A stretch of 64,000 nt of DNA from Lasiosphaeria ovina (lineage: Eukaryota; Ascomycota; Sordariomycetes; Sordariales; Lasiosphaeriaceae), in assembly GCA_033439765.1 (NCBI GenBank), contig JAULSN010000015.1:186001-250000 (forward strand), given 5' to 3'. The notes beneath the pieces are model-generated. The model was not told where the DNA came from. It saw only the letters and a list, made by a program, of their open reading frames with translations, and ran no database searches. Made by a program: the position numbers and the translations under genes. Numbering within the stretch: the stretch's first letter is position 1; the number at the start of each line of letters is the position of its first letter. Shown here piece after piece: positions 1-64,000 of this stretch.

Positions 1-1958
1 CAGGCGTAAACAGCCCACAGACCGCCTGACATGTTCCATCCCTGGCCAAGATCGAAGACGGCCGAGTTCCCAATGTAGGCCAGGCTACCGAGATGCTTGT
101 ACTCGAATGCCTTATATACAGCAGCGTCGAGATCACCGTCCATAATCTCATTGGCCTGGAGCCCCGGTGCCGCGTGCGCAAGTTTGTTAAACTTATGCGC
201 TAGGTACTGGCCCTGTTGGTGAGCCCTCTGGGCCGTAGCAGGCAAGCTGGTCAACTTGTTGTCGATCTGCTTCAAAAGCTCTCGGAGCTCGCCAAAGTCC
301 AGGGTGCCAGATTGGTCCTTGTCGTACTCGTGGAAGAGCTTGTCAAGCCGCCTGAGATGGCCAACGGCCTGGGGGAAGCGTTTCCTGACCTGGTCAGCCA
401 CATTGCGCCAGTCAGAGAAACGAAGCTCAAGGTTTTCGGGGTCTTTGCCGTGCTTCCACGCAAGGGCGCGCAAGAAAGACACAATGTGGTCCGCAACGTT
501 GTTCTGCACGGTCGAGCAGTCGCCGATGGCGTATACATCACCAAGCGGCGTGCCGTTCAAGCGAAGGTGCGAGTCGGTTTCTAGTGCATGCTTGTTCGTC
601 TGCACATCGCCGAGCTGTTTAGCAATGCGCTGACAGAACTCAGGCTGCGATACTCCAGTCGACCAAAGGCAGAAACCCATCGGAAGCTCCTTGGTCACGA
701 TCTGCCCATTCTCGTCTTTCTGGCTGAAGACGATCGAGTCCGGCCGTACTTCGTTGACGCGCGAGTTTGTCAAGACCTGCACTTGGTCCCGCGCAAACCG
801 CTCCTCGGCATACTTGGACAGCGTCTCGTCGTACGTATTGAGGATATGATCGCGGCTTTGGATCAGGTGTACCGAGATCTGGTTCCGCACGAGCTTGGGG
901 AAATAAAGAGTCAGGTCTTCATTGAGCAGATCGAAGAGCTCGGCAGCGAACTCGACGCCGGTAGGTCCACCTCCGCTGATAACAAACGACAGAAGCTGTT
1001 TCCGTTGCTCATCGCTTGTCGTCGGGAGACAGGCAAGCTCCAGGTTCTGTATCACCTTGTTGCGAATATCTCGAGCGTCATTGATATCCTTGAGGAAGTG
1101 GCAGTGTTCTAACCCCTTGACGCCGTGGGGATTGGTGACGGAACCCACCCCAATCACCAGCTTATCGTAGGGGATATAGAACCTCTCCTCTTTGCCTTCG
1201 TAGCCGATCTGAGAGACCTCGACCAGACGGGCGGAGAAGTCGACTTCCTCTGCACGAGCGCGAATAAAGTGGCCCTTCACACGATGTATAATGCGCCGAA
1301 TGGGCTCCACCAACGACTTCAGCCCCAGTGTTCCCACAGTTGCAGACGGCAACATCGGAGTGAATAGGAAGTAGTTTGTTGGCGACACCAATGTGACGTG
1401 GTAGTTTTCGGGGTTGAGCTCCTTGATGAGGGCGACGCTTCCCCAGCCGCCGCCAAGGATCACCAGCCGGGGCTTGTCCTTCTGCCTCTGCATGTCCTCG
1501 CTGTCGTCGTCATCGATGTAATCTTCTAGGATGGGGAGATTCTTGGGGCCGCCGCGACGGGGGTTCAGGGCCATCTTTGACACGGCAATGTCGGTCTGGC
1601 TAACGTGGGACTTGTAGGTCGACGCATCGTAGATGAAGAAGGCGACCACGCCGACACCGACGAACAGGACGGAGCTTCCAAACCACGCAGCGGTGCGATA
1701 GGTGAAATTGAGGATTCCCGACCTGCCTTGTGGCAGAGGCTTGCCAGACAATCGGCGGCTCGCAGCCTTTGGTAGGGAAGGAGACAAGTCCCCAGCGCGT
1801 TGTGCTGGCCCTAGCGCAATTGGCGACGGTCTGGGTATTCTGGGTATCCTCGTAAACAATGGTCGAGCCTGTGTCGCGCCCCAATTCCTCCTCTGTGAAA
1901 GCCCATGCACCCGCATGCCTCCCCGCTCGGCCTGCCGCGCAATACGACAGGCGAGCAT
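1..1958 (-). CDS. nde1: External alternative NADH:ubiquinone dehydrogenase with EF-hand, 3' end beyond window
   Basis: This is a type II NADH dehydrogenase, which oxidises NADH and reduces ubiquinone at the mitochondrial inner membrane without pumping protons. One intronless frame runs from the ATG at 1958 to the window edge (652 codons; roughly 40-60 C-terminal residues missing, judged from the family). In order it shows an Arg-rich, acid-poor N-terminus (presequence), a hydrophobic segment near residues 100-118 (membrane anchor), the FAD dinucleotide fold GGGWGS at 169-174, the NADH fold GGGPTGVEF near 327-335, and an EF-hand loop DKDQSGTLDF at 546-555. The EF-hand insertion marks the calcium-responsive external (NDE1) subtype of Neurospora-like fungi. 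An alternative in-frame ATG lies at 1916. No frameshift was found and the composition is ordinary coding. External rather than internal orientation is inference from the EF-hand. Confidence 0.93.
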   Translation of the reverse strand, partial: MLACRIARQAERGGMRVHGLSQRRNWGATQARPLFTRIPRIPRPSPIALGPAQRAGDLSPSLPKAASRRLSGKPLPQGRSGILNFTYRTAAWFGSSVLFVGVGVVAFFIYDASTYKSHVSQTDIAVSKMALNPRRGGPKNLPILEDYIDDDDSEDMQRQKDKPRLVILGGGWGSVALIKELNPENYHVTLVSPTNYFLFTPMLPSATVGTLGLKSLVEPIRRIIHRVKGHFIRARAEEVDFSARLVEVSQIGYEGKEERFYIPYDKLVIGVGSVTNPHGVKGLEHCHFLKDINDARDIRNKVIQNLELACLPTTSDEQRKQLLSFVISGGGPTGVEFAAELFDLLNEDLTLYFPKLVRNQISVHLIQSRDHILNTYDETLSKYAEERFARDQVQVLTNSRVNEVRPDSIVFSQKDENGQIVTKELPMGFCLWSTGVSQPEFCQRIAKQLGDVQTNKHALETDSHLRLNGTPLGDVYAIGDCSTVQNNVADHIVSFLRALAWKHGKDPENLELRFSDWRNVADQVRKRFPQAVGHLRRLDKLFHEYDKDQSGTLDFGELRELLKQIDNKLTSLPATAQRAHQQGQYLAHKFNKLAHAAPGLQANEIMDGDLDAAVYKAFEYKHLGSLAYIGNSAVFDLGQGWNMSGGLWAVYA

Positions 1959-2761
1959 GATCGTAGGCGTTATCGTGGACGTTGAGCCTGTGGCACGGTG
2001 ACGTCAGTCGGCGAGTCCCGCTCGATGCGGTGGACTCTCGCAAGCGACGGCGAGCGAAGGAACCTTGGCCCGCCAAATGTTTGGTCGTAGCGTAGCGGCT
2101 CCGTCACGCGAGAGGGTCGACGAGGTGTACGGGAGAAGGGGAATGAAACAAACGAAAGAAGATGGGCAATTGCCGGTGCTGTCTACCTTTAGTTAACTGA
2201 TTACCTGTTTTCATCGCTCCTTTGGGAAGGGGTATCTGAGGTTGAATAATAGCCCGCCACCTAAGCTAAGGTGATATTTAGGGGGAGGAGCTGGCAGGCG
2301 CAACACCCAAGTAAATGGCTCGCCCGGAGAGCTCAGTGTGAAAAATGCGAATTCGCACCCAGTAGTGAGTGGGGTGTTTGGGGGTCCAACAACCTGGAAC
2401 GTTGACGCTGACAGTTTATGGCGGGTTATGGCCCAGTGGCCCTGACCTGGCCAACAACGTCATCAGGGGGGAAGCACCTTCCCTGTAAATACACCACATT
2501 TCATACATACCTAACACTTGGACAACAGGCGGTTTTGTTTGCATCACGAAGCTAGAGTTCCTCTCTTGCATTGAGGATGTGCGTAAGCAGGCGATGAAAG
2601 AAAACACAATATAGTCAGCCTTCAAGAAGACGGGAATTTGATGGCTTGGGCAGTTGCAACTTGCTTTGTGGAATGGTGACACCATTCCACGGTAAATAGT
2701 TTATCTGCACTACTTACAAACCCCTGTAAGCATTGTCACCCGCATGTCCCTTACCCTTAGG
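1959..2761. other. Intergenic: upstream of the NADH dehydrogenase, grading into Copia flank
   Basis: No supported gene. Bases 1959-2300 are the likely promoter and 5' leader of the minus-strand dehydrogenase. Near 2671-2687 there is a perfect short palindrome (GGAATGG, spacer, CCATTCC), followed at 2684-2714 by a motif (ATTCCACGGTAAATAGTTTA and on) that recurs at 25311-25341 beside the other retroelement block. It may be an old LTR edge belonging to the Copia remnant that follows. Confidence 0.4.
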
Positions 2762-3966
2762 CGACCTTCCTCTTCACGCATGCTCACACCGACAAGAAGC
2801 TCAATGACGAGAAGCGGTACAACAAGAAGACTTCGAAGTCTTACTCAAGCCAGAAGAACGACGGCCCCAAGAAGCGTCGTGACGGTTCGATATTCGTGAC
2901 GGAGAATGCAACAACTGCGGAAAGAAAGGTCACTGGGCAAAGGAGTGCCGGTCCGGAGAGAAACAAGGGCTCACAAGCAGCAGCGGGTCCGACGCTGAGC
3001 AGCCGCCCTCCGGCGGCATAGAGCCGCCCTCCGGCTTCAACAGTCACAGCTGCAGTGCGAAGATTGAGCCGAATTCCTTGGCCGCCCTGATGAAGAAATA
3101 CGACGCCCTCATGGCCGAAGCCATCGGCCAGAGGGAGCCCCCCGAAGCCCCCGAAGCTTCCGAGCCCACTGAGGCCAAGCAACGCCCTTCAGGTACTTCA
3201 TCTTCTTCTTTCTATGCCCATAACTACTCTTCAGAGGCTTCCTTCACTAGCCCTGCTCCCCGTGACCGCTGGCTCTTTGACACAGGAGCCGACCTTCACA
3301 CTGTGAATGACTTCAAGTGGTTCGTCAAAGGAAAGGTCTGGAAGCTTGAGGGCCACACAGGTCACCACGGGAGCAGGCTCAGTGAGCCCTGACTACTTCG
3401 GGCTGGTCTCTCTACCTCTGATCGGCCCGAAGGGCAAGAAAGACATCCTTGATCTTCATTACACGTTGCACATCGCTTCTTTTCCTTTGAACATTCTTTC
3501 CGGGGAACGCCTCTACCGCGCTGGAGGCTCCCTCAATGGCAACACCATACGGGAGCCCGGCGGCGACATAGTTAGCGTCATTGATATGGAAAAGTGAGGC
3601 TTCTTCCTACACATTGCCGGCTACCCTGAGCCGAAGATCAGCCCCGCCACCGAGCCGGCACGCGTTATGTGTGGCATCGCCGACTCAGCCACATAAGCGC
3701 TGAACGCCTCCGAAAGACTATAAAGTCAATAAGTGGTATTCCGATCGATCCGAAGGTCATTATAACAGTGCCCTATGAGGTCTACGACCTCGGGGTTAGT
3801 TACCGCATTCCTTCGAAAGACCCGATGCCTCGGGAAAAGGAAGCCGGCCGAGGCTTCCATATCGACGTCGGCGTCATTAGGCCACTTTCCACTACGAAAC
3901 TCCAGTACTTCTTCGAGACGCCTCACGCTTCAAGGAGGTAAGCTTCGGGAAGCAGAGGACCGACGT
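2762..3966 (+). pseudogene. Ty1/Copia retrotransposon gag-pol remnant (zinc knuckle, protease, GAG-pre-integrase)
   Basis: Three Copia landmarks occur in the right order but in different frames. A CCHC zinc knuckle (CNNCGKKGHWAKEC) is encoded at 2907-2948. An aspartic protease active site (WLFDTGAD) is at 3270-3293. A GAG-pre-integrase segment (WHRRLSHISAERLRKT) lies at about 3670-3720. Frameshifts and stops separate them. Integrase, reverse transcriptase and RNase H are not recognisable downstream, so the element is a truncated 5' portion. Unlike the two large blocks it keeps C and G and few TAG/TAA-for-CAG/CAA changes, so it decayed mainly by indels rather than by heavy RIP. Confidence 0.8.
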
Positions 3967-4674
3967 CTTTAACTTCCTGATCGGTAGGATTGAACATCAC
4001 AAGAGAAGATATCGCTATTTTATTTTCCCCTATTAATAGGTTCTTACTTCCTCAGGCGAATGCTATTAACATAGACAGCAATGTTATCACCTCCACGAAG
4101 ACATTATCAAGCGGCAAACTTCCTCCATCCTCTATCTTAGCGGCACTAACAAAAGTCGTCCCTAAAACACTGCGAGTATTGGACACGCCACTATCCCCTC
4201 CTATCCCGCCAACAAACCGCACCAGTATATCTGGGTATTTACTTACATTGTGCGCTCAATAGGGGCCGCAGGATCACGGTCAAGTGGACGACGGGGGTGC
4301 TGACAGTCACCAATACCCTATGCGAGATGTGGCGGAGGTGGAGAGGGACGTCGTTCGGGAAGGAACACGGTTCAGGCTAGGGTTCTATTCCTTGTCCATA
4401 GACGCAACGGCGGCGGACGGTGCTCTGCCAGTAACCGGTCGCAAGTGCAAGTCGTGAAGCACGTCGCGTTGAAACGCTCCGCCTCCAATTGCGTGGGCTT
4501 CGGCCAAGGTTGACGGTGGGAGAAAGAGGTCATAACAATTTTTTATTTGATAGCGCCTAGACACATACATGCAACACAATGCCAACTCAAGCAAATATTT
4601 GTAGTACGATTTCCATCCCTCCTTCGTCCTCTTCGTCCTTATTGTTCTGCGGTTCAAGAGATAGCTAGCCTGTA

Positions 4675-4812
4675 TTAGGTCGACTTTGGAAGATCTGTCT
4701 GCATACACCTTGATGTGTATCCTTTGCCGCCGCAGGTAGGGCAGGAAATCCTATTGACGACTTTGGCGCCGCCGCAAGTCTCACACTTGCCTATCTTTAT
4801 ATTTTGTTCCAT
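4675..4812 (-). CDS. Tiny cysteine-motif ORF, DnaJ-zinc-finger-like
   Basis: A 45-codon frame contains two spaced C-x-x-C-G-G motifs, KCETCGGAKVV (near residues 9-19) and SCPTCGGKGY (23-32). Such CxxCxGxG-like pairs bind zinc in DnaJ central domains and related small proteins. An in-frame stop lies about 24 codons upstream of the ATG, so this is not the visible end of a longer single exon, though a spliced upstream exon is possible. It sits within decayed repeat sequence and may be a relic exon. The motif is seen directly; function is unknown and expression is doubtful. Confidence 0.25.
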   Translation of the reverse strand: MEQNIKIGKCETCGGAKVVNRISCPTCGGKGYTSRCMQTDLPKST

Positions 4813-6793
4813 TGGAACCTCCTCCACGCGTCCTGTCGGGTTTACTAGCTCATGGGTTCATCTTCCTCATGCGCCTTGCTCTCCCTATCTTCTACTTTCC
4901 ACCACTATCGAGGCAAACAGAAGCAATTACCCTAACGCTCCGCGTAGAGAGGAGCTCTGTGGAGACCTACAAGCCGCAGACCTACACTCCCTGGGAGAAC
5001 ATTGTTAAGCGGCCCGGAAAGGCCTGGCGCCTTACAATCTGGCAGAACGCGCTAAGGTCTCAGTTCTTAGGCTGTAGTACTGTCCTGAAGCCATCTGGTT
5101 GCCTTTACCGCCCTGTCGATAGCCTTGTCTTCCCCTTTTTACTTCTTTTCCCCTTCCTGCTTTCTCTTAGGCCTGCTATTATACCCCCTTCTTGACTCTT
5201 GGCTCGCTTATCCCCACCCGAAGCTGGTCCCAAAGGGGCGCTTGAACGCTTCCCGCTTCGACCTTGGCGACGCGTTTCCCTATGTCTGACCATGCACTTT
5301 CCCTGAGGTATCCACAATCATCCGTGTTCGTGTTGAATGGCCGGGCAGCTCTAGTGGCTGTATGGACGAGGCTAAGGGGGGCAAGCTCTACTAGCTGAAT
5401 GTTGGTGAACGTTGCTTTTTTGTACGGACTCGGCGAACCATCCCGCGTTGCTCGTGGAGATCTGTTTGCTGCAGGGCCGGCCGGTTCTCCGTCCGGTGGG
5501 TGCATATATGTATGTCCGGCGGCCCAGCTTATAGGTTTGCACTTTCCTGCAAGCATGATGGTTGCCTTACTGGCCTTGCCTCGACTCCGCTGCATAACGC
5601 CACTCGTTGGAATGCGGACGACGTCACCAACGATTAAGCCGCCCAGGGGGTTGCAACATTCGCCATATCCTCAACTTTCCAGGCTGTTTATATCCTTTAT
5701 ATCCTTAGTCACGTCGAGCTGAAAAAACCGCTACTCGAAGACGGAGCGATACAGCTGCTGCGTTCCTACCCCGGCTGCGTTATCCTAAGCGTCTGTTGGC
5801 TGTTTCTTACGCCTATTGGAATTGCCCTCGTGGCTCTTGTCAGCGTCGCCAGCGATGGCCATGCCATATTGGCTCTATGTGGGCTGGACTTCCTCTTTGG
5901 TTTGAAGGGCCTCACGACTTTATCCGTTGGAGTTCTTGAAGTACTTCGGCTCTCTTCTATAATAGGGCACTACTAACTCACTTTTTAGTTTACTACGTTC
6001 AATTACGGTGTTTATAAGGCGATACGTTCCACATTCCTAACATGGTCACATCCCCTTACTATTAGGATAGTACTATACTTAACCCATATTGGCTCAGGGA
6101 TTGGGGTTACGATATAGCACGGTCCTGAGTTTCTATGAGCTGCGCCGGCCACTCTCTATCTCATCCGGTTAAAAAAACGCTCGCTCAGGGCGTGGGCCCG
6201 TTGCTGCCTAGTTGCCAATCTGTTGGCACTTGTATTGCCGAGTGTGGGCGCGGGATTTAACGTTGGATGGCTGCATCTGACTTAGTACTTGATTGTTGTT
6301 TTGGTGTACGAATCGGGAAAGTGGCCGATTTGGAGGATAATGTTTCCTACTAAATGTTCCGTAGTTGGCGGTAATACGGAGGACTCTGAAGACCCGATCT
6401 TCATAGAACCTGACACCATGTAGGGAAGATGCGGGACCTATCGTCTTTAGACGCGGACGGTGAATATGGCTTATACCGGGTGGATGTCGATGAAAAGGAG
6501 GTCTGGCTCCTTCGGAAGTATGGGACTACGTTAGAGTATGAGCCCCAGAGGCTGGCAAAAGCTGTATATAGACGCTAACGTAGTATTATTGAGATTGTGG
6601 GTAGTGGGTCATATATCCTCTTCGTACAAGTCCACCCGATTGCCAAATGCTGCAGAGAGCGGAGCTTGATCTATAACACATCTAGATGGGAGGAACACTC
6701 CCCGGCGTTGGCCCTCCCTCGCGGAAATCAGAACGCCTTGCGGCCTTGTCGAGGATTCTGCGAGGCTGAGGGCCCAGTTATCGTCGGTATCGA

Positions 6794-7560
6794 TCATGCC
6801 TGAATGTATGACCTTCGTGTGAAGGCTAACAAGATGTCCCCACGAGGTTGTGAAGGTATCTTCCTGATTGTAGCGATGTGGAGGACTGCGAGCCTCCGTT
6901 GCCGGGCTTCTTCTTGGACCGGCATTCCTTCGCCCAGAGACCTTTCTTTCCATAGTATTGCGCTCGCCGTCACGAATGATCGTACCGTCACGGCGCTACT
7001 TGGCGGTGTCCGCCTTATAAGCCCGGTTTCTTCAACGTCGTCGAGATACATGGCGTCATGCTAGTGCCTTCCGGTGCTGTTGTACACGACAATCAGCCTG
7101 TTATACTCTTGGTTGAACTCCGTGATGTTACTGTCCTTGATGCGAAGCTTCGTAACTGTCTTTCGGGCGTCGTTCCGTCGTTCCTGAATGCTGTAGTGGT
7201 TAGTCATTCTCCAGAGACCGTAGGGTATGAAGACCTTTCTTCCCTGAAATGATTCTTGGTTGTCTTGATTCCTTCCATATGATCGACTGCGCCAGGCTCG
7301 AGGGCGGTTGGGTGAGTGGTCTGCGTGTCAGGGCGACTGCGAGTCTATTGTAATTTGAGCTGGACGGTTGATCTTCGATCCGGCGAGCCGGTCTCGCCAG
7401 GAGTGGTCCAGCCTAGCTCATCGTCGCTGTCGTTCTCGGCATCTTCAATACGGCGGTGAGAAGCCGCCTTATCGCTTCCGGGTGCAATGGTGCAACGGCG
7501 TCACGATGCGTATGGCAGCTGTGTTGTGCGTTGAATCCGTCGAAGCTGGCGGCCGCGTGG
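6794..7560 (-). pseudogene. Possible retrotransposon gag-like remnant related to 10071-10871
   Basis: Read on the minus strand, the block around 7486-7530 matches the block at 10747-10785 (shared core CAACGGCGTCACGATGCGT read on the plus strand), which encodes the N-terminal part of the coiled-coil ORF at 10071-10871. Downstream the frame is broken, but charged helical text of the 'ITEFNQEYNRL' type, common in LTR-retrotransposon gag proteins, appears at about 7090-7130, and a further 85-codon open frame covers 6794-7051. The gag assignment is inference from character and order; no zinc knuckle was found. Confidence 0.25.
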
Positions 7561-8254
7561 ACGCATGTAGGTACTGGTGTTGGCGTTGGCGTGGGTTTAT
7601 TTTTTTTTAAAGTTTCTTTTACTCGGTATGGAGCAAAAGTTCGCCCCCTGCTCGGGTACCGCGCTGGCCAACATATACCGAACAGGGATGGAAAACTTAC
7701 CCTTAGACCACAGTATAGTGGTGGTAGACGAAAAATACGCTATAGTACGTTGAAGGGACTACTGATATGGGAAAAGGGGGTACGTAAGTAATATGGTAGC
7801 GAATTGGTAATTACGGAATACCTCTACTGCGTGTCCGTATAATGGAACTCGTGATTCGGCTGCGCAGGCCAGGAGTTGCACGGCCAAGGAGATTTAGCAA
7901 TTCGGAGCCTCGCGTCGCTTGTTAGTCAATTGCCAGCTCAGGGCCGGGCCTTATTCAAGAAGCGCAACCACCTCATGCCGCCCACCCCCACCTCATAGAA
8001 AATCCACTATGGCAGCTGGTATCAACTATTGTAGATTTTTGGCCTTTCGACCTCAGTAAGGTAATTACGTCAACCTGCAGGGCCCTGCAGGCTGGCCGGC
8101 CCGCATTCTTTTCCTGGGCCAAATTGAAGTCCACCACAACACAACCAAAAAAGATCACCACCTACCTCAAAAAAACCACACTTTCGCCTGATCAATCAGG
8201 TAAGTCAACAGCCGCATTCCAATATGCCTAGGCATACTAATCTCTATTGTCTAG

Positions 8255-8935
8255 ATGTCTTCACGAGCTTCTTCGCCCGCTGCATCGACTGCGCCGTCAT
8301 GCGCAAGCTCCGCCGGAACCTTCTGCTCACAGCCGGACATCGAACCTGGCGACACCTTCTAAGTCCCGCCCGACGGTCTTTTCGGACCGCATCCCCGAGA
8401 GCCCGAAGTCTTCACAAAGGAGATTCTTTGTTAGTGTAAAACCTACGGCTTCGGCCTAGTGAAGCTGAGGAGCTACCGACACAAGAAGACGAAGGTTACC
8501 AACAAGATCGTCTTCCAATACGACCATGCCTCCCACAATCCACGCCCTTCGAGGTCTACCGGAAAACGCAAGACCTTTAGCAAAAAGAAGGTACCGTATT
8601 GTCCTTTTCGAATATTTGCACAAAAGCTGGCTAGTTCGAGTGGTTGGACCCTTCGCCCAGTCGATCTTAGGCATATGGGCCATGCTCAGTCGTCGGCATA
8701 TATTGATCATTCGATGTCCCGTCTATAAGCAAAGCCAAAGGAGTTTTACGACTACCTAGAGGGAATGGCCGTTGACCGACAGATTGGTGCAAGATCCATG
8801 GAGTTCCTGTTGCACCGTCTTCGCCAACAATTGCTCGGCGAATCTCTAGAGAAAAGAGGCGAAAAGAGGCGAAAAGGGCCTGTAAATGTGCCGGCTAAAA
8901 CAAAACCAACCAGAATACCCAATGCCAGTTGATGT
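8255..8935 (+). pseudogene. Mutator-like (MULE/Hop-type) transposase fragment with FAR1-like DNA-binding domain
   Basis: From the ATG at 8255 one frame gives a Ser/Ala-rich leader and then a segment resembling the N-terminal WRKY-GCM1/FAR1-type zinc finger of fungal MULE transposases: KTYGFGLVKLRSY at 8438-8476, then a basic region, CPFRIFA near 8601-8621 and a GWTL motif near 8642-8653 followed by a His-rich stretch. In-frame stops occur after codon 35 (TAA, about 8360), at 8432 (TAG, between ILC and CKTYGF) and near 8726 (TAA). The same frame then continues with a charged tail to about 8935. The catalytic DDE domain is absent, so this is a dead, internally deleted copy. I could not identify terminal inverted repeats. 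Confidence 0.55.
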
Positions 8936-10070
8936 GTTGCGTCAGGGGGTTCTCCGTTCGCCCCAGTCCTTGGCGGGCCGATGTCTGCCTTTTCCTGCAC
9001 ATTACAACACACTCGCATTATTCTTGATTCCTCCAGCCTCGTGAAATCTCTCTTAACTTTGGACTTCATCTTGAGTATCAACATCCATCTCTTCCAAACA
9101 TCCTGCATGTCAAATTTGTTGCTCCGTAACTCTTTCCCGGCCCGGCTCTACGATATCGTCCCACCAGCACCAGCGTCCCCTTGACAAAATACCCGGCGTG
9201 GAAGCATGTCGCCGAGGTGCACGGGAAGGAAGCCCCCGATGTGGTATTCTTTGTCGTCTTAACGCCAGGGCGAAGAAATCGTCTTTTAATAAGATAACGC
9301 ACCGAGCCATAGAGCCAAAATAATAATACAAGCATTCCGGAACTTAGTGATCCAAATTCTGATGTAGCCGGCTAATAGCCCAGATTTACCACCTATAGAG
9401 AATATGTGGCAGAATTGGGCAGAGAGCCACTACGATATTCAGTCCCTGAGCTCCTTAGAGCTCCGGGCGGCTGTTATGGTTGCGTGGGATACAGTCCCAG
9501 AAGATCTTTTACTACGGCTTGCCCGCAGTATGCCGAGGCGGCTGCAGATGGTCCAACCCGAATTTGTCTAGACGGTGGCGTCAAGGTGATCACGCTGGAC
9601 GATTTTGCCTGGGGAATATAGGTAAGATCTGGGCAACATTAACGCCTATTGCCTGGGAGTCTGGGCAACTGTGTATATATACTGCTGTAGGCTGTATGTT
9701 GCAGTGGCTGCAGCTGCCTATCGATAGCTATCCCAACTTGTATTTGCTAACGGCTTGTAGATCGAAGATATACTATTCATTAAATTCCTTCTCATAAGAT
9801 GCCAACTTGTCCAACCCTACTCCTCGAGTATATCCTAAGCAGGTGCGGGGAATCCTGTTTTGTTGGGGGGTCCTCTATCGATGCTGGACACTGCTTTGGT
9901 GGAGGGACCTCTCCCTTGCCGCTGTACCGATTGCGGATCCATCTGTCGCCTCGCATGCCCAAGCTGCAAATAGGACAAGTTATTAAGCTCATCCTTGAAC
10001 TACGCGATGTTAGTGTACATTTGGCTGCGGTTAAGTAAAGAAGCATACAGGACTGGGAAACGGGACGAGC
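8936..10070. other. No gene recognised
   Basis: Only short ORFs without family resemblance. A minus-strand frame at 9792-10046 has a CPIC motif but nothing else diagnostic. The sequence is moderately AT-rich without the heavy TpA excess of the RIP blocks. Confidence 0.5.
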
Positions 10071-10871
10071 TCATCTATCTATTATCGAAGCCTCTTCAGA
10101 ATTGGGAACCATACCGTTAAGGCGCTGCCTTTTATAATTGAGATTGTCCTGATTTTCGGAAGACTCTCTGGCTTCTTTTAGTTCGACTTCGAGTTCGTCG
10201 AGGCGTCGTTTTAGCATATTCTCCCTACGATGGCTCTCGTCGAGTTCCTTTTGTAGTTGAGCGATAATCGCGTCGGGCTGCAATCGCTGTTGTGCTTCAG
10301 TGTTACCTGGTTCTTGCGCCTGCCGCAGGTTTTCCTCCGGATTTTGATACAGGTAGCCGCGATATAGAATTCGGAGGATCTCGAGTTCGACGACCCGTTT
10401 TTCCAGGCTCTTATTGGAAGAGAGGAGCTGCTCGTGTGTTTGGGGAAGCTCGATATTCATGGGGCGATGGAGTTCGGCCGGGAGATATAGCGGAGACGTT
10501 GAATCTGGGGATCTGACCTGTCTGGAATTGGTCGTTGATGCCATGGTAGGGGGAGGAATATGCGGATCACATTTGTTGGGAGTGCCTGCGCGCGAGATTG
10601 GCGAGTTTGTGTCGTCGCTATGGCCATTGATGGGTTCCCAGGTCGGTCTCACCGGGGTGACGGCGCCGAGCTTATCGTCGCTCGGGTTGTCGGCTTCATT
10701 ACGGCGCGAAGTGGCCGCTTTGCCACGTGGATCCATTGTGGGAGCGTGCAACGGCGTCACGATGCGTGTGACGGTTTTGTTGTGCGTGGAAATGCGTGTT
10801 TTGCCGGGCTTCGATGCTGCAGGTGGGTGGATTCTGCCGGGTGGAAGTCCTTCACCGCCTACGGGGCTCAT
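10071..10871 (-). CDS. Hypothetical coiled-coil protein, possibly gag-like
   Basis: This 266-codon uninterrupted frame has a Pro/Thr/Ser-rich disordered N-terminal half and a strongly heptad-like, Glu/Arg/Leu-rich C-terminal half (about residues 130-245, with stretches such as QKELDESHRRENMLKRRLDE) that should form a coiled coil. No catalytic motif or zinc knuckle is seen. Its N-terminal coding block recurs in broken form at 7486-7560, so it probably belongs to a dispersed family; an LTR-retrotransposon gag or a captured host gene fragment are both possible. Length and an open frame in an otherwise decayed region argue that it is recent or selected. Function unknown. Confidence 0.4.
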   Translation of the reverse strand: MSPVGGEGLPPGRIHPPAASKPGKTRISTHNKTVTRIVTPLHAPTMDPRGKAATSRRNEADNPSDDKLGAVTPVRPTWEPINGHSDDTNSPISRAGTPNKCDPHIPPPTMASTTNSRQVRSPDSTSPLYLPAELHRPMNIELPQTHEQLLSSNKSLEKRVVELEILRILYRGYLYQNPEENLRQAQEPGNTEAQQRLQPDAIIAQLQKELDESHRRENMLKRRLDELEVELKEARESSENQDNLNYKRQRLNGMVPNSEEASIIDR

Positions 10872-11682
10872 AACCTATAAACGATCAGGTTGAGGCATGC
10901 ATTAAACGACAGGATGATGGTGATCTAGGTATTGCGTCAAGAAAGGAGAAGTAAATCTACAGTTGCCCTGGCAGGCCAGTCAGTCAACCTGTCAACTGCA
11001 AGGCCCAGGTCCGAGGAGCCAGCCACTCGACCTGGCGTCGACACATCTCTCCGAAGCAGCGGCAACCTGATACGTACATAGAATGTAAGTGGAGCGATAA
11101 TGTCGGAACGGGTCGCTTATCTACGTACGTACGGAGTACTCCGTAGTTTGCAAGCTCTCGAACTCGCGCCTGTCGAAGATGCTATCTTCGGGGCCCTGAT
11201 CCCCATACCGGCTACATTCGAACCCCAACAAGCCCGCTTGCAGTTAGTTATTCTACTGTAGGTAAGAGCGCACCCGAAATTGAAAAGCGATTGGAGTCTG
11301 GGTAAGAAGTCTCGGCGAGTTCCCAACTTCGAGTCAGGAAAGCAACTGGAGACACGAGACGATTCTATTAGAGGTATTAATCCAGATTCCTATCCGTACT
11401 ACGTGCATGTATGTACTATGTCTCGCTTGCCCCCTTGGGCTTCTCACCGCAGGTTGCCTCGTCGGCGTGCCAGAAGCCCGCCGGGGGCAAGACCCCCGCG
11501 CATCTTTGAACCTACCAGTTTGCACAAGAAGCTAGGGCCGCCTGGAAGCGTAGGCCTTGCTGAGATACTTCCGCTTCCATACCAAATTCCAACCCCTCTT
11601 ATTACCGGTTCAAAAGTCTGGGTCTTAGTCGCCGCTGATCTCTAACGAACGGAGGTTGGTGTTACGGCAGGTGCTGCAGTAG
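10872..11682. other. Non-coding stretch with short palindrome
   Basis: No supported gene. A short perfect palindrome, ACGGAGTACTCCGT, lies at 11130-11143; elements of this kind are scattered through many ascomycete genomes. Nothing else is interpretable. Confidence 0.4.
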
Positions 11683-12247
11683 CTATATATAGCCTACTAC
11701 GGTCGTAAGTAGGTAACTTGCGATTCTAGATATCCTTTTGGAAGGTTGGCGCAGTGGTATAGTGGGCCCACTAAGCACGCCGTCATAGTTGGGTAGTTTG
11801 ATCATGACGTCTTGAAGCACCGGTATATCCTTAATATTAAACTGCGCTAAGGCTAGCCCCAGACGTTTGTTGTAAGATGCCCAGAGGACTACTAGGGTCT
11901 CCATTTCTAGACCCTTCGACCGATAGAGGTCGTGAGGATGTAGGAGGTTCCATTACGAAAGGCAGCTAGGGTTCATCAACTTCCTCTCTTTATAATGCTC
12001 GCGAGCCCCTTTTAAGTTAGGTCCGGGTCGACAGTATCTGGCAGATATACGAGCGACTTGACGGCGGCCGCTATACTCGGGTTGTTGATAATGGCCTGTA
12101 GGAAGCCGGGATCTCTTAGCATCTTGTAGATTACGAGCTTCGGGTACGCGTATTGCAAGGCAGTCTCGTTGGAGGCCTTTGAGACCAGACATGATATTCT
12201 AATGTTAGTGAGGTCCAGAGCCTCGCAGACGAGGTAGAGGATACCTA
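11683..12247 (-). pseudogene. Truncated F-box/LRR-like fungal protein fragment
   Basis: Reading the minus strand from 12247, the frame gives a segment like those following an F-box in large fungal families (LDLTNIRISCLVSKASNE, then LVIYKMLRDPGFLQ and NPSIAAAVKSLVYLPD), ending at a stop at 12012. A second frame at 11683-11904 continues with a helical C-terminal-looking segment (METLVVLWASYNKRLG). The 5' end is cut exactly where the long terminal inverted repeat begins at about 12248; reading through the repeat adds unrelated residues. So a host-type gene was probably truncated by that insertion and then frameshifted. The F-box family assignment is by pattern only. Confidence 0.4.
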
Positions 12248-13482
12248 TTACAAACCGCTCGATTATGTAGGTTAAGGTTATATCGTGCATAGGCACTGGG
12301 GGTCTGAGAAGTAGATATGAAGAATGAACAAAGGGCAAGCTCCTATTATACGGGTAATATAATTAAACTGGGTTTGCCACTTAAAGTATATAAGTATAAA
12401 GAATATATATTACTTACTTAAGGAACTAAGTAAGCTCTATCTAAGACCGTGGCTACGGTCGTTATATATATCTATTTAAGGGAGCTAATTAATAATATCC
12501 CTTAGTTACGAGGGGCCGTATACTAGGGCCCCAGGACTACGCGTAGGGTCCCGTTATCCCGAGCCTCTAAGGCTCGGGACCCGAGGATACTCCTAATTAG
12601 TCCGTACTAAATAGTAACTACCCCGCCCTCGTATATTTCTCTAGGGATTCGTAATATAATACCCCTCTTCCGAGGTTAGCGCCCCGATAATTAACGCCTT
12701 CCGTTAGTCTCGACGTTCTCTTCTAATAGGCGATCTTCCCCTCTTTATTACGCTACTCAGGATATCTAACCGTATAGGAAAAACTCGTCGCTCTTAGCGT
12801 AAACTTAATACCGACTCGGTATTCTTAACCTTCGTATACTCGTACGGCGTTTCTTCCCTAATACCGTATACTAACTACTACCGTTATAGTCGCGAGTATA
12901 TTATCGCTAAGCGCTCGAAACGCTACCGCGAATATATCGACTATAAGGTATAGTATAACGGGAACGACTTTACTTCTACCCGTACGCTCCTCCCTTTTTC
13001 CTTCCTTCTTACCCTCTACTTATCTTTCTAGTCGCCCGTAATATAGAAGAGGAATAAGGTCTTAGCGCGGAGGAAGAAGACCTTACCGATAAGTAGCTCT
13101 AGATTACGGGTAAACTCTCTAAGCTCTAGACCCGTATTCTCGTAGTTCGTCGTCGCTATAAGAATTTGAGAGAGAGAGGGAAAGAGCTCTTTAAGCGTAG
13201 TATAGTTAAGTTCGAAAAGAATAACCCGGTACCCGCTCCTTCCGCCTTAGCTCCTTCCGCCTTAGCTCCTACGATCTTTTCCTCCCTCGATCCCACCTTA
13301 TTAGGCTTTTCTTTATCTATACCTTCCTTCTTTAACTAGACCGGCGATATACCCTAATTAACTAAGTCCCCGTAAGTACTTACCGTAAGTTCCTCGATTA
13401 GGCCTTAATATAGCGTATTATATAGAGTAGTTCTTAATAATTAAGTAGGGTCGCTAGTTTAGTAGTATAATATATTACTATA

Positions 13483-13556
13483 TATCTCGTTAGCTAGAAA
13501 TAGCCTTAGCTATTCTAGTTAGTAGGAGCTAGTATAAAGTCGTAGGTTCGAATCTG
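13483..13556 (+). other. tRNA-like segment (B-box-like), conserved in two Z copies
   Basis: The text contains GTAGGTTCGAATCT, a canonical tRNA T-arm/B-box shape, preceded about 40 bp upstream by TAGCTATTCTAGTTAGTAGG, which resembles an A-box. A second copy is at 62818-62895 with GTAGGTTTGAATCTTAT. The spacing leaves too little room for an anticodon arm, so it is not a functional tRNA. It could be a RIP-damaged tRNA or a SINE-like head. Confidence 0.25.
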
Positions 13557-14290
13557 TTAAAGTATGGCTAGTTACTAGGGTTATAGGGTCCTGAAGTGCA
13601 GGGCACTGTAGTAGCTGTGTTGGAGTTGTGAGTGTTGTGGCTGTTGTGTGGTGCTGAGGGCGCTATACCTAGATTGTTTACTTTGCCCTACAGCACCCTC
13701 TCGAAACCCCTATACGTCTTGGCATACCTAAGACAAGCCCACTAGAAGACTATAGAATACAGAACTGTCTACGGAGCCTGTGGGCCTCTAGAACCTTCTA
13801 GAGAGCCCACCTTAGGTCTATATAGACCTGTCCTTTCTCTTAGAAAGATTTCCTAAGCAAGCAAGCCTCTTGTTGTGAGTATAAAAGAAAGCAACAAGCA
13901 AGCACTGCACTCACCACTCTTTGTACTATACTTCTATAATACAACTCCTCTCCGTCTTCTTCAGCACCTACAGTTGGTCCCGAAGACCCTGACTGTAGGG
14001 CAGAGTCCCCTACAGCCTACGAGGTAGACTGCTGAGCAGAGTCCTCACAGTCTGAGTGGCAGGCCTATAGCAGAGTTCTACAGACCTGTAGTCAGTCAGC
14101 CTGCTTCCCTCAGTGCCTTGCAGAAGCACTGTTGTATCGGACCGTAGGGCACAGTTCCCTACAGTCTACCCTGCACTTGATCGACCTACCCTGCACTTGG
14201 TTCCCGGCACACGCTACACGCCTTGCTTCCGCTACGCCTGCTGCCCTGCGCACCCTGTATAGGTGCTGAGTTCAGGCCTATACAGGAACG
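13556..14290 (+). mobile_element. Little-mutated Copia-type LTR plus leader fragment inserted in element Z
   Basis: The segment starts TGTTAAAGTATGGC and differs sharply in composition from its surroundings: C and G are normal and TpA excess is absent. A TATAAAAG box lies at about 13879. The LTR probably ends with CTACA at about 13973. It is followed by TTGGTCCCGAAGACC, which looks like a primer-binding-site region, and by repeats of the GTAGGGCAGAGTCC type to about 14290. A RIP-damaged partial copy of the same LTR start is at 46887-46970. No coding part remains. The boundaries at the 3' side are approximate. Confidence 0.55.
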
Positions 14291-14935
14291 CAGTTCAATA
14301 AATTACCTTACGTTTCGAGATACGATTAGCGGATATAATCGCGGATAATATAGGAGGGAAAAGAAGGACCTACTAGGGTTAGTAGCTAGCTAAGGAAAGA
14401 AACGTTAGTTATTAGGGCGCTAACCTTAGAGGAGGGGTATCGTATTACGGATCCCGTTATATACTAGGCAGCCTATACGTACGGGGAGGTCCGGTATAGG
14501 ACCCGCCCTACTAATTAGCGTCTACCGGTGAGGAAAGCTTGGCTGGCGCCGGGCGTATAGTTGCCCGACTAATTAAAATATACCTAGTAGGAGGGTATTA
14601 CTTAGTACTAGGCAAGCGGTTACCCGACTACCTAGTACTACTTAGTACTGGGTAATACCGATATAGTGGGTAAATAAGAGCTGGGCTCTTATTAGCTATT
14701 AAAGATAGATATATACGATAACCGTAACTACGGTCTTAGATAGAGCTTACTTAGTTCCTTAAGCAAGTAATATATATTCTCTATACTCATATACTTTAAG
14801 TAGCAAACCCAGTTTAACTATATTACCCGTATAATAGGAGCTTGCCCTTTATTCATTCTTTATATCTACTTCTTAGACCCCTAGTGCCTATATACGATAT
14901 AACCTTGACCTATATGGTCGAGCGGTTTGTAATAG

Positions 14936-15966
14936 TATACTCTTCGTGGGTAGTAGAATAGATAAGGATATTATTAAGATAGACGATATAAAATATATCT
15001 ATTAGGCCGGCTAAAGCTCGGTTACTATAAGCTTAGAAGGTGGCGGGTATATTAGTTAGGCCAAAAGGTATAACGGTATATTCGAATTAGCCGTAGTAGG
15101 TCTTAAAGGCCGTTTTCTATTAATCGGATCGGCGGATTCTAATCTAGTAATAAGTATCCTTAAGATCTAGCTTAATAAAGAACTAGGTACTAATTAGGCG
15201 GTCTATTAGGTCGTTAATAAGTAGTAACGGATACTAGTTCTTAATAGTAATCTTATTTAAGCCCTAATAATTAATATATAAACGTAAAGTTCTATCCTTT
15301 TTAGGGATAAAGATAACTAAGGCCCTAGTAAGGCTACTACTTTCTATAATATAGCTATTAGTAAGGTTCTCTCAGATATAGAAGGCGAGTTTATCGAGCT
15401 AGGCCTAGCTAAGAGGATAGATATAGCCTTATAGGGGTATAGATCCCTTTTCGAGATCGATATAGTACTCCGCTCCTTCGAGGGTATTAGGTTCCTAAGC
15501 TATTTATTTTAAGAAGACGGCCGTTCGGTAGGCGAGTTCCGGGGGTAACGGTTTAGGATCTCCTTCCTTTTTCGAGCCGTTGAGGGTATTAATATAGTCT
15601 TCTTCGGGCCCGATAATTATATTAGATACTATAGTAGTAAAGGCGGGTATACCGTGTAGGATATCCCGGGCGAACTCCCTTAGTAAGATCTCCGAATAGC
15701 GACCTTAGTTAAAGGTATTAAGGGCCGTATAAAGGATAATACCTTCCGCTACTATACCTAGGTTCCCCTATAATATAGGAGGGGACCCCTTTAGCTGCTT
15801 AAGTCCGTAGAAGAACTAGGAAACGGTACGGGTCTCTCTATAAGTATCGGTAAGCTAGAAGGTAAGGTAGAAAATACCGTAGTTCTTAATCTAGCTCCCG
15901 TTAAGATTAATAAGTTATAGTAGGTCTAGGCCATCGGCCTCTAGGAGCCTAGGAATATAGTATACC
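14936..15966 (-). pseudogene. Gypsy element V, reverse transcriptase and upstream pol part, RIP-destroyed
   Basis: On the minus strand the text reads as Ty3/Gypsy pol with CAG/TGG codons turned into stops. GLTNIPATF at about 15040-15060 and IVYLNNILIYS at about 14960-14990 are the RT motifs GLxNxPATFQ and YxDD. Upstream, at about 15720-15960, lies a protease-linker-like region. The element continues across the later insertion W at 22753-25299. The 3' part of pol (rest of RT, RNase H, integrase) is missing and the sequence stops where the long inverted repeat of element Z begins at 14935. Confidence 0.75.
15962..15966. repeat. Target-site duplication ATACC, left of element W
   Basis: ATACC directly precedes the 5' LTR of W and is repeated immediately after its 3' LTR at 22748-22752, the 5-bp duplication made by Gypsy integrases. 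Confidence 0.9.
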
Positions 15967-16221
15967 TGTCACGGCAGGTGCGAAGGACATTTGGGTGGCC
16001 CTAATCGGTCGCACGCTACACGACTCGAGCTAACTAAGCAACCCCGCTGTTGGTGGCCCGTACTAAGTCCTACCACGTGACCCACAAAACCTAGCCCACT
16101 TCTCCGCGTACTACGTAGCCTTTTGGAACTTTCTTTTCTTTTTCTTTCCTTAGCTTTAGATTCTACGAATATAGCGATGATTAGTATAGCCCTATCTTAT
16201 TAAATCGACTATACGGTAATA
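15967..16221 (+). repeat. 5' LTR of element W
   Basis: 255 bp, matching 22493-22747 along its whole length; the differences I read are nearly all C/T or G/A transitions. The terminal dinucleotides fit TG...CA after a C-to-T change. Confidence 0.93.
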
Positions 16222-16229
16222 ATCTAAAG

Positions 16230-19200
16230 CTTATAACCTATTGCCTAGGAAGGCCTTAAAGAATATCCCACCGAAGATTTGTTTATTTTCGTTAAAATCC
16301 ATTACCGTCGTAAAGAAGGGTACGTACTAGTTGTACGAGACCAGAACCCAGCGACCGTACGGAAGGAGTCGTACTAAGCGGTATAAACCTACGGGGAAGT
16401 CCCTATATAACCGAGGGAATATCTACTATCGGTTCGGATTATTCTATAGAGGAGAACCTCTAGCGGGCCCTCGAGGAGGTTGCCTACTAATAGGATAACT
16501 TTATTAAAGCCTAGCCGTATAAGATCTCTAATACTATTCTCTCCCGGTTAGTCCGCGAATACGAGACTTTGGCTCGTACTATAAGAACTATATCGGTAAG
16601 AGCTCTTATAATAACGATTCGTAACCCCGTTCCGGGAATAAGTAAGGCCGAAATTAATCGAGAAGTCTATAACTAGGCTATCCTCCCGGAGATCGCTAAA
16701 GTATAATTTGATCTAACTCTCGAGGACCTTAAGGGTAATTTCTAGTAGAAGATTACCGATATAGCCGCTATATTCGTTAAGCGTAGAAAGAAGGGACCCG
16801 CTATACTATTCCGAACGCTCCTCCTGGAGAATAAGGACCTAACCTTTAAGGGGCTAATAGATATAAAGGATTTCGAACGTAAGGCGTCGTATAACCCCGA
16901 CGAGCTTTAGCGCGAAATGAAATTACGAATAATTATAATATATACGCTCTATAGGTAGGTAGTATAGCTATACGATATCGCTTACTACTAGTTAACCGTA
17001 ATCCGAAATATCCGCTCGTAGGCCGACCGCCTCCTAATAGACGGACTAGCCCTAGACGCCCTTACCTCTACGGAAGACAACCTACTAGAAAATATATAAG
17101 TAGCCCTTAAGGATCGGGACCGTACTATATAGAGAATATAGGAATATATTAATAGCCTGAACCGTATTATCGTTACCGATATACTCTCTTAACGTAGCTC
17201 GCGGTACTTAACCCCAGCCTCTAGTAATTCGTAGCCCCACTAAAGTACGAAGATAGTAGACCCTCCTCTTTTCTATAACGATAGTACTAAGGATATAATT
17301 ACTTTTAATACCTAGATTCGTTAAATAGAGAATAAGCTATAGGTTAACGCCGATTACTACGAGATAGACCGCGCGTATTAGACCTATATTAAACTCCGCT
17401 TAGTAGGTAATACCTCCCTATAGTTAGAACCGTATTTAGAAGACGCCTATCCTAACCAAATCAAAACTATAGAAGATTTATTAGCTTAGCTTAAGAATAA
17501 GTACCGTAATATAAATCGCGAAGAGGAGGCTCTAGAGGAGTTTAATAATCTTTATATATTACCTAGAGATAATTATTACGAGTTCCGGAATAAGTTTATT
17601 CGTCTAGTAGGCTAGTACCGCCGCCCCTAATCCGAATAGAAGAAGGAGTTTAAGTACTACTTTACTCCTACTATATAGGATAAGTTAACGCGTAAATATA
17701 TCGACGATACCGTCGACTTTAAGAAGTACGTTAAGATCGGAGCCGAGTTCGCGCTAAATATAAAGCTCGCCTAGAAGGTACGATAGGCTAATAAAGCTAA
17801 GGTAGAGAAGCCTATTACTAACGGCGTTAATAGTAGCTCTAGAGGTAGTTAGGGCGTACCTTAATATAACCCCCAAAGTGGTAGCGGAACCGATAGCTAA
17901 CTTACGCCCCCTATTCCCGCGAATCCTAACCGGAACCCCCCTCGCGCCTTAGCCGAGGAGCTTAAGAAGCTATACCTAGAGAAGCGATATTTCACTTACC
18001 GGGAATAGGGCTATACTACTTAGGACTACCCCTAGAAGAATATCGCCCCTATCGTTAATAAGGATCGAGTTTAGGAAATCGTAGATCGCTATATATAGTA
18101 CGACTCCCGCTATAGATCTAGAACCGAGATATAGCCTATAAGCCCTACCGCTAAGGGAATAGACGTAGATCCGAAAAACTAATAACCCTAGGGTAAGTAG
18201 ACTCCCTCCTAGGGACCGAGTCGGTATATATAATAGGGGCTATAGGTAAGAAAGAACTAGGATTATTCTCTAAATATTTAGGAGGGTAAGCCTTTACTAT
18301 TAGTTATACTCTAGTAAATAATAGACTTTCCTTAATTATAAATAATATACTTATCGACTTTAGAGTAAACGGATACCTCTTTATTAACCGAATATTCGTA
18401 TAGTAACTATATAAAGTAATATAAGCTAAATCGACGATCGACCCTTATATATAAGAAATAGGAGGGTTCGATAATAAATCCTACTAAAAAATCGATATAC
18501 TCTTAAGCGCCGACTTTATTATATAGAACCGTATAATTAAAGAAGAACGCTTTATCGAAATCGATTATATTTATAAAGTTATAATCGGTCGGAAATAGCT
18601 AGATTATTATAATATCTTAATCGATACGAAATACCGCCGCCTTCTATTCCCGGAGAGCTAGGAACTCGATCCGAGCTAGTAGAATACTATTCTTATAGAC
18701 TAGTCTTTAGTAGCCTCCATCCCTAATATAGACTATTAATAGGACGCCTATCGACGGAACGAGCTCCTAGAGAAAGAGGATAAGCGTCGCCGAGATAGCC
18801 GGCTCGTACGGGCTCGTATAGACGAGCTCGAACACCAGAACTAGAATAACTTTATAGTTCATAATCCTAAGGAAGAACTTACCCCGACGAGAGCTACTCC
18901 AAGTTTTAGACCTACCCTCCTCTAGAGGTTAGTACGATAGGTTAACGGTAATCGTACTAAGCGAGAATATAACCGTATAGAGAGAGAACTTAATCTATTA
19001 TAGAAGGAGTAATTAGGGAAGCTAGAACCCGAAGAATAGAAGAAGAAGCCCTTATACCCTAAACGGGACGCGCGAGGTCCTTATCGTATATAATACGATA
19101 GGATTAGCTAATACTAAGAGCGCCTTACTAAGATAGCTATACTAAGTAAGACGGCCTTCCGACTCTCGTATAAAGGGGAATAAGTCGAGGTTATAACTCT

Positions 19201-22200
19201 TAACGAGCTCGATAAGCGAATTAATAAGCTTAAAACTACCGGTCTAGAAGAAGACGATAATATACTACGCGAAAAAATCATCACCGAATTACTATCCCTA
19301 TACTACGACTTCCTAGACGTCTTTAGTAAAGTCTAATTAGATATCCTCGTACCTTAACGCGACTTAGTCGATTACTAAATTAGGTTATTACTTAAGAAGA
19401 AGCTAGAGGACCTAGGATATAGCCTACTATATAAGATATCTCTTAAGGAACTAGAAGTATATTAGGAATATATTACTAATACCCTTAGAAAAGGTTTTAT
19501 CTAAATAAGTAGTACGCTATAGGCCGCCCTTATCCTCTTCGCTAGAAAGGGTAATAGTAGCCTACGCTTCTATATAAATTATCGTAAGCTAAACGCCTTA
19601 ATAGAAAAAGACCGAATACCTTTACCTCTAATCGACGAGACGCTTAGTCGTATTAATAAGGCCCGTATCTTTATAAAGATCGATATCCGCTAAGTATTTT
19701 ATAGAATCTATATATATCTAGACGACGAGTAATTAATAACGTTTCGTACCTATTATAGGACCTTTAATTATAAGGTTATACCCTTTAGCCTTATTAATAG
19801 TCTAGTAATATTTTAACGTTTTATTAATAATTCTTTAATAAGCTACTTCGATAATTTCTATAACGCTTACCTCGATAATATCTTAGTCTATTTAGACTCC
19901 GAGGAAGAGTACGTCCATTACGTACGACTTATCCTATAACGACTATAAGAGGCCGGCCTATAGGCCGATATAAATAAGTACGAATTCTATATAAAGGAAA
20001 CTAAGTACTTAGGCTTTATTATCGGAATCGATAGGGTATCGGTCGATCCCTCTAAAATGGATATTATATAAGACTAGCCGGAGCCGAACGATCTAAGGGG
20101 AGTATAATCCTTCCTTAGATTTTATAACTTCTACCGCCGATTCGTTTATAATTATAATTAGGTTACGAAGCCGCTCGTAGCTCTGGCGAAGAAAGGGGAA
20201 GTATTTAGATAGAGCGACGATTATTAACTAGCCTTCGACGAGTTAAAAGCCCGTCTAATATTAATACCGGTCTTAAAGTATTTCGAATACGGTTGGGAAA
20301 CCCGTATTAAGACCGACTCCTCGGGAGGGGTAGTTACTAGAGTTTTAAGCTAGAAATACGGAGACGAGTAATACCCGGTAGCCTTTTATTCTAAAATAAT
20401 AAAGGGGGCCGAACTTAACTATTTTATCTATAATAAGGAGTTATTAACGATTATCCGATCTCTCTAATATTAGCGGAACGAGCTAGTAGGCCTATAATAC
20501 GAAGAGCTATTTATTATCTTCTCGGATAACGATATACTTAAGTACTTTATAATTAAATAGCGGCTTAATATAAGGTAGGCTAGTTAGGTAGAAGAACTTA
20601 CTAGTTTCTACTTCCGAATACTTTATCGTCCGGGAGTACTAAACGCTATAGTAGACGCCCTAACCCGACGCTCTTATAAGCTAAAGACTTAAAAGGAACG
20701 ATAGGACGCTTATTATACCGTTTAGATATTTTAGTAGGATTATAATAGCGTACTAGTAAAGACGACGGAGTACTTATCGATAATAGAGGTAACGCCGTTA
20801 ATAGCCCTAATCTTAAAAGTACCGTCGTCTTTAAGATATAAACTCCTTAACGAGCTACTTAAAATTAATAGATCCGACGATTCCCTATCGGTCTATTATA
20901 TAAAGGTACTTAAAGATTAGGAAGGTAACTAACTATCGATAACTTATAACGGCCTCCTCCTTAAGAATAATAGGCTTATCGTACTAGACGTAGCGTAATT
21001 ATATACTCGAATTATCGATAAAATATATTCCCGACTTCCCTTAGCCTACCCTAGAAGGAACAAAATACGGAAAATATTAAAGGAACTCTACTAGTAGGCG
21101 GGTCTAAGTACTAATATAGATAGATTCGTCGCTAATTATAAATATAAGTCCGCTAAAGTCCTATAAGATAAGACTCCTAGTCTATTATACCCGATTCCGC
21201 TACCCTAGAGAATCTAGAATAGATTAGTCGTTAACTTCAAGTCTTTATTAAAGGATAAATACGGGTACGATAACCTCTTTATAGTTATCGATCGCTTAAG
21301 TAAAGCCTCTTAATATATACCGTATTATTCTACTATTACGGTAATCGAGGTCGCCCGTATATACTATAAGGGACTATATTATATATTCGGGTTACCCTTT
21401 AAAGTTATTAACGATCGAGGTCCTTAGTTTATCTCTAAATTTATAAACGAGTTAATAAAGCTCCTAGGGATCTATTAGAAATTATTATCCTCCGGGTATA
21501 AATAAACCGTAGGATAAGTAGAAAACCTCTACTAGTAGATCGATTAACGATTACGAATATTCATCTCTTACTATTAGGATAATTAGTCAAAATTTATACT
21601 AATTATAGATACGGTCTAGAATTCAACTCCTTAAGATAATATAGAACTCCAGCCGTACGAGGTCCTTTTTAGTTTCCCTATACTAATATATTATAATTAG
21701 ATAAGAAGAATAGACCTCTCCGACCCCGACCTCTAGTAATTAGAGAAGATAACCCGATAAGAGGCCTAAGAAATAGCCAAAACCCTAAAGGGATATATTA
21801 ATACCGTAAAGGATATTATTATAAAGGTATAAGAGCGCTAAACCTAGAAAGCTAATAAGTACCGCCGAATACCCGACTTCGACGTTAGTAACTAAGTTTA
21901 TATAATTAAAAAGATATAATCGACCGATCGGCCTAGCTTAAAACTAGACTTCCTACTAATATAATAATACTTTAAGGTTCTAGAGAGGTCCGGCCCTAAC
22001 GGGTACGACTATAAACTAGAAATACCTAAGGGATAGCGAGGGACCGACGTATTCTACACGGACCGCCTATACTTATACCTAAATAACCTACTACCTAATT
22101 AGGAGGACTTAAACCCGGAAGGAGAGACGATTAATAATAAGTAAGAATAGATCGTAGAATAGGTATTAATATCGCGGTTATACTATAGAAAACTCTAGTA

Positions 22201-22470
22201 CTAAGTTTAATAACGCGGGTAGGCTCCCGACGCCACCTAGTATTACGCCGAAGACTTCAAGAACTCCCTAATTCTCCTAAAAGAATATTACGATACCTAC
22301 CCCGATAAAGCCGGACCGCCCGTACGGCTCGATAAGTAGCTATAAGTAGCTAAGGGGGATAGGTTTGAAGAACTATACTAAGACGATAATAAACCTATAG
22401 TAAAAGGTCATCCGCTACGTAGAATAACCCGACGTCGATAAGCTAAGGGGGGTTAAGCTTCGAGGCGAAG
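16230..22470 (+). pseudogene. Element W gag-pol, stop-riddled
   Basis: Read conceptually on the plus strand, domains follow Ty3/Gypsy order. A decayed CCHC knuckle lies at about 17985-18040 (cysteines turned to tyrosine). A protease-like region is at 18350-18660. Reverse transcriptase spans 19300-20050, with FYINYRKLNA, the FSLINSLVIFQRF motif and a YLDN version of YxDD. RNase H is at 20270-20700 and integrase at 21100-21560 (IVIDRLSKASQYIPYY, VINDRGPQFIS). A C-terminal tail reaches about 22460. Nearly every CAG, CAA and TGG position is TAG or TAA, and CpA is depleted while CpG survives. No functional product is possible. Confidence 0.88.
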
Positions 22471-22492
22471 CTTTTTTCTAACCCGGGGGTAG

Positions 22493-22747
22493 TATTACGG
22501 TAGGTACGAAGGACATTTGGGTGGCCCTAATCGGTCGTACGCTATACGACTCGAGCTGACTAAGCAACCCCGCTATTAGTGGCCTGTACTAAGTCCTGCC
22601 ACGTGACCCACAAAACCTAGCCCACTTCTCCGCGTACTACGCAGCCTTTTGGAACTTTCTTTTCTTTTTCTTTCCTTAGCTTTAGATTCTACGAATATAG
22701 CGATAATTAGTATAGCCCTGTCTTATTAAATCGACTGTGCGGTGATA
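22493..22747 (+). repeat. 3' LTR of element W
   Basis: 255-bp direct repeat of 15967-16221, followed by the ATACC target duplication at 22748-22752. It contains a conserved pyrimidine tract (TTTCTTTTCTTTTTCTTTCC) near the middle. Confidence 0.93.
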
Positions 22748-22752
22748 ATACC

Positions 22753-25299
22753 CGGCAGAATCGGTAGTTTATATAATTAACTTACGCTCCCGAGTCGGCG
22801 TTAAGGGTAACGGTTAGGGGTACGGCTTTTCTACCCCTTTAGTACGAGTAAGTACTACCGAGTATCGTAAAGGTAGGCCTTAGCTTTACCCCTATAATAG
22901 CTTAGGTAGGTCGATTAGGGTCGTCGCCTACTATCCTTCGTTTTCCGAATCGTCCTCTAAGTCGGAGGGTTCCGGGTATAGGTTACTAGGGTCCCTATTA
23001 TTCTCCGTACCGATATTCTGGATCCTAGTATCCGAGCCCGGTAGGGCCGTAGTACGTAGGAGGGTATATTAGCGTTATATATATCCTAGCTTACCGTAAT
23101 TATAGTACGTAATAGGCTCTCTAATATGGAGGAGGGCCTACGCGTTAGACCCGGTAGCTAGTTATATTAGGGCGGGAGGTATATCCTTTATTAGCTAATC
23201 CCGGAGTTCCCTTCGTTAAATCCGGGCTTTATCATAGCGGGGCCCGGAGTAAGCTTCCTCCGTAGTACGTAGTAGTTTCTAGGCTTCGTCGAGGCTAGTA
23301 GGGGAGCCTATTTATTTTTAGTAAGTTTCTTTATTATTACCGTTCTATAAGTAGGACCGGGTTAACTAAATACATTTGTACTATTCGGTATAGTCCTTTA
23401 TTAAAGTAACGTTAGAGATAGCCTTAACGCATTAGCTATAGTAAAAGCGGTCTAGTTTAATCTAGTAGTCCCGTATTATAAAGGGGCTTTCAGTATCTAT
23501 ACTAGGGAGTCGTCTAACTAGGGCGGCCTATTCTCTATAGAACTCTTAAGGTAATCTCCCGCGTTAGGTATAAACTAGCTAGTCTTTATATACTTAGACT
23601 TCTCCGGTTTTACTATTAAGGTAATCCAAAGTAATATAGTCCTTAAATTCTTACTATACGATTCGTTCGAAGTTCCCGTTATAGAGCTACTTCTAATAAG
23701 CCCGCTATTATTATTACGTTTCCGGCTCTATTTAGGTACTAGCCTATTAGACTTAGAGCTATTAAGGTCGGTCTTAGCGTATAGCGTTTTCTTATTCTAT
23801 AGCTTATAGCTAGTCTTCCCTATTCTAGAACGAGGTATTAACCCTTAGCTTACTAACCGTATAAGTAGGGGGGCGGTCGTCTTTCGGCCGGGATAGGCCT
23901 CCTTAAGGTCCTAGGTTAGCTAGAGTAGTTCTAAGGTTACCTAGGCCGGTAGAAAAGTTAGTTATCGCTTATAATATTAAGGCTTAGAACTACTAGGGGT
24001 CTATACTAGTAGAGGGTATAGGAGAGTTCTATACGGGGTCGTCCAAATCCTTAAGGGTCGCTTATTAAGTTAAACTAGCCTAAGGAGTAGCTCTTCTCTT
24101 TCTACGAGTACTACCTACCATAGTAACCGGCTCGATCGTTACTGGTAGTAGGGAGGTTAAAGAATTATAAGAAATAGCAAGTACGCCTAATTAAGGTAGT
24201 TATAATATAAGTAAGAAGAAGGGTAAGTAATAAGTAGTATTAGTAAGAGACTTTAACCTAGCCCTCGTAAAGGAAGGTAGGCGAAGGCTACTGCTTATAT
24301 ATATACTTAGGGGCTCCGTTCTTTATAACGGTAGTAATTATGCTAACTAGTAGTAGTCTAGCTAGTTAGTAATAGGTAGTGGGCGTATATGCTTAGGGTG
24401 TTCTTTCCTTATATTAAACTCGATAAATATACTCTCGGGGTATTTCTAAATAAGCTTAGTAAAGTCGTTATAATCTATCTAACCTTCGAAGGGGATTTAA
24501 CCCCCGTTAACTTCTAAGAGAGTCTAGAAGGAAATAACTAGGGCCGTTTTTCCGTTCTAGGGGTTAATATCTACTAAGGTCTATAGTTAGGCTACTAGGT
24601 CGATAACTAAGTCTTCTATTATATTAATAAAACGGATATTAGGAAGAAGGTCCTTTATCCCCTAAATCTATTCTAATAGGTTCTTTAATTTAAGTATTCC
24701 TAAACGACTACTCTAGGGACTTCCTTAGATAGTTATAGTAGTAGTTACGTTAGTAGAGTCGATACTAATACCGACTACCGTCGATCTTCGACGTAGCGAG
24801 GTATCGGGGCGACGCTTATCGTTATTAATTAGGCTCTCTACGGCTTCTAGGTCAAACCGCACCTCCTAGTAAGCGCGCTCGCGCTCCGGCTTCGATATCG
24901 AGGTACTCTGGGGCATAATATCGGTAGTACGTAGCGGTCGCGTTACGTATTAGTTCTAGGTTCCGACGATTCTTCTCACGTAATCGTACGCGATCGTTAA
25001 TTAAGGGTAAGATATTATTTAGGCCTTCCTAGGTAAAGGAATAAGCTTAGTTAAATAAAAAGGTAAGTATATATAAGAGATAATACTATAAGTAAGAAAT
25101 AGCTATATTCGTAAATAACTAAGCTAAAGAAAAGAAAAGGAAAAGAAGAAGTCTACGTACCTTATAGGCTTATAGTTTTATAGTAGTATGCGGGGTCGTG
25201 GCCCTAGTCCCGATTGAGAGGAGTAGGGCCTTTATATTAGGGCTTACGGCTAGGGCATAGTTACGGTACCACGGACCTCAGTTCGGCCGTGCCGTAACA
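22753..25299 (-). pseudogene. Gypsy element V, gag part and 5' LTR region, RIP-destroyed
   Basis: This continues element V on the far side of W. On the minus strand a decayed zinc knuckle (ITYYNYGKLGYI, from a CxxCGKxGH pattern with Cys changed to Tyr) lies at about 23080-23130, with gag-like helical text upstream to about 24870. From about 25040 to 25299 the sequence is LTR-like: it begins, reading the minus strand, TGTTACGGCACGG at 25299 and carries a pyrimidine-rich tract similar to the one in the W LTR. The exact inner LTR edge is uncertain because the second LTR is not in the window. Confidence 0.65.
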
Positions 25300-26501
25300 C
25301 TACCTCTACTATTCTACGGTAAATAGTTTACTTACACTACTCTAGAAATAGAGAATACGGTATTCTGGCCGCCGAATTTAGCTGGCGCGTGTCGCCATTT
25401 TCGGCGGCTTCGACACTAAGTATATAAGTCTCTTATAAGTACCGTGTGGGTACCTGTGTCATAGGAGCCTTCTATCCGTAGCGAGCATCTCATAGATGTA
25501 TAGCCTATAATAAGGGGGGCCTGTACTATAAGAAGCCTAGCTCCTTAGTTGGTTTATTTCACGCATCTCTATTACGGTCTATCGTAAGTGGTTGGCTAAG
25601 CATAAACTTAAAGAGAACATTTCATTAAAATTAATAATAGCTATGCTATACTATAGTAAATAGGCGACCGAAGTTCATCCGTTCAATGGTTATTCGGGAT
25701 CTTGGCATGCGCCGCCCCGTTTTGAAGTAACTAACGAGCTAACTGGCCGCCGGTTATAGCTCCTCAAGCTTCAAAACGTCTTCCTGTGCCATTGTTCTTA
25801 TCGGTACCCGTCTTTATTTCCTGCTCTTCCACACCATATATACGCCATCCGAATTTTATTAGTTCAAGAAGGTCTTGTTTATCGATGTCTTCGATGTTCA
25901 CGACGTTTTTCGCCTCGCCGACGAGCTTCTTACGTGCTCGATTCCTCTTCGGCAAGGGGCAGGCCAAGGAAATCGTTGTCGTCCTACGCCTAGGGCGCAG
26001 AGGCACCGCATACGTCTTTATGGTCTGGATTTTGCGGTGAGCTTCGTCCGAATGCCTCCCTTTTCCAGCGCGTGCGATAGATCGGAACGTACCGTTTGTG
26101 CAGTTTGGCCGCGTCAAGTATATTATTATAGTTGATTTGATGGATTTGGTTGACTTGCATACTAAAACTAACCCTTGCTTACCAAATACCTGTTTTCTTC
26201 CCTCCCTTGCGCTCGGAATGCCCTCCTCAATCCGCCTACATCCCTTGCATCGGAAATTCGCTCATTTCTACAGCATCCCTTTTGCTCGGAATGCCTGCCC
26301 TGAATACGGATTTCCGTGGGGACATTCAGAGGGCTTGTTGGCTATGAGAAGACGCTTTTTACACTAAAAACCCGGATTTTTTCTGGGACAAAGCCAGCGC
26401 ATCCCAACTTCAGTTCAATTAGTCGGGACCCGCGCGCCTTGGTCGTTGAAGCCTGGGCCCTAGATGAAGCCTGAGTACGGGTGGGCGTATAAGCAGTAGG
26501 A
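25300..26501. other. Transition zone from RIP block to gene island
   Basis: A sharp compositional change occurs here. Bases 25311-25341 repeat the motif found at 2684-2714. One minus-strand ORF is listed separately at 25764-26117. The region 26120-26500 downstream of the ABCC stop is AT-balanced, with a repeated GCTCGGAATGCC at about 26210-26300 (two copies, 26211 and 26284), and shows no gene. Confidence 0.45.
25764..26117 (-). CDS. Hypothetical 117-residue protein
   Basis: An open frame with a basic N-terminal half (RPRRRTTT, PKRNRARKKL) and an acidic, helical C-terminal half (NIEDIDKQDLLELIKFGWRIYGVEEQE). It resembles a small nuclear or chromatin-type protein in composition only; no family is recognised. 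It lies between the RIP block and the ABCC gene. It could equally be a relic exon. Confidence 0.25.
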   Translation of the reverse strand: MTRPNCTNGTFRSIARAGKGRHSDEAHRKIQTIKTYAVPLRPRRRTTTISLACPLPKRNRARKKLVGEAKNVVNIEDIDKQDLLELIKFGWRIYGVEEQEIKTGTDKNNGTGRRFEA

Positions 26502-29500
26502 TCATGCGGCATCGGCCCTCTGCCTGATGTCCCATGCAGCCTTTGAGAGGGCAAGGAGCTCGTCGCGGTCCACGGCAGCTTCGCACATGCTCTGGAAGAT
26601 ACCGCCCTTATGCTGCAGCAGCTTCCATGAATGGTCGCACTCCTTTACCTGCCCCCTATCCAGGCTAATAATACGGTCGTAGTTAATGACAGTGCGGAGA
26701 CGGTGGGCAATCGTGATCACGGTGGCCTCTAGCTGCCGGATGCACGCCTGGATCTTGAGGTCCGATTCGTGGTCGATCGATGCTGTGGCTTCGTCTAGGA
26801 TGACTACCTTGGAGCCTTTCAATACGGTACGTGCAATGCATAGAAGCTGCCGCTGCCCCTGCGAGATATTGGAGCCCCCTTCGGTAAGAGTGAAGGACAG
26901 GTCCGCGAACTTTCCGCCTTTGTCGGTGGTGGAATTATCGAGCAGGCCAATACGTCCCAGCGCGTCAAGGATCTCCTGGTCAGTGTGCTCGTCGTATGGG
27001 TCGAGATTCAGACGTAGCGTACCTACGAAGAGCGTCGGGTCTTGCGGGACATAGGCAAGCCGGCTACGCAATATATGTAGATCAACTTCTTTGGCGTCCT
27101 GGCCGTCTATTAGGATCCGCCCGCTCTCGACTTCGAGGCCACGCAAAAGAGTTAATGCCAGGCTCGACTTTCCAGCCCCGGTGCGGCCGACGAGTCCTAT
27201 TCTCTCCAAAGGTCTAACGCGGAAGGATATGTCTGTGAGCACGGGGTCCAAGTGGGCTGCGTAGCGCGCCGAGACGCCCTGGTATTCCACCAGACCTGAT
27301 GTGGGCCATTCCTGGCTCGGTACCGTATCAGACCTCAACTCCTGAGCCTCGGCGCTTTCGCCCATGACGCCACTAACGCGTTCTAGTCTAAATGAAGTTA
27401 GTTTATTAGAAAAACTCTCTGCCCTCCAGAGTTCTGCAAATGAAAGAACTTACGCCGTCATATTCTGGGCAGTCGCAGTGTAATATCGGATCAACCATAG
27501 TACGTGTTCCGAAAACACAATGGCATACGACATGCTCAGCCCAATGTTGCCGGCATTCTGGCTGTTCCTGATGGAAAACGACCCGGCAAATAGAGAAACA
27601 AAGGCACTCGTGAGACTGAGCCGGAGAACCAACCACCTCTCCGTAGCGCCTAGGAAGAATGAAGGCTGGTTAAACCTGCCAAGCAGACGTAAGCTGGTTG
27701 CCGAATACTCCCTCTCTGCGCCGTAGGCACGGATGGTGACGATGCCGGAAAGGGTCTCGCCGAGATGCTGGAAGACGGGGGAGCGACGTGTAGTTTCTAG
27801 GGTTTTCAGGTCGTTCGACGAAGTGATGTAGATGGTAGCGATAAGATAGTAGATGAAGCTGATTAGAACCGCCGGTAGCAAGAACTGTGGCGTAATGGCG
27901 ATGATCAGAATCGTAATGCCCATGAGCGCCCCTATAAAGTGCAGCGTTGCCAGAGCGAGGACCGCGAGGTCCTGGTCGATAGTCTGCATGTCCCGAGAGA
28001 ACAAGCCAACTATCTGGCCAAAGGACTTGTCGTTAAAGTACTTTAGAGACGCACCCAAGATGGATTTGAGAAGAGTGTCGTGGATGCGAAATGACGCCAC
28101 CAGGGAGCCAATGGACAACATATACAACCTCATGAAGCCTATAATAAGATAGATGATAAGAAGAAGGGCATAGATTCCGAAGTAGTGCCACAAGCCGAAT
28201 GGCGATCCGAGGTTGGAGCCGTCGGAGGACGCCTCCACCGTCGCGCTGGAGAGCCGTTGGACCCACCAGTTCACCGTGATAGATCCAACCTGCTGTGCCC
28301 CGAAGAAGAAGAGAAGGAAGGCCCAGAACACCCACCCGCCCATGGAAGAGAGGTATTTGAAGACGGTCCTGGACGTGTTTGTTCCACCGGGCTGGGCTGC
28401 AGGGGGGGAGGAGTCGGTGTCGTTCTTGTTTGTCTCGGCCTTTTCTTGCGTGGGCTTCTGCTTAGCTGTGCCGTCGCCGGATTCCGCTTCGTTGGTGACA
28501 TCGATATTACTCTGAGCGCTCGCGAGCTCAGGAAGCTGCCCTTGAGCAGCCAAATCTCGTTGGGAGCCCGCAGCGGTTACCGTGCCGTCGCTGAGCTGAA
28601 CGATATAGTCGGCGCCAGCGGCGGTAAGCGCCACATTGTGCGTTGCCAGGATGGTGGTTCGTCCCTGCATCAAGCGTCCCGTGATGCACTTTTGGAAGAT
28701 CCACGAAGCAGTGTGAGCGTCAACGGCACTCAGGCAGTCATCTAGAAGCAAGTATTGCGCGTTGGAATACACGGCACGTGCGAGGGAGACGCGTTGCTTC
28801 TGCCCTCCCGAGAGAGAGACGCCACCGTCTCCAACTGAAGTGAGATCACCTTGAGGAAGTATCTTTAGGTCGGGCTCGAGAGCGCAGGCGTGTAGGACGG
28901 CATTGTAGCGTTTTTCGTCAAACGGTTGGCCGAAGAGGATGTTGTTCCGCACAATGTCATTTCCTAGCCATGCCTCTTGGGCACAGAAGGCGACACCTTC
29001 GACCAGACCCGTTTCGTCATCTTTGGCTAGGGTTTCCCGGGGACCCGCGGCAGGCATCCTCACGCTCCCAGAAATGAGCGGCATCTCGCCCAGCAGTGCG
29101 AGCAGCAACGAAGACTTTCCGCTGCCAGTAGGCCCGATGACGATATTAAGCTTTCCGACCTCGAATTTCAAATCAAGGTTCCTGAGAGTGAACGATTCGA
29201 CATTTCCCGTGGTCTTGCTGTCGGTTGGCGTGCTATCCTCCTCCTTTCCTGGCCACGAAAAGGATGCGTGCTCAAAGCCGATTTGGACCCGGCGGCCGGT
29301 GGAATTTCCAAGTACTTGATACTTTTTCGTTTCCTCTTCGGCCAGGAAACTCTCCACCCGCCCGAGAGCCACAAAAGATCCTTGAACACGTGAGAGCATA
29401 CCGATCAAATCGTCGATAGGAGCCTTCAAGAGGTTGAAGAGTGATAGTGATGTAAAGGCGATGGAAGGTGTTAATAACTTCCCCTCGATGACCGAGAAGA

Positions 29501-31145
29501 AGAAGAAGGAGGAAAAGGTGATTATTTGGGGCAGGCTGTACCAGATTGTCGCGGCTATCGACCAGAGCGTATAGCGGGCGCGAAGCTTATCCAGCTCGGC
29601 AGCCCGTTTGTCGCCAATCTTTTGCTGGAAAAAAGAGTCCCAAGCGATAAGCTTGATCACCCGGATACTGCGGATCATCTCTGTGGTGCTTTGGATCCTG
29701 GCATCAGACGCGGCCATGACTTGCATCTGGATGGCGGCGAAACGTTGGGCAATGCGCGAGTTCACAGGGACCATCAGCCCCATTAAGGCGATGCCGGCAA
29801 AGGCACTGAGCCCGAGAGTCCAGGACAGCAGCCCGACTGCAATGATAATTTGCGTCGGAACCGAGGCCCAGACCTGGTGCATGTTCGCCCCCGAATCAGC
29901 AAGTTGGCTAATGTCGTTGGTGAAGAGGTTCATGATCGTGCCGATGTTGGTTGGCTTCCCTGCAGCCCGTTCCTTTGAAGGACCGACGACAACCGGCCGC
30001 CTCAACGCCTTCTGATAGACCTCGCTGATCAAGATTGTCTTGAGCCGAAGCCCAATCTTTTGGCCGATCCAAATGGTACGAGCTTCGGCAGCTGACGCCA
30101 GGATGCTGCTGATAAAGACGAGCACCACGTAACCCTGAGCTTCCGTTATAGAAGACTCGGTCTGGCCCTCGACAAACTGGAGAATCGACCTCAAAAGCAA
30201 GGTCGGCATGAATGTCAAGACTGCCCAGGCCACAGCCAGGACTCCCTGGACGGCGAACTCTAGTCCGAAGTGTCGTAGAAGAGTACCGAGGAGAGATGCG
30301 CTACATTAGGCAATAACTATTAACGACTCTTACTTGTGGAATTATAGCACAGACAGGTTCCGACTCACCTCTTCCGCTTTGTCGGAAGCACACTCTTATC
30401 AGCAACGGTGAGTAGAGACAAGTCGGGAACATGCTGAGACTGCAGACCGCCGTTATGCCAAGCTTTAAAGAGCATGTCATCGAGCCAGGCGAAGGCCCAA
30501 AAGCCAAAAAGACTAGACTGGGATTCCCCGGTCGGGTCGGCCTCGAAGCCATTGCCCTGCTGGAGCGCACGAGGCGCACGAGGCGGACGGGGCGAGAGCA
30601 ACGCCGTGGCGAGCAGAGCAGAAGACACTTTAGTCGCCGTCGAACCGGCGTCCAACGTCAAGATGGTCATGAGCCAAGATATGGCATAGAAGATGGCCGA
30701 GTGACAGTAGGCAGCCGATCCAATGTGCTCGAGGCCAGAAGGATGCAGCAGGGTCAACAGGTATAACACGCACAGGTATGACCTAAAGACCACGCCAGCC
30801 CAAGGACTGGCCGATGCGTTTATAGCGCTGCCATCTCGGCCGAGCGACAAAGATGTCGCTAGCAGTAGTCCTTCAAGGGCGGTAAAGAAAATTGCGCGGG
30901 CGGATTTGGCGCGGGGGTAGGCGGCGCGTTGTCGGGTCGAGCATATTCGTAGCTGTAGCGCAAGCAGGATGCCGGATGTAAACACAAGGAGGAGAGGGGG
31001 ATGGAATCCGGAATAGCTACGTAGAGAAACAAAATGGTCAGCGACTACGGGTCGTAGATGCGTGTCGCGTCGGGGGAAGAAAGTATGCTCACCGCTCGAC
31101 CAAGTCCAGCGCCGAGGCGGGAACCAGGCTCCAATCTAAAGCCAT
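26502..31145 (-). CDS. ABCC-family (MRP-type) full-length ABC exporter, four exons
   Basis: This is a multidrug-resistance-associated type pump that exports conjugates or secondary metabolites across plasma or vacuolar membrane. I read four exons: 31145-31093, 31016-30369, 30300-27454 and 27387-26502, with GT-AG introns of 76, 68 and 66 bp, giving 1477 residues, normal for the family. Order: TMD0 (about 20-200), TMD1, NBD1 with Walker A GPTGSGKSS near 623, signature LSGGQKQR near 735 and LLLDD Walker B, a Ser/Thr/Glu linker, TMD2, then NBD2 with GRTGAGKSS near 1249, signature NISQGQRQL and ILDEATASID. In NBD1 the Walker B ends in Asp-Asp rather than Asp-Glu, the usual asymmetric ABCC site. 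It diverges from the glycosyltransferase across about 560 bp. As the end gene of the UstYa-containing group it is a good candidate product exporter (inference). Confidence 0.93.
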
Positions 31146-31708
31146 AGTGGAGACCCGGCGGTTAGTTATTAATGCGGGGCTCTGTTCTCCTCCTTTTGTC
31201 TTTTCTTTTTAACGGTGCGCCGTGCTTGATTGCTCGATTGACTTGTCCTGTTTGTAGCTGATGCTTGGCGCTAGGTAGGTCGGTCGAGGCGGGAATGCAG
31301 TTGTGATTGAATGAGGAAGACAACAATTGCGATTTGCGGCGGCAACCCCCACCCAACCCCGTCTGAGTGGGTCCGTCTACTGTAATAACGGGCTCCCATT
31401 AGCCCTGAGGGGCAACTAGGCAGCCTTCCAGTGCCCAAAGTCCATCCCAACGCTTTCCTACCCAACGAATCTAGTTAAAGTTAGTGGGCCGTCCTGATCA
31501 AACGATGGGTGTCCTCCCGAAGAAGTACATGCTCCAACGTTAAATGCACACAGCACATTATTGGAGCCTAGAAATTTATTAGAGTTAGCTAAAAAATGAT
31601 ATACACACTCTCTCCTGGCTCGCATTCAGTTAGGATTCTCTCCCTTTCAACCTATAGCTGCTGCACCGGCGCACGCTCCCCACCACGCAAAACTTAATCT
31701 AACGGGTC
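31146..31708. promoter_or_regulatory. Divergent intergenic promoter region between ABCC exporter and glycosyltransferase
   Basis: These 563 bp separate two divergent start codons, so both promoters must lie here. It holds pyrimidine-rich tracts near each start (for example 31600-31665) and no ORF of note. I recognise no specific transcription factor site. Confidence 0.45.
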
Positions 31709-32713
31709 ATGTCTGTCGCGATTGCCACCACCGTCCTAAACCCTGCTCCGAACCTCAACATATGGCTCGACTACCACCTGCGGCGCTGCGCCGTCATCAT
31801 CCTCTACCTTGATGACCCAGACAGGCGTAGCTTGTTTGAGCCGTTTTGCAATGGCAGGTCCGTGTTGGTGTTTGACGGCGCCCAGGATATGCCCGCCATG
31901 TCGCCTCCCAACCGGCTGTTGGTGCGGCAGCCGAGCAACCTGAAGCACGCAATCTCGTATCTGTTGGAACATGGCGGTAAGTGGGGAGGAGTCGATTGGC
32001 TACTTCACATTGACCAAGACGAGATCCTCTTCGAAAACGGGCACACATCGTGGACGAATGACCCCCGCGTGGGGCACGTCACATTCACCAACCATGAGGC
32101 TGTCCCGCTGAGGCATGATACCTCAAACGCCTTTGCCGAATGCGTCTGGTTCAACACGAATGGTCCTCATGCCGAGCCCTTCATGGCCTATGGCAATGGC
32201 AAGAGCGCCGTGCGGCTCTCTAGCGGGGTCGAGCCAGACGGTTCCCACCAGTTTCAGCACTTTCAGGGCGAAGCAGTCACCCTTGGCCTACCCCGCGCCG
32301 CTTTTGGTGCCGACGCTAGCGACGCACAAGCACAGGCGTTGGACGACGCCGCTTTTCCCGTGCTGCTCCACTATCCGTACCCTAGCTTCGAGAGCTGGCG
32401 CGCCAAATTCTGCCTGTATGGCGGCTTCTCCGACTACTGGATGGACGACGAGCGGTATCCCAACAGGCTCGACTTCATGCTGCAATCGCGCGACCAGGCG
32501 CTGGCAGCACTGCAGGCCCTCAAGCGGGACGGTGCCGCGGCAGGTGATCCTTGGGCAGAGGCAAGGCGCTTTTTTGAGACTCGGGCTTTTGTTGGCGATG
32601 AGTTGCAGAGAAGGATTGCGGATGGCAGGGTGCGGTACTACGCTCCCACGTGGCTCCCTGCGGCAATCCGCCGCCATCCCGCGGTGGAGCACCACCAGCG
32701 GCAGGACCCATAA
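31709..32713 (+). CDS. GT2-like glycosyltransferase (Glyco_tranf_2_4 / DUF23-type)
   Basis: Single exon, 334 residues. The N-terminus (SVAIATTVLNPAPNLNIWLDYHL) matches the opening beta strand and 'D-H' of family-2-like transferases that act on small or peptide acceptors. HIDQDEILF at 100-108 supplies the DxD-type metal and nucleotide-sugar binding motif; HFQGEAV and LLHYPYPSFESW are conserved C-terminal pieces. No signal peptide or membrane segment is evident, so it is probably cytosolic or loosely Golgi-associated. It is followed 300 bp downstream by the 2OG oxygenase on the same strand. A role in glycosylating a hydroxylated peptide is inference from context. Sugar and acceptor are unknown. 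Confidence 0.75.
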   Translation: MSVAIATTVLNPAPNLNIWLDYHLRRCAVIILYLDDPDRRSLFEPFCNGRSVLVFDGAQDMPAMSPPNRLLVRQPSNLKHAISYLLEHGGKWGGVDWLLHIDQDEILFENGHTSWTNDPRVGHVTFTNHEAVPLRHDTSNAFAECVWFNTNGPHAEPFMAYGNGKSAVRLSSGVEPDGSHQFQHFQGEAVTLGLPRAAFGADASDAQAQALDDAAFPVLLHYPYPSFESWRAKFCLYGGFSDYWMDDERYPNRLDFMLQSRDQALAALQALKRDGAAAGDPWAEARRFFETRAFVGDELQRRIADGRVRYYAPTWLPAAIRRHPAVEHHQRQDP

Positions 32714-33013
32714 GCTAAGCTTTTCGACTGATCCCAAACATTGGCGTTACCCAACTCGAGCAAAAGTTCGGAGCTAAGTTAGTTAGCGCCCCGCGCTCGA
32801 CGGGCACTAGCGCGCCCGCACCCGCGGGGCGGTGGGGGGGAGTGGGGGAGGTTGGCAAGGCTGGTAACGTTGGGTGGCTTGCCGACTTCTGTCTCGCTGC
32901 CCCCCCCCCCCCCCCTCTCCCCCGGTCTCCTGTACTTACTTAGATACTTAACTAAGGGAAGAAAAAAAGAATCACAAAAGACAATCGTAGTTAAGACAGC
33001 CGGCCATACCAAT
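32714..33013. promoter_or_regulatory. Short intergenic promoter with C16 homopolymer
   Basis: The 300-bp gap contains a run of 16 cytosines at 32900-32915 and a G-rich tract at 32827-32850. It should hold the terminator of the glycosyltransferase and the promoter of the oxygenase. No specific motif is recognised. Confidence 0.4.
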
Positions 33014-33935
33014 ATGGCGAGAAGATATGTTGCGCTGGGCCGTTATGTCGCCGTATTTGCCCTTGGTCTCTCAGTCCCACTGCTCGACATAGCCGGACCG
33101 CTCCTTCCGCAATGGAACTTCCTTAGCCCAGCGACGTGGCTGCGCGGTGCACACAGCGACCTGGTCGCCCTGTCCAAGAACCACCGGTACACCTTCCAGG
33201 TGTTGTCGACAGACCCCTTCATGGTCTACCTAGATGGGTTTATCCATCCCAGAGAGGCCAAATATCTCATTGAGCTAGGGTATGCGCTAGACATGCTAGA
33301 CCTACCACCCACGGGTGGTGGTGGACCTTTAGCTAATTTCGGGTTTTGGGGCCCCGCGCAGAAAAGCAAAGTTTGAGCCGTCCAAAGTCTATACCGACCC
33401 GGAAGAAACCGAGTGGCCGTCTCCTTCCTACCGCACCTCCGACTCCAGCGTACTGTCGTCTAAAGACGCCATCGTGTCCATCATCCGCGACCGCGCCTAC
33501 TTCGTCCTGGGCTTCCTGCCTCACATCGGCGTCGAGGCATTCCAGCTGGTGCGCTACCACGATGGCGACCTCTTCGGCATGCACTACGACTGGTTCAAGC
33601 AACCCCTTCCCGACGGCAATACGAGCGAGTACTACAACCGCCTAGCCAGTTTCTTCTTATACCTTGAGGCTGACTGCAAGGCTGGCTCGACGTACTTCCC
33701 CCACCTGCCACCGCCGCCCGTGAGCATCCAGGACGACAACACGGGGCGCTACTCGACCACCAAGAACGGGACGGGGCTGGCCGTGCTGCCGCGGCTGGGC
33801 AGCGGGCTGTTCTGGCAGAACCTGCACCGGAACGGCACCGGCGACGAGAGGCTGCTGCACGCGGGGCTACCCGTCATTTTCGGAAGCAAGATTGGCATGA
33901 ACATTTGGATCAAGGGGCGAGTTGCGCTACCATGA
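33014..33935 (+). CDS. Prolyl-4-hydroxylase-like 2OG-Fe(II) dioxygenase, membrane anchored
   Basis: Two exons, 33014-33279 and 33362-33935 (intron 82 bp), 279 residues. A hydrophobic segment at about 7-28 is a signal anchor, placing the catalytic domain in the ER or secretory lumen. The P4Hc domain has the iron ligands His163 and Asp165 in MHYDWF, distal His255 in LLHAGLPV and the 2OG-binding Lys265 ten residues later, the classical H-x-D...H...K set, so the enzyme looks active. Family members hydroxylate peptidyl proline or related residues using 2-oxoglutarate and O2. The ATG at 33014 was chosen over an upstream in-frame ATG at 32852 because the upstream stretch crosses the C16 run and looks non-coding. 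Acting on the prolines of the nearby small peptide is a hypothesis. Confidence 0.85.
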
Positions 33936-34155
33936 AAAGAGTGGGCAGGTGAGACTGTTGATGATAATGTCTAACAACACTACGAAGTGAGGGACAGTTA
34001 TAGTATTTGTCCTGATGTACACATACACACACACAGGTACATAACTCGACCCTAGCACGCTAGATTTATCTTGGCTTGTATTGCTAGCAAAGGATTTTGA
34101 CTTAAGTCTGTCTGTCTTCTCCCTTGCTGTTTGCCTTTACTCTCTCTGCTCTTCA

Positions 34156-35121
34156 TCACGGTAGCTGCTGCTCAAAGGAATGATCTGAGGCCCAGATAGC
34201 CAGAGCGTCCCAGTCGTTGCACTGGTGAATCTGGCCGTCGCCAAAGACGTTGGCGTCTTCCGTGTACAGCAGTGCTCCGTCGGCCTTGCACTGCACGAGT
34301 TGCCGCAGGCTGTCGAGGCAGTGCGTGACGTGATTCCAGGGAACTGTCTGCTCTTTGTTTTCCCTGAAGTGGTAGAGAGCGGCGCGGACGACTGTCTATT
34401 TATTCAGGGGAAAGGGCGGCAGAGTTTAGTAATTGCGTTCCCTCTAATGGTTCAACAATAACAAATAAAACGATATAATAAGGGGGAGGAAGTGGAGGAG
34501 GGGGAAAGAGAAGAGGAGGGGAAAGGGGAGGTCTTACTACGCAGTGCAGTTGGTGGAATCCAGCAACAAAGTATACCACAGAGTCTTTATCTGCTGGGTT
34601 TGGGAGACTGAGTGGTAGGTGGCGTGTCATGGCCCAGCTTTTCTCTACAGTAACGAGCCCGGCGCCTCCTGCTTGTTGCAAAGAAAGTGGAGTTAAAAAA
34701 AAAAGAATACAAGTAAATCTGTTATATATAAAGTTGAATTGGAAAAAGAGAGTGAAAAAATGAGGGGACACCTACGAGGAAAGAGTGAGGCCCAGAGAGG
34801 ATTGGATATCGTCTTGTTGTCATTGCTAAATGGCGTGTTCCAGTGGAAGGCTGTCGACAACTCATCATGATCCTTGTGGTCGAGGAGATCTATCGCCGGC
34901 GACGGAACGACCTTTTGAACACCAAGGCTGTAGCCGGCGAAGATGCCAACCCAGAGGCTGTTACTAGCGAGCAGTGCCAATGCAAGAAAGACGACCCATC
35001 TCCTCGAAGACGGTGATGACGGCGCTGAGGAAGACCAGCTCTGGCCCGATAGGAACCCGGCACCCGACTCGGAGGAGAGACGTTCCACGGGCGAATAGTC
35101 TTTGTCGTTCTTGGTTGCCAT
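34156..35121 (-). CDS. UstYa-family (DUF3328) oxidase 1
   Basis: Three exons: 35121-34776, 34668-34538 and 34395-34156 (introns 107 and 142 bp), 238 residues. Order: a Ser-rich cytosolic N-terminus, one membrane segment near 40-65, a linker with WASLFP then GAGLVTVEK, and the two diagnostic HxxHC motifs, HQLHC near 153-157 and HVTHC near 180-184. After them come QLVQCKADGALLY and the C-terminal HQCNDWDALAIW, all hallmarks of the family. UstYa proteins are known to carry out oxidative macrocyclisation or dehydrogenation of fungal RiPPs (ustiloxin, phomopsin, asperipin) and some other metabolites. It diverges from the small secreted peptide gene across a 907-bp region. Exon joins were chosen to restore conserved motifs in frame. 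Confidence 0.9.
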
Positions 35122-36028
<907 letters not shown>

Positions 36029-36247
36029 ATGAAGTTGAACAGCATCTTCCTCAGCATTACCGCCTTTGTGCTTGCTGCCCGTGCCGCTCCCGCTCCCGTC
36101 GACAACGACGCTATCCAGGCCGTCAATGTTGTCGTCAAGGGCCAGCCCTTCCCTCCCTTCGGGTATGTCGTTGCACATACACACCCGGAAAGGAGCACCT
36201 TGACAGACTGTACTGACATGCTCGTGTCTAGATATGAGGGGGCTTAA
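36029..36247 (+). CDS. Small secreted peptide, candidate single-core RiPP precursor
   Basis: Two exons, 36029-36162 and 36232-36247, with a 69-bp intron (GTATGT donor, ACTGAC branch site, TAG acceptor), encode 49 residues. Residues 1-20 form a clear signal peptide (MKLNSIF start, hydrophobic core, Ala-Arg-Ala-Ala cleavage region). Residues 21-36 are an acidic, Ala/Val-rich leader-like part. The C-terminus from about residue 37 is KGQPFPPFGYEGA, rich in Pro, Phe, Gly and Tyr. The splice junction falls inside this segment, so the last Tyr-Glu-Gly-Ala comes from exon 2. There are no cysteines, Lys-Arg sites or internal repeats. Position between two UstYa genes and near a P4H-like enzyme, glycosyltransferase and ABCC pump suggests it is the substrate (inference). 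Alternatives are a pheromone-like or effector peptide. Confidence 0.7.
   Translation: MKLNSIFLSITAFVLAARAAPAPVDNDAIQAVNVVVKGQPFPPFGYVVAHTHPERSTLTDCTDMLVSRYEGA
36163..36231 (+). other. Intron of the small peptide gene
   Basis: 69 bp, GT-AG, with a consensus fungal branch point CTGAC about 15 bp before the acceptor. Without splicing the frame reads on to 36247 out of family character. The canonical signals make the spliced form the better model. Confidence 0.8.
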
Positions 36248-36584
36248 GTTCAAGACCACATAACGGGCCGAGGCTCAGTTCCATAGATGGACATCTCAGT
36301 GGGGGAGAAGAGTGGAAAGGGCTTTCTTGTGGTTCGTGGTCTCCTTTCATGTGCTGTTTCGTTGAACAGATAGGATAAACTAGTCCTAGTTAAATAGTCA
36401 GAACCGCAAGCTTTGCCATACATTGATATGTCATCTATTATTGTCTCTACTGTGTTCTTTGCATGTGGCTCGAAGCTTTCCTTTCTATGCGGCACTTGTG
36501 TATATTAAAACATGGTATTGGTAATCGTGTTATTCTGTCAATATATAACTACTCATCTTGCGTATTATGATGCCACCCTAGTGG
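36248..36584. other. Convergent intergenic region
   Basis: The 337 bp between the convergent stops of the peptide gene and UstYa 2. It is AT-rich after 36360, with A/T runs consistent with 3' processing signals. No gene seen. Confidence 0.5.
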
Positions 36585-37684
36585 CTACGTGTCTACCCTA
36601 ACCGAGCCAGTGGTGATGTTCCTTTGGCGAGCCCATTCCCATAAGGTGCCCCAGTTGCGGCAATGTCGAGGCGTGGCCCCGGGGTTGGCTTGGGGCTCTC
36701 CATCCAGCGTCGTATAGACAATGGGCTGCATGTTTCCTTCGCACAGGAGACTTTGGCGGAGAAGCCCTAGGCAGTGTTCTGTCGCCGCGCGAAAAGGTTG
36801 GGTTAGAAGGTAAACATGCCCAAAAAGGACATGAGCAACAACAGCCTTGAGAGACAGAGAGGTCTTACCAGTGTGGACGCGACGCTCCTCAAAAGCCTCG
36901 TCGTTGTGCATCTGGGGGAGCCCAAGTGCAGAGTTTCGGACATAATTCTGGCAGGTCAGACCATGTGCGCCGAGCAAAAGGGAAATGGGACAAGACGGAC
37001 CAGACAATGCATATCATGAAAAACCTGAGGAGTGACGGCAAACTGGCCTGGGGTATCTGCATCGCGAGCAGTGCGGGTGGGGAGCCTCGAAGCCTCTTCG
37101 GCGGTAATGCTCAGAAGCTGGACTGTGTTTCGCGTGTGCTGCATGTGAGCCAGTGCCAAACAATAGCCAGGGGTTCTGGTGCGGTGCATTTTAGTGTCTT
37201 ACTGCTCGACACTTGACGCCAAAGTGCGTTAATGTTATCCTCGGAGCCTTCAAACCAATGTCGTCCCCAGAAGGTCTTGAAATCGGGCGGGTTCGGGGCG
37301 GGCCCTGTGTCGTAGCGAACAGTAGAACAGCTGATGGCGGATGAGGCGTCGTCGTAAATGTCTATGTTGTGTGTTGTTGCGAGGTCAGCTGCGGCGTCGT
37401 GACCCGAACGAGAAGCAAATAAAATATTTCTTCATGCCTTCAAAGCTTCGAAGACGGCGGCATTCTTGCTCGACAGTTGTCGAGTCGGGATGTTTGGGTT
37501 TGGCGGGCAAAAGCAAGAAACATGATAGCGCGAGAATAATGTTGGCTAGCAGTGAGAGGCCAAAGAAATATGGCAAGCGTTGCCCCTTCGATTGCGTGTC
37601 ACTGGCGAGAGGTGGTATGTGAGCTTCTTCAGAAAGCTCCACCGAGTCTCGTTGAACTTTAGTGTACGTGCGTGCGGTCAGCAT
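36585..37684 (-). CDS. UstYa-family (DUF3328) oxidase 2
   Basis: Five-exon model: 37684-37456, 37388-37203, 37122-37001, 36947-36869, 36778-36585, about 269 residues; the first intron is the least certain because no good GT donor is seen. A membrane segment (FFGLSLLANIILALSCFLLL) lies near residues 38-57. The tail carries both HxxHC motifs, HDMHC followed by LNYVRNSALG, and HTEHC followed by LGLLRQSLLCEGNMQP, then HCRNWGTLWEWA. The introns of 80, 53 and 90 bp all end in AG and rejoin these motifs in frame. The 'LRQSLLCEGNMQP...HCRNW' pattern is the UstYb-like subtype often paired with a UstYa in RiPP clusters. It is a probable oxidative tailoring enzyme acting on the adjacent peptide (inference). 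Confidence 0.85.
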
Positions 37685-38107
37685 TTTTTTTCTTGTCCCG
37701 GTTTTGTTTTGGAAGTGAGCGCGCCAGGGCAATCAAAGTAGCCCTATCGCAGTATAAGCGCGACAGGCGGAAGGGGTGCCAGGAAAAATGTTCAAACAGG
37801 CCGTCCACACTTTTAAGTACTTGATAAGGATGGAAGGAAGGAGCGAGGTGGGGGTCCCTTGTCCATGGTGCGAAGGCCGCCAGCTGGGTGGAACCAGGTA
37901 CATACAGTATTGAAGCTTGGGGCTTGGCGGCGGGCGCTTGGAACCCAAGTCCCACATACACATGACATCAAAATAGGTGGCGACGCCGATTCTTGCGATG
38001 AACTTGGCGATTTCCCAAGACACTCAAAGCTCCACAATCCATTTTGCTCCCTGTCCTCGGTTCATAATCCATCTCAGCCATACCCCGCACCCGACACCTG
38101 ACTATCT
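37685..38107. promoter_or_regulatory. Divergent promoter region between UstYa 2 and ABC-F gene
   Basis: 423 bp between divergent starts, with no ORF of its own. A T8 run at 37684-37691 adjoins the UstYa 2 start codon. No recognised binding site. Confidence 0.4.
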
Positions 38108-40790
38108 ATGGCCCACTCCGATTCTGAAGACGTGACTGGGGCGCCAGAGATCATCGCGAGTCGGCAGCAAACTCGGTTCCACCTCCTGGAAGATGCCAGA
38201 TCGTCAGACGTACGTCCTTTCCTCTCCGCCTCCTCCACAACGGGGAAAGGGAGAGGCCTCGCGCCATCCTGAATGCGTGTCTAACCACATCCCGGGCTTG
38301 TCTACAGGTCACCATCGAGCAATTAACCCTCTCCATCCGCGCCAGCAAGGCGGGCAGCAAGGCGGGCAGCAGCAAAGCTGCCAAGGCGGGGAAAGCGAAA
38401 GCTGGTGGTGGGGCTGCTGCCAAGACACGCGATATCCTGGTCGATGCTACTTTGCGACTTAAGGCCGGCGTCCACTTCGGTCTTCTCGGCCGCAATGGCT
38501 CGGGCAAATCCACTCTTTTGAGGGCTCTGGCGGCAAAGGTCATCCCGGGTTTGTCGCTTGCCACCAGGATTGTGCTTCTGCAACAAACGGCTGCCGAAGA
38601 CGGCTCTGGCACCGAGGCGCCCACCGGACCCCGCGGGGCGAAGACGGTTATGCAGTACATACTCGAGGGCGATGAGGCGAGAAACCAGATCTTGGAGGAA
38701 CTGAATAGTAAGATACCTTTGACGCCGATTGGTTGCGACCCCAACGGCTGATCATATCTGCACACAGCCCTTACTCGGATCGAGCCCAGAGGCGACAACG
38801 AGGAGCTGGGGCAGCTTCGCGCATACCGTCGACTGCTATACACGCGGATTCAGAGACAGCGTATCGAGGCGCAGAAGAATGCGGCACTTCGGAGCGGGGC
38901 CAGGGGCTCCCAGGCGCGTAAAGAGCTGATCGCGTTCGAGAAGAGGGTGGAAGAAGCCCGCGACAGGTATGCACGCAGCAAGCAAGCAATACGAGAGGGT
39001 CGGGATGTGGGCACTGACACAAGTTAGGGTCGACAACACTGAGGAACGCATCGATTCCAAAGAGTGTCAAGACGAGCTCGCCGAAGCTTCGCGGCTGACA
39101 GCAGAACTCCAAACAGAGCTGGACGAGGTACATGGGCCCACTCCTTCGTAACACACAGACAGACAGCAAAGTCTGCATCGAGGCTGACAAGGCGGTCTAT
39201 ATTCGCAGCGGCCTCTCGGAGACCTCGAGGCTCGGGCGCGAAAGGTGTTGTCTGCGCTGGGATTCACTGATGAGATGATGCAAAAGCGATTCGACGAGCT
39301 CTCTGGGGGCTGGCAGATGCGCTGCATGCTCGCCAACACCCTTCTCCAAGACGCTGACATCATGATCCTAGACGAGCCCACCAACTTCCTCGACCTGTTG
39401 GGCATCATTTGGCTTCAGAAATACCTTATTGATCTCCGGACTGAATCCAGCAAGACCATCATCGTCGTTTCGCACGATCGCGACTTTATCGATCACGTAT
39501 GCCAGGAGATCATCATGATAAAAGATCAAAACCTAGAATATTTTGACGGAAATTTAACTACATACGAAGAGGATCAACAGTCGAAGAGGGTGAACTTGAC
39601 GCGCTTAAAAAACGCCCAGGAGAAACAGATTGCTCACGTAGAAAAAACCATTGCCAATAACATCCGGGCCGGAAAGAAGTCTGGAGATGAGAATAAGTTG
39701 CGCCAGGCCGTTTCTCGCCAGAAGAAGTTGGAGGACCGCATGGGCATGCAGACTAACGCCAAGGGTGGGAGATTCAAACTCTCAAGAGACATGGCAGGCT
39801 ACCACACTTCGAAGCGTGCGGCCATCGAGATTCCTCCCGAGGAGAGCGCAGTGGCGATGACACTCCCTCTCGCGCCCGACCTCCGGTTCCCCGGGGCCCT
39901 CGTATCGCTGGATCATGTTTGGTTCTCATACAAGCCTGAACAAGCCTCCATCCTGCAAGACGTGAGCCTGAGCATCGAGATGGGATCACGCGTCGGCATT
40001 GTTGGCCTCAACGGCAGTGGCAAGTCAACACTCGTTAAGCTCGTCACAGAGGTTGCATCGCCAACTAAGGGAACCGTCACCCGCCACCCCCGCGTAAAAA
40101 TAGGATACTATTCCCAACTGGCAGTGGAGGATCTGAGGACCGCCGGGGCGGCTGATCCATCCATGACAGCACTCAGCACCCTAGCAGCTGAGGCGGGCAA
40201 AGAGATGGACGAGAGTGACATGCGCGGCCTCCTTGCTTCGTTTCACCTGAAGGGGGATACTGCTTCCGCTGTCCCAGTCGCAAAGCTCTCGGGTGGTCAA
40301 TTGGTATGTTCAGAGCCATAATGGTTCCGTACCAAATTTTTTTTTTCTTTAAAAAAAAAATAATCCCTTTCTTTCTCATTCCTCCCACTGGTATGGCCGA
40401 GGCGGACTGATAGCTAATGTCTCCTAGGTACGTCTCGCCCTAGCTTGCATCATCTGGAAACATCCACACCTTCTCGTTCTTGATGAAGTCACGACCCATC
40501 TCGACTTCTATACGGTTCAAGCGCTCGGCCGAGCTTTGAGGGGTTTTAATGGTGCACTTTTGCTTGTGTCCCACGACCGGTTCTTTGTCAAGTCGGTCAT
40601 CGAGGGAGCTGCCGAGCTGATGGGAAGCGACGAGGAGGACGAGGGGTCGGATGCCGAGGAGCAAGTAAAGGCCGAGATGAAGCGGAACTTGTATCTTATG
40701 AAGAAAGGGAAGCTGACTCTATTGGCGAATGGTGTGCGTGACTTTGAGGAGAGTCTAGAGTCTAGGGTCGATAAGCTACTTGCCGCTTAA
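38108..40790 (+). CDS. ABC-F type ATPase (GCN20/Uup-like translation factor)
   Basis: Six exons: 38108-38209, 38308-38707, 38768-38966, 39028-39127, 39209-40303, 40428-40790, with GT-AG introns of 98, 60, 61, 81 and 124 bp; 752 residues. It has two ATPase domains and no membrane segment: Walker A GRNGSGKST near 95, signature LSGGWQMR near 298, ILDEPTNFLD near 320; then the helical ABC-F linker (LKNAQEKQIAHVEKT); then GLNGSGKST near 534, LSGGQLVR near 627 and LVLDEVTTHLD near 648. A Lys/Ala/Gly low-complexity stretch lies near 47-66. ABC-F proteins act on ribosomes (translation control, stalled ribosome rescue, antibiotic protection). Whether it is a housekeeping neighbour or gives self-protection to the cluster is unknown. 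Confidence 0.9.
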
Positions 40791-41033
40791 TACGCTTTGG
40801 GCCGTGATATTAGTTCACATAAAAATCGCAATAATGGCCCTACGTGGCTCCTTCGGAATAGAGGCTGTTAGCATTCCGGGAGTTTTGAAGTCGGAATGAC
40901 ACTAAAAAGAACCTTAGCTTTTTAAGTTAGCGCCGGAACTTTGAGCCTCATGCAGATGAAACGCCCCACTACTTTAATCGTACTTCACTTGGAGGTTCAG
41001 GATCTAAGCAAAGATCCGAAACAAATGGAATAA
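40791..41033. other. Intergenic, 3' of ABC-F gene
   Basis: No gene; AT-rich 3' flank up to the target duplication of the MITE. Confidence 0.5.
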
Positions 41034-41041
41034 ATAATATA
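41034..41041. repeat. 8-bp target duplication ATAATATA (left)
   Basis: Identical to 41834-41841 on the other side of the inverted-repeat element. Confidence 0.85.
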
Positions 41042-41833
41042 GAGCTTTGATGCACGCACCCACCACCTTTTTTCTCGCACCTACCTGTGGGTCATTGGCA
41101 GCTGGCAACATAGGGACCGCCTTTTGTATGGTAAAATGCCGTATTGCATGGCAGCCACCCAACGGCCTACCGGGCATTGAGGAAGCATACCGGGCACTAA
41201 GGAAGCCCGGCAAAGTCAAAATGACACTATTTACACTTCCACATGCCGGAATTTGCACGCGCAGTTGGTGTTTTAAGGTCTGCAGCGGCCAGGTGGCCTT
41301 TGCAGGCTTTTCCTTTGCCAAACAACCCTTGAACACATCATCAACCTACCTTTCCGCTCACAGTCTTCGTAGTGCCTTTTATCGAGATTTCCTCTGACGG
41401 TTACCAGATTGATAGAGTTAACACCAAGGAATTGTATTACTATATTAACAAATCAGGATTGAATAGGTAGATCATTTAGGCAACTGGGCGCCTGCCATGA
41501 AATTTGGCCAATTTACGTACAAATCCGGGCCTCAGAGTTGCCATTTGCAAGTTACCTTTATTCCGAGGCCGATTCAGCAACGAAGAAGTCGTCAAAATGG
41601 AAAATACCACGGTAAACGCGTTTTCAGGGCTTTTGAAGGTTTTGATAGCTTCAACGTTATCAACCCGGGCGGCCGGGCGGCTGGGTTAGCACATAGGAAG
41701 CGCATGGGCGGGAAGATGATATTTCACAATTTTACCGGCCTAAAATAGGCTCTGCGTATCTCAGCTGCCAACAGCTGCCAAGGTCCCCAGGTAGGTGTGA
41801 GGAAGAAAGTGGTGGGTGCGTGCATCAAAGCTC
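41042..41833. mobile_element. Non-autonomous hAT-like inverted-repeat element (MITE), 792 bp
   Basis: The left end begins GAGCTTTGATGCACGCACCC and the right end is its inverted complement. Inverted similarity extends roughly 70-75 bp on each side (41042-41115 against 41760-41833). The flanks carry an identical 8-bp direct repeat, ATAATATA, the duplication length of the hAT superfamily. The interior has no transposase and only short ORFs, with a small internal direct repeat (ACCGGGCA) near 41168-41200. It sits cleanly between the ABC-F and MFS genes and is not RIP-damaged. Confidence 0.85.
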
Positions 41834-41841
41834 ATAATATA

Positions 41842-42675
41842 ACTAGATACCGCAATAGGCCTCCATTATGCGCACGTGAGATTTTGCTATATTGTTTCCA
41901 GTAAGAATTACTCTCTTCCTTTCAACTCCATCCAGATGGCCAATCTGCTCTGGAAAATTGCAAATTCATCAAGTTAATCTTGCTTTTTTCTTCTTCTTCC
42001 ACTTCTCCTTTTGGGTCTTCTAGCAAGTTCTTTGGGAGAAAGAGTAGTCCAACAGCCACTTTCTCATAAGTAAACTAGATACTTAGCTTATATAACGATG
42101 CTACTGCGTGCGCTGCCCACTTTCCTATTCCTGTCTAAGCATACATTCTACTTAGTTAGTTGTGGACAGATCTTTCTGGCTCCTGCCATCCCACCCAGGA
42201 TGGGAGGGCAGCCAGCTCGGGGGGGGGGCCTTATCATAGAACCCCACGTCACACCGAAAGCAGACGCCTCGCTTCACAAGACTCACATTAAGTTTAGGGG
42301 CGAGGTTAGCTAGGTCCGAGGCATCCAACATCCCGACCGCACGAGAAGGGGTGGTTGGTTGGTTGCATGTTTTCATTGTGCGTGTTTCCAAATGGTCTTC
42401 AAATCAGCTTAGGGTAGATACGATCTCATTCGTACAGAAGCACTCATAATAACGAGCGCATGCTGCCTGCCTAGGTATCTAGTGCACCTATCCCGTCCAT
42501 CCATCCATTCCATCTTTGCCTGTGGCACAGACATAGCTCGGCCCCCGCACTCCGGCCCCCCGACCCCCCAACTCTTCGGGGGCGTGTGACTGTTCCCCTT
42601 CCATTTCTTCGCTTCCTTGCCCCCATCCAACCCGACCGCTGCCGCCGCCGTCGGAGTACCCTCATACATGACAGG
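41842..42675. promoter_or_regulatory. Upstream region of the MFS gene
   Basis: No gene supported. It contains pyrimidine tracts (41980-42015) and a G9 run at 42221-42229. It should hold the MFS promoter. Confidence 0.4.
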
Positions 42676-44489
42676 ATGCCGAAGTCGTTATCCCAGGTAT
42701 GCCATTATAATACTGCCGTCCCGAGCTCCTTTATTATTTTTTTCTTTCTTTTTCCCTGTCTCTTCACTAGGGGCCTGGTCGAGAGAGAGGCTAATTAGCA
42801 CCTCTCCCCCCCTAGATTCGCGATGCGGGGCAGATCGTGGGACTCATGGTGCTTGTCACGGTGGGCATGACCATGTTTGACTCAGCGCGCGTGCCGACGC
42901 TCGAGGAGGCCGTGTGTCGTAGCTTTTACGCCGAAAACCCCGACCAGGTGAATTCAGAGGTAGAACAGTACGATTGTCGAATGGGCGAGGTGCAGGTCCG
43001 TCTCGCCAGATTGAACGGCTGGTTCGAGAATTTATCGGCCGTGCAGGCCCTCGCCCTCACCCTCCCATATGCCTGGCTGGCCGAGCGCGTCAATAGGCAG
43101 ACGTTTCTCTGCGTCGGGTTCATCACGTCAGTCGCCTCCATGGCTTATTTCTTTTTAATATGTAAGTGTTTTTCTTCTTCAAGTCTGGCATGTTGTCCAA
43201 CTAACGGGACGGTCGAGGTCATTTCTCTGGCCCTTCACTTCCTCTTCAGCTCGTCGTGCTGTCGCGCGTTGCCGAATGCATCGGCGGAGGCATCTCTATG
43301 GCCTACATCCTGCTATACTCGCTCCTGGCCCTGGCGGTCACGCCGGAGACACGGTACGTCCTTCCGTTGCTGTCGCAACCATTATCTGACAGTTGGCAGC
43401 TCCTCCGTCTTCTACTTCATTGGCGCAGGCCTGCTCCTGGCGCGTGCATTCGCCATGGGTATTTGCGGCATTCTCCTCAGGGACTACCCGTGGACAGTCG
43501 GCCCGGTCACCGTAGTTGCCTATTCTCTCAATATCCCGCTTGCCCTATTCCTGCCCAGACATTCCCCCAAGCTGCTCACCCCGGACCCAATCCCGGTCCC
43601 AGGGCCGATCGGGGGACCTGGTGATCGTCTCCTCCCGAGCTCCCCTGCTACCATTGGCCACAACAACATGGTTGTGAACGACCAAGACGACGACGGCGGC
43701 GGTGATGGTGTCCACGATATCCGCCACAACGCCAGCCACCGCCCCCCCCGCGACGAGGAGAGTCTGGTGAGCCCTACTGCCACCATGGATGACATTATTG
43801 ATGCCGGGGTCGTCGAACCGGACAAGTCGATCCTCGAGCACTGCAAGTACGCGCTTGTAACAACGTATCGAGAATACTTGGGCCGCACCGTCTTCCGCAT
43901 CAGCCTGATTGCGTGCGGCGTCAAGATCATTGGGCTCGACGTGCAGTCAATCCAGACGCAGTAGAGCGTCAAGCGGTTCGACTGGACTTTTTCCGCCGTC
44001 ACCTACGTCAACGCCTACGCGACCCTCGTGTGCATGCTGGTCCTCGTAGCCTTACCATCACTCTCGGGGTACCTGATTGCGCGCCTCGGCAGCGTCCGCC
44101 GCATGGAGCTGGCCATCGTCAGAGGGAGCCTCACTCTGAGGATTATTGGGAACCTGGCCATGGGTCTCGCCCCGTCCCGCACGCACTTCCTCATCGGCGT
44201 CACCGTGCAGGCGCTTGGCGCGGGGACGTACGACACGTTCAAATCGTTTCTGACGGGTTTGAGTTCGACGGGCCACGTCGCTGAGCTGTACGCGGTGATT
44301 GCCCTCGTGGAGACTGCCGCGCACATCATCTCGTCGCAGATGTGGGCGAATATTTTGGTCTTCTCGCTTCATCTGCCAGAATACCTCATTGGTCTACCCT
44401 TCTGGATTTCTGCCTCCCTCGCCCTCCTCACCATCTTCATCATCCAGCTCATGGTCCGTGACCTACGCCACGAGCCACCACCAGCATAA
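42676..44489 (+). pseudogene. MFS transporter interrupted by one in-frame TAG
   Basis: Exons 42676-42696, 42816-43161, 43218-43353 and 43400-44489 (introns 119, 56 and 46 bp) give about 530 codons with 12-TM major facilitator character. It has an opening helix (GQIVGLMVLVTVGMTMFD), a Cys-containing loop, TM2 with LPYAWLAERVNRQTF (the MFS loop-2 motif region), SRVAECIGGG, an acidic central loop and a C-terminal half ending PPA. A single TAG at 43962-43964 splits the C-terminal half; the same frame is open for 175 more codons and keeps TM character. CAG-to-TAG by C-to-T in a CpA context is the RIP signature. It is a likely recent pseudogene; a sequencing error, readthrough or strain polymorphism are alternatives. 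The second intron uses an unusual GAG acceptor after an ideal CTAAC branch site. Confidence 0.8.
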
Positions 44490-46886
44490 CTTGGGCGATT
44501 TTCGCCGACCGCTATCCCAGCCCTCGATCCTTTCTCCAGACTCTACATTGCCTCGGCCAAAGAGAAAGGTAACAGTGGAGCAAAGGAGCATTGCTAAACG
44601 GTCGAGGCGATCCCCAGTTCTACCTCCCTGGCATAGTGAATCAGCCATACCGTTCGCCGCCTTGCCAGCAATTGGCGTTCCAGCTCTAGGCTCAAGCGAG
44701 AGAGCTTTTCAATCTCTCTAATCAAGGCGCTTTGGATTATGCGGAATTGAATCATACGGTGGTTGGCGGGATTCGAGACTGAGTGACCAAATCAGCGATG
44801 CCGATCAAGAGAACCACCTAAACTGTGCATCTGACACCTCCCGCCTCGAGTTCCTCGACTCCGCCCTCGACCCCTCCCTCGGTCGCCTCGAACTCGCCTC
44901 GCTCCCCCCAGTACTGGGGGCGAGGAGCACAAGGCCTAGGCGACGCCCAGGCCCAACTACACGGCAGGTGTAGGCGGCAGCGTTTCTATCAGAGCGACAC
45001 TGGTGATGGCGAAGAGGAGAAGCCTCACGGCGGAACAGCCGAGCGATAAACGTTTCAGGAACAACGAATACTGACTAAGGCAAATACTTAGCTTGAAGAT
45101 TCCGATGATGGGTACTGAGGATTAGTTGCCCCCAAATTTGGAGTTTCAATGCCCCGCTGGGGAGCCTGATACCTGTTGGGCAAGATCCCTAAAACATGCA
45201 CTGCCCACGCAGGCCTGGTCGCGGTGCATCTTGCCCCAAACACGTCGAATGGCAGTGAGCCCTGCATCACCCCGCTTTCGTCACACGTCTCTTTCTTGGC
45301 CGTACCGCAAACCCTCAATACGGACGCCACCCCAGCGCCAAAGGAGGCAACGCAAGATCTACAAGAAGGAGCCCTCAAGCCGAAGGCAAGCGGGGGAAGC
45401 ACCTGAGTATGGGATGCCAGGAGGAGGTGAAACACGGCCCTCCTTACATCAGCCCTTGAACACACGCCGAACAAGTAGCTCAGGCCCTGGCAGCGGCAGG
45501 CTGTCTAAGAAGCCAACGGTGGCTGGTAACGTGAAGCTCTAAGGGATTGTGAAGTCCAGGCAAACGGGGACGGGCCGTCCAAAGAGGCCGGCGAAGGGAT
45601 CGAAGGGCTGAGCAAGGAACGGGAGGACAAGGGGTATTGTACTGCGGTGACTTTTTGTAGGGAATTTTACAAGGGTATAATTCAGGGGGGTGGAAGTTAA
45701 TTTTCTAGCAGGTTCTTACTGTGATGGGCAGCGGCGAGCGAGGAGGTTACCGCAACAGCTTCAACTTCCTGCCGACCTAATGGGTCATGGGATAGGAGCT
45801 TCCATGTTTCCACCACACTCCCTGGACAGGCGGCTGGCACTTGTAGCAAGGCCCGTCGATGCCTCTCAGGGAGCCGACGGCATTAGCTAGAATAGTATAG
45901 TGCCGGGGATGCGGCTAGCCGCTGCGGGGCTCATTTTTGTAGGTAGGTGATCTGCCATTGATCATCTCAAGGCACCGCGAGTCTTAGATGCAAGAACCAC
46001 CAACAGCGATAAGCTACTGGCATTAGCAATAGCATTGACCCATACTCTAGCGCTAGCTAAGTCGCTGCGATTGATTTGTATCCGACCGCCTTTAATAGCT
46101 AGGTTTAGTAATAGCAAGTAATCAATGAGATCTAAGTGAACTACCTTCCTCTCTTAGCATAGAAGAAGGGTGTCCTCTTTAATATATCTCTACGCGTAGA
46201 AAGGGCGGGCTCGACAGGGCCCATCATCTCCTGCAACGACTATGCTCTGCCAATCCCGTCAGCCCAACGATCCCTCGTATCCCTCCTAATCATACAACCG
46301 CTGAGATAAGAGGTAACTAGAGACTGCATCCTATGGTATCTCCCCCTTTGGATATCTTCTCTTTTCCTCGCAGCTATACTATAGCCAACGGGGATTAGCA
46401 AGGATTCCGCATCGATGTAGCCTCTTCCCATCTCGCTCGCCACTTACGAACCAAGTTAAAGAGCTAAGCTGCTGGTGGGTGTCGGTGTGCTTACCCCCTG
46501 CATACAGGGGGACGATAGGCTGAGACCACCGCGTTGAGGCTTAATACGGCAAGCCTCGCCGGTCAGCGTAGGCTAGCGAAGGGCAGAGTCGAGCGAGTAT
46601 CGAAATGAAATGGCAAATATCGCGAGATTCCGAAAAACGATAAGTAGCGCGCCGAGGTGCGCTAGACTGGTGAGGATAGACGGCAACGACGGTGCGATCG
46701 ATGTGGCGAGGGCGTATAAGGGCGAACGAGGACGGATGGAGACGTAGCCGAAATAAAGGATTAAGTGCAGCCGCCGCGTTATTACATGCTGGTGTAATTG
46801 CGAAGAATATGAGAAGAAGGATAAAAGGTTAAGAATATAAGAAAGAGACGCCGGGGAGAGAGATTCTTATTTATATTTAGGGGTGT
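44490..46886. other. Gene-poor region
   Basis: Only short ORFs are present. One frame near 44625-44720 reads LPAIGVPALGSSERAFQSL, faintly like the C-terminal dimerisation region of hAT transposases, but nothing else supports it. From about 46080 the sequence becomes AT-richer towards the RIP block. I see no gene, RNA or repeat I can name. Confidence 0.45.
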
Positions 46887-46970
46887 TAAAGTATAGCTAG
46901 TTACCCAGGGTTGTAGGGTCCTGAGGTGTAGGGCACTATAGTAGCTATGTTGGAGTATTATAGCCGTTTA
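46887..46970 (+). repeat. RIP-damaged partial Copia LTR start
   Basis: Begins TTAAAGTATAGCTAGTTACC and follows the start of the LTR at 13556 for about 80 bp, with several C-to-T and G-to-A differences (GCAGGGCACTG against GTAGGGCACTA). It joins directly to the inverted-repeat end of element Z copy 2. Confidence 0.6.
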
Positions 46971-48193
46971 TTATAAACCGCTCGACTATATAGGTCAAGG
47001 TTCGTATCGTACACAGGCACTAGGGGGGTCTAAAGAGTAGGTATAAAAGATGAATAAAGGGCAAGCTCCTATTATACGGGTAATATAGTCAAACTGGGTT
47101 TACTACTCAAAGTATATAAGTATAGAGAATATATATTACTTACTTAAAGAACTAAATAAGCTCTATCTAAGACCGTGGCTACGGTTATCGTATATATCTA
47201 AATAAGGGAGCTTATTAATAATATCCCTTAGTCCTGAGGGCCCGTATACTAGGGCCCTAGGACTACGCGTAGGGTCCCGGTATCCCGAGCCCCTAGGGCT
47301 CGGGACCCTAGGATACTCCTAATTAGTCCGTACTAAATAGTAATTACCCTACCCTCGTATATTTCTCTAGGGATTCGTAATATGATACCCCTCCTCCGAG
47401 GTTAGCGCCTTAATAACTAACGCCTTCTATTAGTCTCGACGCTTTCTTCTAGTAGGCGATTTTCCCTTCTTTATCGTACTATCTAGGATATCTAACCGTA
47501 TAGGAAAAACTCATCGCTCCTAGCGTAAACTTAATACCGACTCGGTACTCTCGGCCTTTATATACTTGTACGGCGCTCCTTCCCTAATACCGTACGCTAA
47601 CTATTACCGTTATAGTCGCGAGTATATTATTACTAAGCGCTCGAAACGCTACTACGAATATATCGACTATAAGGTATAATATAACGGGAACGACTTTACT
47701 TCTACCTATACGCTCCTCTCTTTTCCTTCCTTCCTACCCTCTACTTATCTTTCTAGTTATCCGTAATATAGAAGAGGAATAAGGTCTTAGTACGGAGGAA
47801 GAAGATCTTACTAACGAGTAGCTCTAGAGTATAGATAAGCTTTCTAAGCTCTAGACCCGTATTCTCGTAGTTCGTCGTCGCCGTAAGAATTTAAGAGAGA
47901 GAGGGAAAGAGCTCTTTAGGCGTAGTATAGTTGAATTTGAAAAAAAATAACCCGGCGCCTACTCCTTCCGCCTTAGCTCCTACAACCTTTTCCTCCCTTA
48001 ATCCTACCCTACTAGGCTTCTCTTCGCCTACGCCTTCCTTCTTTAACTAAACTAGCGATATACCTTAATTAACTAAGTCCCCGTAAGTACTTACTACGAG
48101 TTCTACGGCTAGGCCTTAACGTAGCGCGTTATATAGAATAGTTTTTAATAATTAAGTAAGGTCGCTAGTCTAGTAATATAACGTATTATTATA
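46960..48193. mobile_element. Long-TIR element Z, copy 2, left part
   Basis: Follows copy 1 (12248-13480) from the terminal TATTATAAACCGCTCGA through the hairpin CCCGAGCCCCTAGGGCTCGG (about 47284-47303) and the Arg/Glu-rich reading near 47900. It is interrupted at 48193 by Gypsy element X; the text resumes after X at 62815, where the copy-1 counterpart (TATATCTCGTTAGC) is recovered. Confidence 0.7.
48189..48193. repeat. Target duplication TTATA, left of element X
   Basis: Matches 62810-62814, immediately right of the last LTR of X. Confidence 0.85.
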
Positions 48194-48446
48194 TGTGACA
48201 GCGGTCAATAGCAACTAGGAAAAGGATCGCTAATATAGCTATACTATAGTCTAAGGATTCTAAGGTGAAGAAGAAAGGAAGAAAATCTACAAAGGTGCGA
48301 TTGTGGTCGCGGGGTAAGTATGGGCTAGGGCTTAGGGAGCACGGACCTCTGGGGCTTGCGGGAGGTCACGTACGACTAATCCTAATCGGGGCTAGTAATG
48401 AGCTTAAATCCGTAGTAGGGCCTTAGCGCTAGTACCGACCATGATA
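48194..48446 (-). repeat. LTR of element X (3' LTR in coding sense)
   Basis: 253 bp, begins TGTGACAGCGG on the plus strand; the ancestral GTGACA end appears as ATGATA after transitions. Confidence 0.9.
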
Positions 48447-50462
48447 TCACTCCCCCCTTCCGAAAAAGGCTCGCCCTCGAGTCCTTTATATAAAAAGAAA
48501 AAAAAAAAAAATTTTATAGCCACTAATAGTAATCGAATAAGTAACCTTCTAGAATAAACCGCTTTATTTCTTTCGTATTAATCGGCGTATACGCATAACT
48601 CCGGAGTCCATCGTTATATTATCGTCTTCGTAAGGTAGATCAATTTCGTCGCGCTCGTACGCCTCGCGCTACTATTATAGTCGCTTCGGCGGGCCTATAT
48701 TGTCGGGGTATTGGTTATGGAAGTCGGCCAACTTCAGGGGCGTATTCTTGAATCCTAATATATCGTACTACGTTAGATCTAGATCCCATCCGCGCTATTC
48801 TACCTAGTATTAGAGTACGTTTCCGTTTATTCGGGAAGTAATAATCTTATCTACTTCCTATTCCTCCTTATTATTAAATAACTCTCCTAGCGGGTTATCG
48901 TTGGCCTATCCCGGTACGGGGTTATTTAGGTACTTCCTTAGGCGATCGGCGTGAAATACTAAGGAGCCCTTCTAATCGTCCGGGACTTCTAGTTAGTAGG
49001 AGTATCCTACTATACTAAGGATCTTATAGTAGCGGCGTATTAACGGGTAGTCCAGCTTATCGCTCGGGCGGTTAGTAGACTAGGATTTCTTAATAATAAA
49101 GACGTAATCGCCGGGACCGAAGTCAGGTTCCCTACGATACTTATTAGCCTACTTCGCCTACCTCTACTATACTAAACGTATCGTATCTTTAGCCGAGTTA
49201 ATAAATCCCTATATACGTTTCGCTATATCCTGAGCTTCTTATCTATTAAGCCGTTCGCGGTAGGGAATAGTAGTATCGAGGGGGGTCCTCGCGCTCTAGT
49301 CGAATAGTAAGTTTATCGGGAAACCCATTAGGACCTCGTATAGGGATAGTCCTATACTATTATATAGTAAGGAGCCCGCTACGGCGTCTATAGCGGGCAT
49401 CGCTCTAGACTAGTTATCCTAGTAATAGTTAATAAAAGGTCGTAGACGTTAGTCGATATATTAGTTTATAATTTCTACTTAGCCGGCGCTCTAAGAGTAT
49501 CTAGTAGAAGAGAGCTTCTACTTAATCCCGAGTAGTCTAGATATTTCGTTAGTAAAGTCCGCTATAAACTAGGGTCCTCGATCCGATCCGACTTCGTAAG
49601 GTAATCCGAATACTCGATAGGGTCCCTTATAGTATATTAGGGTAGCGTCCTTAGCCGTAACGTTCTTATAATAGGGGATATACTAGGGTTACTTATTAAG
49701 TCTATCTATTATTATAAGAATATTATCGAATCCGTATCGGTCTAAGGGTTAGCTTTTAAAGTTAATAACTATCGAAGACTAAGGCCGGAGTAGAATAGGT
49801 AAGGGATATAATAAACTAGGGGTCTTATCCCTAGGGTAGCGTACTAGTTAGTAGGCTATATAGTTCGTAACGTATTAGTTAGAGAACGTCCTTATTTCGG
49901 GCTACTAGTAATATAGCTTTAAGAATTTGAAAGTTTTATTACGCCCGGGATAAGCCGTAATAATTCTACTATAAACCTCTTTTATAAGTAATATCCGGAG
50001 GTTATTCTTTCTTAAGACTACTAGTTTTCTATCGCGTATAAGGAGTCCTAATTTAGATAGGGCGAACTTAGTATCTCCCTATTACGCTCTCTCTCGCTAT
50101 ACGCTTATCTCCAGATCCTTACGATTAGTAGTAATAATCTCGTCGATAACCTCGATACCTAAAGGTTAAGCTAGCGGTTCGTCGTTCTCTAGGAGGGAGA
50201 TCTTTAGGGCTAGCGTACTAGTCTACTCCGGGGAGGGGAGTTCATCTCCTTTATCCTAGGCTAGTATACTAATTTATCCCTCTAGTAGCTTAAAGATCCG
50301 TATATAACGTTCCGCTTTACGCTTCGCTTTAATAATAACTAGATCTTCTATTTTACGAGAGAGCACGTCCGCTATAATATTCTCCTTCCCTAGTCGATAC
50401 GTAAATTAGACGTTATATTATAATAAATTATCCTACTAATTCGCTTATCGCTAACCTAATAG

Positions 50463-50467
50463 TCTCT
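50463..50467. repeat. Target duplication TCTCT, left of element Y
   Basis: Repeated at 57381-57385; the uninterrupted site is visible in Y itself near 52736-52745. Confidence 0.9.
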
Positions 50468-50720
50468 TATGACAGCGGTCAATAGCAACTAGGAAAAGGA
50501 TCGCTAATATAGCTATACCATAGTCTAAGGATTCTAAGGTGAAGAAGAAAGGAAGAAAATCTACAAAGGTGCGATTGTGGTCGCGGGGTAAGTATGGGCT
50601 AGGGCTTAGGGAGCACGGACCTCTGGGGCTTGCGGGAGGTCACGTACGACTAATCCTAATCGGGGCTAGTAATGAGCTTAAATCCGTAGTGGGGCCTTGG
50701 CGCTGGTGCCGACCGTGATA
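50468..50720 (-). repeat. LTR of element Y (plus-strand left)
   Basis: 253 bp; differs from 57128-57380 only by C/T and G/A transitions in the stretches I compared. Confidence 0.92.
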
Positions 50721-50899
50721 TTACCCCCCCCTTCCGAAAAAGGCTCGCCCTCGAGTCCTTTATATGAAAAGAAAAAAAAAAAATTTTGTGGCTACTAATA
50801 GTAATCGAACAAGTAACCTTCTAGAATAAACCGCTTTATTTCTTTCGTATTAATCGGCGTATACGTATAACTCCGGAGTCTATCGCTATATTATCGTCT

Positions 50900-53800
50900 T
50901 CGTAAGGTAGATCAATTTCGTCGCGCTCGTACGCCTCGCGCTACTATTATAGTCGCTTCGGCGGGCCTATATTATCGGGGTGTTGGTTATGGAAGTCGGC
51001 CAGCTTTAGGGGCGTATTCTTGAATCCTAATATATCGTACTACGTTAGATCTGGATCCCATCCGCGCCATTCTACCTGGTATTGGAGCACGTTTCGGTTT
51101 ATTCGGGAAGTAATAATCTTATCTACTTCCTATTCCTCCTCATTATTAAATAGCTCTCCTGGCGGGTTATCGTTGGTCTATCCCGGTACGGGGTTATTTA
51201 GGTACTTCCTTAGGCGATCGGCGTGAAATACTAAGGAGCCCTTCCAACCGTCCGGGACTTCCAGTTAGTAGGAGTGTCCTGCCATACTGAGGATCTTATA
51301 GTAGCGGCGTATTAACGGGTAGTCCAGCTTATCGCTCGGGCGGTTAGTAGACTAGGATTTCTTAATAATAAAGACGTAGTCGCCGGGACCGAAGTCAGGT
51401 TCCCTACGATATTTATTAGCCTGCTTCACCTGCCTCTACTATACCAAACGTATTATATCTTTAGCCGAGTTGATAAATCCCTATATACGTTTCGCTATAT
51501 CCTGAGCTTCTTATCTATTAAGCCGTTCGCGGTAAGGAATAGTGGTATCGAGGGGGGTCCTCGCGCTCTAGTCGAACGGTAAGTTTATCGGGAAACCTAT
51601 CAGGACCTCGTATAGGGATAGTCCCGTACTATTATATAGTAAGGAGCCCGCTACGGCGTCTATAGCGGGTATTACTCTAGACTAGTTATCCTGGTAATGG
51701 TTAACGAAAGGTCGTAGACGTTAGTCGATATATTAGTTTATAATTTCTACTTGGCCGGCGCTCTGAGAGTATCTAGTAGAAGAGAGCTTCTACTTGATCC
51801 CGAGTAGTCTGGATATTTCGTCGGTGAAGTCCGCTATGAATTAGGGTCCTCGATCCGATCCGACTTCGTAAGGTAATCCGAATACTCGATAGGGTCCCTT
51901 ATAGTATATTAGGGTAGCGTCCCTAGCCGTAGCGTTCTTATAATAGGGGATATACTAGGGTTACTTACTAAGTCTATCCACTATTACGAGAATATTATCG
52001 AATCCGTATTAGTCTAAGGGTTGGCTTTTAAAGTTAATAACTATCGAAGACTAAGGCCGGAGTGGAATAGGTAAGGGATATAGCAAACTAGGGGTCTTAT
52101 CCCTAGGGTAGCGTACTAGTTAGTAGGCTATATAGTTCGCGACGTATTAGTTAGAGAACGTCCTTATCTCGGGCTACTAGTAGTATAGCTTTAAGAGCTT
52201 AAAAGTTTTATTACGCCCGGGATAAGCCGTAATAATTCTACTATAAACCTCTTTTATAAGTAATATCCGGAGGTTGTCTTTTCCTAAGACTACTAGTTTT
52301 CTATCGCGCGTAAGGAGTCCTAATTCGGATAGGGCGAACTTGGCATCTCCCTATTACGCTCTCTCTCGCTATACGCTTATCTCCGGATCCTTACGATTAG
52401 CGGTAATAATCTTATCGATAACCTCGATACCTAAAGGTTAAGTTAGCGGTTCGTCGTTCTCTAGGAGGGAGATCTTCGGGGCCAGCGTACTAGTCTACTC
52501 TAGGGAGGGGAGTTCATCTCCTTTATCCTAGGCTAGTATACTAATTTGTCCCTCTAGTAGCTTAAAGATCCGTATATAACGTTCCGCTTTACGCTTCGCT
52601 TTGATAGTAACTAGATCTTCTATTTTACGGGAGAGCGCGTCCGCTATAATATTCTCCTTCCCTAGTCGATACGTGAACTGGACGTTATATCGTGATAAAT
52701 CATCCTACTAGTTCGCTTATCGCTAACCTAATAGTCTCTTTTCCGAGTAGAACTTAAGAGCCTTATAGTCGGTAACGGCGAGGAATGGTTTCTATAACCC
52801 TTATAGTATAGTACGCCAGGTTTCTAGACCTCTAACGATAGCGAGGAGCTCTTTATTTTATATTGGGTAATTATACTCGGCTCCTTATAGGGTTTCCGAA
52901 TAATAGGCTACTAGGTACTATTCGCCATCCTCCCCCATCTACGTAAGTACTCCTATAACTATGCCGTTCGAGGAGTCCGTTTCTATACGGGTTTCTGCGT
53001 AGAAGTCGAAGTATCCGAGTAGTAGGGCGGTAAGTAGGGAGTGCTTAAGCTCCTCAAATACCTCCTAATAATAGGGTGACCATACGAATAGTTAGTCTTT
53101 CCTCGTAAGGTCCGTTATAGGGCGGGCTATCCGGCTATAATCTTTAATAAACTGGCGGAAATAGTTATAGAACCCGAGGAAAGACTAGATCCCTTTTATA
53201 GTCGTAGGCCTTTCCCAGTTTCTAACTACGGAGGTCTTTTCTAGGTCTACGCGTATACCGTCTTTTCCGATAATAAAGCCTAAGTAGCGAGTCTCGGTAA
53301 TATAGAACTCGTATTTCTTAATATCGGCCTAGAGGCCACACTCTCTTAACTTAGTAAGGACCTTTTTAATATACTCCTTATATTCCTCTAGGGAGTTAGA
53401 AAAGATAAGAATATTATCGATATAGGTACTATAGAATATATCGAGGTATTCCACCAATACTTCGTTAATAAATCGCTAGAAAGTGGCGGGTCCATTAGTT
53501 AACCCGAAGGGTAGGACTCGGTACTAGTAGGACCCGTACCTTATCCTGAACGCGGTTAATTCGATATTATCGTCGTGGATTCTCAGCCTATAGAAGGCTT
53601 ACCGGATATCGATTTTGGTAAAGATCTTCTTACTAGCGATTAGCGCGAGGGTCTCGTCGATAAGGGGGATCGGGTACCGATCCTTCCGGGTAATTGAGTT
53701 CAGTCGTCGGTAGTCGATACAAAAACGGAGTCCTCCTCTAGGCTTGGCTACCATTAGTACCGGGGCTGCCTAGGGGGCTGAGCTAGGCTCGATGAATCCC

Positions 53801-56800
53801 TTTTATAGGTGCTCCGTAATATATATACGACAAGCCTCCAGTTCCTCCAGAGACATCTTATAGAGAGGGCTATAGATAAGGTCTTTCTCTAGGGTCTTAC
53901 CTTCTAACAGCTCGATACGGTAATCAGCCTTCCCTAGGCGGTAGGGTACGCGAACGTCCGATTCGGCTTTACTAAAGACGTCCAGGAAATTATAGTACGC
54001 TATAGGGACGGTCTAGATAATTTTCTTAGCTAGATCTATATCGTCTTTTAGTAACTACTATTCCCGGCGGTCCTGGATATACCGGTCTAGCTTATATAAC
54101 GATATAATATGGATAGAGTCCTACGCCTTATAGGCCGTCTTGAGGAACGATATAGCTCCAACTATACGTAGGTTAGGTGTACGCTCTTTATACTAGCTAA
54201 TAGCGTCTCGCTTTATCTTATATCGCCCGCGAATATCCGTTTCCGGGTATAAGGAAGCAATCGTTACTTTCGGTTAATTTAGTTCCGGTAGGCTTAGTTA
54301 ACCTTCCTCATTATCGCCACTACTACCGTTATAGAGTTCCCGCTCTATACGGTTTAGCTCGCGTTACTAGAAGTTACTAGATAACGACCTCCGGGGTTAT
54401 TAGTTAAGGAAGCGAACTTTCTTCCGACGGGGAGTAGTAGGGGTAGGCGTAGGAGAAGTAGTAGGTTCTGGTTTAATAGCTTGTTGCTCTAGGATCTTAA
54501 TTCGATTACGGATACTACGTCCATCCTAACGTCGTTTATCCTCGGCGTCTATAGCCTATTACCTCCGTACTATATCCTCCTAATAGCTCTTACTCTTAAG
54601 AAGCTTGGTCTTCCCGACCGGGATGTCTATCTAGTACCGCGGGTCGACGTTCTAGTCGGGGGGGAATAGTAGGCGCTACTTTATATAGTCCGCCTATACG
54701 TCGTAGTACGCGAACTAGTTCTTACTAATAAGGATATCGTACCTCATCTCGAGTACGATCATCTATTTATTATAAATAGTTCGCCCTTATATACGGAGGT
54801 ACCCTCGTACTAGCCTACTAATATCCTATATAGGCTTACCTCGATAGTCGGAAACTCCTCTCTTATAAAAGTTATCTAGTTAATCGGACTATAGGTGCTT
54901 CACTATTCGTTTAGCGAATCTAGGGCTTATAAATATATAACTATCTACTCCCGTATCTATTAATACGTTAGAAGTAGAAAGAGAAAATCCATTATTAGCT
55001 ATACTATAGTTATAGAGGAAGGAACCTCCACTAATAAGGGGGCTAATATCGAAGGAACTATTACTTAATTATTCTAACGAGATACCTTATCTTAGTATAC
55101 TCAATCCTATCTTCTTCTTCGTCGATCTTAGGGATATATTCCCTAAGAGGGAGTCCTTATTTCCCAGGGCGCCTAGTTTATTAACTCGATATCGGTATCG
55201 TCATTATCGCTTATCGATAAAGACTAGCCACTATCTTCCTCCGAGTCCGAATTAAATTACTACGTAATAGCTCGGATTTTGGCTTCCTATTAGCGACGAG
55301 CTTACTCCTTAAGCGGGTAATTATTCTGGACGTGGCCTTTCTCGCGGTATACGAAGTAACGACCTTCCTTAGTAAGCTATATAGCTTCGGTCTTATTAGG
55401 ACGTAAGGGAAGAGACGGGGAGTTATCCGAGGCCACTAGCTTCGGGTTCCTAATAGGGGTATTAGGGCGGTAACTACCGCTACGGCGAGGCTTGTCTTTC
55501 TTTACGGTAAGAACTAGGTCCTTCTACTTAGCCTCTTTTCGCTAACGCACGTTAGTGAAGTTTCGGGTAATGCTTTATCCGTACTTAGCGACGCTCTCGA
55601 AAGTGGCGTCCGGGGCCAAGAATATAGGCATTATGGCGGTAATATAGATAGGGTGAATCTTACGGCGGAACTCTATAATCCATTCCGACTTCGGTTTACG
55701 GACCTTACCTACTAAACGAATAAACTTATTCTTAAACTTAATATAGTCATTACCGACGTTTTCTATAGCCAACTTATCGTAGTTATCCTAAGCGGTCTTA
55801 AGGCGATTCGGGTTATACTATTCGGATTAGATAAGATCGAGTAAGGCGTTACTAATAGTGATTAGTTTAGGGTGGTTATTCGATATATAGGGATTAATCG
55901 TATCTAAGGCTACGCCTACTAAATAGTTCTCGATATACGCTATACGTACGCGGTCGGTGGTAAAGTAGTTAGCGTTACCTTCTAACTTATTCATCAAGTA
56001 TCGGTAGAAGATCTCGAATTCCACCCTATCTACGTCGGGGTCGGCGTTCTAGGGCTTTGGGCTATTAATCTTCGCGGAACGGGTAGCTCGTTAGGTCGAG
56101 GTCTCTAATAGGGCCGGTATAGTACGGGGTAGGCGGCTATAGTTCCTAATAGTATTCTAGGTACTAATATTAATATTAATCGTAGTCGAGGGGTCGGGAA
56201 TGGAAGTGACCGACGGAGTCGGGTTCGGAGTATTCAGGTTCTTGAGCTTACGATTCTCGACGGCTTACTCGGCGATCGTTTATTAGAGGTCGAACGTATC
56301 GGCGACCTTATCTTATAATTCTTACTCTAAGCTGGCGATACGGGCTTGGGTATCGCTAAGAGCGACGTTAGGGTTCTTCAGTACCTCTTTAATATTCTGG
56401 GCAAATACTTTAGTCTACTAGAAAAGAAGTTCCTAGTTAGCATCTAGTCGGCTGGCGGTAGTTAGTAATTCGGCGCTCTAGGCTCGAAAAGCGGCCATAG
56501 CGATAGCTCGGAACTTGAATTCTTAGTATATAGCGTCTTCATCATCTTTTACCATACGGGTGAAGTCGTCTTATAAGTAGAGTCTATTAAAAGCGGGCTA
56601 AGTATCGATACCTTTATTAGTTATCGGGCGGAAATAGAAAGCTACTCCTATAGTCGCTCGGCGACCGTAATACTCGGCGATCTTACCCATACGAAGTACG
56701 GCATTAGTACGCCATTAGTCGGTCGTTATCTCGAAGCGTTCCCTAGGCATTTCGGCTATAATAACTCGCTTATAGAACTCGAGCTGGGTCTCGTTTTCCT

Positions 56801-57100
56801 CGATAGTAGTACGCGGGTTAGCAATATCAAGGGATAGGCGCGACGCTCCGCGCACTACTCCTATTCATATTAGATTAGGGTACTACGTTATAATCTTATC
56901 TTACGGCGGTATTATAGCGTCCAACGCCATAGGGTCATAGTCAACTTCAGTTCTAGCCTTCTACGTAGTAGTAGCGGCTTCTTCGGGGGATCTCGGTATC
57001 GTAACGGAGATACTTCAAGTCTTCGGTCGGGGTTCGTCAGGTCAATCTTATTAGTCGGTTTCTTCTTCTTTAGGTCGGTAGGATATTAGAAAGCCTTCCC
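50900..57100 (-). pseudogene. Element Y gag-pol, stop-interrupted
   Basis: Minus-strand readable segments include two longer gag frames at 55827-56024 (EFEIFYRYLMNKLEGNANYF) and 55575-55772 (ENVGNDYIKFKNKFIRLVGK). RT shows a YLDDILIFS block at about 53400, and RNase H shows ETRIETDSSNGIVIGV at about 52960-53010. Integrase has IVDRLSKQPQYIPYYK-like text at about 51950 and a DRGPQF block at about 51840. TAG/TAA sit at former CAG, CAA and TGG positions. It resembles element W in organisation but is a different family by LTR and length. Confidence 0.85.
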
Positions 57101-57127
57101 AGGCGGTGGATATTAACCTTAGAATAA

Positions 57128-57380
57128 TATGATAGCGGTTAATAGCAACTAGGAAAAGGATCGCTAATATAGCTATACTATAGTCTAAGGATTCTAAGGT
57201 GAAGAAGAAAGGAAGAAAATCTACAAAGGTGCGATTGTGGTCGCGGGGTAAGTATGGGCTAGGGCTCAGGGAGCACGGACCTCTGGGGCTTGCGGGAGGT
57301 CACGTGCGACTAATCCTAATCGGGGCTAGTAATGAGCTTAAATCCGTGGTGGGGCCTTGGCGCTGGTGCCGACCGTGACA
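57128..57380 (-). repeat. LTR of element Y (plus-strand right, 5' in coding sense)
   Basis: 253 bp ending GACCGTGACA, with the terminal CA intact here; followed by TCTCT. Confidence 0.92.
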
Positions 57381-57385
57381 TCTCT

Positions 57386-60300
57386 TCTCCGAGTAGAACT
57401 TAAGAGCCTTATAGTTAATAACGGCGAGGAATAGTTTCTATAACCCCTATAGTATAGTACGCTAGGTTTCTAAACCTCTAATAATAACGAGGAGCTCTTT
57501 ATCTTATATCGGGTAATTATACTCGGCTCCTTATAGGGTTTCTGAATAATAGGCTATTAAGTACTATTCGCTATCCTCCCCTATCTACGTAAGTACTCCC
57601 GTAACTACGCTATTCAAGGAGTCCGTTTCTATACGGGTTTCTACGTAGAAGTCGAAGTATCCGAATAGTAGGGCGGTAAGTAGGGAGTACTTAAGCTCCT
57701 CAAATACCTCCTAATAATAGGGTAACTATACGAATAATTAGTCTTTCCTCGTAAGGTCCGTTATAGGGCGGGCTATCCGGCTATAATCTTTAATAAACCG
57801 GCGGAAATAGTTATAGAACCCGAGGAAAGACTAGATCCCTTTTACGGTCGTAGGCCTTTCCCAGTTTCTAACTACGGAGGTCTTTTCTAGGTCTACGTAT
57901 ATACCGTCTTTTCCGATAATAAAGCCTAAGTAGCGAGTCTCGGTAACGTAGAACTCGTATTTCTTAATATCGGCCTAGAGGCCGTACTCTCTTAACTTAA
58001 CGAGGACCTTTTTAATATACTCCTTATATTCCTCTAGGGAGTTAGAAAAGATAAGAATATTATCGATATAAGTACTATAGAATATATCGAGGTATTCTAC
58101 TAATACTTCGTTAATAAATCGCTAGAAAGTAGCGGGTCTATTAGTTAACCTAAAGGGTAGGACTTAGTACTAGTAGGACCCGTACCTTATCCTAAACGCG
58201 GTTAATTCGATATTATCGTCGTAGATTCTTAGCCTATAGAAGGCTTACCGGATATCGATTTTGGTAAAGATCTTCTTACTAGTAATTAGCGCGAGGGTCT
58301 CGTCGATAAGGGGGATCGGGTACTAATCCTTCCGGGTAATTAAGTTTAGTCGTTAGTAGTCGATATAAAAACGGAGTCCTCCTCTAGGCTTGGCTACTAT
58401 TAGTACCGGGGCTGCCTAAGGGGCTAAGCTAGGCTCGATAAATCCCTTTTATAAGTACTCCGTAATATATATACGATAAGCCTCTAGTTCCTCTAGAGAT
58501 ATCTTATAGAGAGGGCTATGGATAAGGTCTTTCTCTAGGGTCTTACCTTCTAATAGCTCGATATAGTAATTAGCCTTTCCTAGGCGGTAGGGTATACGAA
58601 CGTCCGATTCGGCTTTACTAAAGACGTCTAGGAAATTATAGTACGCTATAGGGACGGTCTAGATAATTTTCTTAGCCAGATCTATATCGTCTTTTAGTAA
58701 CTACTATTCCCGGCGGTCCTAGATATACCGGTCTAGCTTATATAACGATATAATATAGATAGAGTCCTACGCCTTATAGGCCGTCTTAAGGAACGATATA
58801 GCTCTAATTATACGTAGGTTAGGTATACGCTCTTTATACTAGCCAATAGCGTCTCGCTTTATCTTATATCGCCCGCGAATATCCGTTTCCGGATATAAGG
58901 AAGTAATCGTTACCTTCGGTTAACTTAGTTCCGGTAGGCTTAATTAACCTTCCTTATTATTACTACTACTACTATTATAGAGTTCCCGCTCTATACGGTT
59001 TAGCTCGCGTTATTAGAAGTTACTAGACGACGACCTCCGGGGTTATTAGTTAAGGAAGCGAACTTTCTTTAGACGGGGAGTAGTAGGGGTAGGCGTAGGA
59101 GAAGTAGTAGGTTCTGGTTTAATAACTTATTACTCTAGGATCTTAATTCGATTACGGATACTATATCCATCCTAACGTCGTTTATCCTTAACGTCTATAG
59201 CCCGTTACCTCCGTACTATATCCTCCTAATAGCTCTTACTCTTAAGAAACTTAGTCTTCCCGACCGGGATATCTATCTAGTACCGCGGGTCGACGTTCCA
59301 GTCGGGGGGGAATAGTAGGCGCTACTTTATATAGTCCGCCTATACGTCGTAGTACGCGAACTAGTTCTTACTAATAAGGATATCGTACCTTATCTCGAGT
59401 ACGATTATCTATTCATTATAAATAGTTCGCCCTTATATACGGAGGTACCCTCGTACTAACCTACGAATATCCTATATAAGCTTACCTTAATAGTCGGAAA
59501 CTCCTCTCTTATAAAAGTTATCTAGTTAATCGGACTATAGGTGTTTTACTATTCGTTTAGCGAATCTAGGGCTTATAAATATATAACTATCTACTCCCGT
59601 ATCCATTAATATATTAGAAGTAGAAAGAGAAAATCCATTATTAGCTATACTATAGTTATAGAGGAAGGAACCTCTACCGATAAGGGGGCTAATATCGAAG
59701 GAACTATTATTTAATTATTCTAACGAGATACCTTATCTTAATATACTTAATCCTATCTTCTTCTTTATCGATCTTAGGGATATATTCCCTAGGAGGGAGT
59801 CTTTATTTCCTAGGGCGCCTAGTTTATTAACTCGATATCGGTATCGTTATTATCGCTTATTAACGAAGACTAGCTACTATCTTCCTCCGAGTCCGAATTA
59901 AATTATTATATAATAGCTCGGATTTTGGCTTCCTATTAGCGACGAGCTTACTCCTTAAGCGGGCAATTATTCTAAACGTGGCCTTTCTCGCGGTATACGA
60001 AGTAACAACCTTCCTTAATAAGCTATATAGCTTCGGTCTTATTAGGACGTAGGGGAAGCGACGGGGAGTTACCCGAGGCTACTAGCTTCGGGTTCCTAAT
60101 AGGGGTATTAGGGCGGTAATTACCGCTACGGCGAGTCTTGTCTTTCTTTACGGTAGGAACCAGGTCCTTCTACTTAGCCTCTTTTCGCTAATATACGTTA
60201 GTAAAGTTTCGGGTAATACTTTATCTGTTGAAGAGGTTATATCGATAGAGCATTAATTAGTTTTCAAGCAGTTGGAAGAGTGGTAGTTATGGAAAGGTTT

Positions 60301-62556
60301 TAACGGAAGGTAAGGTTTGGAGCTTCCGTGAGATAGATTCGAAGGCGGTGAAGGATGGCAGAATGGATGATAATGAAGAGCAGAAAAAGTGGAGCAGAAT
60401 GGTATTTAGATTGTTGTGATTGGTCGAAGACTGATTGAGATGTTATTATTCTAAATACAAAGGTGGGAAAATGGTCCCCTTATTATACCAGCTTGTGTGG
60501 ACTCGGTTGAACGGAACTCGGCTCTGTTCAACACTTCGAACAACGGTCTGAAGCCAACAGAGGATCGTTGGCCAAGGTCGTAGCCGGCCCGGCAGGGCCT
60601 GCGGCTAGTTGGCCCGGGCCTGTTGCAGGTGGCCGGCAGGTGGCCCGGTCCGCGGCTAGGTGGCCCTGTGAGCGGCCTGGCTGTTGGAACCGGTTGCCTG
60701 AAGGTCGCCTACTGCCCTGGCCGTGCGGGGCCAACACCTGTGGCAGTTGGATCGATTCCAAAGACCGTATACGCGGGGCATTGAGTGGTTGTGGTTATAT
60801 TACGTTGTGTAAGGTGTAGGTCGTTGTGTATGTAAGCTTTGCAGCTTATATAAGATTGCTTATGTAAGAGACCCACAATTATTTATAGTTGTATTATTAC
60901 GTAAGCAGTATAAATATATTTATTATATATTTTTACCTCTTATAGTTCTTTTTATATCGTTTATTTTATATAAGGTAAAAAATATATATATTAAAAACCA
61001 ATATTATCCGTACTTAGCGACGCTCTCGAAAGTAGCGTCCGGGGCTAAGAATATAGGCATTATAACGGTAATATAGCTAGGGTAAATCTTACGGCGGAAC
61101 TCTATAATCCATTCCGACTTCGGTTTACGGACCTTACCTACTAAACGAATAAACTTATTCTTGAACTTAATATAGTCGTTACCGACGTTTTCCATAGCTA
61201 ACTTATTATAGTTATCCTAAGCGGTCTTAAGGCGATTCGGGTTATACTATTCGGACTAGATAAGATCGAGTAAGGCGTTACTAGTAGTAATTAGTTTAGG
61301 GTAGTTATTTAATATATAGGGATTAATCGTATCCGAGGCTACGCCTACTAAACAATTCTCGATATACGCCATATATATACGGTCGGTAGTAAAGTAGTTA
61401 GCGTTACCTTCTAACTTATTCATTAAGTATCGATAGAAGATCTCGAATTCCACCTTATCTACGTCGGGGTCGGCGTTCTAGGGCTTTAGGCTATTAATCT
61501 TCGCGGAACGGGTAGCTCGCTAGGTCGAGGTCTCTAATAGGGCCGGTATAGTACGGGGTAAGCGGCTACGGTTCCTAATAGTATTCTAGGTACTAATATT
61601 AATATTAATCGTAGTCGAGGGGTCGGGAATAGAAGTAACCGACGGAGTCGGGTTCGGAGTATTTAGGTTCTTGAGCTTGCGATTCTCGACGGCTTACTCG
61701 GCGATCGTCTATTAGAGGTCGAACGTATCGGCGACCTTATCTTATAATTCTTACTCCAAGCTAGCGATACGGGCTTAGGCATCGCTAAGAGCGACGTTAG
61801 GGTTCTTCAGTACCTCTTTAATATTCTAGGTAAATACTTTAGTCTACTAGAAAAGAAGTTCCTAATTAGTATCTAGTCGGCTAGTAGTGGTTAGTAATTC
61901 GGCGTTCTAGGCTCGAAAAGCGGCTATAACGATAGCTCGGAACTTGAATTCCTAGTATATAGCGTCTTTATTATCTTTTACTATACGGGCGAAGTCGTCT
62001 CGTAAGTAGAGTCTATTAAAAGCGGGCCAAGTATCGATACCTTTATTAGTTATCGGGCGGAAATAAAAAGCTACTCCTATAGTCGCTCGGTAACCGTAAT
62101 ACTCGGCGATCTTACCTATACGAAGTACGGCATTAATACGCTATTAGTCGGTCGTTATCTCGAAGCGTTCCCTAGGCATTTCGGCTATAATAACTCGCTT
62201 ATAGAACTCGAGCTAGGTCTCGTTTTCATCGATAGTAGTACGCGGGTTAGTAATATTAAGGGATAGGCGCGACGCTCTACGTACTACTCCTATTCGTATT
62301 AGATTAGGGTACTATATTATAATCTTGTCTTACGGCGGTATTATAGCGTCCAACGCCATAGGGTCATAGTTAACTTCAGTTCTAGCCTTCTACGTAGTAG
62401 TAGCGGCTTCTTCGGGGGATCTCGGTATCGTAACGGAGATACTTCAAGTCTTCGGTCGGGGTTCGTCAGGTCAATCTTATTAATCGGTTTTTTCTTCTTT
62501 AGGTCGGTAGGATATTAGAAAGCCTTCCTAGGCGGTGGATATTAACCTTAGAATGA
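57386..62556 (-). pseudogene. Element X pol and gag remainder
   Basis: This continues the X internal region from the RNase H/RT part through gag. The gag frames at 61256-61453 and 61004-61195 are near-copies of those in Y at 55827-56024 and 55575-55772. It is broken at 60225/61004 by a solo LTR. Many more C-to-T/G-to-A changes than in Y are visible in parallel positions. Confidence 0.85.
60226..61003. mobile_element. Solo LTR-like insertion, 778 bp, with TTATC duplication
   Basis: It interrupts X exactly between TTATC (60221-60225) and TTATC (61004-61008); the unbroken sequence is seen in Y near 55575-55600. It starts TGTTGAAGAGG, as many Copia LTRs do, and ends ACCAATA. Composition is bipartite: 60226-60850 is ordinary to GC-rich (GGCCGGCAGGTGGCCCGG) and not RIPed, while 60850-61003 is extremely AT-rich. 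No coding capacity. Solo-LTR identity is inferred from the 5-bp duplication and TG start; the end is not a perfect CA. Confidence 0.7.
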
Positions 62557-62809
62557 TATAATAGCGGTTAATAGTAACTAGGAAAAGGATCGCTAATATA
62601 GCTATACTATAGTCTAAGGATTCTAAGGTAAAGAAGAAAGGAAGAAAATCTATAAAGGTACGATTATGGTCGCGGGGTAAGTATAGGCTAGGGCTCAGGG
62701 AGCACGGACCTCTAGGGCTTACGGGAGGTTACGTACGACTAATCCTAATCGGGGCTAGTAATGAGCTTAAATCCGTAGTAGGGCCTTAGCGCTGGTGCCG
62801 ACCGTGATA
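62557..62809 (-). repeat. LTR of element X (5' LTR in coding sense)
   Basis: 253 bp, begins TATAATAGCGG (RIP form of TGTGACAGCGG), ends GTGATA and is followed by the TTATA duplication. Confidence 0.9.
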
Positions 62810-62814
62810 TTATA

Positions 62815-63404
62815 TATCTCGTTAGCCGGAAATAGCCTTAGTTATTCTAATTAGTAAGAGCTAGTACGAAGTCGTAGGTTTGAATCTTATATAATTTATT
62901 ATTTTTATATTTTTCTAAATCGTCCTTAGCGCCTTAGAGCTACTTATATAGGCTCCTTTGGCCGGTCTAGATTTTATTAATAGAATTTTTAGATTTTCTT
63001 TAGGTAGCTTAAAAATAAAACTAACTCCTACGAGTTCTCCTTATTCCTATAATTAAGCTATTTAATTAGGTATTAGAGCTCTTCTTTTATAATATAAGAG
63101 TCCAAAACCTACTTAATATTATATTCTTCTTTAAAGTCTTTAACCTCGATATCTTAAGCTAGCCGTATATTCCTTAACGCTAGTTCTAAAAGTAAAATAT
63201 AAAAGATATTTATCCTTAGCTTTATTATACTAAGTAAGGATAGTATATAATTAAATATTATAATCTTCTTCTTAACCTTAAACGGTCTAATTCGTTTAAA
63301 GTCTAGCTTCTTACTTAGCCGTTTTATTAATAAAAATTTTATTAAAAGAAAAACCTTATCCCCCTCCTTTAAGTAAGGTCCTTCGAACTTATATTTATCA
63401 TAGT
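62815..63404. other. Continuation of element Z copy 2 and AT-rich RIPed sequence
   Basis: Begins with the tRNA-like segment also seen at 13483-13556, then diverges into AT-rich sequence with poly-purine and poly-pyrimidine runs (for example 63330-63370). A decayed coding origin is likely, but I recognise no domain. Confidence 0.45.
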
Positions 63405-64000
63405 ACTATTATAAACCGCTCGACTATATAAGTTAAGGTTATATCGTATATAGGCACTAAGGGTCTGAGAAGTAGATATAAAGAATAAATAAAGGGCAAG
63501 CTCCTATTATACGGGGTAATATAGTCTAACTAGGTTTACTACTTAAAGTATATAAATATAGAGAATATATATTACTTACTTAAGGAACTAAGCAAGCTCT
63601 ATCTAAGACTATAGCTACGGTCGTTATATATACCTATCTATAATAATTAATAAGAGCTCAGCTCTTACTTACCTACCTTATTAGTATTACTTAATACTAA
63701 GTAGTACTAAGTAGTTAGGTAACCGCTTACCCGGCGTTAAGTAATACTTACCTACTAGGTATATCCTAATTAGCCGGGCAACTACGCGCCCGGCGTTAAT
63801 TAAGCTTTCCTCGCCGGGCATACGCTAATTAGCAGGGCGGGACCCGTACCGGACCTTCCCGTATATATAGGCTGCCTAATATATAACGGGATCCGTAATA
63901 TAATACCCCTCCTCTAAGGTTAGCGCCCTAATAATTAACGCTTCTTTCCTTAGCTAGCCGCTAACCCTAGTAGGTCCTTCTTTTCCCTCTTATATTATCT
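63405..64000. mobile_element. Long-TIR element Z, copy 3, end running off the window
   Basis: The reverse complement of copy 1's right end (about 14330-14935): ACTATTATAAACCGCTCG, the 240-bp repeat arm, the motif GAGCTCAGCTCTTA, the GCCGGGCA repeats and the AACGGGATCCGTAATA block all appear in mirrored order. Its interior lies beyond 64000. Confidence 0.7.

Follow-up and report, generated by a model that had tools for sequence, protein, structure and literature searches.

Gene Content and Setting of the Locus

The window analysed, a stretch of 64,000 nucleotides from the 51.7 Mb genome assembly of Lasiosphaeria ovina, contains a gene island of normal composition located between AT-rich blocks identified as RIP-mutated by their RIP indices (Table 1). 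No frames of at least 150 aa were present inside the two RIP blocks among the frames listed. The island holds all genes discussed below, which encode, from left to right, an ABCC-type exporter, a GT-A fold glycosyltransferase (GT), a prolyl-4-hydroxylase-like dioxygenase (P4H; a 100% match to the public L. ovina entry P0001), UstYa-A, a putative precursor peptide, UstYa-B, an ABC-F protein, and an MFS-like transporter. The five genes from GT to UstYa-B occupy less than 6 kb. ABCC and GT, UstYa-A and the peptide, and UstYa-B and ABC-F form divergent pairs, and each pair could use one common promoter region. The first-pass annotation had delimited a six-gene set at positions 26502..37684; its coordinates were verified and all six genes were found to be open once spliced, and the island extends further to about 44.5 kb, adding the ABC-F and MFS-like genes.

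Table 1. Features of the window, in order of position
Feature	Position	Strand	Structure or remark
Gag-like CCHC zinc-knuckle frame	2883-3392		retroelement piece
Asd-4-like domain protein	10071-10874		51.1 bits
RIP-mutated AT-rich blocks	about 12000-25600 and 46000-64000		TA/AT about 1.5-2.2; bound the gene island
ABCC-type predicted full exporter, 1477 aa	26502..31145	-	exons 31145-31093, 31016-30369, 30300-27454, 27387-26502
GT-A fold glycosyltransferase, 334 aa	31709..32713	+	one open frame; DQD motif D102/D104
P4H-like 2OG-Fe(II) dioxygenase, 279 aa	33014..33935	+	exons 33014-33279, 33362-33935; N-terminal hydrophobic stretch
UstYa-A (DUF3328), 237 or 238 aa	34156..35121	-	exons 35121-34776, 34668-34541 or 34668-34538, 34395-34156
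GA repeats, about 125 nt	about 35330-35454		in presumed shared UstYa-A/peptide promoter
Putative precursor peptide, 49 aa	36029..36247	+	exons 36029-36162, 36232-36247
UstYa-B (DUF3328), 269 aa	36585..37684	-	exons 37684-37456, 37388-37203, 37122-37001, 36947-36869, 36778-36585
ABC-F protein	38108..40790	+	divergent from UstYa-B; exon structure provisional
Inverted repeats, 49 nt	41042-41833		90% complementary, 694 nt apart; between ABC-F and MFS-like genes
MFS-transporter-like open frames	42846..44489	+	one in-frame stop, with a long open stretch on either side

A scan of the region of 26-45 kb for repeats of at least 25 nt, a threshold at which shorter or diverged repeats could escape, detected two inverted repeats and one purine-rich pair in addition to the GA microsatellite. 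The 49 nt inverted repeats at 41042-41833 delimit an element that resembles a small DNA transposon.

UstYa Proteins and the Putative Precursor Peptide

Both UstYa proteins matched PF11807, with scores of 79.2 bits for UstYa-A and 101.7 bits for UstYa-B, compared to the curated Pfam cut-off of 25; UstYa-A has two open models, which differ in the splice donor used. The motif scan identified HxxHC pairs at residues 154/180 of UstYa-A (HQLHC and HVTHC) and 174/204 of UstYa-B (HDMHC and HTEHC, the second split by an intron), and the most hydrophobic 19-residue stretch begins at residues 43 and 41, respectively. Both proteins thus display the paired HxxHC motifs and the N-terminal hydrophobic anchor of the UstYa/DUF3328 family, in agreement with the earlier description of two such genes flanking the peptide. 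DUF3328 proteins have been described as membrane-bound, lumenal binuclear copper oxygenases with the HxxHC motifs as the copper site, and they serve non-ribosomal pathways too, such as that of cyclochlorotine (PMC12435403). A sequence search against solved structures with UstYa-B returned a single match with an E-value of 0.86. Across the L. ovina genome, 22 PF11807 matches were counted exon by exon, indicating that other UstYa loci exist in this fungus.

The gene located between UstYa-A and UstYa-B encodes the peptide MKLNSIFLSITAFVLAARAAPAPVDNDAIQAVNVVVKGQPFPPFGYEGA, which has a hydrophobic signal region and lacks Cys. The signal peptide is followed by the conserved stretch NVVVKGQPFPPFG and by YEGA, which carries the sole Tyr; both an APAP and a PFPPFG stretch are present. 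The motif scan found no dibasic sites (KR, RR, KK, or RK) in the peptide, and no multi-core-like repeat family was detected by the repeat scan of 26-45 kb (at least 25 nt).

A search of 5.8 billion proteins with the peptide yielded one candidate and one match, the 84 aa protein P0056 (E 1.3e-12), originating from a source whose largest contig is 1001 bp. P0056 retains exon 1, with 32 of 45 residues identical, and continues with unrelated sequence from the splice donor onward; a 46th apparent identity in the BLAST alignment results from reading the splice donor and was left out of the count. By segment, identity was 13/20 for the signal region, 6/12 for the middle part, and 13/13 for the last stretch, NVVVKGQPFPPFG; the last value, compared to that just upstream, indicates that constraint is stronger at the Phe/Pro end. 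The conservation evidence, with P0056 as the sole homolog found, covers exon 1 and does not extend to YEGA in exon 2. The short two-exon secreted peptide proposed earlier is in this way supported as a conserved secreted product. The 69 nt intron is stop-free, and an unspliced form of 72 residues is formally open; this read-through was set aside, since P0056 diverges completely right after the donor, and the loss of homology directly 3' of it argues for splicing. In the 51.7 Mb L. ovina genome, the degenerate DNA pattern for GQPFPPFG had a single match, and no peptide copy was found besides the one in the cluster.

The P4H-Like Enzyme and the Glycosyltransferase

The catalytic residues H163, D165, H255, and K265 of P4H are invariant in 32 aligned sequences (of 55 matches), which upholds the complete H-x-D...H...K set reported initially. 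The modelled structure shows a 2OG-Fe(II) fold with this set in place, and the nearest fold is that of an algal enzyme, Chlamydomonas P4H-1 (27% identity), represented by entries of which one is with (Ser-Pro)5. On these grounds, the protein is predicted to be prolyl-4-hydroxylase-like and may hydroxylate proline.

The assignment of the neighbouring gene as a DxD glycosyltransferase was likewise corroborated: D102 and D104 of its DQD motif are invariant in 42 aligned sequences (of 108 matches), and the model has a GT-A fold with DxD. The nearest fold was plant GalS1, at 10% identity, and we presume that the GT92 family label applies to this GalS1-like enzyme. The Pfam scan reported only PF13704, with 20.1 bits, under its cut-off of 27.5, and a sequence search against solved structures gave no match. 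No GT paralog was found in the L. ovina genome beyond the cluster copy. Neither GT nor the homologs closest to it (P0057-P0066, P0069) have a signal or anchor, and all of them start at the catalytic domain; hydrophobic N-terminal extensions occur in several more distant homologs, e.g., P0074, P0076, P0079, and P0081. Since no secretion signal is visible, GT may act late, in the cytosol.

P4H-GT Pairing in Fungi and Nocardia-Group Bacteria

Searches outside L. ovina covered P4H, GT, and the peptide, and pairing in fungi was judged from consecutive locus tags or contigs of equal size. Adjoining P4H and GT orthologs were found in Dichotomopilus funicola (consecutive tags 24520/24521) and the lichen Circinaria calcarea (003999/004000); in Cladorrhinum samala the two matches lie on contigs of equal size, as they do on one further contig. 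Altogether, five contig sizes are common to the 55 P4H and 108 GT matches, that of L. ovina itself being one, and all five paired P4H sequences rank among the ten best P4H matches. The remaining 50 of 55 P4H matches have no contig size in common with a GT match; many of them are less closely related or come from short contigs. In Xanthomendoza, P4H and GT are both present on separate contigs. Two GT carriers, Cladorrhinum sp. PSN332 and Nemania abortiva, are not named among the P4H matches, nor is Flavoplaca among the GT matches.

In a survey of 150 genomes of the Nocardia group, a close GT homolog (E <1e-90) was detected in 10 genomes, and a distant DUF707-type match only in 13 more. P4H was found in 22 genomes, a lower bound, as a subset of the candidates was scored, with a few of the matches being weak. 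These 22 included all 10 close-GT carriers and none of the 13 genomes with a distant GT only; the other 12 had no GT match. The hypergeometric probability of such co-occurrence is 5.5e-10, a value that ignores relatedness and overstates independence because the genomes are related. P4H lies near GT in eight of the ten close-GT loci, at distances of 125-3029 bp, and elsewhere in the genome in the two others (G145, G147). Of the seven distant-GT loci fetched, two of them from contigs measuring about 4 kb, none had a P4H nearby.

In four loci (L045-L048) P4H and GT are arranged in tandem, 125-296 bp apart, and in three of these (L045, L047, L048) the pair adjoins genes that we take to be arginyl-tRNA synthetase-like and acyl-CoA dehydrogenase-like. 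The GT homolog of Nocardia aurea (L027) forms a divergent pair with a repeat-protein gene, after which comes P4H (PF13640, 58.3 bits). This repeat protein, which has 27 Ser/Thr-Pro motifs and no Pfam match, is presumably ESX-like, and the region 4111-8795 with the three genes is a possible bacterial hydroxyproline-glycosylation system. Ser/Thr-Pro- or Pro-rich repeat proteins adjoin GT in 4 of the 10 loci (L027, L050, L051, L052). Those of L027 and L050 have many Ser/Thr-Pro motifs and an overall Pro content of just 7%; in those of L051 and L052, Pro makes up as many as 44 of every 100 residues, and both of these loci are without a nearby P4H. The L049 locus encodes a similar protein to L027 and L050, but it has fewer motifs. 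The evidence from repeat-protein neighbours is moderate, since the scan also picked out frames lying some kb away from GT, both in L044 and in the distant-GT locus L055. When five Nocardia-group loci were screened for small conserved ORFs around P4H-GT, most of the frames returned were shadow frames of larger genes. Among the matches listed from open-licence PMC literature, no report of the Nocardia pairing was recognised.

The side-by-side orthologs in Nocardia-group bacteria and in some further fungi support P4H and GT as a working unit, and this recurrence of the pair is a new element beyond the first description of the locus.

Transporters and Further Genes of the Island

A Pfam scan of residues 1-821 of the ABCC protein gave matches to ABC_membrane (68.7 bits) and ABC_tran (68.4 bits), and in the translation of the second half we recognised what we take to be the motifs expected there. 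The protein is predicted to be a full exporter with two membrane and two nucleotide-binding domains; of this earlier assignment, the open model and the first half were confirmed, and the second half is read from the translation motifs. In the ABC-F gene, the middle exon matched PF00005 (93.9 bits) and PF12848 (34.4 bits), and a 54% identical paralog is located elsewhere in the genome (C27:5839412). ABC-F proteins are a family of ribosome-associated ATPases; the gene is a possible cluster member and might, as the cluster-linked copy, serve in self-protection. The frames at the right end of the island, which presumably belong to the MFS transporter family, gave no Pfam match on the three pieces scanned; their in-frame stop could reflect an intron or decay, and their cluster membership is uncertain. 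No peptidase gene was recognised within the island.

Comparison with Known Systems

The locus resembles those of the dikaritins (ustiloxin, phomopsin, asperipin-2a, epichloecyclin, and victorin) in having a secreted precursor beside UstYa/DUF3328 genes with the double HxxHC. Transporters occur in dikaritin clusters. One is part of the asperipin-2a cluster (PMC12048977). However, the known dikaritin precursors are repeated and Kex2-processed (PMC10512285, PMC9233826), whereas the L. ovina peptide has one core and no dibasic site. A UstYa homolog adjoins a secreted precursor gene here, as in dikaritin loci, and the repeated, Kex2-processed multi-core precursor (KEP; PMC10512285) was not found; for the latter reason we did not file the cluster as a dikaritin. 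Another difference is the presence of the P4H-like enzyme and the glycosyltransferase, neither of which is mentioned in the portions of the dikaritin literature covered. A predicted Trichoderma RiPP cluster includes a family 1 glycosyltransferase (PMC7099791), and a single core peptide has been raised as a possibility for two lichen clans without a repeated region (PMC12048977). The combination of P4H, GT, and UstYa, unfamiliar to the first-pass annotation, proved equally so here: no UstYa cluster with both a P4H-like enzyme and a glycosyltransferase was recognised in the open-licence PMC literature, among the matches listed.

The cyclochlorotine hydroxylase CctR is similar to UstYa-A and UstYa-B in being a DUF3328 protein with an HxxHC pair, an N-terminal anchor, and expected binuclear copper oxygenase chemistry, but its substrate is a non-ribosomal peptide, and no P4H or GT partner is described in the available text of the source (PMC12435403).

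The modelled folds, nearest to Chlamydomonas P4H-1 and plant GalS1, suggest a likeness to the hydroxyproline (Hyp)-O-glycosylation of plants and algae. There, a P4H acts along with Hyp glycosyltransferases. The plant transferases belong to other GT families and reside in the Golgi, unlike the L. ovina GT with its lack of a visible secretion signal. Glycocin pathways differ in that SunS and ThuS are S-glycosyltransferases, according to the entry titles, and the L. ovina peptide has no Cys. Glycocin S-glycosylation targets Cys and occurs in bacteria.

Proposed Pathway and Alternative Explanations

On balance, we lean towards a UstYa-type RiPP pathway with a single-core precursor, in which the peptide is probably the substrate of the UstYa proteins. 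The 49-residue precursor would enter the secretory pathway and lose its signal peptide at a predicted cleavage site, leaving about 30 residues ending in ...NVVVKGQPFPPFGYEGA. Judging from their family, the lumenal, membrane-anchored copper enzymes UstYa-A and UstYa-B may oxidise the Phe/Tyr-bearing end by crosslinking or hydroxylation, and the membrane-anchored P4H could form hydroxyproline in PFPPFG or APAP. Proteolysis would then deliver a fragment to the cytosol, where the soluble GT may add a sugar to the new hydroxyl, a step consistent with the conserved P4H-GT pairing, and the glycopeptide might be exported by the ABCC pump. The pump would fit such a late cytosolic stage, because a purely secreted peptide would need none. 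The weakest point is the apparent mismatch of compartments, GT seeming cytosolic and P4H, UstYa, and the peptide seeming secretory. The single peptide homolog, the P4H or GT carriers for which no partner match was found, the two Nocardia-group GT carriers with P4H elsewhere, and the lack of a dibasic site and of a recognised peptidase also weigh against the pathway. The chances that the peptide becomes a hydroxyproline glycoside are about even. The pathway interpretation initially put forward is partly supported, with the gene set, the conserved secreted peptide, and the P4H-GT pair in its favour. The precursor departs from the usual dikaritin pattern. More tentatively, with somewhat less than even confidence, a Hyp-O-glycosylation module (P4H and a soluble GalS1-like GT), common to Nocardia-group bacteria, a lichen, and Sordariales, could here be joined to two copper UstYa oxidases and a single-core secreted peptide, making this the first fungal class of glycosylated-hydroxyproline RiPPs.

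The locus could instead comprise two adjacent units, a RiPP unit of UstYa and peptide and a P4H-GT unit acting on another proline-rich fungal protein. The occurrence of the pair in Nocardia-group bacteria as well and the apparently cytosolic GT are in line with this, as is the fact that the Pro-containing neighbours in Nocardia are long repeat proteins rather than short peptides. We nevertheless regard this arrangement as rather unlikely, considering the tight spacing from GT to UstYa-B on an island between RIP blocks, the APAP and PFPPFG stretches in the peptide itself, and the failure to find a GT paralog in the L. ovina genome. Moreover, DUF3328 genes are widespread in lichens (PMC12048977), which makes a UstYa link possible in those carrying the pair.

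In another reading, the substrate of the UstYa proteins is a polyketide or a non-ribosomal product synthesised elsewhere, the peptide being an unmodified secreted signal or antimicrobial. This has a precedent in the DUF3328 protein of the non-ribosomal cyclochlorotine pathway (PMC12435403) and would accord with a peptide having neither a dibasic site nor a multi-core-like repeat family. However, no NRPS/PKS-sized frame was seen by eye among the frames listed, the peptide gene lies between both UstYa genes, and conservation in the peptide is highest at a Phe/Pro-rich end suiting oxidative tailoring, so we consider this improbable. Less probable still is a chance neighbourhood of unrelated genes on a gene-rich island, with no pathway at all: repeat-derived DNA does bound the island on either side, but the six genes are open as spliced, and both the peptide and the P4H-GT pair have conserved counterparts in other organisms.

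The P4H-GT pair provides a candidate family of hydroxyproline glycosyltransferases from outside plants, with bacterial versions available for study. Few fungal UstYa-type RiPPs have been characterised, five as of 2022 (PMC10512285), and antiSMASH detection rests on a peptidase beside a DUF3328 gene (PMC12048977). A single-core precursor of 49 residues, lacking a recognised peptidase nearby, could escape searches based on repeats and Kex2 sites or on peptidases; the P4H-GT pair can serve as a handle for finding clusters of this kind. The computed mass of GQPFPPFGYEGA in its unmodified form is 1265.57 Da.
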